Below are positions 1 to 47,092 of a stretch of DNA of 47,092 nt, one piece after another; position 1 is the stretch's first letter, and each line of letters opens with the position of its first letter. Location: assembly GCA_005116835.1 (NCBI GenBank), contig SWDM01000015.1:1-47092 (forward strand). The letters run 5' to 3'. The DNA is from Nitrospira sp. (GTDB lineage Bacteria; Nitrospirota; Nitrospiria; Nitrospirales; Nitrospiraceae). A program made the position numbers and the translations under genes. Under the pieces are notes generated by a model, which saw only the letters and a program-made list of their open reading frames with translations, searched no databases and was not told the origin of the DNA.

Positions 1-43
1 AAATTATATATGTTCATCTCGCTAGCATTATAGGGGGTTGATC

Positions 44-463
44 TTGGAACAGGACCGCGTAGGACTCAGTTCTATCAGGCAGGTGGCCGAAGCTCATCTG
101 AATATGCCTCAGCTTCCATCCTTAGGCAGTGGAGAGCAAGGGGCTGGGATGGCAGCTCTCAAGGGCGCCGCGAAGGAATTTGAAAGTTACTTCATCTCCA
201 ATCTATTGAAAGTTATGAGAGAAACAGTCCCAAAGGGGGCATTAGATAATAAAGGTGGCGCCTATTTCTACTCGTTTTATGACCAGGAGATCGGTCGTTT
301 GGCTGCAGAGTCCGGTGGGCTTGGATTGGCCAGAATGATTGACGAATATACGGAAAAAAATTCACCTTCCCCCTCAAGTTCTCAGGCTCACAAACCGATA
401 GAGGAGCCGACAGGCATTAAAGTCTCAGTTTCAGCGCCAGTCAAGCTGATGACTCGGGACTAA
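44..463 (+). CDS. flgJ: FlgJ-type rod-binding protein (N-terminal domain only)
   Basis: Small protein of about 139 residues matching the rod-binding domain of FlgJ. The diagnostic stretch runs from AAKEFESYF through MRETVPKG and GGAYFYSFYDQEIGRLAAESGGLGLARMI at about residues 44-102. This domain caps or scaffolds the periplasmic flagellar rod during assembly. The C-terminal muramidase domain of enterobacterial FlgJ is absent, as in many non-enteric bacteria, and the tail is Ser/Pro-rich. I chose the TTG at 44 because AGGGGG at 32-36 sits about 7 bases upstream. An in-frame TTG at 38 is possible but leaves no room for a ribosome site. The 3' end carries a sigma-28-like promoter for flgM. Confidence 0.85.
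   Translation: MEQDRVGLSSIRQVAEAHLNMPQLPSLGSGEQGAGMAALKGAAKEFESYFISNLLKVMRETVPKGALDNKGGAYFYSFYDQEIGRLAAESGGLGLARMIDEYTEKNSPSPSSSQAHKPIEEPTGIKVSVSAPVKLMTRD
374..401 (+). promoter_or_regulatory. Sigma-28 (FliA) promoter inside flgJ, driving flgM
   Basis: TCAAGTTC at 374-381, a 12 bp spacer, and ACCGATAG at 394-401. The known FliA consensus is TAAAGTTT-N11-GCCGATAA. It lies within the flgJ reading frame, about 85 bp before flgM, matching the class 3 flgM promoter known in enterics. The same two words recur at nine other sites in this window. Confidence 0.7.
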
Positions 464-484
464 CTTAGGGAGAGGAGCGAGATT

Positions 485-787
485 ATGCAGATCTCAGGTC
501 ATGGCAAATCCGATCAGCTTGCGCAGCTGCTATTCGGCGCCCAGGGGAGCGCTCCGGTCGGGTCGAATCGCCGCACATCCAGCGATGGACGCCAAGATCG
601 CGTGCAGATCTCTCAGCAGGCGAAAGAGATCCAGCGGATCAAGGCATTGGCTGACCAGCCGGATGATGCTAGAGCAGAGCGTATTAAGCAGATTAGCCGG
701 TCGGTGGAGGCCGGCACGTACAACATCGATGGGCGCAAGGTCGGGGATGCCATCATCCGTCACGCATTGACCGACGCCGCGCTCTAA
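485..787 (+). CDS. flgM: Anti-sigma-28 factor FlgM
   Basis: A 100-residue protein with the FlgM C-terminal signature: DRVQISQQAKEIQRIKAL followed by RAERIKQISRSVEAGTYNIDGRKVGDAII at about residues 38-92. FlgM binds FliA (sigma-28) in the cytoplasm and is exported through the finished hook-basal body, which releases FliA for late genes. The start has a good ribosome site (AGAGGAG at 471-477). It sits between flgJ and flgN-flgK-flgL, as expected, and a FliA-type promoter lies just upstream in flgJ, so negative autoregulation is likely. Confidence 0.93.
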   Translation: MQISGHGKSDQLAQLLFGAQGSAPVGSNRRTSSDGRQDRVQISQQAKEIQRIKALADQPDDARAERIKQISRSVEAGTYNIDGRKVGDAIIRHALTDAAL

Positions 788-877
788 CCCGTCCTCTCTC
801 TGTTTCGGGGAACCGATCTGAGCAGAAGGCGGCTGGGGCCCTTACTGACTTAGACGAAACCCGACAGAAAGAGGCAT

Positions 878-1387
878 ATGTTCAACACTGCATCAGCCGC
901 CGCATCTATCCTCGATATCCTCACTCGTGAGGAAGCCCACTGTGATCTGCTCGATCAGACTCTGCAGCAAGAACGGGATGCCCTCCGTCGGCTATCCGTG
1001 GCAGAGTTCCCTGCGCTGAACGAACAGCGGATTGAAAATCTCAAAGAATTCGAATCATTAGAGTCTGAACGTGCGGCAGTAGTCCAGTACTTTGCCGAGG
1101 CCTGGGGACTTCCACTTACGACGGTCACGTTGCAGACCATCATCGATCGGCTCGACACAGGGGACAAACGGAATGTTGAACGATGTCATGAGCGGCTCAC
1201 GGCAAAGGTCCGCGCCTTGCGCCAGGACACCGCCGTGAATGCATTACTCGTGGCCGGCATCCAAACGCTGTGCCGCAAAGCGATGTACCTCTCGGCTGAG
1301 GCGCTTCCGGAGCAGGGCACCTATTCATCTTCAGGGGAATCTCAACGTGTCGGGATCGGCGGCAGCATGTTCAGGCAAAGAGGATAA
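878..1387 (+). CDS. flgN: Flagellar export chaperone FlgN
   Basis: A 169-residue helical protein with a long coiled-coil-prone N-terminal half (Leu/Glu/Arg-rich to about residue 120), matching FlgN in size, position and helical character. The extreme C-terminus GGSMFRQRG resembles the flexible tail FlgN family members use to contact FlgK/FlgL. FlgN keeps FlgK and FlgL unfolded and delivers them to the export gate. The start ATG has AGAGG about 6 bases upstream and flgK begins 8 bp after its stop, so co-expression with its clients is expected. The family is weakly conserved, so position carries much of the call. Confidence 0.8.
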   Translation: MFNTASAAASILDILTREEAHCDLLDQTLQQERDALRRLSVAEFPALNEQRIENLKEFESLESERAAVVQYFAEAWGLPLTTVTLQTIIDRLDTGDKRNVERCHERLTAKVRALRQDTAVNALLVAGIQTLCRKAMYLSAEALPEQGTYSSSGESQRVGIGGSMFRQRG

Positions 1388-1395
1388 CGCGCACC

Positions 1396-3420
1396 ATGGG
1401 ACTCGACGGATTACTCGATATCGGGAAAAGCGCACTCAGCGCCGCGCAACAGGCGTTGACGGTCACCGGTCACAACGTCGCCAACATCAACACCCCGGGC
1501 TATTCCCGGCAGGAGGCGGTGCTGACCGAACGGTCTCCGGTGAATGGAAATCCGGGCCAGGTTGGAACCGGCGTCCAGGTCACACAAATACGGCGCATCG
1601 TCGACAGTTTCATCAATCGCGAACTGACCGCCTCCCATGAGCTGTTGGGAGAATTGTCCATCACCCAAGAGCAGCTGTTCCAAATACAGAACATGTTCAG
1701 CGATTCCAACGATCAGGGAATCGGCGCACAAATGAACGAGTTTTTCAGAAGCCTCCAAGATGTCGCGGCCAGCCCATCCGACGTGACCCCGCGTTCGGTG
1801 TTGCTCGCAAAATCCGCCCTCCTGACCAACAGTATCACTCAGGTGGCCGGCGACCTATCGGCGCGCCGGAGTTCGGTGAACGAGCAAATCAAACGGACGA
1901 TTGCCGAAATCAACAGTTTGACCTCCCAGGTTGCGGAACTGAACAATAAGATCGTGTCCGTTGAAATCACAGGACAGAATGCCAACGACTTGCGCGATCA
2001 ACGGGATCAAGCGATTAACGATCTTGCTCAGCGCATCGACATCTCGGTGATCGACAAGGGGAACGGCGCCCTGTCGGTGTTTGTCGGGCGTGGCCAGGTA
2101 GTTGTCGAAGATAATCTTTCTCGCAAACTGGTTGCCGTGGCGTCCCTCGAGAACGGTGGATTGGCAAACGTCCAATACGACACGGGGAGCACCAGGTCGT
2201 TGGACATTTCCTCGCTCATTTCAGGCGGCAAGATGGGGGGACTGCTCAAGATTCGCGACACGATTATCCCGGAGCTCCAAACCTCATTCGACAAGCTCTC
2301 AGCCAGTCTGGTGAACGAGGTGAATCAACTCCATCGTCAAGGCTACGGTCTCGACGGGTCGACGGGGCTCGACTTCTTTTCGCCGCTCACCGCGACGACC
2401 CACGACAAGTCGACCAATCAGGGCAGCGCAACCCTGGCGAGCGGACCGATTACGGCGAACAGCCTGCTGACGCTTCAGGATTACGCAATCAGATTTTCGT
2501 CGTCGACCAGCTACTCCATCGTGAATACGACGACGGGAGCGACTGTCAAGGGGAACTATACCGGTATTGCGGTGACGGCGCCGACTGTGGATGTGCCGGT
2601 GAAGATCGTGACAGGAACCAATGACACCTTAACGGTCACCGTCGATGGAACGGCGTCCGGAGCGATCACGCTGACAGGTGCGGCCTCGCCGGGACAATCC
2701 TATACGAGCGGAGCGTCCCTGGCCGTGGAACTGCAGACGAAGATAAACGCCGATGCGACCCTTGCAGCAGCTGGGAAAAGCGTCGTGGTTACCTATGACA
2801 CGACGGCCAGCCGCTTCACCATCACCTCGAACGGATCGACAACGGCCTCCGCGGTCGATGTCACAGGGGGGACGGTACGAGCCACTCTCGGTCTCCTCAC
2901 GGGAACCGCCACCGCCGCCTCAGGAACCTACTCCGGCCCGCAAACGTTCACGATCGACGGGATACAGGTCACGCTGAGCGGGACAGCGGCGACCGGTGAC
3001 GAGTTCTCGTTCAATTCCTACACCGATACGGCCAAGGAGCTCGGTATGTCGCTGACGAGCGCGAGCAAGGTCGCGGCCTCCTCCACGCGCGCCGGCGTTC
3101 CCGGCAACAACGCCACGATGCTGGCGGTGATCGCCCTGCAAACGAAATCGATCGCCGCGATCGGCGGCGCTACGTTCGGCGATGCCTACCGAGTCGCCGC
3201 CACGGGTGTGGGAGTCGCGGCGCAGTCTGCTGAGACGCAGCTCAATGCCCAAAGCATTTTGCACGAGCAATTGGAGTCGTTTCGGGCTCAGTCGTCCGGT
3301 GTCTCGATCGATGAAGAGTTGGTGGACATGCTCAAGTATCAGCGGATATTCGAAGCGGCCTCCAGGCTCATTATTGCAACGGACGAAATGTTGCAGACGC
3401 TCCTGAATTTGAAACGATAA
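1396..3420 (+). CDS. flgK: Flagellar hook-associated protein 1 (FlgK)
   Basis: A 674-residue FlgK that joins the hook to the filament. The N-terminus (GLDGLLDIGKSALSAAQQAL, then TGHNVANINTPGYSRQEA) is the standard rod/hook-type D0 motif. The C-terminus (SIDEELVDMLKYQRIFEAASRLI) is the matching closing helix. The family is usually about 450-630 residues. The extra length lies in a Thr/Ser/Gly-rich outer region from about residue 330 to 545. Residues about 390-500 are closely similar to a block in FlgL (ITAPTV..VPVKIVTG.ND), at both protein and DNA level. Followed by flgL after 17 bp. Confidence 0.95.
   Translation: MGLDGLLDIGKSALSAAQQALTVTGHNVANINTPGYSRQEAVLTERSPVNGNPGQVGTGVQVTQIRRIVDSFINRELTASHELLGELSITQEQLFQIQNMFSDSNDQGIGAQMNEFFRSLQDVAASPSDVTPRSVLLAKSALLTNSITQVAGDLSARRSSVNEQIKRTIAEINSLTSQVAELNNKIVSVEITGQNANDLRDQRDQAINDLAQRIDISVIDKGNGALSVFVGRGQVVVEDNLSRKLVAVASLENGGLANVQYDTGSTRSLDISSLISGGKMGGLLKIRDTIIPELQTSFDKLSASLVNEVNQLHRQGYGLDGSTGLDFFSPLTATTHDKSTNQGSATLASGPITANSLLTLQDYAIRFSSSTSYSIVNTTTGATVKGNYTGIAVTAPTVDVPVKIVTGTNDTLTVTVDGTASGAITLTGAASPGQSYTSGASLAVELQTKINADATLAAAGKSVVVTYDTTASRFTITSNGSTTASAVDVTGGTVRATLGLLTGTATAASGTYSGPQTFTIDGIQVTLSGTAATGDEFSFNSYTDTAKELGMSLTSASKVAASSTRAGVPGNNATMLAVIALQTKSIAAIGGATFGDAYRVAATGVGVAAQSAETQLNAQSILHEQLESFRAQSSGVSIDEELVDMLKYQRIFEAASRLIIATDEMLQTLLNLKR
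2565..2880 (+). repeat. Surface module in flgK duplicated in flgL
   Basis: The flgK DNA from about 2565 to 2880 is clearly similar to flgL DNA at about 3880-4180. By eye, roughly three quarters of bases match in the best part (GTGAAGATCGT, then CGTCGATGGAAC, then TATAC(G/A)AG(C/T)GG). Both encode APTV.VPVKIVTG.NDT..VTVDGTASG, then TSGASLA.EL. This is a copied domain rather than chance Thr/Gly bias. Confidence 0.8.
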
Positions 3421-3437
3421 GAGGGAACGACGAGGCT

Positions 3438-5930
3438 ATGAGAGTGACCGAACAACAGTCCTACACCCTTCTGGTCAACAACATTCAGCGTGCCCGCGCG
3501 AAGGCGCTGGCCACGCAGGAGCAAATTTCGACCGGCAAGAAAGTAATCAAACCGTCGGACGACGCCAACGCGTTCGACCGCATTGTGGCGACCAAATCCT
3601 CAATGGCGAAGGTGGATCAGCGTCTCCGCAACCTCGACGTTGCCAGAAACCGCCTCGACCTGACCGACAGCGCGCTTCGTGGCGTGACGAATGTCTTGGC
3701 CAGAATCAAAGAGCTTGCCGTTCAGTTTGCCAGCAACACGAATGGCGCGTCCGAGCGGGCGATCGGTGCGCGGGAAGTCAGACAGCTTTTTCTCCAGCTC
3801 CAAGAACTTGGGAATGCCGAAAATGCGGGAGGACAACCGATTTTCTCCGGCACCAGCCGGCATGGGCGAGCGGCGGGTGTTTCCATTACTGCTCCGACTG
3901 TGGCTGTTCCAGTGAAGATCGTAACGGGCAGCAACGACACAGTCATGGTCACCGTCGATGGAACAGCTTCAGGAACGATCACCCTGACGGGCGCCGCATC
4001 TCCGGGACTCTCCTATACAAGTGGCGCCTCCCTGGCTGCGGAGTTGCAGAAAAAGGTGAATGCTGACGCTGCCTTGTCGGGGGCGGGGAAAAGCGTGACG
4101 GTGACCTTCGAGACCGATCATTTCGTTATTGCGTCAAATCATAATGGCCAGACGTCTTCGGTCGCAGTCACCGGAGGAAACGCCCTCACGAGTATCGGCT
4201 TTAACGGCGGCAGTGCGACGACCGGCGCCTCTGCCTTTGCCATCCGTGCTGTGACCGGCGTCCATGCGAGAAATGCCGGCGGCGCCGTGATTTCGCAAGG
4301 AACGGTATCTAACCCCAACGCAGTCACCCTTGACGATTATCTGGTGAAGTTCAGTGCCGCGGCCACCTTCGATATCTACAATGTTTCCACAGCGGTGGGA
4401 GTGTTGCCGAATAGCGCGAATACTGGAGGTGCGGTCCGGAGCGACAGCGGCGTGCTCGATCCCAGTCTTGTGACGCTGGATAATTATGAAGTCCGTGTGA
4501 AAAGCATCTATACGGTGACGGCTGGGAGCAACGACGGGATTCGGTTCGATCCCGGTACCGGGCCTGTCACGGCGACACTGGCTCCTGGAGCCTATACCGG
4601 GGCGCAGTTGGCGGCTCAAGTCAAGACCGCCCTCGAGGCGGCCAGTGGAGCAGAGACCTACACTGTGAGTTTTCACGAGTCGACCGGCAAATTCAGCATC
4701 ACCAACGATGGATCGAACGCAACGGCATTGAGCCTCCTGTACTCCAATGCCGCGACGACAGCCGGCTCCTTACTAGGCTCGTCCGGACGAGACCAAAGCC
4801 CCATTGTTGTCGGCGGCACGGTCGTCAGCGATGTCGATACCGGTGGATTGGCCGGGGTATCTAAACAATTGAACGTCTACGACACGACCCGTGCGACAAA
4901 CATTTTCAACGTCACGTCGGCGAACAATACCCTAATCATCAATGACGATGGAGGCACGACAGATACGACGGTGACATTGGCAACCGGTAGTTATACTGGT
5001 GCACAGCTGGCGGTTGAGCTAGCCTCCAAGTTGAACGCGAGTCGCAATGCCGCCAATACGGCGGCCTATACGGTAGCCTATGGGTCAGTCACGGCCGGCC
5101 GAATGACGTTTAACAATCCTGCCGGCAACACGAACTCCCTCATTATGAAATTCGGCAGCGCAGGCTCCAGCGCGGCGAACATTCTGGGCTCTGGGTCGGC
5201 GACCGTGACGGAGACCGTCGGGGTATCTGCGTCCACATTGAACAACGATGCAGGTTATGTGGCGTATCAGTCCGGCGCACACATCGATTTCGACGGGCTT
5301 CGAGTCGTACTGCAGGATGGGACGGCAGGCCCACGTAACGGAGATGTGTTCGCAGTCGCGCAGGGGAGAAAAGTGGCGCTCTCGAACCGGTCCTATGTCT
5401 CCGGCGCCGTGATCGAGACAGAAGGGCTGCGCTTCTCGCTCCGCGACGGCGCTACGGCTCCCGCAAGCGGAGATCTATTCAGTCTCCGTACTGGAGCCCA
5501 ATACCAGGGCGACGATGGTTTCCAGACCATCGAGGTGGGCGACGGCCAAACGGTTAAAACCAACCAGCCTGGAAATCAAATATTTAGCGGCCCCACGATC
5601 GATCTCTTTGCCTCGGTAAAAAATCTGTTGGCTGCCTTAAACGGCAATTATGGAGGTGGCATTCACCAGGGTTTGGCCGGGGTCGATGTGGCGGTGGATC
5701 AGGTTTCGTCCGTTCAGGGCGAACTCGGCGCACTGTCCAATCGGCTTGGAGCAACCGGTGGCAGCCTCGATGAGACGAAGGTGTTTCTCTCGGCCGTCCT
5801 CTCCACCAATGAGGATGTCGATTTGGTGAAGGCGATTTCAAGCTTGACGCTTCAGCAGCAAGCGATCGAAGCGGCGGGAGCGATATTGAATCGTATCTTC
5901 GAAAGTTCGCTTCTCAAGTTTTTGAAATAA
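3438..5930 (+). CDS. flgL: Flagellar hook-associated protein 3 (FlgL), much enlarged
   Basis: An 830-residue FlgL, more than twice the usual length of about 300-400. The N-terminal flagellin-like helices (LLVNNIQRARAKALATQEQISTGKKV, then PSDDANAFDRI) span roughly residues 10-140. The C-terminal helices (LSSVQGELGAL-type region to EAAGAILNRIFESSLL) close the protein. Between them lies an insertion of nearly 550 residues rich in Thr, Ser, Gly and Ala. It holds at least three copies of a module with the core G.YTGAQLA.(E/Q)L or TSGASLA.EL, followed by a beta-rich Y.V.... segment. The first copy is close to a module in FlgK. FlgL forms the second ring of the hook-filament junction; the insertion should project from the surface. 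Confidence 0.93.
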   Translation: MRVTEQQSYTLLVNNIQRARAKALATQEQISTGKKVIKPSDDANAFDRIVATKSSMAKVDQRLRNLDVARNRLDLTDSALRGVTNVLARIKELAVQFASNTNGASERAIGAREVRQLFLQLQELGNAENAGGQPIFSGTSRHGRAAGVSITAPTVAVPVKIVTGSNDTVMVTVDGTASGTITLTGAASPGLSYTSGASLAAELQKKVNADAALSGAGKSVTVTFETDHFVIASNHNGQTSSVAVTGGNALTSIGFNGGSATTGASAFAIRAVTGVHARNAGGAVISQGTVSNPNAVTLDDYLVKFSAAATFDIYNVSTAVGVLPNSANTGGAVRSDSGVLDPSLVTLDNYEVRVKSIYTVTAGSNDGIRFDPGTGPVTATLAPGAYTGAQLAAQVKTALEAASGAETYTVSFHESTGKFSITNDGSNATALSLLYSNAATTAGSLLGSSGRDQSPIVVGGTVVSDVDTGGLAGVSKQLNVYDTTRATNIFNVTSANNTLIINDDGGTTDTTVTLATGSYTGAQLAVELASKLNASRNAANTAAYTVAYGSVTAGRMTFNNPAGNTNSLIMKFGSAGSSAANILGSGSATVTETVGVSASTLNNDAGYVAYQSGAHIDFDGLRVVLQDGTAGPRNGDVFAVAQGRKVALSNRSYVSGAVIETEGLRFSLRDGATAPASGDLFSLRTGAQYQGDDGFQTIEVGDGQTVKTNQPGNQIFSGPTIDLFASVKNLLAALNGNYGGGIHQGLAGVDVAVDQVSSVQGELGALSNRLGATGGSLDETKVFLSAVLSTNEDVDLVKAISSLTLQQQAIEAAGAILNRIFESSLLKFLK
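3880..4180 (+). repeat. Surface module in flgL matching flgK
   Basis: Second member of the flgK/flgL shared block, at flgL residues about 148-245. Two further diverged modules follow in flgL at about 4500-4770 (GAYTGAQLAAQVKTALEAASG) and 4880-5190 (GSYTGAQLAVELASKLNASRN), giving three tandem modules in one protein. Confidence 0.75.
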
Positions 5931-5942
5931 AGCGGCCATCGT

Positions 5943-5969
5943 TCAAGAATTGCCGAGGGAGACCGATAG
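5943..5969 (+). promoter_or_regulatory. Sigma-28 (FliA) promoter for csrA-fliW
   Basis: TCAAGAAT at 5943-5950, an 11 bp spacer, and ACCGATAG at 5962-5969. Spacing matches the FliA consensus. It starts just after the flgL stop and leaves a leader of about 125 nt before csrA. The leader carries diverged GTGAAGC-family repeat words (for example CGTTCGTGAAACGTC and CGTCACGAACGGCGTCTCAC at about 5986-6060) that could fold into a hairpin. Confidence 0.7.
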
Positions 5970-6103
5970 GGTATGTGCCTGCGGCGTTCGTGAAACGTCT
6001 CTGGGGCATGAAGCGAGGGAACAGTACGGGGCTCTTGCGCGTCACGAACGGCGTCTCACGGATATCGAGCGCGCTGTGGCATTTGCCAGGGAAGGCATCA
6101 TCA

Positions 6104-6346
6104 ATGTTGGTCCTTACGCGCCGGCGTGGAGAAGGCGTCACGATCGGTCCAACCATTCGTATCGTCGTGCTTGGTATCAATGGCGGACAGGTTCGTTTGG
6201 GTATCGAAGCTCCCTCCGCTGTCGAGATCCATCGAGACGAAGTGTGTGTCAGAATCCAAGAAGAAAACCAATCGGCAGCCTGTACCGGGACGGTTCCTCT
6301 GGATGCCTTCCGGAGTCTCCTGCATACCAGGCGCCGCTCAATTTAG
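6104..6346 (+). CDS. csrA: Translational regulator CsrA
   Basis: An 80-residue CsrA. The N-terminus MLVLTRRRGEGVTIG and the segment VRLGIEAPSAVEIHRDEV are the hallmark of the family; the HRDEV region carries the conserved RNA-binding Arg. The last 20 or so residues are a short extension. I take ATG 6104 rather than upstream in-frame starts because the protein then begins exactly at the canonical MLVLTR and has AGGGAAGG about 8 bases upstream. CsrA binds GGA motifs in mRNA leaders; with FliW next door, the likely target is flagellin mRNA. The gene is translated just before fliW (12 bp gap). Confidence 0.95.
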   Translation: MLVLTRRRGEGVTIGPTIRIVVLGINGGQVRLGIEAPSAVEIHRDEVCVRIQEENQSAACTGTVPLDAFRSLLHTRRRSI

Positions 6347-6358
6347 TGAGGCGGAATT

Positions 6359-6838
6359 ATGGAGTTTTCGTCGACTCGGTTCGGTACATTGGAGGTTCCA
6401 GACTCTTCCATCCTGACATTTCCAACCGGCATCCTGGGATTTCCTGACTGGACCCGTTATGTCATCCTCGATCACGACACAGACGCTCCCTTTAAGTGGC
6501 TCCACTGTATTGAAGAGTCGAGCCTCGCCTTCGTCATCCTCGATCCTGCCCTGTTTCATGCAGACTACCGGATCGAGATCCCGGCCGAAGCCTTGGCGGA
6601 AATAAAAGGAACTGCAGCAGACGCATTAACCCTGGCCGTCATTCTGACTATTCCATCCGATGACCCTGGCCGTATCACGGCAAACCTCCGCGGACCGCTC
6701 CTCATGAACCCAGGCACCAGGTTGTGCAAGCAGATGGTCTTATCGGACGAGTATCCAACCCGCTATCCGGTTTTTGCTCGGCAGGCTGTGCGTCAGCCCG
6801 CGCAGACCGAGTCGCAGTCCGAAGCCATTCCCGCCTGA
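6359..6838 (+). CDS. fliW: Flagellar assembly factor FliW (CsrA antagonist)
   Basis: A 159-residue FliW with the family pattern: FSSTRFGTLEVPDSSILTFPTGILGFPDW at the N-terminus, then a middle with LAFVILDPALF and LRGPLLMNPGTRLCKQMVL. FliW binds flagellin and CsrA alternately, so free flagellin titrates FliW and lets CsrA repress flagellin translation. That feedback is known in Bacillus and Campylobacter. Here fliW is transcribed with csrA, 12 bp downstream, with GAGGCGGA before its ATG. The gene ends convergently with the hybrid kinase at 7110. Confidence 0.94.
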   Translation: MEFSSTRFGTLEVPDSSILTFPTGILGFPDWTRYVILDHDTDAPFKWLHCIEESSLAFVILDPALFHADYRIEIPAEALAEIKGTAADALTLAVILTIPSDDPGRITANLRGPLLMNPGTRLCKQMVLSDEYPTRYPVFARQAVRQPAQTESQSEAIPA

Positions 6839-6848
6839 CAAGTTTCCG

Positions 6849-7090
6849 TTAAACGTGAAAGGTGAAACGTAAAACGTCTCTCGTTATTCGCGCAAGACTC
6901 GCGAGACGTGCGAAAAATGCGCGACTGGCGAGGCGGGTGAAGAAGTGTTGAGTTCTGGGTTCTGAGTTAGAGGCAGATAAGAATGCCGAGACGGGGGAGA
7001 GTTCGAGGCCCGAAGTTCCCGTAACTCAGAACTCAGGACTTCGAACTCAGAACTTCGTATTGCGCCTGTCGCGCACGTATTGCTTGTCTC
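6849..7090. repeat. Repeat-filled gap: GTGAAGC words plus a family A element
   Basis: The gap between fliW and the kinase is almost all repeat. At 6849-6905 are diverged GTGAAAC/GTGAAGG words. From about 6931 to 7075 is a full family A element: left arm of GTTCTGA/GTTCTGG heptamers, a conserved core (AGATAAGAATGCCGAGACGG, then GTTCGAGGCCCGAAGTTC), then an inverted right arm (AACTCAGAACTCAG) and the flank GCGCCTGTCGCGCACGT. The core recurs at 29392, 29984, 30766, 33411, 41789 and 13876. Confidence 0.8.
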
Positions 7091-7109
7091 GCGCACAGCT
7101 CACGGGGTT

Positions 7110-10049
7110 TTACGCGGCAGGTCTTCTGGCGTCGCATTGGCGCTGCTGTGTCGCTTCCAGAGTACTGACTAGACGAAGCAACGCAGCCTCGAGTTGGGTG
7201 CAGATCATCGGGGCATCGGCCAGCGTGCCGAGTCTTCCGAGCGCTTCCAATTGTCCGGCGGACGACACCACTTCCGATGCGCAGAGGTTGCTCGCAGTCC
7301 CTTTCAGCGCATGAGCGGCCTGTTCGACGGCGACGTGATCTCTGTCGTCCAAGGCAGCCCGGATTGCTTCCAGCATCGTGCGATAACGTTGAAGGAACAG
7401 TGCAACCAGTTCTTCCAATAGGGCCGCATCGCCTCCGATGTTTCGTAGCGTTGCAGCCGCATCAAAAATTACCGGGAGAGGCTTGATGGCTGTTCCGGCG
7501 GCATCAACATCTCGCGCCTTCATGGACGAAGGAACCCATCGATCGAGGACTGCCTTGAGGTCGCCTTTTCGTACGGGTTTCGTCAAATAATCGTCCATGC
7601 CGGCCACGAGACAGCGCTCTCGATCCCCGCTCATGGCGTTGGCCGTCAAGGCGATGATGGGAATGTGCGGGAGAGGCGCGTCGTTCGTGCCGCGTCGTTC
7701 GTGAAGCGTGAAGCGTGAAGCGTCGTTCGTTCCGGATTCGGAAGCTTCACGTTGTCCAACTCCCTCTTCCTGCGCTTCACGCTTCACGTTTAACGCTTCA
7801 CGTTGTCGGATGAGCCTGGTCGCGTCCAATCCATCGAGAAGCGGCATCTGACAGTCCATCAGGATCAGGGCATAGGGGACTCGAGCCAATGCGGCCAGCG
7901 CTTCTTGACCGTTTCCCACGACATCCGATTGATAGCCGAGTTTCTCTAACATGCGAACGGACAGCTTCTGATTGATGAGATTGTCTTCAGCCACCAGGAT
8001 CCGCGCGGAAGACCTGGCCTCTGCGAGGGTGTGCCGCGTAATGAGCGCCGGTGCAGGAGTAGGAACTGTTGTCACTGTCCCGTCACTCACAAGCCCCGGT
8101 ATCCCCAGCACGGCCCTCAAACACTCCGAGAGTTGATCGTGGCGTACCGGTTTGGTGAGGTACGCAACGAAACCGGCTTGGCGAGCAAGTTCCGCATGTC
8201 CGCGCTGAATGAGCGAGGTGAGGATGACGAGAGGGACCAGAGATCCGACAGGATGAATCTTCAATTCCTTGGCGAGTTGTAGTCCATCCTTCCCCGGCAT
8301 CAACATATCGACGATCGCAACATCGTACGACCGGCCCTGTTCCGCTTGCTGCTCGATCATGGTTATCGCCGAGGCGGCATCCTGGGCTTGATCCCCGGCC
8401 ATGCCCCATCCCGTGACGAGGTGATGGAGAATCATCCTGTTCGATTCATTGTCGTCGACGATCAGCACTCGGCGCCCTCGCAACTCGGCCGACGGTACGA
8501 TGGACAAGGGGGACGCCGTTTGCTTGATGAAGCGGGCGGTGCACCAGAACGTACTGCCGTGGCCCGGCTGGCTGGCAATGCCGACGCTGCCGCCCATTTG
8601 CTCGGCGAGCTGCTTCGAAATCGCGAGTCCTAACCCGGTCCCTCCGTACATGCGGGACGTGGAGCTATCTGCTTGGGTAAAGGGTTGGAACAGCCGGGCC
8701 TGTACCTCCGGTGAAATGCCGATTCCGCTATCGGTGACTTCGAATCGGACGACCACCGCCTCCACGAGATCCCTCTCAAGAAAGGCTTGAACCGTCACGT
8801 CGCCCTGTTTCGTAAACTTGATCGCGTTGCCGACGAAGTTCGTAAGTATCTGACGGAGTCGTCCCGGATCGCCTCGTAGGCTGGTCGGTACAGCGGCATG
8901 CACCAGTCCGGTGATTTCCAGCCCATTCGTCTGCGCCCGTTCCGCGAATTGCCCCAAGACATCTTCCACCGTGGTGCGAAGATTGAAGTCGATAGATTCC
9001 AGTTCCAGCTTGCCGGCTTCAATCTTGCCGTACTCGAGAATATCGTTGATCAAACTCAGCAAGGCTTCGCCGCATTGCCGAATAGGTTCGATGTAGGATC
9101 GTTGTTCCTCCGAGGGCCTCGTATCCATCAATAACTCCGTCATCCCAATGACGCCGTTCATCGGCGTCCGCAACTCGTGGCTTACGGTCGCCAGGAACGA
9201 CGTCTTGACTCGATCGGCAGCCTGCGCTTCCTGGAGCGCCCGATCCAATAGGCGATTGCTGTCGCGTAGATTCTCCGCTGATCGGCGCAGCTCAGCCTGG
9301 GCTGTCTTTACATCGGTCATGTCCACCGCATAACCGCGCGCCAGCTGTTGCGAAGGGACCGGGCAGAAAATCCATGCGAAGCTTGCTCCGATCAGGCTGA
9401 CCTCCTCCCCCCGTATCTCCTGCCCCGATTCGATGCAGCGACTGGCCAACAGCGGCAACTCGACGGGACATACGGCAGGATATCCGCCGGAGCTGTAGCC
9501 GAATCGCTGTATCAACCGCGTCATCGCGGGATTTGCATAGACGAGATTCGCATCGCAGTCCAACTCGATAATGGGGGACGGGCTTTCTTCAGCCACGCGA
9601 GCGAGACGGTCGTAATCTTGCCGCAGTTCTCTCTCGCGAGTGAGATCGCGTATCGTCAATACACCACAGGAATCTTGCCCGTGATCCAGTGGAACGTAGC
9701 TCCATTCGACCGGATATGATTCCATGGAAGGGCCTGTGATCGTTGTGTGGGCTGCTTGTATGGGGCGACGGTCGAGAAAGGACGCTTGAATGTGCGTCGC
9801 AATGCCCGGTTCGGCGGCTCCAGGATGCTGGGGCAGGATGTCCCGCAGAGGCTTCGACGAGCACAACTCTGCTGAATATCCCAGCAGACGAGCGGCTTCA
9901 CTGTTCACCGACAGAATATGAAGCCGGCTATCGAGCAGCAACACCCCGATGGGGAGCGTATCCAATGCTGCACGACTCATATCGTTTCGGGGTTTCGATG
10001 GCTCTGAAGTCCCGGATGCGTTGGCGTGAGGTTTTGCAGGCTGCTTCAC
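7110..10049 (-). CDS. Hybrid sensor histidine kinase (PAS-PAS-HisKA-HATPase-REC-REC-Hpt)
   Basis: A 979-residue cytoplasmic phosphorelay protein with no membrane segments. Domains: PAS at about 27-140 and a second PAS at about 150-250; a coiled-coil linker; HisKA with phospho-acceptor H291 (SHELRTP); HATPase with N-box (NFVGNAIKF) and G-boxes (DSGIGI, GGTGLGLAI) to about 505; REC1 at about 527-648 with D581; REC2 at about 682-840 with D732; C-terminal Hpt with H913 (AAHALKGT). All catalytic residues are present. REC2 carries an insertion of about 38 residues (about 752-792) between helix 3 and strand 4, encoded by a dispersed DNA repeat. It overlaps the preceding HD-GYP stop by 4 bp (ATGA), so the two are translationally coupled. 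Input signal unknown. Confidence 0.93.
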   Translation of the reverse strand: MKQPAKPHANASGTSEPSKPRNDMSRAALDTLPIGVLLLDSRLHILSVNSEAARLLGYSAELCSSKPLRDILPQHPGAAEPGIATHIQASFLDRRPIQAAHTTITGPSMESYPVEWSYVPLDHGQDSCGVLTIRDLTRERELRQDYDRLARVAEESPSPIIELDCDANLVYANPAMTRLIQRFGYSSGGYPAVCPVELPLLASRCIESGQEIRGEEVSLIGASFAWIFCPVPSQQLARGYAVDMTDVKTAQAELRRSAENLRDSNRLLDRALQEAQAADRVKTSFLATVSHELRTPMNGVIGMTELLMDTRPSEEQRSYIEPIRQCGEALLSLINDILEYGKIEAGKLELESIDFNLRTTVEDVLGQFAERAQTNGLEITGLVHAAVPTSLRGDPGRLRQILTNFVGNAIKFTKQGDVTVQAFLERDLVEAVVVRFEVTDSGIGISPEVQARLFQPFTQADSSTSRMYGGTGLGLAISKQLAEQMGGSVGIASQPGHGSTFWCTARFIKQTASPLSIVPSAELRGRRVLIVDDNESNRMILHHLVTGWGMAGDQAQDAASAITMIEQQAEQGRSYDVAIVDMLMPGKDGLQLAKELKIHPVGSLVPLVILTSLIQRGHAELARQAGFVAYLTKPVRHDQLSECLRAVLGIPGLVSDGTVTTVPTPAPALITRHTLAEARSSARILVAEDNLINQKLSVRMLEKLGYQSDVVGNGQEALAALARVPYALILMDCQMPLLDGLDATRLIRQREALNVKREAQEEGVGQREASESGTNDASRFTLHERRGTNDAPLPHIPIIALTANAMSGDRERCLVAGMDDYLTKPVRKGDLKAVLDRWVPSSMKARDVDAAGTAIKPLPVIFDAAATLRNIGGDAALLEELVALFLQRYRTMLEAIRAALDDRDHVAVEQAAHALKGTASNLCASEVVSSAGQLEALGRLGTLADAPMICTQLEAALLRLVSTLEATQQRQCDARRPAA
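7678..7806. repeat. Family B element inserted in frame in the kinase REC2 domain
   Basis: GTGAAGC heptamers (GTGAAGCGTGAAGCGTGAAG at about 7701-7720), the core GTTCCGGATTCGG, and inverted TTCACGC words. On the coding (minus) strand it reads EALNVKREA, then REASESGT, then ASRFT. It replaces the short loop of REC2 without breaking the frame, and strand 4 (HIPIIALTANAM) resumes normally. Confidence 0.85.
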
Positions 10050-11398
10050 CAGGTTGCCTCATTATCAACATCGTTAAGAAACATGGCCACATTCACACGC
10101 TCCTGAAGGGGATCCAGCACCTTCGTGATGGTCCTCTCTGAAGTTCCTGTTCCCTGGACGCTAAGATCGATCAGCATAGGCGTGAGATAGGATCCTCCCC
10201 CTGTTTCGGTGATGACTTTTATGACCGGCTTGAGCCGCTGCGTGTGATTGATTCCCACCACCACCGCCTGTTCTCCCGTATTCATCAGGACCAGGCTCCC
10301 GATCGGATAGACACCGAGACTGCCGATCATGGATTGGATCATCCCTTTGGCATATTGTCCTGTGTCCCCAAGGCGAAACAGCTGTCGGACGGCATCATGC
10401 GGCAGCATCCCCGGGCGCCCTCCACGGCGACTCACCATCCCGTCGTAGATGTCGATCAGTCCGACATACTGCGCCAAGATCGAGAGGGAGTCTCCCTTGA
10501 GTTTGTGCGGGTGCCCGCCCCCATCGCTGCGCTCGTGATGTTCGCCCACAATTCGGAGGACCGTCTCCCGGTCTTCCTTCGCCTCACGTAAGATCGCCAA
10601 TCCCAGTTCGGGATGTTGCTGCATCACCGCGGTCTCTTGATCCGTGAGATCGTGGCTCTTCCGGTACAGATTCCGTGGCAGCCGGACATAGCCGATGTCG
10701 TGGAGTAATGCGCCGGCGCCGAGTGCTTCCAGGTCTCCGTCTGCAACCCCATTGTCATGCGCCACAATGAGCGAGAGGGTACAGATATCGAGTGCATGGG
10801 AGGCCAATGTACGATCAAACTGTTTCATCTGTCGTAGAGAGAGAAGACAAAGCATGGAAACGGTATTGTCGAGCACACGCGCCAGCACATTCGAGACGAC
10901 CATTCGCACGGTGTCCGGCCGAGGGACGACTCCCGCCTCTAACTCTTCAAACATACGTTCCATCGCGCTGGTTGCTTCTCTGTAGGTTTCTTGGGCTGCC
11001 GCTGCTTGTGCCCTTGGGTTCGATGGCCCCGGCGGATTGTTCTCCCTGCCCGGCGTCAGCGGTTGTCTTGCAGTCATTGCTGCGCTGGGGCCAGGTGGAG
11101 CAGCCGCTTGTAGTGAGGCTGGTTGTACTGGATGTTTGGATTGAGGGGTGGCGGTAGTTCCCTGTTCAGGTGACGGCGTCGGTGCGTCTTCTGTCGGCAC
11201 CGGTTCCACATCGAGGCCTTGGCTTGGGTCGATCTTCAGTTCTCTGATCCCATGCTGTCGGAGGAGATCGATGTCTTTTGTATCGCGGATAAGGCGTTTA
11301 TGAAGGAGAAAGGGGGTGCGATACCAAGGCTGGTCCATTCCAACGATGAACATTCCTGGTTTGAGTTGATCGATCGAGATCGTTTGTATCAGTTTCAT
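10046..11398 (-). CDS. HD-GYP-type protein with degenerate GYP motif
   Basis: A 450-residue protein. Residues 1-60 (ISIDQLKPGMFIVGMDQPWYRTPFL) match the DUF3391 domain often found before HD-GYP. A Pro/Ala-rich linker follows to about 130, then the HD-GYP domain at about 190-370. The HD pair is present (H233, D234) and so is HHE (286-289 region). But the signature reads HHERSDGGGHP, with GHP in place of GYP, and HDIG is followed by Tyr instead of the usual Lys. HD-GYP enzymes hydrolyse c-di-GMP; with these changes it may be weakly active or a binding protein. It is upstream of, and overlaps, the hybrid kinase. A minus-strand sigma-28 site lies about 150 bp upstream. Confidence 0.88.
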   Translation of the reverse strand: MKLIQTISIDQLKPGMFIVGMDQPWYRTPFLLHKRLIRDTKDIDLLRQHGIRELKIDPSQGLDVEPVPTEDAPTPSPEQGTTATPQSKHPVQPASLQAAAPPGPSAAMTARQPLTPGRENNPPGPSNPRAQAAAAQETYREATSAMERMFEELEAGVVPRPDTVRMVVSNVLARVLDNTVSMLCLLSLRQMKQFDRTLASHALDICTLSLIVAHDNGVADGDLEALGAGALLHDIGYVRLPRNLYRKSHDLTDQETAVMQQHPELGLAILREAKEDRETVLRIVGEHHERSDGGGHPHKLKGDSLSILAQYVGLIDIYDGMVSRRGGRPGMLPHDAVRQLFRLGDTGQYAKGMIQSMIGSLGVYPIGSLVLMNTGEQAVVVGINHTQRLKPVIKVITETGGGSYLTPMLIDLSVQGTGTSERTITKVLDPLQERVNVAMFLNDVDNEATW

Positions 11399-11410
11399 CT
11401 ATGGGGCCTA

Positions 11411-11521
11411 GGCTCTCAAAGTTCTGAGTTCTGGGTTCTGAGTTATCCGGAAACGCTGAAAGATCAGCGCAGAGCTCTGAGTGAGAGCCGAAAACTCAGA
11501 ACTCAAAACTCAGAACTGCTT
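11411..11521. repeat. Family A-like element with a different core
   Basis: GTTCTGAGTTCTGGGTTCTG on the left and AACTCAGAACTCAAAACTCAG on the right, forming a long inverted repeat. The centre (ATCCGGAAACGCTGAAAGATC) differs from the usual family A core. It lies in the leader of the minus-strand HD-GYP/kinase transcript. The rest of the 460 bp gap holds two divergent sigma-28 promoters and a family F repeat. Confidence 0.75.
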
Positions 11522-11544
11522 CTCCCGCCTCACCTGTCCCCTTT

Positions 11545-11572
11545 GTATCGGGGGAAATCGAGATGAACTTTA
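11545..11572 (-). promoter_or_regulatory. Sigma-28 (FliA) promoter for HD-GYP/hybrid kinase operon
   Basis: On the minus strand: TAAAGTTC (complement of 11565-11572), a 12 bp spacer, CCCGATAC (complement of 11545-11552). The -35 is the closest to consensus of the ten sites. It points away from the plus-strand sigma-28 site at 11692. Confidence 0.65.
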
Positions 11573-11691
11573 GACAAGCGAGATGTAGGAGGCTGCGGAA
11601 ATTCGCGACAGGAGGAGAAGTAACGGACCAGGCACCGCTGTAGACGTCGAAGCCAGTCCCCTGGCCTTCGATGCGTTTGCTAGGTCTCTCC

Positions 11692-11718
11692 TCAAGATTT
11701 CCCCTTCGACACCGATAG
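11692..11718 (+). promoter_or_regulatory. Sigma-28 (FliA) promoter for HD-GYP/PilZ operon
   Basis: TCAAGATT at 11692-11699, an 11 bp spacer, and ACCGATAG at 11711-11718. The transcript would have a leader of about 135 nt containing the family F inverted repeat before the start at 11861. Confidence 0.68.
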
Positions 11719-11767
11719 AGTCCATCAGGACATGTTGGTGTCCGATGGCATCGACTCAGGGGTTTAG

Positions 11768-11851
11768 GCGGAGACTTAGGCTGAAGGGATGCAGGCTAAG
11801 TGCTCTGATCTCCGACCTTCAGCCTGAACCCCTTCAGCCTGTATTCCTTAG
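11768..11851. repeat. Family F inverted repeat (AGGCTGAAG words)
   Basis: Forward words TTAGGCTGAAGGGATGCAGG, a short core containing CTCCGACCTTC, then inverted words TTCAGCCTGAACCCCTTCAGCC. It can form a long hairpin in the 5' leader of the HD-GYP mRNA. The second copy is at 25367-25480, before the Maf gene. Confidence 0.75.
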
Positions 11852-11860
11852 TAGCTACGA

Positions 11861-13087
11861 ATGATGCGAAAACGAATTTCCATCGATCAACTGACAGTCG
11901 GCATGAAGGTCGAGAAGCTCGATCGATCTTGGCTGGCTACCCCATTTTTGCGGCATCAATTCACGATCACGTCCTCAGAGCAAATCACGCAATTGCGCAG
12001 CAGCGGTGTCCAACAGCTTGATGTCGAGACGGACACCGCCTGCCAGGATTCCTGCTCGCTCGCGTCGGCTATACCGGTGAAGGCAAAAACTGTTCAGCCG
12101 ACTTCGTCAACTCCGGAGCCTGAACCGCCGGCCATTCCCTTTGCCGAAGAGCTGCCGGCAGCAAAACATACCTATAGAGCCGCGAAATTGGTGATTCAAC
12201 AGGCTATGGAAGATGTCCGGATGGGTCGCGCGTTGAACATGGAAGCGGTCGGTGGCGTGGTTGGAAGCATGGCGGACAGCATCCTGCGCAGCCCTGATGC
12301 GCTTACCAGTCTGACGCGTCTCAAAAATTTTGACGAATACACCTTCTTCCACTCCGTCAACACGTCTGCCCTGGCACTATCGGTCGGGAGACATCTTGGG
12401 TATGAGCGCGCGTCATTATTGCAGCTAGGAACCGGCATGTTGTTACACGATATCGGGAAAACGCTGGTTCCAGTCGAGATTCTCAACAAGCCGGGGCGCT
12501 ATGAGGCCCATGAATTCGAGATCATGAAGCAACACGTGTTGCGTGGAGCAGAGATATTGTCCAACACCACCGGCCTCACCGATATATTTCTGAGGCCTAC
12601 ACTGGAGCATCATGAGCGCGTTGACGGGACTGGATACCCCCATCACCGATCCAAACACGAGCTCAGCCAATTTGGCCTCATTGCCGCCATTGTGGATATC
12701 TACGATGCCGTGACGAGCGACCGTTGTTATCACAAAGGGAAAACGCCGCACGATACACTGCAGTTTCTCTATCAATTGGGGACTCAGGGCCACGTGGATG
12801 GGGCGCTGGTTCAGCAGTTCGTGCAGGTCGTGGGGGTCTATCCCGTCGGTTCCTGTGTTTCGCTCAATACGGGGGAGACGGCGATTGTGAAGCAATTCAA
12901 TCACCAGGAGCCAATACGGCCTTTGATCATTCTCATCACAGACCAAGGCGGGTATCGGCGGTCTACTCCTGTAGACCTCGACCTTTCGGCGCAGTTTCGC
13001 CGGCCGCAGCGAACGATCGTGGCAACCATCGATCCGGCCTCGTTGAGTATCGATCCTCGGACCTATCTTGATAAGGAGTCGGCATGA
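11861..13087 (+). CDS. HD-GYP domain c-di-GMP phosphodiesterase
   Basis: A 408-residue paralogue of the divergent gene at 10046-11398. The N-terminal DUF3391-like region is residues 1-60 (RISIDQLTVGMKVEKLDRSWLATPFL). The linker holds Ser/Pro, and the HD-GYP domain is about 150-350. Metal and substrate motifs are intact: HDIGK at 196-200 and HHERVDGTGYP at 250-260. The expected reaction is hydrolysis of c-di-GMP to pGpG or GMP. The next gene, a PilZ receptor, overlaps by 4 bp (ATGA), pairing a c-di-GMP degrader with a sensor. The C-terminal 90 residues (VYPVGSCVSLNTGETAIV) match the same part of the paralogue. Confidence 0.93.
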   Translation: MMRKRISIDQLTVGMKVEKLDRSWLATPFLRHQFTITSSEQITQLRSSGVQQLDVETDTACQDSCSLASAIPVKAKTVQPTSSTPEPEPPAIPFAEELPAAKHTYRAAKLVIQQAMEDVRMGRALNMEAVGGVVGSMADSILRSPDALTSLTRLKNFDEYTFFHSVNTSALALSVGRHLGYERASLLQLGTGMLLHDIGKTLVPVEILNKPGRYEAHEFEIMKQHVLRGAEILSNTTGLTDIFLRPTLEHHERVDGTGYPHHRSKHELSQFGLIAAIVDIYDAVTSDRCYHKGKTPHDTLQFLYQLGTQGHVDGALVQQFVQVVGVYPVGSCVSLNTGETAIVKQFNHQEPIRPLIILITDQGGYRRSTPVDLDLSAQFRRPQRTIVATIDPASLSIDPRTYLDKESA

Positions 13088-13812
13088 TGGAGCGAGAGTA
13101 TCATGCCGCGCAGTCGTCGTTTCTCATGGTTGGATTGTCCCTCCAGCTGGTGATCGGGTCCGGCCAAGACAAAGTAAACTGCGGATCCACATTATTGGGC
13201 TGGAAGGAGCGGGCCTGGTTGATTTGCGAATGGCCCTTTCATTTTGGGCAAGCCGTACCCTGTGAAGCGGGCACTCGTTGCCTCATTCGGTATTTGGTGG
13301 ATGGCAAGCTCATTGGCTACGAAAGCGAAGTCCGTACTACTCAAACGACTCCGGTCCCACTCCTCTATCTTGCATTTCCTCAGGCCGTGGAAGAAATCCA
13401 CCTTCGTAAGCAGGTGCGCGTCTCCAGCAACGAGCCGCTGCTACTGAGACAGGTTGATGGGCAAGGATCGGTGCGTGTCGATCCGAACGGAAATTCGACG
13501 ATGGGCGGCCTTGTGCAGGACCTCAGCGCGGCTGGTTGCCGAGTGGTGGTGCAGCAACTGCGCCCTAGCATGCATCAGGGCTCCACGGTCCAGCTGGAAT
13601 TCGAGTTGATCGGAATCGGGCATGTGAGCAATCTCACCGGTGTGATCATGAACGTGGCGGAACAGGGAAATGCGAAATCCCTCGGCATCGAGTTTCGTTT
13701 CAATGGGAAAGAGTACATCGAGTATCGTGGATGGGGAGGGACGGTACAGAAGGCCATTGAGTATGCGGTGCTGCAAAAGCAGCATGTGCCGGGCGTGGCG
13801 CCCGCTGCGTGA
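13084..13812 (+). CDS. PilZ domain protein, YcgR-like flagellar brake
   Basis: A 242-residue protein. The N-terminal half (to about residue 100) resembles a YcgR-N/PilZN beta domain (VNCGSTLLGWKERAWLICEWP, then GTRCLIRY). The PilZ domain follows, with both c-di-GMP motifs: RKQVR at 108-112 and DLSAAG at 146-151. YcgR proteins bind c-di-GMP and slow the flagellar motor, which suits this locus. It is translationally coupled to the HD-GYP gene. The stop codon lies inside the first word (GCGTGAAGCG) of a repeat. The family fit is clear; brake activity is inferred. Confidence 0.85.
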   Translation: MMEREYHAAQSSFLMVGLSLQLVIGSGQDKVNCGSTLLGWKERAWLICEWPFHFGQAVPCEAGTRCLIRYLVDGKLIGYESEVRTTQTTPVPLLYLAFPQAVEEIHLRKQVRVSSNEPLLLRQVDGQGSVRVDPNGNSTMGGLVQDLSAAGCRVVVQQLRPSMHQGSTVQLEFELIGIGHVSNLTGVIMNVAEQGNAKSLGIEFRFNGKEYIEYRGWGGTVQKAIEYAVLQKQHVPGVAPAA

Positions 13813-14001
13813 AGCGTCGTTCGTGAAGCGTGAAGTGCGGGGAGTGGGCGTGAGTCGTGACCCTGGCACGTGGCTCTGAGTGTTGAATCCTGAGTTTCGG
13901 GAACTTCGGATCTCGAATCGTCGTCCATCCCGTCTTTCTCGCATGTCGTGACGTTCTTATCCGTCGCTAACCCAGAACTCAGAACTCAGAACTTCCTCAC
14001 C
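13808..14001. repeat. Family B words followed by a family A element
   Basis: 13808-13840 has GCGTGAAGCGTCGTTCGTGAAG starting at the PilZ stop codon. 13876-14001 is a family A element in reverse orientation (core GGGAACTTCGGATCTCGAAT, then TTCTTATCCGTC; right arm AACTCAGAACTCAGAACTTC). The rest of this 443 bp gap holds two small hairpins and a sigma-28 promoter. Confidence 0.75.
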
Positions 14002-14115
14002 CTCTCGTCCGATCACCGAATATCCTGGAATCATCTTGCCCGCGTACCGGAAGTTTATGCCTAGCGAGGCCGGTGTGAGGCCGGCTATTTCCGCAATCTC
14101 TCCCGCCATTGTCGC

Positions 14116-14163
14116 TGCCACAGGCTTCTGCCTATGGCACGCGAATTGAATTCCATATTCGCG
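14116..14163. terminator. Two adjacent small hairpins upstream of the glycosylation island
   Basis: TGCCACAGGC-TTCT-GCCTATGGCA at 14116-14139 (nine of ten pairs) is followed at once by CGCGAAT-N10-ATTCGCG at 14140-14163 (perfect 7 bp stem). There is no T run, so these may be operators or a terminator of the transcript ending at 13812. They lie just before the sigma-28 site at 14199. Confidence 0.4.
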
Positions 14164-14198
14164 ACCTCATGTGTGCCGAATCGAAGCAGGCAGGCTGC

Positions 14199-14225
14199 TC
14201 AAGTTATTCCCAGGCCTGCCGATAG
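14199..14225 (+). promoter_or_regulatory. Sigma-28 (FliA) promoter for the glycosylation island
   Basis: TCAAGTTA at 14199-14206, an 11 bp spacer, and GCCGATAG at 14218-14225. It is among the best matches of the set. It sits 30-50 bp before the first gene of a run of same-strand sugar genes. Confidence 0.72.
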
Positions 14226-14255
14226 AGCAATCATTCACTGTATGAATGGTGGTTT

Positions 14256-14867
14256 TTGGCGAAAACTTCACAGATGTTTTACAGACCGACTCCGGCGAGA
14301 CGTGAGCTACTGGCATTGCGTTCATTGGCTGAGATCGAACAGATCAGCCAGCACGAACTCGGCAGACAGATCGGGGTCAGTAGCGCCATGGCGAATAACT
14401 ACGTAAAGGCTTTGGTGGACCATGGCTATGTCATGACGAGCGGCGAGACAAATCGGAGCAAGCGCTACCTCGTGACGGCGACAGGCCGCACCCGTTTGAC
14501 CCTGCTGATGCGGGAGTATGCAAAAGAAATTACCGGCATGTACTCGATCGCCAAGACCGAAGTGGAAAAGCGGCTCCGGCAATTGTGGGAAGAAGGGGTT
14601 CAGACGGTTGTGGTCTTCGGGGCAGCGGAGACAGGGGAATTGATTTATAGCGCGGTGAAATCCACGCCCATACGTATTGTCGGCTGGGTCGATAACGATG
14701 TTGCGAGACATGAGCAACGATTCGGAGACCTGACCGTATGCCCGCCCCATACCATTGAATCTTGTCGTCCTGATGCGGTGCTCATTGCCTCCTCCGGAAA
14801 AACGGAGGGTATCCATCGGCAGCTTCATTATCTCTCGAAGAAAGGGATCGCCATTGTCACTCTCTAG
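14256..14867 (+). CDS. MarR-type HTH regulator fused to a Rossmann-like sensor domain
   Basis: A 203-residue protein. Residues about 15-90 form a winged HTH (ISQHELGRQIGVSSAMANNYVKALVDHGYV) like the MarR-family regulators associated with exopolysaccharide genes. Residues about 115-203 form a separate Rossmann-like unit (VVVFGAAETGELIYSAV, then IVGWVDNDVARHEQRFGDLTV, then DAVLIASSG), similar in pattern to the N-terminal sugar-binding domains of FlaA1/CapD or PglD/NeuD proteins. This suggests a regulator that senses a sugar nucleotide or NAD; ligand unknown. The start could be TTG 14256 or ATG 14274; neither has a strong ribosome site. It is the first gene after the sigma-28 site and lies 4 bp before the oxidoreductase. 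Confidence 0.75.
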   Translation: MAKTSQMFYRPTPARRELLALRSLAEIEQISQHELGRQIGVSSAMANNYVKALVDHGYVMTSGETNRSKRYLVTATGRTRLTLLMREYAKEITGMYSIAKTEVEKRLRQLWEEGVQTVVVFGAAETGELIYSAVKSTPIRIVGWVDNDVARHEQRFGDLTVCPPHTIESCRPDAVLIASSGKTEGIHRQLHYLSKKGIAIVTL

Positions 14868-14871
14868 CACG

Positions 14872-15969
14872 ATGCCGCATAAGTCCGCCACAGAGCCCTA
14901 TCGGGCAGGGGTCATCGGATTAGGCCAGATCGGCAATCTGTTCGATGAGGATCCCAGGCGCAAGGAAATCTGGACTCATACGGGCGCCTACTTGGCGTTG
15001 CCCAATGTCACCCTGACCGCCGGAGCCGACTCGGATGAAGACCGTCGTCGCCGATTTCTCTATCGCGGCGTCACGGCGAATGCCTACGTGGACTATCGGA
15101 CTATGCTGCAAGCCGAGCGTCTGGATGTCGTGAGCATTTGTACGCCGACCGCGCTACATCACGAGATGGTCCTTGCATCGGTGCGCGCAGGAGCTCTGGC
15201 GATCTTTTGTGAAAAGCCTCTGGCGGCAACGTCGGAACAGGCGGCAGAGATGGTCGAAGCCTGTCAGGCCGCCGGTGTGTTGTTGGCAGTCAACCATACA
15301 CGGCGCTGGGAGCCGATTTACGTACGGGCCAAGCAGCTTCTATCGGATGGTGAGATCGGCCGCATTGAATCAATCGTCGGCTATTACCCTGGCAAAGTCT
15401 TCACGATGGGCACACACCTGTTCGACCTCATGCGATTCTTTGGCGGGGACGTCCAATGGGTCTGTGGTCAGTCGCCAGATCCTCGACCTGGGTCAGATGA
15501 AGAGGGAGGCCTATCCGGACAAATGCAGTTTCGCTCTGGCGCCACCGGATGCATCGTGTCAGGGCGTGATCGGGCCAACCATGTATTCGAACTGGATATC
15601 TTCGGCAGCGCCGGCCGATTGCGGCTCTCTGGAGACGGAGTTGCCATGGATCTCTATCGATTTGAGGAGAGTCCACGCTATTCCGGCTATCGTGAGCTTG
15701 CGCCTGACGCCGGGATCGGACGAGTCATTCCCGACGGGCAACCTCAGGACAGCCGTCTCGTGAGCGCGATGCGCGACGTTATAGATTGTATTGGCAGCGG
15801 GAGTCAGCCGGCTTGTAATGGACAGGATGGACTCGCGGCGGTGGACATTGCTTGTGCGCTCTGTGAGTCGGTCAAACTCGGCAATGTTCGAGTAGATCTT
15901 CCGCTCGTGGAGTCGCTGGTACCGAGTTCCGGGTGTCGGGTTGCGGGGAAACAGCTTCTGAAAACGTGA
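14872..15969 (+). CDS. Gfo/Idh/MocA family NAD(P)-dependent oxidoreductase
   Basis: A protein of about 365 residues. The N-terminal Rossmann motif is GVIGLGQIGNLF at about 13-24. EKPLA at about 117-121 is the conserved catalytic-Lys motif of the family. A C-terminal alpha/beta domain follows. Members oxidise or reduce sugar hydroxyls, often on UDP-sugars in surface glycan pathways. I chose ATG 14872, four bases after the upstream stop, because the reading frame before it lies entirely within the regulator gene. The exact substrate cannot be read from the sequence. Confidence 0.87.
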   Translation: MPHKSATEPYRAGVIGLGQIGNLFDEDPRRKEIWTHTGAYLALPNVTLTAGADSDEDRRRRFLYRGVTANAYVDYRTMLQAERLDVVSICTPTALHHEMVLASVRAGALAIFCEKPLAATSEQAAEMVEACQAAGVLLAVNHTRRWEPIYVRAKQLLSDGEIGRIESIVGYYPGKVFTMGTHLFDLMRFFGGDVQWVCGQSPDPRPGSDEEGGLSGQMQFRSGATGCIVSGRDRANHVFELDIFGSAGRLRLSGDGVAMDLYRFEESPRYSGYRELAPDAGIGRVIPDGQPQDSRLVSAMRDVIDCIGSGSQPACNGQDGLAAVDIACALCESVKLGNVRVDLPLVESLVPSSGCRVAGKQLLKT

Positions 15970-16022
15970 AACAAAAACCTGAAGCGCGCGATGTTTCAGA
16001 GCGAACAAGGGAGGAGAATCGA

Positions 16023-17339
16023 GTGAAAACACTGGCGACAGCAAGCAAATTAGCGCTCCTGGGAGGAAAGCCCGTACGCAGTACGCCCTTTCCCCCATAT
16101 CCGATCATCGGGGATGAGGAAAAGAAGGCGGTCATGGAGGTTCTGGATTCAGGGCATATCTCGAGTTTCTCGGCAAGCCGACAGGGATTCCTTGGGGGCG
16201 AACGGGTTCAGGCGTTCGAGTCGGCGTTCGCGGCCTACCATTCGATGGCCTATGGAGTCGCCTTCAATTCGGCGACGTCCGGTCTGCATGCCGCGATCGC
16301 GGCTTGCGGAGCAGGGCCAGGTGATGAAGTCATCGTCCCTCCCTATACCTTTTCGGCAACCGCCACAGCGGTGTTGCACCACAACGCCATCCCTGTGTTT
16401 GCCGACGTCGATCCGGTAACCTTTTGTTTGGATCCCCGCTCCTTTGAAGCGGCGATCACGCCGCGCACGAAAGCCGTCATTCCCGTGCATCTGCTCGGGC
16501 ATCCGGCGGAGATGGATCAAATCATGGCCATCGCGCGGCGGCACAAACTAAAAGTGATCGAGGACTGCGCGCAGGCTCCTGGCGCGACGTACAAGGGCCG
16601 TCTGGTCGGCACTATGGGGGACTGCGCCGTATACAGTTTTCAGGAAAGCAAGAACATGATGACCGGCGAAGGCGGGATGCTGATCACGAATGATCCTGAG
16701 CTGGTCGAACAGTCGCGCATGGTGCGCAATCATGGGGAGGCCGTCATTGCCGGGGAGGCCCGCAAATATCTGGCGCAGACGATCGGCTGGAACTACCGAA
16801 TGACCGAAATCGAGGCCGCCATAGGGCTGGTCCAATTGAGAAAGCTGGATGCACTGAACGCGCATCGGCAGGAGTTGGCCCGGTATTTACTCGACCGGCT
16901 TCCGGCTTTACCGGGCCTTGGTTACCCGGCTGCACAGGACCAATGCACCCATGTCTATAACGTGTTCGGCATGACCTACGATGAGCGGCAGATAGGCATT
17001 CCCCGGCAACGGTTCATTCAGGCCCTCATGGCAGAGGGCATTCCGGTCGGGTCCGGTTATCCTAGGCCGCTCTACCACAACCCACTCTTTCAAGAGCGGA
17101 TGGCCTATGGAAAACAGGGCTGCCCCTTCACCTGTCATCTCTATCAAGGCACCGTCTCCTATGCCAAAGGCCTCTGTCCCGTGGCAGAGGATCTCTGCGC
17201 CCAATCGGCACTCTGGACTTTTGTCGTCCGCCCGCCGGCCACGACCGCGGACATGGACGACATTATTCACGCATTTGAAAAAGTGCTCGAGGCCATTCCT
17301 GAAATCAAGGAGCAGAATCATGAAACTCTCGTCTCGTGA
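16023..17339 (+). CDS. DegT/DnrJ/EryC1/StrS sugar aminotransferase (LegC/PseC-like)
   Basis: About 438 residues from GTG 16023, which has GGAGGAG 6-7 bases upstream; in-frame codons further upstream overlap the oxidoreductase. The fold is the PLP-dependent sugar aminotransferase. FNSATSGLHAAIAACGAGPGDEVI binds the cofactor phosphate, DCAQAPGATYKG follows, and the internal aldimine Lys is in SFQESKNMMTGEGG (residue 210). In legionaminic or pseudaminic acid routes this class aminates the 4-keto sugar made by the 4,6-dehydratase, and such an enzyme is encoded in this island. It overlaps the next gene by 20 bp. Confidence 0.9.
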   Translation: MKTLATASKLALLGGKPVRSTPFPPYPIIGDEEKKAVMEVLDSGHISSFSASRQGFLGGERVQAFESAFAAYHSMAYGVAFNSATSGLHAAIAACGAGPGDEVIVPPYTFSATATAVLHHNAIPVFADVDPVTFCLDPRSFEAAITPRTKAVIPVHLLGHPAEMDQIMAIARRHKLKVIEDCAQAPGATYKGRLVGTMGDCAVYSFQESKNMMTGEGGMLITNDPELVEQSRMVRNHGEAVIAGEARKYLAQTIGWNYRMTEIEAAIGLVQLRKLDALNAHRQELARYLLDRLPALPGLGYPAAQDQCTHVYNVFGMTYDERQIGIPRQRFIQALMAEGIPVGSGYPRPLYHNPLFQERMAYGKQGCPFTCHLYQGTVSYAKGLCPVAEDLCAQSALWTFVVRPPATTADMDDIIHAFEKVLEAIPEIKEQNHETLVS

Positions 17340-18045
17340 GTCCAACGGCGTCATCGGCGTTATTCATGCGCGCGGCGGTTCCAAACGCATTCCCTTGAAG
17401 AACATTAAGCTACTCGCCGGGCGTCCGCTGATCTCCTACATGGTGGAGGCGGCGGTGGAGAGCCGGTTGCTGGATCGCGTCATCGTCTCGACAGACCACC
17501 CGGACATCGCGCGGATCGCTCTCGATTATGGGGCTGAAGTCCCATTCATGCGTCCCTCCGACCTATCGGAAGACGTCGCTTCCGAGCTGGTGACCCAACA
17601 TGCTGTCCGGTTCGTCGAGGGCCAGGGCTGGCGAGTGTCCATCGCATTGACGATGCAACCGACGACTCCATTCTGCACGAGCGAGGACATCGATGCCTGT
17701 ATCGCCAAGATGCTGGAGACGGACTTGGACACGGTCTTTACCGCATGCGAAATACACGAACGGCCGGAATGGATGTATCGCCTGAACGGCGCGCTGGCAC
17801 TTCCCTTCACCGGCACCCTCGTGCAGGGCGATGCCGGTATCAGTCAAAAGCTGCCGAAGCTGTACATTCCGAATGGGGCGGTTTGGGCGACGAGACGATC
17901 GGTGTTGATGGAACAGAACCTCATTACCGGGCCCCATAGCGGCATGGTGATCATGTCGCGGGAACGGTCGGTCGATATCGATGAACCGGTGGATTTTGTG
18001 ACGGCAGAAGCGATGGCAAACGAACTAATGAAAGTGAGGGCCTGA
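17320..18045 (+). CDS. CMP-nonulosonate cytidylyltransferase (NeuA/LegF/PseF-like)
   Basis: A protein of about 241 residues. IHARGGSKRIPLKNIKLLAGRPLI at about 14-37 is the classic CMP-Neu5Ac synthetase nucleotide-binding loop. The later STDHPDIA and LTMQPTTPFCTSEDID also fit the family. The reaction activates a nine-carbon sugar acid as CMP-sugar. ATG 17320 is preceded by AAGGAG and lies inside the end of the aminotransferase gene. The SIQKLPKLYIPNGAVWATRR-like region near the end agrees with LegF/PseF-type enzymes. Sugar specificity cannot be fixed from the sequence. Confidence 0.9.
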   Translation: MKLSSRESNGVIGVIHARGGSKRIPLKNIKLLAGRPLISYMVEAAVESRLLDRVIVSTDHPDIARIALDYGAEVPFMRPSDLSEDVASELVTQHAVRFVEGQGWRVSIALTMQPTTPFCTSEDIDACIAKMLETDLDTVFTACEIHERPEWMYRLNGALALPFTGTLVQGDAGISQKLPKLYIPNGAVWATRRSVLMEQNLITGPHSGMVIMSRERSVDIDEPVDFVTAEAMANELMKVRA

Positions 18046-18048
18046 ATC

Positions 18049-18294
18049 ATGGCGAAATTGATCGGCAACTATACGGTGCCTGGGCAGGCAGCAGGGGATT
18101 CGAAGTCTGGTACGGCGGATGAGGCAGAGCGTGAGAAGGCCGAGGGTGCGCATCAGGCCCAGGTGTCCGAGTTCGAGCGCCGCGCGATGGGGAAACTTGG
18201 CGGCAGCATCGCCTTCGTCATGAAGGGCAAAAACGTGCTGTGGACAGGGGACAAGGCGGCAAGCTCAAGCAAGGGGACCGGCAATGAAAAGTAG
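18049..18294 (+). CDS. Small hypothetical protein in the glycosylation island
   Basis: An 81-residue, charged, Ala/Gly/Lys-rich protein I do not recognise. It starts 3 bp after the cytidylyltransferase stop with GTGAGGGCC as ribosome site, and overlaps the following Maf gene by 11 bp. The arrangement strongly suggests it is translated. There is no signal peptide or membrane segment. The central part (HQAQVSEFERRAMGKLGGSIAFVMKG) has mixed helix character; the ends look disordered. It may be a partner or cofactor of the Maf transferase, but that is only inferred from position. Confidence 0.6.
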   Translation: MAKLIGNYTVPGQAAGDSKSGTADEAEREKAEGAHQAQVSEFERRAMGKLGGSIAFVMKGKNVLWTGDKAASSSKGTGNEK

Positions 18295-19318
18295 TCTGGA
18301 TCGAGCCTGCATGGATCTCGTTGCCCAAGCGACCTTTCAGAAGACGGCGGAGATCGGCTTTGCCCATGCGAAGCAGAACTTGCCCTACATGACGCAGACG
18401 GTTCTGGATTTACCGCCCACCAGCACGGAGCAGGGGACATCGGCGATCAGCATGGCAGCGGGACCGAGCCTGCACCGGCGCCAAACCATCCAGACCATTA
18501 AGCATCTCAACTATCGCGGAGCTCTGGTCGTCGCCGACGGAGCGCTGGGCCATTGCTTGAGAAACGGGGTAATTCCCGATTACGTCCTGTGCGTCGATCC
18601 GCACCCGACCTGGATCATTCGTTGGTTCGGAGATCCGGATCTGGCCCAGCGGGCGGACGACGATTATTTTCGCAGGCAGGATCTGGACCCGGCGCTCAAT
18701 ACTAAAGAGCGGGAGCGCAACGACGAGTTGATCAGTCTGGTCAACGAGCATGGTTCCAAGATCAAGGTCATCATGGCGACTTGTGTCGCGCCGAATGTGG
18801 TGGCCCGCTGCCGCGAAGCCGGTATGCCGCTCTATTGGTGGAATCCGATTTGCGACGACTACGACGCGCCGGACAGCCATACCAGACGACTGTACGACCT
18901 CACCGGCATGCCCTGCATGGTAACCGGAGGAAACGGCGGCGCCGCTGCGTGGATTTTCGCCAATGCCATTTTGAAGAAGTCGTCCGTGGCCTTCGTCGGT
19001 ATGGATCTCGGCTATGCTCCTGGCACGCCCTTGTCGAAAACTCAGTACTACCATGAGCTGATCAAGTTCTATCCGGAGGAACGGCTGAGTGAGGCCTACA
19101 TCGAGATCTACAATCCTCACCTCAAGGAAACCTGGTACACCGACCCGACCTACTACTGGTACCGGCAATGTTTTCTGGACGTGGTGAAGCAATCGGGCTG
19201 GACCGCCTACAACTGCACGGAAGGCGGCACGTTGTTCGGCGAAGGTATCGAGTGGATGGCGCTGGATCGGTTCATCACAGCAGCACAGGAAAGCTGTCAG
19301 CTATTAGCGAAGTGCTGA
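18284..19318 (+). CDS. Maf-type DUF115 protein (short form), putative flagellin glycosyltransferase
   Basis: A 344-residue protein with the DUF115/MAF_flag10 pattern: SAISMAAGPSLHRRQTI, then GALVVADGALGHCLRNGVIPDYVLCVDPHP (about 45-110). A later Rossmann-like segment reads MVTGGNGGAAAWIFANAIL and VAFVGMDLGYAPGTPLSKTQYY. Maf proteins transfer nonulosonic acids to flagellin Ser/Thr. This short version lacks the long N- and C-terminal parts of the second copy at 25511. A good ribosome site (AAGGGGACC) precedes ATG 18284. It is followed by a run of GTGCTGA words. Confidence 0.82.
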   Translation: MKSSLDRACMDLVAQATFQKTAEIGFAHAKQNLPYMTQTVLDLPPTSTEQGTSAISMAAGPSLHRRQTIQTIKHLNYRGALVVADGALGHCLRNGVIPDYVLCVDPHPTWIIRWFGDPDLAQRADDDYFRRQDLDPALNTKERERNDELISLVNEHGSKIKVIMATCVAPNVVARCREAGMPLYWWNPICDDYDAPDSHTRRLYDLTGMPCMVTGGNGGAAAWIFANAILKKSSVAFVGMDLGYAPGTPLSKTQYYHELIKFYPEERLSEAYIEIYNPHLKETWYTDPTYYWYRQCFLDVVKQSGWTAYNCTEGGTLFGEGIEWMALDRFITAAQESCQLLAKC

Positions 19319-19363
19319 GTGCTGAGTGCTGAGAGCTGAGAGCTGAGAGCCGAGTGCTGAGTA
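19314..19363 (+). repeat. One-armed GTGCTGA heptamer array
   Basis: About seven tandem heptamers (GTGCTGA, GAGCTGA, GAGCCGA variants), starting within the stop codon of the Maf gene and ending about 8 bp before the ribosome site of the radical-SAM gene. Unlike the other families there is no inverted right arm here. Confidence 0.8.
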
Positions 19364-19379
19364 CGAAGGAGACAATTAT

Positions 19380-20990
19380 ATGGCCAAAGTTCTGATCATC
19401 AATCCCGTGATTCGCGCCGAAGACGATCCCCGGCATGTGCCCTACGGATTGGCGCTGCTCGCGGCGGTCGCGAATCGGGATGGGCATGAGATCCAGGTGT
19501 TCGATGCCAACGGGTGGCGTCCGCCCGACGAGGATCTGATCGATGCGATCAACGCCGACACCTGGGATGTGATTGCCACCGGCGGTATTACAACGTCCTA
19601 CGGGTATATGAAGAAGAGCGTCCAGTTCGCCAGGCGATACGCGCCGGACGCCCTCATCATGATGGGCGGCGGCGCCTTGACCGCCATGCCGCGGGACATC
19701 ATGGGCTTCTGTCCTGAAGTCGATATCGGCGGAGTCGGGGAGGGTGTGATCACCTTTCCTGAGCTGCTGAAAAAAGTCGACGAAGGCCGCACTCGGGCGA
19801 GCGATTGGTCCGACGTCCAGGGCATCATCTGGCGCAATGCGCAGGGCGACGTGGTCCTGAACGAAGAACGGCCACTGCTACAAGACATCGACAGCTTGCC
19901 GTTTCCAATGTACGAACTCTTTCCCCTCGATATCTACTTCAAGAACTCCTGCATTCTGTTGTCGGAAGAAGCCATGCTGGCGAAGCGGCGGCTGGACATC
20001 AACATGTCGTACGGCTGCTCCCTCATCTGCAAGTTCTGTTTTCATCTCGGCCTGACCGGCGACATGAAATATACGGATACGGAGCAGGCGGACGGCGGCG
20101 ACGTGGTGTTCAACAACGACCGCAATATCCGCTGGCACAGCCCCGAGTTCGTGGTCCGCCAAGTGAAATATATGAAGGAACGTTTCAACGTCGATTTTGT
20201 CTCCTTCCTTGATGAGAACCTCATGACCATGCATGTCTCGACGAAAAAGACGTGGCTCTTCGAGATTTCCAGACTGTGGATCGAGGCGGGTCTTCAGCCC
20301 AGCTGCGTCAGGGACGGTGTACCTCATGATCCCAAGACCTGCGACGGCGTCCATTGGGGCGGAACCAGCCACGCCACCCTGGCTTATCCAGAAGTCTTGC
20401 AGGCGATGCATAAGGCGGGCTGCACCTATCTGGACTACGGACTGGAGTCCTTCTCGGACCGTGTGCTCAAGACGATCGGCAAAGGCGCGACGGTGAAGAC
20501 AAATGAACGCTGTTTGAAGATTACGATGGAAGCCGGCATCAGACCGATTCCCAACCAGATCGTCGGCTTCCCCGACGAGTTTTTCGACAGCCTCTACGAC
20601 AACATGGCCTTCTGGGATCGGATCGGGATCATGGTCAAGCCGTTCTTTGCCACGCCCTATCCCGGTTCCGAGTGGTACTACACCTACAAGGACCGAATCT
20701 TAGAGCAATACGGAGGCGATCTGGAAGCCTTCATCCTCGATGTCGGGGATGCCACGAAGATTACGGCGGTGATCTGTCACAACTTCAACGCGGTCGAATT
20801 ACTCGGGCTTCGCGAATTGATGCTCCAGCACGACGTCAAGCGAATCAAAGAATACGAAGTCCACTGGCGTTCCATTCATGGCGAACCGAAGTTTGCCAAA
20901 GAAGTGCTGGCAACCAAGGCAAAGGTTGAGCCTGCCCCGCCACTGCTGCAGCTGGTGCAATTGGAACGGAAACTGGTCACGGCAGCGTAA
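19380..20990 (+). CDS. B12-binding-type radical SAM protein
   Basis: A 536-residue protein. The N-terminal domain at about 1-135 has a cobalamin-binding-like Rossmann fold (KVLIINPVIRAEDDPRHVPYGLALLAAVA, then GGVGEGVITFPELL). The radical-SAM core has the cluster motif CSLICKFC (C213, C217, C220), consistent with CxxxCxxC. A DFVSFLDENLMTM strand and GLESFSDRVLKTIGKG follow. This class methylates or rearranges unactivated carbons. In a glycan island it may modify a sugar or the glycosylation target; I cannot tell which. It starts after AAGGAGA with good spacing and ends at a family B repeat. Confidence 0.87.
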   Translation: MAKVLIINPVIRAEDDPRHVPYGLALLAAVANRDGHEIQVFDANGWRPPDEDLIDAINADTWDVIATGGITTSYGYMKKSVQFARRYAPDALIMMGGGALTAMPRDIMGFCPEVDIGGVGEGVITFPELLKKVDEGRTRASDWSDVQGIIWRNAQGDVVLNEERPLLQDIDSLPFPMYELFPLDIYFKNSCILLSEEAMLAKRRLDINMSYGCSLICKFCFHLGLTGDMKYTDTEQADGGDVVFNNDRNIRWHSPEFVVRQVKYMKERFNVDFVSFLDENLMTMHVSTKKTWLFEISRLWIEAGLQPSCVRDGVPHDPKTCDGVHWGGTSHATLAYPEVLQAMHKAGCTYLDYGLESFSDRVLKTIGKGATVKTNERCLKITMEAGIRPIPNQIVGFPDEFFDSLYDNMAFWDRIGIMVKPFFATPYPGSEWYYTYKDRILEQYGGDLEAFILDVGDATKITAVICHNFNAVELLGLRELMLQHDVKRIKEYEVHWRSIHGEPKFAKEVLATKAKVEPAPPLLQLVQLERKLVTAA

Positions 20991-20992
20991 TA

Positions 20993-21050
20993 GGCGTGAA
21001 GCGTATCTCGTGAAGCGTGAAGCGCTCGGACCAGGGAACGAACGACGGTC
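20993..21050. repeat. Partial family B repeat after the radical-SAM gene
   Basis: GCGTGAAGCGTATCTCGTGAAGC with a short inverted AACGAACGACG tail. It lies between the radical-SAM stop and the ribosome site of the NeuB-like gene. Confidence 0.65.
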
Positions 21051-21068
21051 TTTTCGTAGGAGATACAT

Positions 21069-22124
21069 ATGGCATCGTCATGCGGCAGCAAATTGCAGAG
21101 CATCAGCATCGGTGGCCGAGCAATCGGCGACGGCCAGCCGCCTTTCGTCATTGCCGAAGTCGGCATCAACCATAACGGGGATGTGAATCTGGCCAAGCAG
21201 ATGGTGCATGCGGCCAAAGAGGCCGGCGCGCACTGTATCAAGTTCCAGACCCACCTCACCGGCAAGGAGATGATTCACACAGAAATGACGCCAGGGGCCA
21301 TCAGTAAGGAGCCCCTCTGGGACATCATCACAAGGTGTGAACTGACCGCGGCAGAAGAACGGGCGGTGAAGCAGCTCTGCGACGAAGTGGGCATCCTCTT
21401 TCTCTCGACCCCCTTTTCACGGGAAGCAGCCGATCAACTGGAGGCGTTGGGGATCGCGGCCTACAAGATCGGATCCGGAGAGATTACCAATCTTCCGCTC
21501 ATCGAACATGTGGCCAAGAAGGGCCTGCCGATGATTGTCTCGACCGGCATGACCGAGCTGGAGGAAATTGCTGAGACGGTCAACCTTATCGAGGGCTACG
21601 ATGTGCCGCTGATTCTCTTGCAATGTACCTCGACCTATCCGACTGCCTACGCGGATGTGAAGTTGGGGGCCATCCAGGTCTTGCGAGAACAGTTCGACGT
21701 GCCGGTCGGCCTGTCGGATCATTCGGTCGGCATCTACACCGCGCTCGGCGCAGTGGCCAAGGGCGCCTGCGTGCTGGAAAAGCACTTTACTATCAGCCGG
21801 AAATTGCCTGGGCCGGATCAGAGTCTCTCGCTCGAACCGCATGAACTCAAAGAACTCGTGAAGGGGGCCGATGCGATTTATCAAGCCCTCGGATCTGATA
21901 AGGCCATCTTGGGCAAAGAGCGTCCGGTATTGGGATTCGCCCGCGCGTCCGTCGTCGTTATTAAACCGGTGGCAGCTGGCGACCGATTCACCGATGACAA
22001 TCTCTGGGTCAAACGTCCGGCCGACGGCGAGATTCCCGCGCGTGAATACAAAAAATTACTCGGACGGGTTGCCAAGGTTTCCATGCAGCCGGATCATCAA
22101 ATCAAGTGGAGTGAGGTAGGGTGA
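21069..22124 (+). CDS. Nonulosonic acid synthase (NeuB/LegI/PseI-like)
   Basis: A 351-residue condensing enzyme. FVIAEVGINHNGDVNLAKQM at about 27-46 is the NeuB phosphate-binding signature. KFQTHL, STPFSREAADQL, YKIGSGEI and GLSDHS follow along the TIM barrel. The last 60 residues (SVVVIKPVAAGDRFTDDNLWVKRP to GRVA) form the SAF/antifreeze-like domain. It condenses a six-carbon amino sugar with phosphoenolpyruvate to make a nine-carbon sugar acid. The start has TAGGAGATACAT before ATG. Neu5Ac, legionaminic or pseudaminic product cannot be separated by sequence alone, but gene context favours a legionaminic-type route. Confidence 0.92.
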   Translation: MASSCGSKLQSISIGGRAIGDGQPPFVIAEVGINHNGDVNLAKQMVHAAKEAGAHCIKFQTHLTGKEMIHTEMTPGAISKEPLWDIITRCELTAAEERAVKQLCDEVGILFLSTPFSREAADQLEALGIAAYKIGSGEITNLPLIEHVAKKGLPMIVSTGMTELEEIAETVNLIEGYDVPLILLQCTSTYPTAYADVKLGAIQVLREQFDVPVGLSDHSVGIYTALGAVAKGACVLEKHFTISRKLPGPDQSLSLEPHELKELVKGADAIYQALGSDKAILGKERPVLGFARASVVVIKPVAAGDRFTDDNLWVKRPADGEIPAREYKKLLGRVAKVSMQPDHQIKWSEVG

Positions 22125-22254
22125 TGGAGGCTGATGATCTTCCGTGCTCGCGGAACGCGCACGCTCAGAAGGTGCTCGTTCGACGCGCGCAGTAGAAGAT
22201 CAATCAGCCCCCATCACTGAAGAGATAGCGAGCGAACTTGGAGGGAGCATTAGT

Positions 22255-23448
22255 ATGCGGACGATTGCTATTGTTACCGAACGGCGCGCGGACTATAGCC
22301 GGTTCAAGCCGATTCTGGAATTGATCCGGGAGGATCTGGATCTCGACTACAAGCTCATCGTGACCGGCATCTCCCTGATGGCGGAGCATGGACGCGATAT
22401 CGACGTGATCAAGCGGGACGGGTTTGCCATTGAAGCGACGCTCCCGATGTTTCTGGACCAGGCGCCGGACACAGGCGCTGAGATGACCAGAGCTATCGGT
22501 CGGGTGCTGCCAGGGCTGGTCGATTTGTTCGAGCGTCTTCGTCCCGACATCATTCTGTCGGGCTTCGACATCGGAGCTAATTTTGCCGCGACCGTGGCAG
22601 GCGCCCACATGAATATCCCGGTGGCGCATATTCAGGGGGGGGAAGTCACGGGCAGCATCGACGAGTCGCTCAGGCATGCGATGTCGAAATTTGCCCATTT
22701 GCATTTTCCAGCCACGGAAGACGCCGCGCAGCGGCTGATCCATATGGGGGAACATCCGAAATCCGTGTTCGTTGTCGGCTGTCCTTCGTTGGATGTGGTA
22801 CTGCACACGCCGGTCGTTCCCAGGTCTGAGGTGCTGGCGGCGCAGGGGCTCGATCCCACGAAGCCCTATGTCGTCATCCTGCAACATCCGGTGACGACCG
22901 AAGTCATGAAGGCAGGACAGCAAATCCAAGAGACTTTGGCTGCCGTTCAAGAGATGGGGCTCCAGGGTGTGCTCATCTATCCGAACAACGATGCCGGCGC
23001 GCAACAGATCATTCACCATATCGAGCAGAGCGGTATCTCCGTCGTGCGCAGCATGCCTCCGGAGGGGTTCGTCAATTTGGTGCGGTATGCGGCGGCGCTC
23101 GTCGGGAACTCCAGCAGCGGCATCCATGAAACCGCCAGTTTGGGAGTGCCGACCGTGAACATCGGCACGAGACAACAGGGCAGGGAACGTCCTTGCAACG
23201 TCCTGGATGCTGGGAATGACCGAGGCGCAATTAGACAGGCATTGGAGGTCGCTCTCTACGACGAGGACTTCAAGGCGAAAGTGGCAGAATGTGTGAATCC
23301 CTATGGCGATGGACATTCCGCGGAGCGGATTGTCAGGATTCTGAAGACCGTATCACTGGACCACCTCATTCAAAAAAGGTTTTACGATGGCGAACCAGAC
23401 TATAGCGGTGATCGGCGGGACCGGGTTTATCGGCCGGCATGTGCTTGA
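22255..23448 (+). CDS. UDP-GlcNAc-type 2-epimerase, hydrolysing (NeuC/LegG-like)
   Basis: A protein of about 397 residues from ATG 22255 (GGAGGG upstream; the frame before it is non-coding in character). The N-terminus MRTIAIVTERRADYSRFKPIL is typical of NeuC/LegG/PseG-related epimerases. FDIGANFAATVAGAHMNIPVAHIQGGEVTGSIDES and VGNSSSGIHETASLGVPTVNIGTRQQGR carry the conserved UDP and active-site loops. The family removes UDP while inverting C2, giving the hexose used by the synthase encoded upstream. The C-terminal 20 residues overlap the next gene by 62 bp, an unusually long overlap. Confidence 0.92.
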   Translation: MRTIAIVTERRADYSRFKPILELIREDLDLDYKLIVTGISLMAEHGRDIDVIKRDGFAIEATLPMFLDQAPDTGAEMTRAIGRVLPGLVDLFERLRPDIILSGFDIGANFAATVAGAHMNIPVAHIQGGEVTGSIDESLRHAMSKFAHLHFPATEDAAQRLIHMGEHPKSVFVVGCPSLDVVLHTPVVPRSEVLAAQGLDPTKPYVVILQHPVTTEVMKAGQQIQETLAAVQEMGLQGVLIYPNNDAGAQQIIHHIEQSGISVVRSMPPEGFVNLVRYAAALVGNSSSGIHETASLGVPTVNIGTRQQGRERPCNVLDAGNDRGAIRQALEVALYDEDFKAKVAECVNPYGDGHSAERIVRILKTVSLDHLIQKRFYDGEPDYSGDRRDRVYRPACA

Positions 23449-24289
23449 GGCCCTGACTGCACAACCGACCAGAGTGTTGGTGTATCAGGGCCGGCCTTCC
23501 TGGCTGAGCGCGTTTCCGCAGGCCGAACCGGTACAGGGCGATATCTTCGACTCGTCCTCACTCGATCGGCTCCTGCGCGGATGCGAAGTGCTCATCAACC
23601 TGACCGGGCAGGTCGAAGGGTCGGTGGATCGATATATGGACGTCAACGTAAGAGGCACCATCAATCTGGCGCAGGCCTGCATGAGACAGCGCGTGGAGCG
23701 CGTGATACATGCCTCCTCCGCCCTCGTCTATGGCGATGCGCTCGATGCGACGGAGGAGAGTGCCTGCCATCCGCTGTCGCCCTATGCCGCCATGAAATGT
23801 GCGGCAGAAGAGATCCTGCGTTCGCTGCTTGGCCGGACGACACAGGTGATGTGTTTCAGGCTGTCCAATGTCTACGGTCCGGCTCAGACGAAAGGACTGA
23901 TCCCCTACCTGGTGAAATCTATTCGCTGTCGGCAGCGCATCTCCATCGATGCCGACGGCGCGCAAACCAGAGATTTCGTCTATGTGAAGGATGTCGCAGC
24001 CGCGTTCATGAATGCCCTGACGACGCCGGATTGGGCCGACCGCGTCAACATCGGGTCCGGTGTTCCCACCAGTGTCATTTCGCTGCTGCGCCGGCTTGAG
24101 GAAGTGTTGGAGCTTCCGGCCATCGGGCAGTATCGTCCGGAACACACCGGCGGCGAGCGGAGGAATACCGTGTCGATCGAACGGGCGGCGGCCCTCTTGT
24201 CGTGGCGCGCGACGACCACCTTGGAAGAGGGATTACGCGCGATCCTGCGCTCCCAGACTCTCACCCTTCATGATGAGGTGGCGGCATGA
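23387..24289 (+). CDS. NAD-dependent epimerase/dehydratase (SDR)
   Basis: A 300-residue extended SDR. The glycine motif GGTGFIG is at about 10-16. The catalytic Ser is near 111 (ASSALVYGD), and YxxxK is Y133-K137 (SPYAAMK). These are intact, so an active sugar-nucleotide epimerase, dehydratase or reductase is likely. It sits between the 2-epimerase and the LegB/PseB-like enzyme, overlapping both. Substrate unknown; it could make a second sugar for the glycan or adjust the nonulosonate precursor. Confidence 0.85.
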   Translation: MANQTIAVIGGTGFIGRHVLEALTAQPTRVLVYQGRPSWLSAFPQAEPVQGDIFDSSSLDRLLRGCEVLINLTGQVEGSVDRYMDVNVRGTINLAQACMRQRVERVIHASSALVYGDALDATEESACHPLSPYAAMKCAAEEILRSLLGRTTQVMCFRLSNVYGPAQTKGLIPYLVKSIRCRQRISIDADGAQTRDFVYVKDVAAAFMNALTTPDWADRVNIGSGVPTSVISLLRRLEEVLELPAIGQYRPEHTGGERRNTVSIERAAALLSWRATTTLEEGLRAILRSQTLTLHDEVAA

Positions 24290-25356
24290 GGCAATTTATC
24301 GAAGGTAAGACCATTCTCGTGACGGGCGGCACCGGCTCCATCGGATCGGAGATCGTCCGGCAACTCTTGACCTACGATCCCAAGATGGTGCGCGTGTTGT
24401 CCCGTAGCGAGCACATGCAATATCAGTTGATTCGGGAGTTGGGGCGTCTTCCGAATCTTGTGTGCTTTATCGGAGACGTGCGGAACGCCGAACGGCTCAA
24501 CAGGGCCTCGGTTGAAGCCGATGTCATCTTTCACGTTGCCGCAATGAAACATGTGCCCCTGTGCGAGTTCAACGCATTCGAGGCCATTGAGTCGAATGTG
24601 ATAGGGGCCCAGAACGTCATCAACGCGGCTATCACGAACAAAGTGAAACAGGTTGTCGCCATCAGCACGGACAAGGCAGTCAATCCGATGAATGTCATGG
24701 GTGCAACGAAACTGCTGGCGGAAAAACTGTTCACGAGCGCGCACCACTATGCCGGTGTCAGCGGGACCAAATTCGCCTGCGTTCGCTTCGGCAATGTGCT
24801 GGGGTCCCGAGGCTCGGTCGTCCCGGCTTGGATCGATCAGATCGTCAAAGGCCAGCCGGTGACGATTACCGATCCGGATATGACCCGTTTCTTCTTGTCG
24901 ATCCCGCAAGCCGTCAGCCTAGTCTTCAAGGCCATGAACCGCATGGTCGGAGGGGAGATATTCATCTTGAAGATGCCGGTGTTGCGCATGGGGGATCTGG
25001 CCGAGGCAGTCATTCAGCATTTCTCACCGGAGCAGGCTCCCGATGCGACAGCGACCGAACTGAAGGTCGTCGGCATCAGGCCTGGCGAGAAGATGTATGA
25101 GCTTCTCATGTCGGAAGACGAAGCGGCCATCGCGCTGGAAGTCGATGAGATGTTCATTATCCCGCCGCATATTGAAATTCCCCATCGGGGCCTGATGCGA
25201 CGCACCTATGAAGGAGCCGAACCGGCGCCGACGGCAGGATACGACTCCCGGCGCGACCTGCCGCTGGGGCGCCGGTCGATTCTGCACATGTTGCAAGAGG
25301 TATTTCCGGAACGCGATCGGCGCCAGATCCCACACCGTGCGGCCCTCACGGCATAG
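24286..25356 (+). CDS. UDP-GlcNAc 4,6-dehydratase family (LegB/PseB/CapE-like)
   Basis: A 356-residue polysaccharide biosynthesis SDR. GGTGSIGSEIVRQLL is at about 14-28; HVAAMKHVPLCEFNAFEAIESNVIGAQNVI and STDKAVNPMNVMGATK follow. The usual YxxxK tyrosine is Met (MGATK), as known in the SMK triad of WbpM/CapE-type dehydratases. The reaction makes a 4-keto-6-deoxy sugar, the first committed step toward bacillosamine, legionaminic or pseudaminic sugars, and supplies the aminotransferase encoded at 16023. ATGA overlap couples it to the previous gene. Confidence 0.9.
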   Translation: MRQFIEGKTILVTGGTGSIGSEIVRQLLTYDPKMVRVLSRSEHMQYQLIRELGRLPNLVCFIGDVRNAERLNRASVEADVIFHVAAMKHVPLCEFNAFEAIESNVIGAQNVINAAITNKVKQVVAISTDKAVNPMNVMGATKLLAEKLFTSAHHYAGVSGTKFACVRFGNVLGSRGSVVPAWIDQIVKGQPVTITDPDMTRFFLSIPQAVSLVFKAMNRMVGGEIFILKMPVLRMGDLAEAVIQHFSPEQAPDATATELKVVGIRPGEKMYELLMSEDEAAIALEVDEMFIIPPHIEIPHRGLMRRTYEGAEPAPTAGYDSRRDLPLGRRSILHMLQEVFPERDRRQIPHRAALTA

Positions 25357-25366
25357 CCAGTCATGA

Positions 25367-25480
25367 GGCAGGTCGATAGGCTGAAGGTATTCAGGCTGAA
25401 GTGTTCGGAATTCCGACCTTCGGCCTTTAGCCTAAAATCCTTCAGTCTGTGCTCGTAGCCTTCAGTCTGAACCCCTGAGC
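25367..25480. repeat. Family F inverted repeat, second copy
   Basis: ATAGGCTGAAGGTATTCAGG, core GTGTTCGGAATTCCGACCTTC, then inverted TTCAGTCTGTGCTCG, TTCAGTCTGAACCCC. It occupies nearly all of the gap before the large Maf gene. Confidence 0.75.
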
Positions 25481-25510
25481 GATGACCATCGCTCTATCGA
25501 AAGGACTCCC

Positions 25511-28156
25511 ATGAGTTTCCTCGAACAGAACCTCACTATCATGGAAACGCGCGATCCGGAGTTGGCTGCGCTCATGCGCAGCGACCTTGATTGCAGTCAT
25601 ATCGAGGTCCTCCCTTCTCAGCAGCCCGACGCGATGACGGCACGGGTGACCTTGCCGTCCGGTGAACAAGTCTTGCTTCACAATCTGGAAGATCCCATCG
25701 GCAGCGCCCTCCGGTCGGCGGAGAAGTACAACTTAAAGTCGGAGAATGCCTCGATCATGCTTGGGTTTGGGTTGGGGTATTTAGCCAGGGAATTTGCGAA
25801 GAAGTTGGAGGAGAAACATCCGATTATCATCTGCGAAGCGGACCCGGCTATTTTGAAGACCGCGCTCATGTATGTGGATCTGCACGAGGTGCTGGAATCC
25901 GAATATGTCAAGATTTTGGTGGGCAAGCAGATTCCCCTGCATGACTGGATCCATAGATTGGCAACCAAGTTCATGACGGCCAAGGTGGATGTCATTTCGT
26001 ATGCCCCTTCCCTCCGCCTCGATCCGAAGGCCTACGGGGAACTGGAGGCAGTTGCAAAGAAGGAGTCCATGGCCATCATCCTGAACCGGAATACGACCCT
26101 GAAAGCCGGAGCAAGAATGATGGAGAATATGCTGTTGAACTTTCCGGACGTGTTGCGTTCGTCGGGAGTGAAACGTCTCGGAAATTTGTTTCAGGGAAGA
26201 CCTGCGGTGTTGGTTGCAGCGGGGCCTTCCCTGGAAAAGAACATACATTTGCTTCGAGAGTTGAAGGGGCGCGCAGTGATTATCGCAGTGGACACGGCTC
26301 TACGACTGCTGTTGCCTCTTGGTATCAAGCCGGATATCGTGACCACGATCGATTTCAATCAGGTGAATTTCCAGAAGTTTGCTAATGTGCCGATCGATTC
26401 GGATATCTCGCTCGTGTACCACCCCGGCGGCTACTACGAAAGTATCCGAGCCTTTCAGGGGCCGCGGTTCACTTCGTCACAGGTGCCGAACAGAATCCCT
26501 GCCTGGCTCATGCAATATGTGGAGGACAAGGGAGGGCTCGCCTCCGGCACGACTGTGGCGCATATGTCGTTCTCTCTCGCAAGGCACATGGGTTGTAACC
26601 CTATTGTATTGATGGGGCAGGATCTGGCCTTTCCCAAGAATCAGGTCCATGCCGGCGATCTCTCGTTGTGGAAGATCGATACCAGCGATATGGAGACGAT
26701 CGACGATATCTTCGGTGAGCCGGTCGGCAGCATGACCTCCTTCAAACATGCGATTTACCATTTTGAAAAGGCCTTCGCGGAGACCGAGGCGACCATTATC
26801 GACGCAACCGAAGCCGGCGCGAAGAAGCAGGGAGCCCGTCCGATGCGTCTGCGTGAGGTTATCGACGAGTACTGCAACATCCCGGCGATCGATATCAAGG
26901 GCCTACTGCGAGAGGCGGGCAAGACGCTGGAACTCGTACAGATGGGCGATCTGCTTCGCGACATGGACTTTATCAGCGCGGAGTTCGATTGCATCGCGAA
27001 AGAGGCGGGGGACGTGCTGGCGGTAACGGGCAAACTCAAGAAAAAGATCGACAAGGGCCAAATGGACGACGAGCAATTCTGCAGGCTTTCCGAGAAGGCC
27101 GAGCGGCTGACGCAGCAAATGGACGGCCATGGTCGTGCGCTCTATCTCATGGGAGAACAGAATTACGCGCTGGAACTGTACATGATGCAGCACGGAATTG
27201 CGGTGATTGATGAGATCGAAGACCTCGACGAGAAGGTCAAGCAACAAGTGGAACGGGCCGCTGTTTATTATCCCAGCGTCGCCCGTGCCGCAGCGAATTT
27301 TAAGAAGCCGCTGGATCGGCTGATTGACCGCTTGAAACGAGCCCAGGTGTTGGAATCGCATCCGCTTGGAGTCGATGCGACGGCGGAAGATTGGTATCAG
27401 CGCGGGGTGGCATACGGCAAGATTGAATATGGGCGGGAGGCGCTCCAGTGCGTTCAGGAGTCCTTGGTTCGTAAGCCAGATCACGTGCCTGCCTTAAAGC
27501 TTGCAGCCCGTCTCTTTCTGGATGGCAATCGGACGAAAGAGGCCCTAGCCCTGTTAGAGAGGTTGAAAGGGCTCACACGATCCGATCGCAAGCTGGAAGG
27601 GTTGAGGCAGGACGCGCAGGAGAAGTCCCAAGCATGGGAAACACGTACCGTGCGCTTGAAAGAAGAGTTCGAAGGGAAGGCTCATACAGACTCCCTTGAA
27701 GAGGCCGGGTGGTTTTATTACCGGACGAAAGATTATCGGCGGGCCGTCTCCATGTTGACGCAAGCGGTGTTGCAGCAGCCAACCGCTGAAGGCTACGCGA
27801 AGCTGGGCCATGCCAGGCTGAAGTTGGAGCAGCGAGACGGCGCAGTCGAAGCCTGGGAACAGGCGCTGGCGCTCGATTCGACCCGCGCCGATCTGTACAA
27901 GGCGATGGGGGACTTGGCCTTAGAACAAGGGTCTGACGAACAGGCCGAGGCTTTTCTCCAAGAGGCCTGCCGATTGGAAGAGGACGATCTCGATGCCTTC
28001 GAGAAACTGGCGCGTCTCTATCTCAAACGTGGAGCCAACATGGAAGCGGGTCTTTGCTATGAGAACATGCTTCGCTTGGTGCCCAATCGGACAGACCTCA
28101 TGATGCAGATTGCAGTCCTCTATCAACGGCAAGTCACGATGGCGACGACGCAGTAG
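25511..28156 (+). CDS. Maf-type DUF115 flagellin glycosyltransferase with C-terminal TPRs
   Basis: An 881-residue protein. Residues about 60-200 form the N-terminal Maf domain (ASIMLGFGLGYLAREFAKKL, then IIICEADPAIL). Residues about 215-430 form the DUF115 core (NLFQGRPAVLVAAGPSLEKNIHLLRELKGRAVIIAVDTALRLLLPLGIKPDIVTTIDF, then TTVAHMSFSLARHMGCNPIVLMGQDLAFPKNQVH). From about 630 to 870 there are TPR-like helical repeats (AEDWYQRGVAYGKIEYGREALQCVQ, YAKLGHARLKLEQRDGAVEAWEQAL, LYKAMGDLALEQGSDEQAEAFLQEA). Maf proteins add nonulosonic acids to flagellin. TPRs probably bind flagellin or its chaperone. The gene lies between the nonulosonate genes and fliC. Confidence 0.9.
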   Translation: MSFLEQNLTIMETRDPELAALMRSDLDCSHIEVLPSQQPDAMTARVTLPSGEQVLLHNLEDPIGSALRSAEKYNLKSENASIMLGFGLGYLAREFAKKLEEKHPIIICEADPAILKTALMYVDLHEVLESEYVKILVGKQIPLHDWIHRLATKFMTAKVDVISYAPSLRLDPKAYGELEAVAKKESMAIILNRNTTLKAGARMMENMLLNFPDVLRSSGVKRLGNLFQGRPAVLVAAGPSLEKNIHLLRELKGRAVIIAVDTALRLLLPLGIKPDIVTTIDFNQVNFQKFANVPIDSDISLVYHPGGYYESIRAFQGPRFTSSQVPNRIPAWLMQYVEDKGGLASGTTVAHMSFSLARHMGCNPIVLMGQDLAFPKNQVHAGDLSLWKIDTSDMETIDDIFGEPVGSMTSFKHAIYHFEKAFAETEATIIDATEAGAKKQGARPMRLREVIDEYCNIPAIDIKGLLREAGKTLELVQMGDLLRDMDFISAEFDCIAKEAGDVLAVTGKLKKKIDKGQMDDEQFCRLSEKAERLTQQMDGHGRALYLMGEQNYALELYMMQHGIAVIDEIEDLDEKVKQQVERAAVYYPSVARAAANFKKPLDRLIDRLKRAQVLESHPLGVDATAEDWYQRGVAYGKIEYGREALQCVQESLVRKPDHVPALKLAARLFLDGNRTKEALALLERLKGLTRSDRKLEGLRQDAQEKSQAWETRTVRLKEEFEGKAHTDSLEEAGWFYYRTKDYRRAVSMLTQAVLQQPTAEGYAKLGHARLKLEQRDGAVEAWEQALALDSTRADLYKAMGDLALEQGSDEQAEAFLQEACRLEEDDLDAFEKLARLYLKRGANMEAGLCYENMLRLVPNRTDLMMQIAVLYQRQVTMATTQ

Positions 28157-28298
28157 GCGTGAAACGTCGTTCGTGAAGCGTATCTCGTGAAGCGTGAGAC
28201 ATGCGGGAAAGACATAAAGCGTCCGAATCCGGAACTGAAAACGCTTCACGCTTCACGAACGACGCTTCACTCACCGGAGACGCTTCACGTTTCACGAC
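28157..28298. repeat. Family B element overlapping the start of the sialidase-like gene
   Basis: Left words GCGTGAAACGTCGTTCGTGAAG start 1 bp after the Maf stop; core GCGTCCGAATCCGGAAC at about 28219-28235; right words TTCACGCTTCACGAACGACG and TTCACGTTTCACG. The downstream half is read in frame as the first 33 or so residues of the next protein. Confidence 0.85.
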
Positions 28299-29358
28299 CC
28301 TTGAGACATCTGTTGTCTACAAGGGTTATCAGGATGAGGCCTTGTTTCCCGGCCTCACTCGTGCCGCGAACGGAGATATCCTCGTTAGTTTCTGCACTCA
28401 GTTCGATTGTCAGCCTGGAGGGGAGGCGTTTCTTCTTCGTTCCTTGGATGAAGGCCGGACGTGGGAACCCCCTGTTGCACTGGTGCGTTCTAAGAAATCT
28501 GACGGCTGTATCAACCTCTCGGTGGGCCTCAACACGCTAAAGGATGGGACGGTTCTCTATCCTTGTTGCGATACAAAGATCACTCGCAAGTGGGATCGGC
28601 ACGAAGCGGATCTCATCATTCTGCGTTCGCTCGATCATGGGGCCACATGGTCCGATCCGGTCCCGATCCCTACCGGCGTAATCGAACCCTTTGCTTATGG
28701 CAGGATCATTGAGCTGAGAAATGGGGATCTTCTCTGTCCGATTTGGGGGAAGGGGCGATCGGACGAAGCCTGGCGGACTGGCTTGGTTCGTTCGCGAGAC
28801 GGCGGACTCACATGGGGAGAACATATCACGATCGGGTACGATCCTCACACGAGGATCCCTACGCCACAAAACGATGTCACGCATTGCGCCGGATTCAACG
28901 AAGCGACGTTGGTGGAGTTGCCTAACGAGCGTATCCTGGCCGTTCTGCGCCAGCAAGGGGTGGGCCCAAACATAAGACAAATGTTCCAGAGCCAGTCCTT
29001 GGATGGCGGCCTTACCTGGTCAGAGCCTCAGCCGGTTGCGCTGTGGGGCACGTCTCCGTCCCTCCATCTGACTGCATCGGGGCTGCTGCTCCTTGGATAT
29101 CGGAACCATATGGGAAATCCTCAAGGGCTTGAGGCTGCCGGTGTCGGCATCAGCCTGAGCGAGGATTTCGGCGCGACATGGACCGAACATCGGTTGCTCG
29201 AAGATCCCCAAGGCTATCGATATCAACATGAGTTTGAAGCAGGCTATCCGGCATTCTTCGACCTCGATGGCCATCGGACTCTGGTCGTGTTTTATAGTTT
29301 CGATCCGGCCAGTGCGCCTCACCGCTATCTAGGTGCCAATGTGCTCAGCCTGGCGTGA
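28201..29358 (+). CDS. Sialidase-like protein with five Asp-boxes (BNR repeats)
   Basis: A 385-residue beta-propeller protein. Five Asp-box motifs are visible: SLDEGRTW, SLDHGATW, SRDGGLTW, SLDGGLTW and SEDFGATW. The first propeller blade (LFPGLTRAANGDILVSF) resembles the FRIP-type start of sialidases. Such enzymes cleave terminal sialic or related nonulosonic acids, and its place at the end of a nonulosonate island suggests trimming or recycling of that sugar. No signal peptide is seen. Residues 1-33 come from a family B repeat, and I see no better in-frame start. The true start is uncertain, and catalytic residues were not mapped. Confidence 0.75.
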   Translation: MRERHKASESGTENASRFTNDASLTGDASRFTTLETSVVYKGYQDEALFPGLTRAANGDILVSFCTQFDCQPGGEAFLLRSLDEGRTWEPPVALVRSKKSDGCINLSVGLNTLKDGTVLYPCCDTKITRKWDRHEADLIILRSLDHGATWSDPVPIPTGVIEPFAYGRIIELRNGDLLCPIWGKGRSDEAWRTGLVRSRDGGLTWGEHITIGYDPHTRIPTPQNDVTHCAGFNEATLVELPNERILAVLRQQGVGPNIRQMFQSQSLDGGLTWSEPQPVALWGTSPSLHLTASGLLLLGYRNHMGNPQGLEAAGVGISLSEDFGATWTEHRLLEDPQGYRYQHEFEAGYPAFFDLDGHRTLVVFYSFDPASAPHRYLGANVLSLA

Positions 29359-29534
29359 GGGACTCAGGGGATAAGGGGGTAAAGGGGAGACGGGTGAAGA
29401 AGCTCTGAGTTCGAAGCTCTGAGTTCTGAGTTTCTGGAACTTCGGACCTCGGATGCTCCTCCGTCTCGGCTTTCTTATTCGTCTCTCACTCAGAACCCAG
29501 AACTCAGAACTTCGTGTCGCGCCTGCCGCGCACG
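29359..29534. repeat. Family E arm plus family A element
   Basis: 29359-29391 has GGGGATAAGGGGGTAAAGGGG, one arm of the octamer family. About 29392-29534 is family A in reverse orientation (core TGGAACTTCGGACCTCGGAT, then CGGCTTTCTTATTCG; flank GCGCCTGCCGCGCACGT). It lies between two convergent genes. Confidence 0.8.
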
Positions 29535-29543
29535 TCTTACGTT

Positions 29544-29945
29544 TCACGAACGACGCGTCACGCGGAACTGGCCCGCGAGCTGCGAGTCGAGACCCATATC
29601 GGACAGGCCGTGAAAATGGGCTCCCGCCTCAATGGAAATTGCCGGAGTGCGAATGTTGCCGATCAAGGTTCCCGGATTGAGGATTTTGATTTTCTCCGAG
29701 GCAATGACAGTGCCATTGATATTACCGCTCGTGACTAAAATTCCTGCCGTGATGTTTCCCCTGATCACTGCGAGCGCTCCGATAGTCAATGTTCCAGTTG
29801 AATGGATCTCTCCCTCGAGATGACCGTCGATCCGAACATTTCCGTCCGAGGTCAGGATGCCATGGAAGGTTACGTCCTTTCCAAGGTATGTAAAGGCTTC
29901 ATGTCCCGTCACCGACCCAGGCTCACTTGTTCCAGACGCCCACAT
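29544..29945 (-). CDS. Bactofilin (polymer-forming cytoskeletal protein)
   Basis: A 133-residue bactofilin. Residues about 18-115 form the right-handed beta-helix of short repeats (TYLGKDVTFHGILTSDGNVRIDGHLEGEI, then TLTIGALAVIRGNITA, ILVTSGNINGTVI). Bactofilins polymerise without nucleotide and act in cell shape, polar organisation and, in some species, motility. The start has AGGAGGAACT before ATG. The last residues (FRVTRRS) and the stop codon are encoded by family B repeat words (CGTCGTTCGTGA on the coding strand). Confidence 0.9.
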   Translation of the reverse strand: MWASGTSEPGSVTGHEAFTYLGKDVTFHGILTSDGNVRIDGHLEGEIHSTGTLTIGALAVIRGNITAGILVTSGNINGTVIASEKIKILNPGTLIGNIRTPAISIEAGAHFHGLSDMGLDSQLAGQFRVTRRS

Positions 29946-29983
29946 AGTTCCTCCTAATCCGGATCATTCATGAGCGAGACTGA

Positions 29984-30138
29984 CGCGGCACGAAGTTCTG
30001 AGTTCGAAGTTCTGAGTTCTGAGTTTCAGAAACTTCGGACCTCGAACTCTCTCCCTCTCGGCTTTCTTATCCGCCTCTCACTCAGAACTCAGAACTCAGA
30101 ACTCAGAACCCAGAACCCAGAACTTCTTCACCCGCTTT
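29984..30138. repeat. Family A element between the two bactofilin genes
   Basis: Arms GAAGTTCTGAGTTCGAAGTT and CTCAGAACTCAGAACTCAG around the core CAGAAACTTCGGACCTCGAA, then CTCGGCTTTCTTATCCGCC. It has the longest right arm, with about seven heptamers. Confidence 0.82.
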
Positions 30139-30639
30139 CTAGGCATTGGCTCGTTTGAGGGGTGCGACGTCTGAATCGTCGTCGGATTGGAGCGACGTTT
30201 CGCGCGGAATTTCCCGGACTGCTTGTGTCATTTGGAGTGTCCCGTTGAAGGATACTCCGTCCTCAATCGAGAGCATTGGGGTCTTTACTCCGCCATTGAG
30301 CACAGCAGGAGCCATCAGTTTGACTTTTGTCATGGCGACGACATCGCCGGTGATTTTTCCCATGCACACAATAGTTCCCGCCCTTACCTTTGCGGTGATG
30401 ACCGCTTCTTCTCCAACCAACAGGGTTCCCTCTGTGTGGATTTCACCGTCAAGGAATCCGTCGATTCTTACGGTTCCGTTGTAGGAAATCGCTCCCTTAA
30501 ATTCGACCCCTGTGCCGATGAAGGCTACGATGGTGTCTGCCGACTCCGGCTGGGTGCTCGGAGATGTTGGTATGCCTTTGTCAAAACTTGCAAGGTATGG
30601 CGAGGAACGTCTGGTCTCCGGCTTGTCTGGCTGCCACAT
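30139..30639 (-). CDS. Bactofilin, second copy
   Basis: A 166-residue bactofilin from ATG 30639, which has AAGGAG about 8 bases upstream; the longer open frame before it runs into repeat DNA and is not credible. A disordered N-terminus to about residue 42 (MWQPDKPETRRSSP) is followed by the beta-helix at about 43-140 (VAFIGTGVEFKGAISYNGTVRIDGFLDGEIHTEGTLLVGEEAVI, then ITGDVVAMTKVKL). The C-terminal tail is charged. Upstream and collinear with the first bactofilin, with a family A repeat between. Two adjacent bactofilins may copolymerise; a link to flagellar placement is inferred from position only. Confidence 0.9.
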   Translation of the reverse strand: MWQPDKPETRRSSPYLASFDKGIPTSPSTQPESADTIVAFIGTGVEFKGAISYNGTVRIDGFLDGEIHTEGTLLVGEEAVITAKVRAGTIVCMGKITGDVVAMTKVKLMAPAVLNGGVKTPMLSIEDGVSFNGTLQMTQAVREIPRETSLQSDDDSDVAPLKRANA

Positions 30640-30765
30640 GATGGGTTCTCCTTGGTTAGTGTCGGTAAAGTTTAACTCAGTTACTGTTATGAGCTGTATC
30701 GGTCGGTCGTGCCCAAATGCTGAGCATTGAACGTATTGGGTATGTCGTTCCTGAAGCGCGCGGCA

Positions 30766-30910
30766 GGAAGTTCTGAGTTTGAAGTTCTGAGTTCTGAGTT
30801 TTGGGAACTTCGGACCTCGAACCTTCGTCCCTCCCACCACTCTCGCACGTTTTGGATTTTTTATCCGTCTTTAACTCAAAACTCAGAACTCAGAACTCAG
30901 AACTTCTTCG
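30766..30910. repeat. Family A element upstream of fliC
   Basis: GAAGTTCTGAGTTTGAAGTT, then core TGGGAACTTCGGACCTCGAA and a diverged TTTTTTATCCGTC, then AACTCAAAACTCAGAACTCAG. The 521 bp gap between the bactofilin and fliC otherwise holds the sigma-28 promoter and a leader of about 140 nt; nothing else is evident. Confidence 0.8.
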
Positions 30911-30985
30911 CCAGTCGCTCGCGGACTAGTAATCCGCAGGAACCGCCAGCAACCGGCATTGTCCCGTACTAGGCCCGTATGCCTC

Positions 30986-31013
30986 TCAAGTCCATCGAGC
31001 CATCATCCGATAA
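30986..31013 (+). promoter_or_regulatory. Sigma-28 (FliA) promoter for flagellin
   Basis: TCAAGTCC at 30986-30993, a 12 bp spacer, TCCGATAA at 31006-31013. It is placed about 150 bp before the flagellin start. Flagellin is the standard FliA-dependent gene, so this site anchors the local consensus. Confidence 0.78.
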
Positions 31014-31019
31014 ACAGGC

Positions 31020-31160
31020 CATGCAAACTCATGAACAAAGGGAAAGGAGGTAGCTAGCGAAACGGTCTCGGTGCAATGAGATGACACAGATCAGGCCGGC
31101 GACATGGACGTTGCGGCGTTTTAATGTTCCAGTTTTGTATTTGTTACGGAGGAATTTCCA
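31020..31160 (+). promoter_or_regulatory. fliC 5' leader with candidate CsrA-binding GGA motifs
   Basis: The leader contains AAAGGGAAAGGAGGTAG at 31037-31053 and the ribosome site ACGGAGGAA at 31146-31154. Known CsrA sites have GGA cores, often one overlapping the ribosome site. With csrA-fliW in the same locus, translational repression of fliC is plausible. Folding was not computed. Confidence 0.45.
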
Positions 31161-33029
31161 ATGGCATTAACAGTCAATACCAACATCCCCAGTTTGACCG
31201 CGCAACGGAATTTGGGTGTCAGCAACGATTTGTTGGCCAAGTCGCTGGAGCGTCTGTCATCCGGTCTTCGAGTCAACCGTTCTTCGGACGACGCAGCCGG
31301 GTTGTCGATCGCTACCAAACTGAGTTTTCAATCCCGAGGCCTTCGGGTGGCCGTGCGGAATGCCGGCGATGCCGGGTCCTTGGTCAATACGGCGGAAGGA
31401 GCCTTCAACGTCGCGACCAACATCATCGGTCGGTTGCGTGAGTTGGCCGTACAGGCAGCCAGCGATACCAATACCGCCTCGGATCGAGCGACCTTAAGCG
31501 GCGAATCTAGCCTGCTTGTCGCGGAGTTGAATCGCTTGGCCAGCACGGCGGAGTTCAACGGTGCGTCCTTGCTGGACGGCTCGTTCTCGTCCGGTAAAAT
31601 TCAGGTGGGAGCGAACGCCGACCAGACCATCTCCTTCTCGTTGGGCGATGTCCGGGCAGCCCAGCTCGGAAAGTTTGCGGCTTTTTCAGTAAACATCGAT
31701 GACTCGATCGGTTCGCTTGGCGCGAGCCAACAGAGCGGCTTCGGCGCCATCACGGCAGGTGAGTTCAATATCAACGGCCAGTTGGTCGGCGGAACCACGG
31801 CGACCGACGACCAGGTATCGGTGCTGGAGCTCAACTACCAGGCCGTCGCGTCTGGGACCAGCACCTTTGTCGCGACACAGCTCGGGGGCGATTTAGCTCT
31901 TGGTACTGCGGCCTTGTATATCAACGGAACGGCCATTACCAGTCTGGCCAATATATCCGGGGCATCCGCCGCGTCGGGCACCAGCGCCGCGTATGCGCAG
32001 AACTCGGAATTCGTCTCGGCCATCGTAGCCAAGATCAATGCGGCCGGTATCACGAATGTCACGGCTCGTGTGACCTCAGGTAATCAAGGCTATGTGTTGG
32101 TGGCCACCAAGGGGACGGATATCAAGTTGGCGGTGAGCAATACGGCCAACACCTCCCAGGGTTCGCTGTTGAGCAATATCGGTTTGGCGAGCCAGGTGGT
32201 TGGGTCGGGCAACGCGACCAGCGAAGTCAGCACATACAACGGCCAGTCCGGCGCCATCTCTAAGGCGGCGGCCATCAACAATGTCAGGGGTAAAACCGGA
32301 GTGGCGGCCGTGGCCGTTGCGAACGTGTTCTCCCAAACGACCGGCGTGACAGCCGGTTCGCTCGTGGCCAACGATCTCTTCATCAATGGCTTTGCGATTG
32401 ATGCAACAGCGAACATCGCTGCCGGCGACAGCACAGGCGTCTTGCGGGCGGCGATCAATGCCAAAACCGCATCCACGGGGGTGACGGCGAATGTCAATGG
32501 TTCCGGGGGATTGGTCTTGAAGGCCGCAGACGGGCGGAATATCGCGCTGTACTCGACAGCGAACGGCGCTACGCTTACTGGAGCGAGTGCCGGGAGCAAC
32601 TTATATCGAGGGGCTGTCAGATTGACGTCGCAGGCCGACGTCAGTTTCTCAGGGCGAACCACGGACCTTGGTTCGGCCAGCACGACCGTCCCCTATACGA
32701 CGAATCTCGATAATTCGTTGAGCCTGTTGGACATCACCACGCAAGATGGCGCCAATACGGCGATTCTGTCTCTCGATGCGGCCCTTGCGCAGATCAGCAA
32801 GGTACGGTCCGATGTCGGAGCCTTGACGAGCCGGCTGGAGCTGACGACACAGGCTTTGACTGTGTCGGCTGAGAACCAGGAAGCGGCGGCAGCCCGGATC
32901 AAGGACGCTGACTTCGCCTATGAAACGGCGCAATTCACGCGGAACCAGATCCTGGTGCAGGCCGGTACGGCCATTCTAGGCCAAGCCAACAGTACGTCGC
33001 AGATCGCGCTGCAGCTCTTGCAGCGGTAA
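31161..33029 (+). CDS. fliC: Flagellin
   Basis: A 622-residue flagellin. The conserved N-terminal D0/D1 part is about residues 1-145 (LTVNTNIPSLTAQRNLGVSNDLLAKSLERLSSGLRVNRSSDDAAGLSIA). The C-terminal D0/D1 part is the last 110 or so (DAALAQISKVRSDVGALTSRL, then EAAAARIKDADFAYETAQFTRNQILVQAG). The Ser/Thr/Ala-rich middle is exposed and offers many sites for O-linked nonulosonate. It is the only flagellin in the window. A strong ribosome site (ACGGAGGAA) precedes ATG. It should be exported as monomer with FliS as chaperone and capped by FliD. Confidence 0.96.
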   Translation: MALTVNTNIPSLTAQRNLGVSNDLLAKSLERLSSGLRVNRSSDDAAGLSIATKLSFQSRGLRVAVRNAGDAGSLVNTAEGAFNVATNIIGRLRELAVQAASDTNTASDRATLSGESSLLVAELNRLASTAEFNGASLLDGSFSSGKIQVGANADQTISFSLGDVRAAQLGKFAAFSVNIDDSIGSLGASQQSGFGAITAGEFNINGQLVGGTTATDDQVSVLELNYQAVASGTSTFVATQLGGDLALGTAALYINGTAITSLANISGASAASGTSAAYAQNSEFVSAIVAKINAAGITNVTARVTSGNQGYVLVATKGTDIKLAVSNTANTSQGSLLSNIGLASQVVGSGNATSEVSTYNGQSGAISKAAAINNVRGKTGVAAVAVANVFSQTTGVTAGSLVANDLFINGFAIDATANIAAGDSTGVLRAAINAKTASTGVTANVNGSGGLVLKAADGRNIALYSTANGATLTGASAGSNLYRGAVRLTSQADVSFSGRTTDLGSASTTVPYTTNLDNSLSLLDITTQDGANTAILSLDAALAQISKVRSDVGALTSRLELTTQALTVSAENQEAAAARIKDADFAYETAQFTRNQILVQAGTAILGQANSTSQIALQLLQR

Positions 33030-33040
33030 GTGACACAAGC

Positions 33041-33074
33041 GGGGAGGCGCGGACCGTTCGGTCGGCGCCTCCCC
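33041..33074 (+). terminator. Strong hairpin after flagellin
   Basis: GGGGAGGCGC and GCGCCTCCCC pair perfectly, with an inner GACC/GGTC extension around TTCG. It starts 12 bp after the fliC stop. There is no T run, so it may be a partial terminator or an mRNA 3'-end stabiliser, allowing lower flaG expression. Confidence 0.75.
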
Positions 33075-33098
33075 CTCGAACGACCATGAGGGTTAACC

Positions 33099-33395
33099 AT
33101 GGTTACGAAAATTGACGGAGCCGTCTCTTTGTTCGTTGCGCCGTTGCCGGAGAAACCGAAGGAAGAACCACAGCCTGAACCTACGCCACAAAATACACGG
33201 GCTGTGCCGGCTCGGTCTGTGGAACCGGCCTATGGATTCCAGTTGCGTGTGGATCAGGAGACTAGGGAAGTGACAGCCGTCATCGTCGATCAGGTAACAC
33301 ACGCCATCATCAGAGAAATTCCCGCCAAAGAGATGAAAATCGCGTCCGACGTGATACGGAATCTGGTCGGCCCTCTGATCGATAAGACCGTTTGA
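33099..33395 (+). CDS. flaG: FlaG family protein
   Basis: A 98-residue protein with a Pro/Glu-rich N-terminus and the FlaG core at about 47-95 (YGFQLRVDQETREVTAVIVDQVTHAIIREIPAKEM). FlaG proteins modulate filament length in some species, though the mechanism is unclear. It has GAGGGTT before ATG and follows the flagellin hairpin. A family A repeat follows the stop. Confidence 0.9.
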   Translation: MVTKIDGAVSLFVAPLPEKPKEEPQPEPTPQNTRAVPARSVEPAYGFQLRVDQETREVTAVIVDQVTHAIIREIPAKEMKIASDVIRNLVGPLIDKTV

Positions 33396-33410
33396 GTTGT
33401 GAGCGAGACA

Positions 33411-33540
33411 GGCAGTTCTGAGTTTTGAGTTCTGAGTTCATGGAACTTCGGACCTTAAACCCTCGTTCGTCCCGCTCTTTTCGTCCGACTCTAACTCAGA
33501 ACTCAGAACTCAGAACTTAGAACTCAGAACTTCTTCACAC
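33411..33540. repeat. Family A element between flaG and fliD
   Basis: Arms of GTTCTGA and inverted TCAGAAC words. Core ATGGAACTTCGGACCTTAAA with diverged CTTTTCGTCCGAC. It ends 11 bp before the fliD sigma-28 promoter. Confidence 0.82.
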
Positions 33541-33550
33541 GTCTCATCCC

Positions 33551-33577
33551 TCAAGGTTCTCCGCCCCCAGCCGATAA
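33551..33577 (+). promoter_or_regulatory. Sigma-28 (FliA) promoter for fliD
   Basis: TCAAGGTT at 33551-33558, exactly 11 bp, and a perfect GCCGATAA at 33570-33577. It lies 23 bp before the fliD ATG, giving a leader of about 15-20 nt that contains the ribosome site AAAGGGGGGGG. Confidence 0.82.
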
Positions 33578-33600
33578 GGTATCAAAGGGGGGGGCGCATC

Positions 33601-35922
33601 ATGGGTATCACCTCGTCGGGACTATCCTCCGGGATCAATTTCGAGCAACTGATTCAGCAGGTTCAAGACTCTCAGCGCCGTCCCGTCGTGCTCTTGCAGG
33701 CCAGGCAGGCGGCCTACCAGAAAGAAATCAGCGCAGTGCTGAGCGTCAGCACAAAACTCTCCACGCTGCTGGCCGTGGCCAGCTCAGTCAATAATCCAGC
33801 AAATTTCAATGTCAATACCGTGTCGGTTGGAAAGACCACAGCGGGCGCCACGCTCCTGTCGGCGACAGCCAATAGCACGGCGGGGAAGGGGAGCTATGCC
33901 GTTTCAATTAAGCAGCTGGCCCAAGCCGGCAAGTTCGCAGCGAATGGATTTGTCGATCAGAATACGTCCGCTGTGGCGAGCACCGACGGGACATTCAAGT
34001 TCAAAGTCGGCAATGCGGGGACAGAATACAGCGTTGCGGTATCTGCCGGCACGACATTGCAGGCGCTGCGGGATGGGATCAATGCGACGGCCGGCAGTGT
34101 CACCGCGACGATCATCAATGACGGGACTGGGTCCAATCCCTATCGTCTGGTGCTTGCCACCAACGAAAACGGCGCATCGAATAGCATCACGATCACGAAC
34201 AACGACACGACATTGGATTTCACGAACAAGAAGGTCGAGGCAGCCTATGCCTTTACCGGAAATAGTTTTACCGGCACGATTTCGTCGAATGCGGGCAACA
34301 ATTATACCGGCTCGACGAACAAGACCTTTCTGATTCAGGCCGTGACCGGAGGGGCGCCGGGAGTTGCTGCCTACAAGTATTCCATCGACGGAGGCGTGAC
34401 CTATTTAGGCTATGGGGGCGCGGCCTATAATGCGTCAGCCGGAGCTGCAACGTCTGGCGCCGGCATTGTGGCAGCCAACGCTGCGACCGCGATCGACGGC
34501 AGCGGTGCCACCAACGAAGGCGTGACGGTCGATTTCGGAGCGACCGGAACCTTGGTTGCAGGAGACAAGTTTTCTGTGGATGTGTTCGCGCCCACCCTCC
34601 AAGCCGGCCAGGACGCCGTTGTGGTCGTGGACGGCACCACCTATACCAAATCTTCCAACACCGTGACGGACATCATTCAAGGCGTGACCTTGAATCTGCT
34701 GCAAGCGGATACCGCAAACGGTCTGATTTTGTCGGTCTCGTCGAATGCCTCAGGCGCTACGGAGAAGATCAAGAATTTTGTGTCGGCCTATAACGAGTTC
34801 AACACGTTTCTCAATGAACAACTCAATTTCAATGCCAACAGCAGTCAGGCCAGCGCCTTGCTCGGAGATCCGACCCTGCGCGCGATTCAAAAGAAATTGA
34901 AGGATATCGTCAGTGGCCAGATTCCCGGTCTCAACACTGGGAAGGCCAATCTGTCTCAGATCGGTATTACGTCGAACAGCAAGACCGGTGTGCTCACGGT
35001 CGATGAAGGGACGTTGTCCTCAGCCATCAGTTCCGACCCAGAGGGAGTACGGAGATTGTTTCTCGGGATTGGCACGCCTAGCAACAGTGCCGTGACCTTC
35101 GTTGGCCTGAGCGCCACGACGTCAGCCGGACGCTACGGGCTCAACATCACAACGGCGCCTCAGAAGGCCCTGCTCGGAGGAGCATCGAATGTGGCCTTTC
35201 AGGATCTCTCCACGACGGGATTGACGCTCGCCGAAACGCTGAGTTTTTCCTATAGCAGTGATTACACCGCCACGACTCCAACGACGACATCTGTCAGCGT
35301 CACGCTCACAGCGGGCCAGAGAATCAACGACATCGTCAGCGCGGTGAACAGCGCTTTTGCGACCCAGAAAGTCGGTCTATCCGCGTCCAACGACAGTGGA
35401 CGGCTTAAAATTACCTCGAAGGATTATGGCGCAAATGTCCGTTTCACAGTGGTCTCTACCCAGGCCGGTACGACGCAAACCGGTATCGGCTCGGTCGGGC
35501 TCACGGCGCAGGGGGCCGATATCGCAGGTACGATCAACGACCATTCGGCAACCGGCAAGGGCAATGTGCTGACCAGTAATTCAGGATTTGTGGAAAATGG
35601 TTTGGCCATCAGCACCGAAAGCGCGTCGTCCGGGCTGTTCGGCACCGTTGCCGTGACACGGGGCGTCGGAGACCAGCTCGTGTCCTCTTTGGCTGCCTAC
35701 ACCGATCCGACCGTCGGTATCCTGACGGCAAAATCGAAAGGACTGCAAGGCACCGTGGATCGGCTCAAGAAGGATGTCGAGAAGTTCAATGCCCGTATTG
35801 AACAAGAAGGAGAGCGGTTCCGCTCACAACTTGTCCGGTTGGAATCGCTGCTCGGTAAGTTCCAATCGACGAGCAATTTCGTGACGAACCAGCTCGCGAA
35901 CCTGCCAACATTCGGGAAATGA
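33601..35922 (+). CDS. fliD: Flagellar hook-associated protein 2, filament cap (FliD)
   Basis: A 773-residue FliD, longer than the usual 450-670. The N-terminus ITSSGLSSGINFEQLIQQV is diagnostic. The middle has flagellin-IN-type modules (TLQALRDGINATAGSVTATIINDGTG; QRINDIVSAVNSAFATQKVGLSASND). The C-terminal helical half reads KLKDIVSGQIPGL, then GVLTVDEGTLSSAI, and ends VDRLKKDVEKFNARIEQEGERFRSQLVRLESLLGKFQS. FliD forms the cap under which flagellin folds. It is followed by fliS after 35 bp. The expanded middle matches the enlarged FlgK and FlgL. Confidence 0.95.
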   Translation: MGITSSGLSSGINFEQLIQQVQDSQRRPVVLLQARQAAYQKEISAVLSVSTKLSTLLAVASSVNNPANFNVNTVSVGKTTAGATLLSATANSTAGKGSYAVSIKQLAQAGKFAANGFVDQNTSAVASTDGTFKFKVGNAGTEYSVAVSAGTTLQALRDGINATAGSVTATIINDGTGSNPYRLVLATNENGASNSITITNNDTTLDFTNKKVEAAYAFTGNSFTGTISSNAGNNYTGSTNKTFLIQAVTGGAPGVAAYKYSIDGGVTYLGYGGAAYNASAGAATSGAGIVAANAATAIDGSGATNEGVTVDFGATGTLVAGDKFSVDVFAPTLQAGQDAVVVVDGTTYTKSSNTVTDIIQGVTLNLLQADTANGLILSVSSNASGATEKIKNFVSAYNEFNTFLNEQLNFNANSSQASALLGDPTLRAIQKKLKDIVSGQIPGLNTGKANLSQIGITSNSKTGVLTVDEGTLSSAISSDPEGVRRLFLGIGTPSNSAVTFVGLSATTSAGRYGLNITTAPQKALLGGASNVAFQDLSTTGLTLAETLSFSYSSDYTATTPTTTSVSVTLTAGQRINDIVSAVNSAFATQKVGLSASNDSGRLKITSKDYGANVRFTVVSTQAGTTQTGIGSVGLTAQGADIAGTINDHSATGKGNVLTSNSGFVENGLAISTESASSGLFGTVAVTRGVGDQLVSSLAAYTDPTVGILTAKSKGLQGTVDRLKKDVEKFNARIEQEGERFRSQLVRLESLLGKFQSTSNFVTNQLANLPTFGK

Positions 35923-35957
35923 TCTCAATCGTTTGAAGCTCTGAGGGAGGATCAACT

Positions 35958-36449
35958 GTGACCGTCGCGAACAACCCGAATGCGATCGCGGCCTATTTGG
36001 CCGGCAATGTGACGCAAGCCGATCCGGCGCAGCTCATCGTCTTGCTGTATGAGGGCGCGATTTATCGGATCGGCCAGGCCGTACAGGAGATGGAGAAGCA
36101 GAATGCATTGGCGTCCGGTATTGCCTTGTATCGAGCCCTGGCCATCATCGGCGAGCTGCGCAAGTCTCTCAATCTCGAGGCAGGGGGTGAGATCGCACGT
36201 AACCTGGATAGGCTCTATCTCCACATGCATGAGGAGCTGGTCAAGGGACATTTGGCGAAACAAGCCCAGCCGTTGGAGCGGGTCCGTACCCTCTTGACCG
36301 ATCTGAACAGCTCCTGGAGGCAGGTGGCCTCTCAAGTGAAGACGTTGTTGGATGCCAGGACCGACCTGTTGCCTCCGTCCGCGATACGGGTAGGTCTCGT
36401 TTCATACCAGCAGCCGGAGGCGGCTCCGCGTCTCGCTCTCAAGGCATGA
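35958..36449 (+). CDS. fliS: Flagellin export chaperone FliS
   Basis: A 163-residue FliS. AIAAYLAGNVTQADPAQLIVLLYEGAIYRIGQAVQEM at about 9-45 and the helices LYRALAIIGELRKSLNLEAGGEIARNLDRLYLHMHEEL match the family. It keeps flagellin unfolded in the cytoplasm. GTG start with GGGAGGA upstream. The C-terminal 30 residues are a family-atypical tail. It is transcribed with fliD. Confidence 0.93.
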   Translation: MTVANNPNAIAAYLAGNVTQADPAQLIVLLYEGAIYRIGQAVQEMEKQNALASGIALYRALAIIGELRKSLNLEAGGEIARNLDRLYLHMHEELVKGHLAKQAQPLERVRTLLTDLNSSWRQVASQVKTLLDARTDLLPPSAIRVGLVSYQQPEAAPRLALKA

Positions 36450-36471
36450 CAGGTTAGACGTGAAACGGCAT

Positions 36472-36586
36472 TGGGAATGATGAATGATGAATTGGGAATG
36501 TTGAATGGTCTGAGTCGGACTCGATCTGATAATTTCCGAACATTCACCATTCACCATTCAAAATTAAACATTTAACATTCGACAGA
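36472..36586. repeat. Family D inverted repeat (TGAATGG words)
   Basis: GGGAATGATGAATGATGAAT, TGTTGAATGG, a unique core GTCTGAGTCGGACTCGATC, then inverted ACATTCACCATTCACCATTC and AACATTTAACATTCG. The second copy is at 46638-46722. Confidence 0.8.
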
Positions 36587-36620
36587 TCACGGCTGACGAA
36601 GAAATAGGATGAGGCCTACG

Positions 36621-37007
36621 ATGGTGTCGTTACAGCAGCTCGAAGAACAGTACCGGGCGATCATTGCGCAGATGGACCAGAGTGAAGCGGCCATTCTCAG
36701 CCAAGATCTGGACAGGCTTGAAGCCTTAGTGCAGGGGATCGATCAGGCCTTGACAAGGCTGGCACAGATTTCTACTCATCTCGCAGGGCGGCCGCTGTTG
36801 CCGGGCGAAGAGAAGGCCTGGGAAAGTCTTGCCGACGCCATGCGGCAGGCCTTGGCTCGCGTCGAGAAAAATCGCGCAGAGATTCAACTGTGGATCGGCC
36901 AGACGCAGGACATCTTGTCGCAGATGAGCAGGGGTGGGCGTGCCGTGAACGGGTACTCGACGACCTGTATGCCTGATGGCGCAGAATTTCTCAACGCGCG
37001 GGGCTGA
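36621..37007 (+). CDS. FliT-like coiled-coil protein (putative export chaperone)
   Basis: About 128 residues, strongly helical (QLEEQYRAIIAQMDQSEAAILSQDLDRLEALVQGIDQALTRL). This is the size, coiled-coil content and position (fliD-fliS-next) of FliT/FlgN-type chaperones. The tail GGRAVNGYS resembles the end of FlgN/FliT-like proteins. I prefer ATG 36621 because GATGAGG lies about 7 bases upstream; ATG 36609 is possible. Sequence identity to known FliT is not obvious, so the role is inferred. Confidence 0.6.
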   Translation: MVSLQQLEEQYRAIIAQMDQSEAAILSQDLDRLEALVQGIDQALTRLAQISTHLAGRPLLPGEEKAWESLADAMRQALARVEKNRAEIQLWIGQTQDILSQMSRGGRAVNGYSTTCMPDGAEFLNARG

Positions 37008-37064
37008 GTGCCGGGGGAGGCGATGCGCCTACCTTCAGTCTTCAGCTTCGGAAAGAGGACGATC

Positions 37065-37676
37065 ATGCAATCACCCATGCACAGCAGCGCGAACGCATCC
37101 GATGAACGACGGGAATGGATTCGGATCGACGATCGTGTGTTATTAGAATATCAGCTCATTGCAGACCAGGAAGGCGTGCCCATGTCCGGTATGCTTCCGG
37201 CAAGCAACCAGGCCATTACGGACGCCATTCAGAAACCAGCGGCCGATTACTTTACGCAGCAGGGTGAAACGTTGGCGCATTCTCCGCTGCTTCCATGGAT
37301 GATGAAGGTGGACTGGCTGTTGGAAGTGATCGTCAAGACGCTCGCAGACATGCATCCAGGTGGTGTCCCGATTGCGCAGGTTGCCGATGTGCAACTCAGC
37401 GGCGGCGGGATCAGCTTCATGTCTCCACGGCACTTTGCCGTCGGCGATAAGTTGCGGCTGAAAGTGGTGTTGCCGCCGTTTACGCCGATCGAAACAACGG
37501 CGCAAGTGATCCGATCGATGCCGGCCAAAGATCGCACAGGCCACGAGATCGCGACCGAATTTGTCGGGCTCTCTCCCAACGATCAGGAAGCGCTCATTCG
37601 CCACGTGCTTCAGACCCAGGCAGAGCGGCTGAGGGCCAGGCGCGGACACGAAGCGCATTCTGCGCGTGAAGCGTGA
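37065..37676 (+). CDS. PilZ domain protein
   Basis: About 203 residues. The N-terminal RREWIRIDDRVLLEYQ carries the RxxxR c-di-GMP motif, unusually near the N-terminus. A middle helical region at about 60-105 follows, then a beta barrel with ADVQLSGGGISFMSPRHFAVGDKLRLKVVLPP. The second motif reads QLSGGG rather than D/N-x-S-x-x-G, so binding may be altered. ATG 37065 has AGAGG about 6 bases upstream. The C-terminal AREA and stop codon lie in a family B repeat word. It is probably a motility c-di-GMP receptor. Confidence 0.75.
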   Translation: MQSPMHSSANASDERREWIRIDDRVLLEYQLIADQEGVPMSGMLPASNQAITDAIQKPAADYFTQQGETLAHSPLLPWMMKVDWLLEVIVKTLADMHPGGVPIAQVADVQLSGGGISFMSPRHFAVGDKLRLKVVLPPFTPIETTAQVIRSMPAKDRTGHEIATEFVGLSPNDQEALIRHVLQTQAERLRARRGHEAHSAREA

Positions 37677-37855
37677 AGCGTATCTCGTTCGTACGTTTCA
37701 CGTTCCATGTTTCTAGTTTCAAGTTTGGAAGCGGTGTCCTGACAACATGAAACCTGAAACTAGAAACCAGCAACGTCTCTTCCGCATCTCGGCTGACGCT
37801 TCACGCTTCACGAACGACGCTTCACATTTTGCGCTTCACGTTTCACGGTTGTCTC
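37668..37855. repeat. Family C element nested inside a family B element
   Basis: Left B arm at 37668-37705 (GCGTGAAGCGTGAAGCG, then CGTTTCACG). Family C at 37706-37779 (GTTTCTAGTTTCAAGTTTGG, core GTGTCCTGACAAC, then GAAACCTGAAACTAGAAACC). Right B arm at about 37790-37855 (GACGCTTCACGCTTCACGAA). Nesting shows that the C element arrived after the B element. The rest of the gap is the sigma-28 site. Confidence 0.75.
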
Positions 37856-37862
37856 GCACAGC

Positions 37863-37890
37863 TTAAGTTCTGTTCCTGCCGGACCGATAC
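37863..37890 (+). promoter_or_regulatory. Candidate sigma-28 promoter for the HTH gene
   Basis: TTAAGTTC at 37863-37870, a 12 bp spacer, ACCGATAC at 37883-37890. The -10 is only 9 bp before ATG 37900, so the mRNA would be leaderless or nearly so, or translation begins downstream at GTG 37936. Confidence 0.5.
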
Positions 37891-37899
37891 TGCATTCGT

Positions 37900-38130
37900 A
37901 TGAATAACAGTATTACAACATCGAACCAGGCAATCGTGGGCGGTGTCGCATCAACGGATCACGAGATTTTAACCGTCATAGACGTGGCTCAGTTTCTCCG
38001 GGTGCCGAAGTCGACGGTCTATAAACTCGCACGGCAGGGGGAGTTGCCTGCTTCCAAAATCGGGAAGCACTGGCGCTTTCTTCGCCACGATCTCAACCAG
38101 TGGATGCATAGCCGTTCCTCGCAGGGATAA
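37900..38130 (+). CDS. Excisionase/MerR-like helix-turn-helix protein
   Basis: A 76-residue protein. Residues about 22-72 match the excisionase-type HTH (ILTVIDVAQFLRVPKSTVYKLARQGELPASKIGKHWRFLRHDLNQWM). Such proteins bind DNA, often as small regulators rather than true excisionases. No integrase is nearby, so a regulatory role in motility is more likely than phage excision. The start lacks a ribosome site. A sigma-28-like site lies just upstream and cheY follows by 200 bp. Confidence 0.82.
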   Translation: MNNSITTSNQAIVGGVASTDHEILTVIDVAQFLRVPKSTVYKLARQGELPASKIGKHWRFLRHDLNQWMHSRSSQG

Positions 38131-38332
38131 CGCGCCGGACGCCGAGTTGACATCGTGTGGCGGCACATCGATCCGCTCGACGGTGTGCGTGCGAACGTCC
38201 GTGCCATGTCATCTCCGGATGCCAGGGGTCTGATCTACGATCGGGAAGCAAACACGCGCGTCACCGAATACGCAGTGACATGGCGTGTCGTCAATTTACT
38301 GTCGATTCTTTCGTTAGAAGGAGGGCCGTCTT

Positions 38333-38713
38333 ATGCCTGCCGATCCCGCTATGAAGATCCTTGTCGTGGACGATATGTCGACGATGCGAAGGATCGTCAA
38401 GAACATTCTGAAGCAACTGGGCTTTACCAACGTCGAGGAAGCCGAAAATGGGCAGGAGGGCCTGACGAAACTCAAGGAGGGGGGATTCGGCCTTGTCGTG
38501 TCGGATTGGAACATGCCGGTGATGACCGGCATCGATATGTTGCGGGCCATTCGCGCGGATGAGGCGATCAAGACACTTCCCGTGCTCATGGTGACGGCGG
38601 AAGCGCAGCAGGCAAATTTGATAGAGGCAGTCAAGGCCGGCGTCAGCAATTACATCGTCAAGCCGTTTACGGCTGAAACGCTGCAAGAGAAAATCACTAA
38701 GATATTCCCGTAA
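38333..38713 (+). CDS. cheY: Chemotaxis response regulator CheY
   Basis: A 126-residue single receiver domain. The acid pocket DD is at about 13-14, phosphorylated D58 lies in VVSDWNMP, conserved T88 in MVTAEA, and K110 in IVKPFT. The N-x-P and A-E-N-G segments match true CheY proteins ([22 protein letters not shown]). Phospho-CheY binds the motor switch. AAGGAGGG precedes ATG by 8 bases. cheZ starts 7 bp after the stop. Confidence 0.95.
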
Positions 38714-38720
38714 GGAGCTC

Positions 38721-39449
38721 ATGATGCCTCAGACGAACGGTCACCTCTATTCCGAGCTCGGCGAGCTTGCCCGGTATCTCGATACGACGTTGCGAAAACT
38801 GGATGACGCAGGTGCGCCAATTGCGACCATGTCGGATCAACTCCCGCAGGCTGCCACACATTTGGAAGGCCTCACGAAATTGACCGAAGAGGGGACGCAC
38901 GAAGTGATGCGTCTGACGGAGGAGATTCAGGATAGCCATGCCCTCATTGCCGGCATGCTCAGCAAGGTTGCCGCGCTCGTGGTCAAAGGCCAGAACTTTC
39001 CCTGTGTTGCCTGCTTGCTCCGCGAATCCCAGCAGCTTGTGGCCCAAGACGATAAACATCTGATCGACAGCCGGGAGCGACTTACCGGAGCGCTGACCCA
39101 AGCAACCGAAACCCTCACCAAAGGCCAAATCGGGGATTGTATAGCCTGCGTACTGACTGAATCCAGACAACGCTTGGTGCAAGACGACAAGCGGTTGATC
39201 GAGATCATGACCTCCTTGTCGTTCCAGGATCTCGTGGCGCAGCGGGTCAAGAAACTGACGACGATTGTCCACGACGTCGAACGGAAGTTGCTGGAACTCG
39301 TCGTCGTGTTCGGGATCAAGCACGAAGGAGCCGCACCGGAGGTCAAGTCCGACGTCACCGACATGCTGAAAGAATTGAATGCATCGAATTCAAACGCGAT
39401 GAAGCAGGATTTGGTGGACGATATTCTTGGGAAATTCGGATTCAGTTGA
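38721..39449 (+). CDS. cheZ: CheY-P phosphatase CheZ with duplicated CxxC hairpin
   Basis: A 242-residue CheZ. The catalytic helix SLSFQDLVAQRVKKL has D170 and Q174, equivalent to D143 and Q147 of E. coli CheZ. The C-terminus VDDILGKFGFS matches the CheY-binding peptide. Between them an internal duplication is seen: CVACLLRESQQLVAQDDKHLID at about 95-116 and CIACVLTESRQRLVQDDKRLIE at about 140-161. Each has a CxxC pair (C95/C98 and C140/C143), which is not a feature of classical CheZ. This may be a metal or redox site, or only a repeated helix. It follows cheY directly. Confidence 0.9.
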   Translation: MMPQTNGHLYSELGELARYLDTTLRKLDDAGAPIATMSDQLPQAATHLEGLTKLTEEGTHEVMRLTEEIQDSHALIAGMLSKVAALVVKGQNFPCVACLLRESQQLVAQDDKHLIDSRERLTGALTQATETLTKGQIGDCIACVLTESRQRLVQDDKRLIEIMTSLSFQDLVAQRVKKLTTIVHDVERKLLELVVVFGIKHEGAAPEVKSDVTDMLKELNASNSNAMKQDLVDDILGKFGFS

Positions 39450-39465
39450 AACGACAGAAGCACGT

Positions 39466-39555
39466 CGTTTGTAAAACGTGAAGCGTCGTTCGTGAAGCGT
39501 TTGTCGTTCCGGATTCTGACGCTTCACGCTTCACGAGATACGTTTCACGAATGAC
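39466..39555. repeat. Family B element between cheZ and motA
   Basis: GTGAAGCGTCGTTCGTGAAG, core GTTCCGGATTCTGACGC, then TTCACGCTTCACGAGATACG and TTTCACGAATGACG. A full-length copy with clear arms and core. Confidence 0.85.
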
Positions 39556-39626
39556 GTCCTTCTGAGACTGGCTGCCGTTTCCGCAGCGTGAAGATCGGAT
39601 CACCTTGACTCGTAGGATAAGGCACT

Positions 39627-40397
39627 GTGGACATTGCGACTATCGTAGGAATCGCCCTTGCCCTCGGGGCTATTATCGGAGGCCAGATCCTCGAAGGCGG
39701 ACATCTCGGTTCTATTATGCAGCTCACCGCCTTCATCATCGTGATGGGCGGAACGATCGGGGCGGTCTGTGTCCAAAACTCACTGTCTGTCGTCATCAGG
39801 TCGGTGAGCATCTTGGGCCTGGTTTTCGGGAGCAAGAACCACGATATCGGCGGAACGATCAAGACGATCGTCGATTTGGCCAATGTATCCAGAAAACAGG
39901 GTCTGCTGGCGCTGGAAGGAAAGCTCAAAGACATCCACGATCCGTTTTTTTCCAAGGGTGTCCAGTTGATCGTGGACGGCACAGACCCCAAAGTCGTCCA
40001 CGAGATTCTCGAGATCGAAGTGGAACATCATGAGGAGTATGGCATGCTCGCGGCAAAAGTCTGGGAGGCTGCGGGCGGGTATGCGCCGACGGTCGGGATT
40101 ATCGGCGCCGTGCTCGGGTTGATCCACGTGATGGAAAATTTGGCCGATCCGTCAAAGCTCGGCGGCGGCATTGCGGTGGCGTTTGTCGCGACCGTCTACG
40201 GTGTCGGCGCCGCGAACCTTTTTTTTCTTCCGTTCGCCAATAAAATCAAATTCAAGTTGAAAGAAGAATCCGCTGCGCGCAACGTCATTGTCATGGGGCT
40301 CGTCGGTTTGGCGCAGGGTGAAAACCCTCGGTTGCTGCAGGAGAAACTCGAAAGTTTTCTGCCCGCGCACGAACGGACGAAAGAAGCGAAAAAATAG
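39627..40397 (+). CDS. motA: Flagellar motor stator protein MotA
   Basis: A 256-residue inner membrane protein with four transmembrane segments (about 1-20, 30-50, 150-170, 182-205). The MotA signature is GGYAPTVGIIGAVLGLIHVMENL at about 149-171 and the cytoplasmic loop contacts the rotor. The PomA/MotC-like N-terminus DIATIVGIALALGAIIGG suggests a stator that may use either H+ or Na+. Start is GTG 39627 with AAGG upstream. MotB follows after a 126 bp gap made of octamer repeats. Confidence 0.94.
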   Translation: MDIATIVGIALALGAIIGGQILEGGHLGSIMQLTAFIIVMGGTIGAVCVQNSLSVVIRSVSILGLVFGSKNHDIGGTIKTIVDLANVSRKQGLLALEGKLKDIHDPFFSKGVQLIVDGTDPKVVHEILEIEVEHHEEYGMLAAKVWEAAGGYAPTVGIIGAVLGLIHVMENLADPSKLGGGIAVAFVATVYGVGAANLFFLPFANKIKFKLKEESAARNVIVMGLVGLAQGENPRLLQEKLESFLPAHERTKEAKK

Positions 40398-40519
40398 GGG
40401 TACAGGGGATAAGGGGTACAGGGGATAAGGGGATAAGGGGTACAGGGAGAGCAATCTCAGAGCCGTTATCCCCTTGCTTCCTGAACCCCTGAACCCCTGA
40501 ACCCCTGAACCCCTGCTAC
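40396..40519. repeat. Family E octamer inverted repeat between motA and motB
   Basis: Left arm GGGGTACA/GGGGATAA octamers (at least six), a short core GAGAGCAATCTCAGAGCCG, and a right arm of CCCCTGAA octamers (four). It fills the whole gap and ends 5 bp before the motB ATG, leaving no visible ribosome site for motB. Confidence 0.85.
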
Positions 40520-40523
40520 AGAA

Positions 40524-41384
40524 ATGTCAAAGAAGAAACACGAAGAACACGAAAATCACGAGCGCTGGCTGGTGTCCTATGCGGACTTTATCACCCTGCT
40601 CTTTGCGTTCTTCGTCGTCATGTACTCGATCTCTTCCGTGAATGAGGGACGATTTCGCACCGTGAGTGACTCCATCAAAGCGGCTCTGCATCCTATCGTC
40701 AGTCCGCCGGCTACTCCGGTGCCGTTTCAAGTCGGCAACAACAAGCCGACGAGCATCGTGCCCAACGTGATTCCATCGCGGGATATGGCGGTAAGACGGC
40801 TGCAGCAGGCCTTGAAGGCGCTCCAGGCCTCCGTGCAGCCTGAGACGGTTCAGGTCACCGAGCCGGGAGACAACACGATCGTCCTGTCGCTTCCGGAGTT
40901 GGTGTTGTTCGAAAGCGGGGCAGCGACGCTTCGTGCCGAGGCCATGCCATTTTTGCAAGCCTTGGCCGAGGCGCTGGTAGAACTCGATCGCCAGATCAAG
41001 GTGCAGGGCCATACGGACAATGTGCCGATGCGGTCGGCGCAGTTTCCATCCAATTGGGAACTTTCTGCGATTCGAGCCGTGATGGTCGTACGGGCCTTAG
41101 GCGAACTGTACGGGGTGCCAGCTCAGAACCTGTCGGCCGTCGGGTTTGCCGATTCTCGGCCTGTGACCGATAACCAGACGCCGGAAAATCGGGCAAAAAA
41201 TCGTCGAGTAGAAATCGTGGTGCTGGAGCGTAAACGGACGCTGAACCCTCCCGATCAAGGAGAAGAACGGACGGCTCTGCAACTGTTCGCCGACCCTCCC
41301 GTGAGTACCAGCGGAAGCGGCGGCGTGCCGCCGAAGGATTCACTTGCTACGCCTGGGACACCCTCTATTCTCCCTCCACCGTGA
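40524..41384 (+). CDS. motB: Flagellar motor stator protein MotB
   Basis: A 286-residue protein. One transmembrane helix at about 17-38 (SYADFITLLFAFFVVMYSISS) with the ion-binding Asp at residue 21. A plug/linker follows, then the OmpA-like peptidoglycan-binding domain at about 125-235 (VQGHTDNVPMRSAQFPSNWELSAIRAVMVV, then ENRAKNRRVEIVV). The C-terminus is Pro/Ser-rich. It anchors MotA and lets ions pass. There is no ribosome site visible at ATG 40524; the octamer repeat ends just before it. Confidence 0.95.
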   Translation: MSKKKHEEHENHERWLVSYADFITLLFAFFVVMYSISSVNEGRFRTVSDSIKAALHPIVSPPATPVPFQVGNNKPTSIVPNVIPSRDMAVRRLQQALKALQASVQPETVQVTEPGDNTIVLSLPELVLFESGAATLRAEAMPFLQALAEALVELDRQIKVQGHTDNVPMRSAQFPSNWELSAIRAVMVVRALGELYGVPAQNLSAVGFADSRPVTDNQTPENRAKNRRVEIVVLERKRTLNPPDQGEERTALQLFADPPVSTSGSGGVPPKDSLATPGTPSILPPP

Positions 41385-41414
41385 AGCCTCACCGAACAGA
41401 ATGATGACGGATGC

Positions 41415-41442
41415 TCAAGTACTGACAAAGAATAACCGATAA
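41415..41442 (+). promoter_or_regulatory. Sigma-28 (FliA) promoter for the STAS gene cluster
   Basis: TCAAGTAC at 41415-41422, a 12 bp spacer, ACCGATAA at 41435-41442. It lies about 72 bp before the STAS gene. Confidence 0.7.
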
Positions 41443-41514
41443 AAGGCGCAGAGCCAACCAGGCTGAGCCTAATGGAGCAGATGACGGGAACAGCGTCAGG
41501 AGCGAGTTACAGAA

Positions 41515-41778
41515 ATGGACATACAATCAAGACAGTATGAGCCGGTGGGCGAATTGACGATCTTCGAAGCCGCCTCGTTGAAAGAGTCGCTGATCCAGTT
41601 GATTTCGAACGATGGGCTGGTCTGCATGGATCTGGGGAAAGTCACGCGTGTGGACACGTCGGCAATCCAGCTGATGTGGGCGGCTCGTAAACTGGGCCGC
41701 ATCCTGGTTGCCGGGATTCCGAAAGAGATAGAGACAAAGTTGACTCAACTCGGGTTCGCCGAACCGCTCAGCGAGTAA
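41515..41778 (+). CDS. STAS domain protein (anti-sigma antagonist-like)
   Basis: An 87-residue STAS domain. The core VCMDLGKVTRVDTSAIQLMWAARK at about 42-65 has the conserved D-T/S-A pattern where the phospho-Ser usually lies. Similar small STAS proteins occur in chemotaxis operons, where their partner is unknown. It follows a sigma-28 promoter, precedes a CheZ-motif protein, and is likely co-transcribed with the later che genes. Confidence 0.85.
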   Translation: MDIQSRQYEPVGELTIFEAASLKESLIQLISNDGLVCMDLGKVTRVDTSAIQLMWAARKLGRILVAGIPKEIETKLTQLGFAEPLSE

Positions 41779-41788
41779 CTGCGCGAGA

Positions 41789-41935
41789 GGGGTGAGGAAG
41801 TTTTGAGTTCTGAGTTTTGAGTTCTGAGTTAGAGGTGGATAAGAAAGCCGAGACGGGGAGAGTTTGAGGTCCGAAGTTCACGGAATTAAAAAACTCAGAA
41901 CTCAGAACTCAGAACTTCGAACTGCGCCTGTTTCA
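41789..41935. repeat. Family A element after the STAS gene
   Basis: Arms TTTTGAGTTCTGAG and CTCAGAACTCAGAACTCAG around the core AGAGGTGGATAAGAAAGCCG, then GGTCCGAAGTTCACGG. It is the same orientation as the copy at 6931, with the flank TGCGCCTGTTTC. Confidence 0.82.
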
Positions 41936-41977
41936 CTCACGACCTTGCAGGTGGACAGAAGGATGTACGCCTGAACC

Positions 41978-42520
41978 ATGCGAGATACCCAAGGCCTTGG
42001 AGGGCCCACGACAGGCGCCGGCGAGGCGAGCGAACTCGCAAGCCTGAAAGAACAGCAGCAGGCATGGGAAGCATTTGCCGCCTGCGCCATATCCGTGATT
42101 CCGGTCTTGAAGAAACAAATGGAAGCCGTGACCCAACAGACGGAACGGGCGGCGATGGATCTAATGGTGCATATCAGCGCGTTGACATTGCCGAGTACGG
42201 GGTCAAGACCCGCGGATACATCGGCCAATCTGTCTAAGATCGTGATGGCTATGCAATTCCAGGACATCACTCAGCAGAAGTTGGAACATGTCGCTCAGGC
42301 ATTGGATCAATGGCACAAGCATCTCCAAGCCTTGTTAAAGGGGCCGCAGGACGAAAGCGCCAAGCAGGAAATCGCGACGCTGCAACGGCTGGAGGAGAGC
42401 TATACCATGGAAGAAGAACGGCGGCTCCATGCGGCCGCCCTTGCCCCGGATTATCAAGAACCAGTGCCGATCGAAATGGAAGAGACAGAATCGGAGTCGG
42501 ATTCAGTCACGCTGTTTTAA
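41978..42520 (+). CDS. CheZ-motif protein, putative second CheY phosphatase
   Basis: A 180-residue helical protein. The helix at about 86-107 reads IVMAMQFQDITQQKLEHVAQAL. It contains FQDxxxQ (D96, Q100), the CheZ catalytic spacing. The C-terminal tail is acidic and ends SVTLF. Proteins of this type sit with chemotaxis genes. A likely role is dephosphorylating one of the two CheY proteins encoded here. The start lacks a close ribosome site; AGAAGGATG is about 15 bases upstream. A family B repeat follows the stop directly. Confidence 0.72.
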   Translation: MRDTQGLGGPTTGAGEASELASLKEQQQAWEAFAACAISVIPVLKKQMEAVTQQTERAAMDLMVHISALTLPSTGSRPADTSANLSKIVMAMQFQDITQQKLEHVAQALDQWHKHLQALLKGPQDESAKQEIATLQRLEESYTMEEERRLHAAALAPDYQEPVPIEMEETESESDSVTLF

Positions 42521-42618
42521 GCGTGAAGCGTCTCTGGCGCGTGAAACGCGAAGCGTCAGGCAAGATGAGGAAGACGCGTGAGGCGTCCGAATCCTGAAAC
42601 GGGCGACGCTTCACGGTC
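42521..42618. repeat. Family B element after the CheZ-motif gene
   Basis: GCGTGAAGCGTCTCTGGCGC, GTGAAACGCGAAGCG, core GCGTCCGAATCCTGAAAC, then GACGCTTCACG. It begins at the stop codon of the preceding gene. Confidence 0.82.
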
Positions 42619-42636
42619 TTAGAGTTGGAGGAAGCG

Positions 42637-43008
42637 ATGAGTAAGACAGCACTAGTCGTGGACGATTCGCCGACCATGCGACAAATGGTGGCCTTGACCC
42701 TCACCAATGCCGGATTCGACGTGTTGCAAGCCGAAGATGGCAAAGATGCCGTGAATAAAGTCACCGGTGGGCCAAAAATGGACATCGTCGTTACGGATCT
42801 GAATATGCCCGAGATGGATGGCATCAGCTTGATCAAGGAGCTCCGTAAGATGGCATCGTTTAAGTTTACGCCAATTCTGATGCTCACCACAGAATCGGCG
42901 GCTGAGAAGAAGCAAGCAGGCAAAGAGGCGGGCGCGACAGGATGGATCGTCAAGCCGTTCAACCCGGAGGTCTTGCTGAAGATCATCGCCAAGGTGTTGC
43001 CGGCATAG
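42637..43008 (+). CDS. Chemotaxis response regulator CheY (second copy)
   Basis: A 123-residue receiver from ATG 42637 (GGAGGAAGCG upstream). D54 lies in VVTDLNMPEMDG, with Asp pair VVDDS at 8-10, T in LTTESA and K in IVKPFN. It sits immediately before cheA, so it is likely the direct phosphorylation partner. It differs clearly from the CheY at 38333, being closer to the CheY proteins paired with CheA in Nitrospirota/deltaproteobacterial clusters; that comparison is from memory. The Asp and switch residues are all present. Confidence 0.93.
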   Translation: MSKTALVVDDSPTMRQMVALTLTNAGFDVLQAEDGKDAVNKVTGGPKMDIVVTDLNMPEMDGISLIKELRKMASFKFTPILMLTTESAAEKKQAGKEAGATGWIVKPFNPEVLLKIIAKVLPA

Positions 43009-43012
43009 ATTC

Positions 43013-43104
43013 CGTGAAACGTAAGCCGTCAGACGTAGTGGGTATCGGAAGTCGGCTCCTTGCGTCACATCTTACGTCTCACGTTTCACCTTTCACGTCT
43101 CACG
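43013..43104. repeat. Diverged family B element before cheA
   Basis: GTGAAACGTAAGCCGTCAGACG, then TCTTACGTCTCACGTTTCAC and CTTTCACGTCTCACG. It ends just before the cheA ribosome site. Confidence 0.7.
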
Positions 43105-43111
43105 AGGACCT

Positions 43112-45352
43112 ATGAGCGACGATTTCTCTCAATTTCAAGACGCATTTTTCGAAGAAGCCGGCGATCACTTGGCCGTCGTCGAAGAGGGGCTGCTGGCACT
43201 CGAACAGCATCCGGAAGACCTCGATTTGCTCAATAAGATTTTCCGCTCGGCCCATTCGATCAAAGGGACGAGTGGCATGTTTGGGTTCAACGCAGTCGCG
43301 CAGTTTACCCATAAGATGGAGACCCTGCTCGATCTCCTTCGCAACGGGCAGAAAGTGGTGACGCCACAAGTTGCCGATCTCCTGCTCAAATCGACGGACT
43401 GTTTGAAGACGCTCGTCGACGCAGCCAAGACCGGCTCGCCCGTCGACGACGAAACCGTCCAACGGCTCACGATCGAACTGGCCACGGCGAGTGCCTTGGG
43501 AGGCCAGCCGCCTGCTCAGGCAGCAAGTGGATCGAAGCAGGCATCTTCCCCCTTGACTCCGTCCTTGATCCCTGAACCCCTGCATCACTACACCATCGCC
43601 TGGACACCACCGGACTGGCTCTTTCAGCGAGGCCTTGACCCACTGCAAATCTTCAAAGAGCTGGCGAATCTCGGCACATTGTCCCAGGTCGCCGTCGATA
43701 CGACGAAATTGCCGGAGTTGGCTGCGATGGACCAGGAGAAATGTTATCTCTCCTGGTCCATGAGGCTGGAGACGGTGAAAGATCGAAAGGCCGTGGATGC
43801 GGTTTTTGAATTTGTTCGCGAGGATAGCGTGCTCGTCATCGAAGAATGTGAAGCGTTAAGCGTGAAGCGTGAAGCGTCAGAGTCAGGACAGGAGCGTGAA
43901 GCGTCCGAATCCGGAACGAAACACGCTTCACGCTTCACGAACGACGCTTCACGAGAGACGAGCGGCATGGATGGCGAGCCCAAACCCCTCGGCGAGCTGC
44001 TCGTGGAGAGCGGTGCCGTGTCTCGCGAGACATTGGATAAGGCGCTCTCGCAGCAAAAGCGGGTCGGTGAAATTCTTATCGAGCAGCATGCTGTCACCCC
44101 ACAACAAGTCGAACAGGCGCTCCAGAAACAAAAACAGCAGGAGTCCGTCGCCCAATCGAAGAAAACCGACACGGCCTCGATCCGCGTGGATACCGATAAG
44201 ATCGATAAGCTCATCAACCTCGTCGGTGAGCTGGTCATCACCCAATCGATGCTGAGCGACCTCGGAGCCCGCTTCGAGATGAGCCAGATATCGGTGTTGC
44301 TGGAACGGATGGCCCAGTTGGAACGGAACACGCGTGAAATTCAGGAACGGGTCATGAGCATCCGCATGCTGCCGATCGGCACAGCCTTCAGCCGGTTTCC
44401 GAGACTGGTTCGCGACCTTTCGGCCAAAGCGGGGAAGAAAATTCAACTGGTCCTCGCCGGCGAAGAGACCGAACTCGACAAAACCGTAATTGAATCCATC
44501 GGCGACCCCTTGACGCATCTCGTGCGAAACTCGGCCGATCACGGACTGGAGCCGCCGGAAGAACGTCTCGACAACAACAAGCCGGAACTCGGCACCATTC
44601 GGCTCAACGCCTTCCACGAAGGCGGCAACATCTGCATCACCGTCGAAGACGACGGGCGGGGCCTGAACCGGGACAAGATTCTGGCAAAAGCCATCAAACA
44701 AGGTTTGATAACGGAAAACGAAAAACTGTCCGACGACCAGATTTGGCCCTTAATCTTCAAGCCGGGATTCTCCACAGCGGAGAAGGTGACAGACGTTTCG
44801 GGGCGAGGTGTCGGCATGGACGTCGTGAAGCGGAACATCGAAGGGCTGGGCGGCACCGTCAAGATTAAGACGGCGCTGGGGAAAGGCACAATTTTTACGC
44901 TCAAACTCCCACTGACCTTGGCCATTATCGAAGGCATGACGGTCCGGGTCGGCAAAGACACCTATATCGTGCCGCTGTTGTCGATCCTGGAGTCCATCCA
45001 GCCGAAGGCCGGTGCGATCAAGACCGTCGTCGGCAAAGGTGAACTCATCAACGTGCGCAGCACCTATTTGCCCATGATGCGCCTGTACGATGTCTTTTCT
45101 TTGCAACCGGAATATACCGATCCCACCAAGGCCATTTTGCTGATTTTGGAGACGGAAGGGGAACGGGTTGCGGTGATGGTAGACGAAATCCTCGGGCAGC
45201 AGCAGGTCGTGATCAAAAGCATGGAGCAGAACTTCCGCAAAGTTGCGGGGGTTGCCGGCGCCACAATTCTGGGCGACGGGACAGTCGGCTTCATTCTGGA
45301 TGTCCGGGGATTGCTGGAAATCGCCCGCCAAGGGGCGCCGGTGGCGGCTTGA
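43112..45352 (+). CDS. cheA: Chemotaxis histidine kinase CheA
   Basis: A 746-residue CheA. P1 Hpt has H48 (FRSAHSIKGTSGMFGF). A P2-like domain is at about 158-245 (YTIAWTPPDWLFQRGLDPLQIFKELANLG). Residues 249-284 come from a DNA repeat. Residues about 292-342 form two short units (LGELLVESGAVSRETLDKAL; VGEILIEQHAVTPQQVEQAL) like the MshEN/GspE-N nucleotide-binding motif. P3 follows from about 357. P4 ATPase has NSADHGLE and DDGRGL, and GRGVGMDVVKRNI. P5 ends at about 740. Kinase residues are intact. It phosphorylates CheY and couples to receptors through CheW. Confidence 0.95.
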   Translation: MSDDFSQFQDAFFEEAGDHLAVVEEGLLALEQHPEDLDLLNKIFRSAHSIKGTSGMFGFNAVAQFTHKMETLLDLLRNGQKVVTPQVADLLLKSTDCLKTLVDAAKTGSPVDDETVQRLTIELATASALGGQPPAQAASGSKQASSPLTPSLIPEPLHHYTIAWTPPDWLFQRGLDPLQIFKELANLGTLSQVAVDTTKLPELAAMDQEKCYLSWSMRLETVKDRKAVDAVFEFVREDSVLVIEECEALSVKREASESGQEREASESGTKHASRFTNDASRETSGMDGEPKPLGELLVESGAVSRETLDKALSQQKRVGEILIEQHAVTPQQVEQALQKQKQQESVAQSKKTDTASIRVDTDKIDKLINLVGELVITQSMLSDLGARFEMSQISVLLERMAQLERNTREIQERVMSIRMLPIGTAFSRFPRLVRDLSAKAGKKIQLVLAGEETELDKTVIESIGDPLTHLVRNSADHGLEPPEERLDNNKPELGTIRLNAFHEGGNICITVEDDGRGLNRDKILAKAIKQGLITENEKLSDDQIWPLIFKPGFSTAEKVTDVSGRGVGMDVVKRNIEGLGGTVKIKTALGKGTIFTLKLPLTLAIIEGMTVRVGKDTYIVPLLSILESIQPKAGAIKTVVGKGELINVRSTYLPMMRLYDVFSLQPEYTDPTKAILLILETEGERVAVMVDEILGQQQVVIKSMEQNFRKVAGVAGATILGDGTVGFILDVRGLLEIARQGAPVAA
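43856..43963. repeat. Family B element inserted in frame in cheA
   Basis: AGCGTGAAGCGTGAAGCGTC, core GCGTCCGAATCCGGAACG, then GCTTCACGCTTCACGAACGA. Encodes CheA residues 249-284 ([29 protein letters not shown]). It lies in the linker between P2 and the MshEN-like units. A shorter stretch at about 43545-43590 (CCCTTGACTCC, CCCTGAACCCCTG) also resembles the family E octamers and encodes part of the P1-P2 linker. Confidence 0.87.
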
Positions 45353-45357
45353 CCGAA

Positions 45358-45530
45358 GATCGTGAAGCGTGAAACGTTAGGCGTGAGGCGCAAGATGAGG
45401 AAATCAGACGGCGTGAAGCGTATCTCGGCTAAGAGTTTCAAGTTGCGAGTTTCAAGTTTCAAGTTTTCTAAGCCAGTTCCCTTATAACGTGAAACCTGGA
45501 ACTAGAAACTAGAAACTCGGCTTGAAGTGT
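45358..45530. repeat. Family B words followed by a family C element
   Basis: 45358-45428 has GTGAAGCGTGAAACG and GTGAAGCGTATCTCGG. 45437-45521 is family C (GAGTTTCAAGTTGCGAGTTT, core AAGCCAGTTCCCTTATAAC, then AACTAGAAACTAGAAACTC). This again places C beside B, as at 37668-37855. Confidence 0.78.
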
Positions 45531-45550
45531 GACTGCAACGGATGTGGATA

Positions 45551-45868
45551 TTAGAGATCGAGCGCGAAACGAATGGCGTCTTTGACCTTGGCCAGCAATG
45601 CCGGCTGGAGTTGACCCAGCTTGCGTTCCAATCGTGGCTCGATTAATGCGCCGATGCCTTGCACGTTGACCACGGATGCGCGGTCCAAAAATGAGACCTC
45701 TCCCAGTGGGACTTCGTAGCGGCTGCCTCGGTGTTGGGTGGTGAGGGGAGCGTAGATGATGAGGGCGCGCGGGGCATCAGGATCATGATGGGAGAGGATG
45801 AGAACAGGTCGGACCTTCGCGGTCAACCCAAGGTCGGCTAGCCAAATTTCACCGGGTTTTGGCTTCAT
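45551..45868 (-). CDS. MazF/PemK-type toxin (mRNA interferase)
   Basis: About 105 residues. PGEIWLADLGLTAKVRPVLILSHHDPD near the N-terminus and the following RALIIYAPLTTQHRGSRYEVPL match the PemK/MazF fold. These toxins cut mRNA. ATG 45868 gives the usual length and begins MKPKPGEIW; another ATG is at 45877. It overlaps the upstream antitoxin gene by 20 bp, so the pair is translated together. It sits inside the chemotaxis cluster and is flanked by repeats. Confidence 0.87.
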   Translation of the reverse strand: MKPKPGEIWLADLGLTAKVRPVLILSHHDPDAPRALIIYAPLTTQHRGSRYEVPLGEVSFLDRASVVNVQGIGALIEPRLERKLGQLQPALLAKVKDAIRFALDL

Positions 45869-46034
45869 CGAGGGCATCGAGCACTTCTTGGACGATGGTT
45901 CTGGAAGGGAGGAGGTCTAACGCTTGTGCATCGGCCAACTCGATGATATCGGTGACGATTTGTTCCACCTGGGCCGCGACCTGAGGACTCCATGTGGCAA
46001 ACTTTGCGTCCAGTTTTTTCGCAAGCTGCGTCAT
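45849..46034 (-). CDS. Antitoxin partner of the MazF-type toxin
   Basis: A 61-residue helical, acidic protein (MTQLAKKLDAKFATWSPQVAAQVEQIVTDIIELADAQALDLLP). It is upstream of and overlaps the toxin, the usual order for such modules. It has AGGG upstream of the ATG. I see no clear AbrB or ribbon-helix-helix motif; the antitoxin call is by position and size. Its close pairing with a toxin makes it likely to neutralise it. Confidence 0.7.
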   Translation of the reverse strand: MTQLAKKLDAKFATWSPQVAAQVEQIVTDIIELADAQALDLLPSRTIVQEVLDALDEAKTR

Positions 46035-46139
46035 GTGCGTACCCTACCACTGTTGTTGCGGATCTTCAAGGTTGCGGGAGATCTTCTGCCGAGGAGTGCC
46101 GGTGGCGGCGTGAGGCGGAGCGTGCGCGACGCGGGAATG

Positions 46140-46226
46140 TTGCAAGTTTCTAGTTTCTTGTTTCGAGTTTTCGGAGGTGGTTCCGGACAACATGAAACAA
46201 GAAACTTGAAACCAGAAACTTCGAGT
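46140..46226. repeat. Family C element, third copy
   Basis: GCAAGTTTCTAGTTTCTTGTT, core GGAGGTGGTTCCGGACAAC, then ATGAAACAAGAAACTTGAAACC. The GACAACATGAAAC part of the core is shared with the copy at 37706. Confidence 0.8.
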
Positions 46227-46242
46227 CCGAATGGACGACGCT

Positions 46243-46563
46243 TCACGCTTTCAGGAGCGCGCGCAGTTCTCGAAATTCTCGATCCATGTATTCGTGGTCT
46301 TCGGCATGCCGGCGATCGAGATGCATCTGAAATCCCTCGGCGACCGATTGGATATCGTGGCGAAGTCCTTCAACCATCACACCGGTATGACGCTTGATGT
46401 CCTCAGCGGTTGTTTCCGTGGACTGGCGCAGCGCAGTCATGTCCTGGCGGAGTTCCAGCGCCGTTGTTTCCGTGGACTGGCGCAGCGCAGCCATGTCCTG
46501 GCGCAGGCCTTCGGTGACCGCTGTCACGATCCGTTCAACTTGTGCAAGGGATTCGGAATCCAT
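46243..46563 (-). CDS. Small coiled-coil protein with internal repeat
   Basis: About 106 residues from ATG 46563 (AGAGG upstream). It is entirely helical and charged. An 18-residue unit is repeated in tandem (LRQDMAALRQSTETTA; LRQDMTALRQSTETTA), also visible at DNA level. The C-terminal HLDRRHAEDHEYMDREFRELRALL is again coiled coil. I do not recognise its family; proteins of this look are sometimes annotated with phage tail or chromosome-associated coiled coils. No membrane segment. It is downstream of the repeat-rich cheW leader on the opposite strand. Confidence 0.65.
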   Translation of the reverse strand: MDSESLAQVERIVTAVTEGLRQDMAALRQSTETTALELRQDMTALRQSTETTAEDIKRHTGVMVEGLRHDIQSVAEGFQMHLDRRHAEDHEYMDREFRELRALLKA

Positions 46564-46637
46564 AGACGTCCTCTCGTGCGTAGGCACCAAGTTTAGGGAT
46601 TCTGACGGGGGAAGTCAACGCGCGGGGCATCAAGATT

Positions 46638-46722
46638 TGGGAATGTTGAATGGTGAATGGTTGGAATCGGAAGAGGCTCCGAACATTCATCATTCAAAAC
46701 TCAACATTTTACATTCGATAGA
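46638..46722. repeat. Family D inverted repeat, second copy
   Basis: GGGAATGTTGAATGGTGAAT, core AATCGGAAGAGGCTCCG, then ACATTCATCATTCAAAACTC. It lies 14 bp before the cheW sigma-28 site. The rest of the 310 bp gap has the promoter and a family B partial repeat. Confidence 0.8.
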
Positions 46723-46735
46723 TGGCCGGTAGGTC

Positions 46736-46762
46736 TAAAGATCATGGTTGAACATCCGATAG
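46736..46762 (+). promoter_or_regulatory. Sigma-28 (FliA) promoter for cheW
   Basis: TAAAGATC at 46736-46743, an 11 bp spacer, TCCGATAG at 46755-46762. Spacing and -35 are near consensus. It gives a leader of about 130 nt with family B words (TTCACGCTTCACGAACGACG) before cheW. Confidence 0.7.
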
Positions 46763-46825
46763 GGCTCTTATGGGTTCAACAAGACAGATCGATTGGGATG
46801 TGAACAAGCATGGCATGACTCGTTT

Positions 46826-46893
46826 CGAGATCCGAACGACGGAATACGCTTCACGCTTCACGAACGACGCTCTTCGCACGATACTTCACGAAG
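46826..46893. repeat. Partial family B element before cheW
   Basis: AGATCCGAACGACGGAATACG, then GCTTCACGCTTCACGAACGA and ATACTTCACG. Only the core-like segment and right arm remain. Confidence 0.7.
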
Positions 46894-46902
46894 GAGGACC
46901 CA

Positions 46903-47092
46903 ATGGCTGCAGCAATGCTTGACACCGCGACGAAGGAAATCAATCAGCAAATCGGCCTCACCACTGACGGGAGCCAATACCTAACGTTTCAGCTCGGCGA
47001 CGAGCTCTATGGTGTGGATATTCTGCGGGTGCAGGAGATCAAGGGCTATACCACTGTGACCAAGATTCCCAACACGCCGCCGCACATCAAAG
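46903..47092 (+). CDS. cheW: Chemotaxis coupling protein CheW (partial, cut by window end)
   Basis: The first 63 residues of Che[39 protein letters not shown]. It couples receptors to CheA. AAGGAGGACCCA precedes ATG 46903. The rest lies beyond the window. It follows a sigma-28 promoter and is the first gene of a further chemotaxis block. Confidence 0.94.

Follow-up and report, generated by a model that had tools for sequence, protein, structure and literature searches.

A CheZ-family protein of Nitrospira with a tandemly duplicated hairpin tip and four conserved cysteines

CheZ is a dimeric four-helix bundle formed from two helical hairpins. The window analysed here, a stretch of 47,092 nucleotides of Nitrospira sp. 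DNA (contig SWDM01000015.1), encodes a CheZ in which a segment containing a CxxC motif is present twice, and it raises the question of what four cysteines are doing in a chemotaxis phosphatase. The original prediction, made from the sequence of the window, was that they form a metal, cluster or redox site that could tie phosphatase activity to redox state. We address in turn the identity of the protein, the nature of the duplication, the conservation and placement of the cysteines, and the inheritance of the gene.

A CheZ with a duplicated hairpin tip

The cheZ gene has cheY directly upstream and motA and motB downstream, and its ATG start codon is preceded by GGAG. Its features are as follows.

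38721..39449, + strand: cheZ with duplicated hairpin tip, 242 aa
38931..39065, + strand: repeat copy 1, residues 71-115, hairpin tip
39003..39014, + strand: CxxC motif 1 (CVAC, residues 95-98), after loop 1, at a predicted helix N-terminus
39066..39200, + strand: repeat copy 2, residues 116-160, hairpin tip
39138..39149, + strand: CxxC motif 2 (CIAC, residues 140-143), after loop 2, at a predicted helix N-terminus
39228..39242, + strand: catalytic D-x3-Q (D170, Q174)
39405..39446, + strand: C-terminal CheY-binding peptide QDLVDDILGKFGFS, residues 229-242

The product matches the Pfam CheZ profile (PF04344) with 70.7 bits (E-value 2e-19), above the gathering cut-off of 30.7 bits; its score of 44.1 bits to the equivalog model NF008368 is below the cut-off of 257, and it therefore lies outside that model's named subgroup but not outside CheZ. 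In a phmmer alignment to E. coli CheZ (1kmi_Z), D170 and Q174 fall on E. coli D143 and Q147, and the C-terminus KQDLVDDILGKFGF lies opposite SQDQVDDLLDSLGF, so that both the catalytic D-x3-Q and the C-terminal CheY-binding peptide of the original prediction are borne out; D170 and Q174 are invariant in all four species that have the CxxC form. The protein shares with E. coli CheZ (1kmi) and with the ordinary Nitrospira CheZ proteins (~200 aa) a helical hairpin (predicted here at low confidence in a monomer model), the D-x3-Q pair, a linker, the C-terminal CheY-binding peptide and a neighbouring cheY gene, but differs from them in the tandem duplication of 45 residues at the hairpin tip and in its two CxxC motifs. 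A genome-wide search with this CheZ as query gives a single match (3.94 Mb genome, 99.3% complete). It is best read from these alignments as a normal CheY-P phosphatase of the CheZ family, in which catalysis would proceed as in any CheZ.

There is a second CheZ-like open reading frame in the window (41978-42520, 180 aa) that contains FQDITQQ with a D-x3-Q and matches Pfam CheZ with an E-value of 4e-5, below the cut-off. It sits between a STAS protein gene and a second cheY, an order conserved in the genus, and is possibly a second phosphatase without the usual CheY-binding tail.

Comparison of the 242-residue CheZ with itself reveals a match at an offset of 45 residues (best ungapped, 50 residues) with a score of 103, whereas 300 shuffled versions score 14.4 on average and at most 37; the head-to-tail duplication is thus far above chance. 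The two copies share 44% aa and 58% nt identity. They had been described as tandem copies of a helix, and although the duplication is confirmed, the unit is not a single helix but a 45-residue helix-loop-helix that starts ~24 residues before each CxxC and runs from the last part of the descending helix through a loop (KGQxxxC) into the beginning of the ascending helix, which together make up the distal hairpin tip. Likewise, the E-S-(x)-Q-x-L-x-x-Q-D-D-K segment reported to follow each CxxC holds as the consensus E-S-x-Q-x3-Q-D-D-K; the leucine is not part of it, as its register differs from one copy to the other. In L004, the most distant of the relatives, this stretch of copy 1 has decayed (PATPAEK) and the CxxC is retained. 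The spacing between an EEGT-like motif and FQD is 112 residues in the four CxxC species versus 60-68 in ordinary CheZ proteins (with one regular-expression outlier of 94), consistent with a single 45-residue insertion, and sequence comparison with the relatives positions the insertion exactly at the hairpin tip.

Conservation and placement of the four cysteines

The only cysteines in the window CheZ are residues 95, 98, 140 and 143, giving one C-x-A-C in each repeat copy, the paired arrangement claimed at the outset. Loss of these residues in close relatives had been posed as the refuting observation; all four are kept in each of three relatives with 87, 80 and 73% identity to the window CheZ, and are thus invariant in four of four species. 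A metal, cluster or thiol-type site is therefore plausible.

This conservation is set within the fastest-evolving and least conserved part of the protein. Across the four species, 17/45 and 23/45 positions are invariant in the two copies (40/90 together), compared with 51/63 in the N-terminal and 58/78 in the C-terminal parts, and dN is higher in the repeats than elsewhere in CheZ. Just eight of the 45 repeat positions (S, G, K, G, C, A, C, L) are identical in all eight copies, and six of these spell K-G-x4-C-x-A-C-x-L. The probability that all four cysteines land on invariant repeat positions is ~0.036 by a naive estimate that ignores shared ancestry; coming from four related sequences, it is suggestive of constraint on the cysteines, and the small number of species and their shared ancestry weaken the argument. 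These figures bear on a neutral explanation, in which slippage generated a lineage-specific duplication and the cysteines hitchhike, conserved only by recent common ancestry. Confinement of the duplication to four species and the rapid evolution of the repeats relative to the rest of the protein fit such an origin, but the copies have diverged to 44% aa identity and yet 16 of 16 cysteines remain (four in each of four species), synonymous divergence between the species is high (dS 0.3 to above 1), and six of the eight all-copy invariant positions sit in the CxxC loop. We consider it quite unlikely.

Among 45 homologues without CxxC, the position of C140 is occupied mainly by T, A, S or D and that of C143 mainly by A, S, Q or E, whereas the position of A142 is mostly A, V, L or I and that of L145 mostly L, I, V or M. 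Because the homologues hold polar or small residues at the cysteine positions, the cysteines probably replace exposed rather than core residues, and plain core substitution is unlikely; the pattern would fit cysteines that point away from a helix which is otherwise conserved, and that serve there as ligands or thiols. Heme c attachment is ruled out, as no histidine follows either CxxC.

With four sequences admissible as input, the full-length AlphaFold model has a pLDDT of 53.5, too poor for use beyond secondary structure, and a tip-fragment model has a pLDDT of 70.5 and pTM of 0.53. Both predict, with low to moderate confidence, a helix, a loop with the first CxxC, a short helix, a turn, a second short helix, a loop with the second CxxC and a long helix, with helices starting at residues 93-94 and 138-139, so that each CxxC is placed at a predicted loop/helix junction of the tip. 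Judging from this topology, the up-down arrangement would put loops 1 and 2 at the same end, and the four cysteines could meet. Foldseek searches with the tip fragment match generic four-helix bundles only (best E 0.06), and the best VIA-align match (Z 14.1, 1.7 angstrom over 103 residues) is a designed helical protein; CheZ is absent among the fold matches listed, which excludes nothing.

The link of these cysteines to catalysis, as originally proposed, finds no support here. C143 and C140 are 27 and 30 residues from the catalytic D170, which along an unbroken connecting helix would be ~40-45 angstrom, and at 30 residues (~45 angstrom) a direct part for C140 in catalysis is unlikely. A thiol redox switch could act less directly, with reversible CxxC disulfides altering tip conformation and CheZ activity or placement, making tumbling redox-dependent. 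A CxxC at a predicted helix N-terminus has the geometry of many dithiols, the cysteines are conserved, and the placement of Azorhizobium caulinodans CheZ responds to hypoxia (PMC8563088), although this shows only that a member of the CheZ family can be an oxygen- or energy-dependent node. That effect depends on D165 and the C-terminus, and the paper names no cysteine (PMC8563088); the Azorhizobium bundle, moreover, does not exceed the E. coli one in length but falls short of it (PMC7750401). The distance of even the nearest CxxC from D170, a cytosol that is normally reducing, and a conserved che block containing only the usual che and mot genes further count against a switch, and we think it unlikely.

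Distribution and inheritance of the CxxC form

A survey of 32 genomes of the genus finds a CheZ match in 20, four of which have the duplicated CxxC form: the window, a Nitrospira lenta MAG, and the MAGs JANYBU010000371 and JAPLLI010000150. The close relatives are placed in Nitrospira by GenBank-named loci. Among 116 distinct CheZ sequences from loci across Nitrospirota, only these four have any CxxC or the duplication, and the other 112 lack CxxC. When the insert by itself was used to search about 395 Nitrospirota genomes, it matched only the window and a locus in G389 (E 0.001), which looked like a CxxC relative but proved a false lead: it is not a CheZ, and the locus has no CheZ open reading frame; no relatives were found in the viral contigs searched. 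In other families of the phylum (L149-L178 and further loci), many cheZ genes are in open frames of ~400 aa, roughly double the normal length, and several show a Pfam match broken at the hairpin tip.

The neighbouring genes have contrasting histories.

38333..38713, + strand: cheY1, likely substrate of CheZ, co-inherited with the CxxC-cheZ (CheY1 tree: four CxxC species together, support 0.987)
39627..40397, + strand: motA, immediately downstream of cheZ (gene order conserved in relatives)
43112..45352, + strand: cheA, with a history unlike that of cheZ (groups with CheA of G026, which has an ordinary CheZ, support 0.998)
7700-7802, 13808-13831, 20995-21018, 28172-28289, 37665-37812, 39477-39535, 42522-42615, 43861-43953, 45361-45421, 46238-46862: REP-like elements

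In a tree of the CheZ core the CxxC forms are a single clade (support 1.0); a CheZ grouping of the window with the other CxxC species also has support of 0.999. In a strand-oriented tree of the ribosomal L2 region these species are scattered, with N. lenta sister to G026, JANYBU sister to G022 (both G026 and G022 having an ordinary CheZ) and JAPLLI in another clade; mis-binning could add to this discordance, as three of the four CxxC-form genomes are MAGs of 75-88% completeness. The window CheA is 73% and 55% identical to the CheAs of two other CxxC species (the 55% refers to a contig-truncated N-terminal part), and the window STAS and CheZ-like proteins have 43% and 36-37% identity to those of JANYBU and JAPLLI, versus 84-87% to those of G026. 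The CxxC-CheZ is thus found beside CheAs of different descent and is not co-inherited with one particular CheA, and because cheY-cheZ-motA and STAS-cheA have different relatives on one contig, the CxxC form and its cheY appear to have travelled as a unit. Judged from these trees and identities, recombination has probably transferred the CxxC cheZ along with cheY and motA/B, and cheA was not part of this transfer.

The flagellar and chemotaxis cluster (33601-45352) is itself mosaic: FliD and FliS are nearer to those of G009 and G012 (76-84%) than to those of G019 and G026 (32-36%), cheY1-cheZ tracks the CxxC clade, and STAS-cheA tracks G026. A dispersed REP-like element formed from CGTGAAGCGT and its inverted copy is also present, with 35 exact copies in the window versus 0.14 expected; of the doubled form CGTGAAGCGTGAAGCGT the genome has 42 copies, nine of them on this 47-kb contig, and a backwards control has none. 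One REP-like element lies between cheZ and motA, and another is in frame within cheA (43848-43953, CheA residues about 246-281), adding VKREASESG... to the linker. The G026 CheA linker has a related form of this insert, N. lenta and G005 have different filler at the same place (GLRGEERLSS / GLGVRGEE) and G007 a shorter one; the CheA linker thus seems to accept dispersed palindromes as coding sequence.

The descent of the CheAs also bears on a docking function. In E. coli the hairpin tip of CheZ binds CheA-short and brings CheZ to the receptor arrays (PMC7750401), and it is exactly this part of the protein that carries the insertion here; the duplicated tip could accordingly be a new surface for a polar or array partner, with the cysteines in the interface or stabilising it and having no metal or redox role. 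However, the CxxC-CheZ accompanies CheAs of different descent, and we regard this explanation as doubtful.

A proposed metal site at the tip

Our preferred reading, which we hold tentatively and at somewhat short of an even chance, is of a working CheZ with an in-frame duplicated tip whose four cysteines bind a structural zinc, in a stabilising or docking element. The tip would have gained a CxxC first, followed by in-frame tandem duplication of 45 codons, to give an extra helical hairpin: a long helix down, loop 1, a short helix, a turn, a short helix, loop 2 and the long catalytic helix. Both CxxC motifs would then be at the same distal end, where the four thiolates, rather than forming disulfides, could bind one structural metal ion per protomer (or one shared by the dimer), most likely zinc, the default in a cytosolic protein. 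Such a site would pin the extended tip, which may serve as a stabilising or docking element and perhaps as a partner surface, and leave catalysis unchanged, lower in the bundle.

In Pfam and NCBIfam searches, no family that describes a zinc hook or another metal site matches the window CheZ, and neither Rad50 nor its hook domain appears among the Pfam matches at E-values up to 1. The Rad50 zinc hook may nonetheless be a useful analogy for how the tip works: a conserved CxxC at the apex of the Rad50 antiparallel coiled coil chelates zinc (PMC6969161), and in the predicted CheZ tip the CxxC motifs would likewise sit in short loops at the far end of a long antiparallel pair of helices. In Rad50 there is one CxxC per chain and two chains are joined, whereas the window CheZ has two CxxC motifs within one chain, and the two are not homologous.

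A further-reaching proposal, which we rate as very unlikely, is a thiol- or metal-gated CheZ: if the duplicated four-Cys tip were oxidised or lost its metal, the activity of the enzyme on CheY-P, or its placement, would change, and a nitrifier would thereby set its swimming bias according to the redox or metal state of its cytoplasm, acting at the phosphatase and not at a receptor. Among the results listed in literature searches on CheZ with CXXC, redox or zinc, no paper deals with a cysteine site in CheZ, and if the site binds a metal or senses redox it would be a chemotaxis input at the level of the phosphatase of a kind that we did not find described in the literature searched. In E. coli the tip of the CheZ hairpin is known to act in docking, but how it has evolved elsewhere has been little explored; the tip described here has been duplicated, has kept four cysteines and, it appears, has passed between Nitrospira lineages along with its own cheY.
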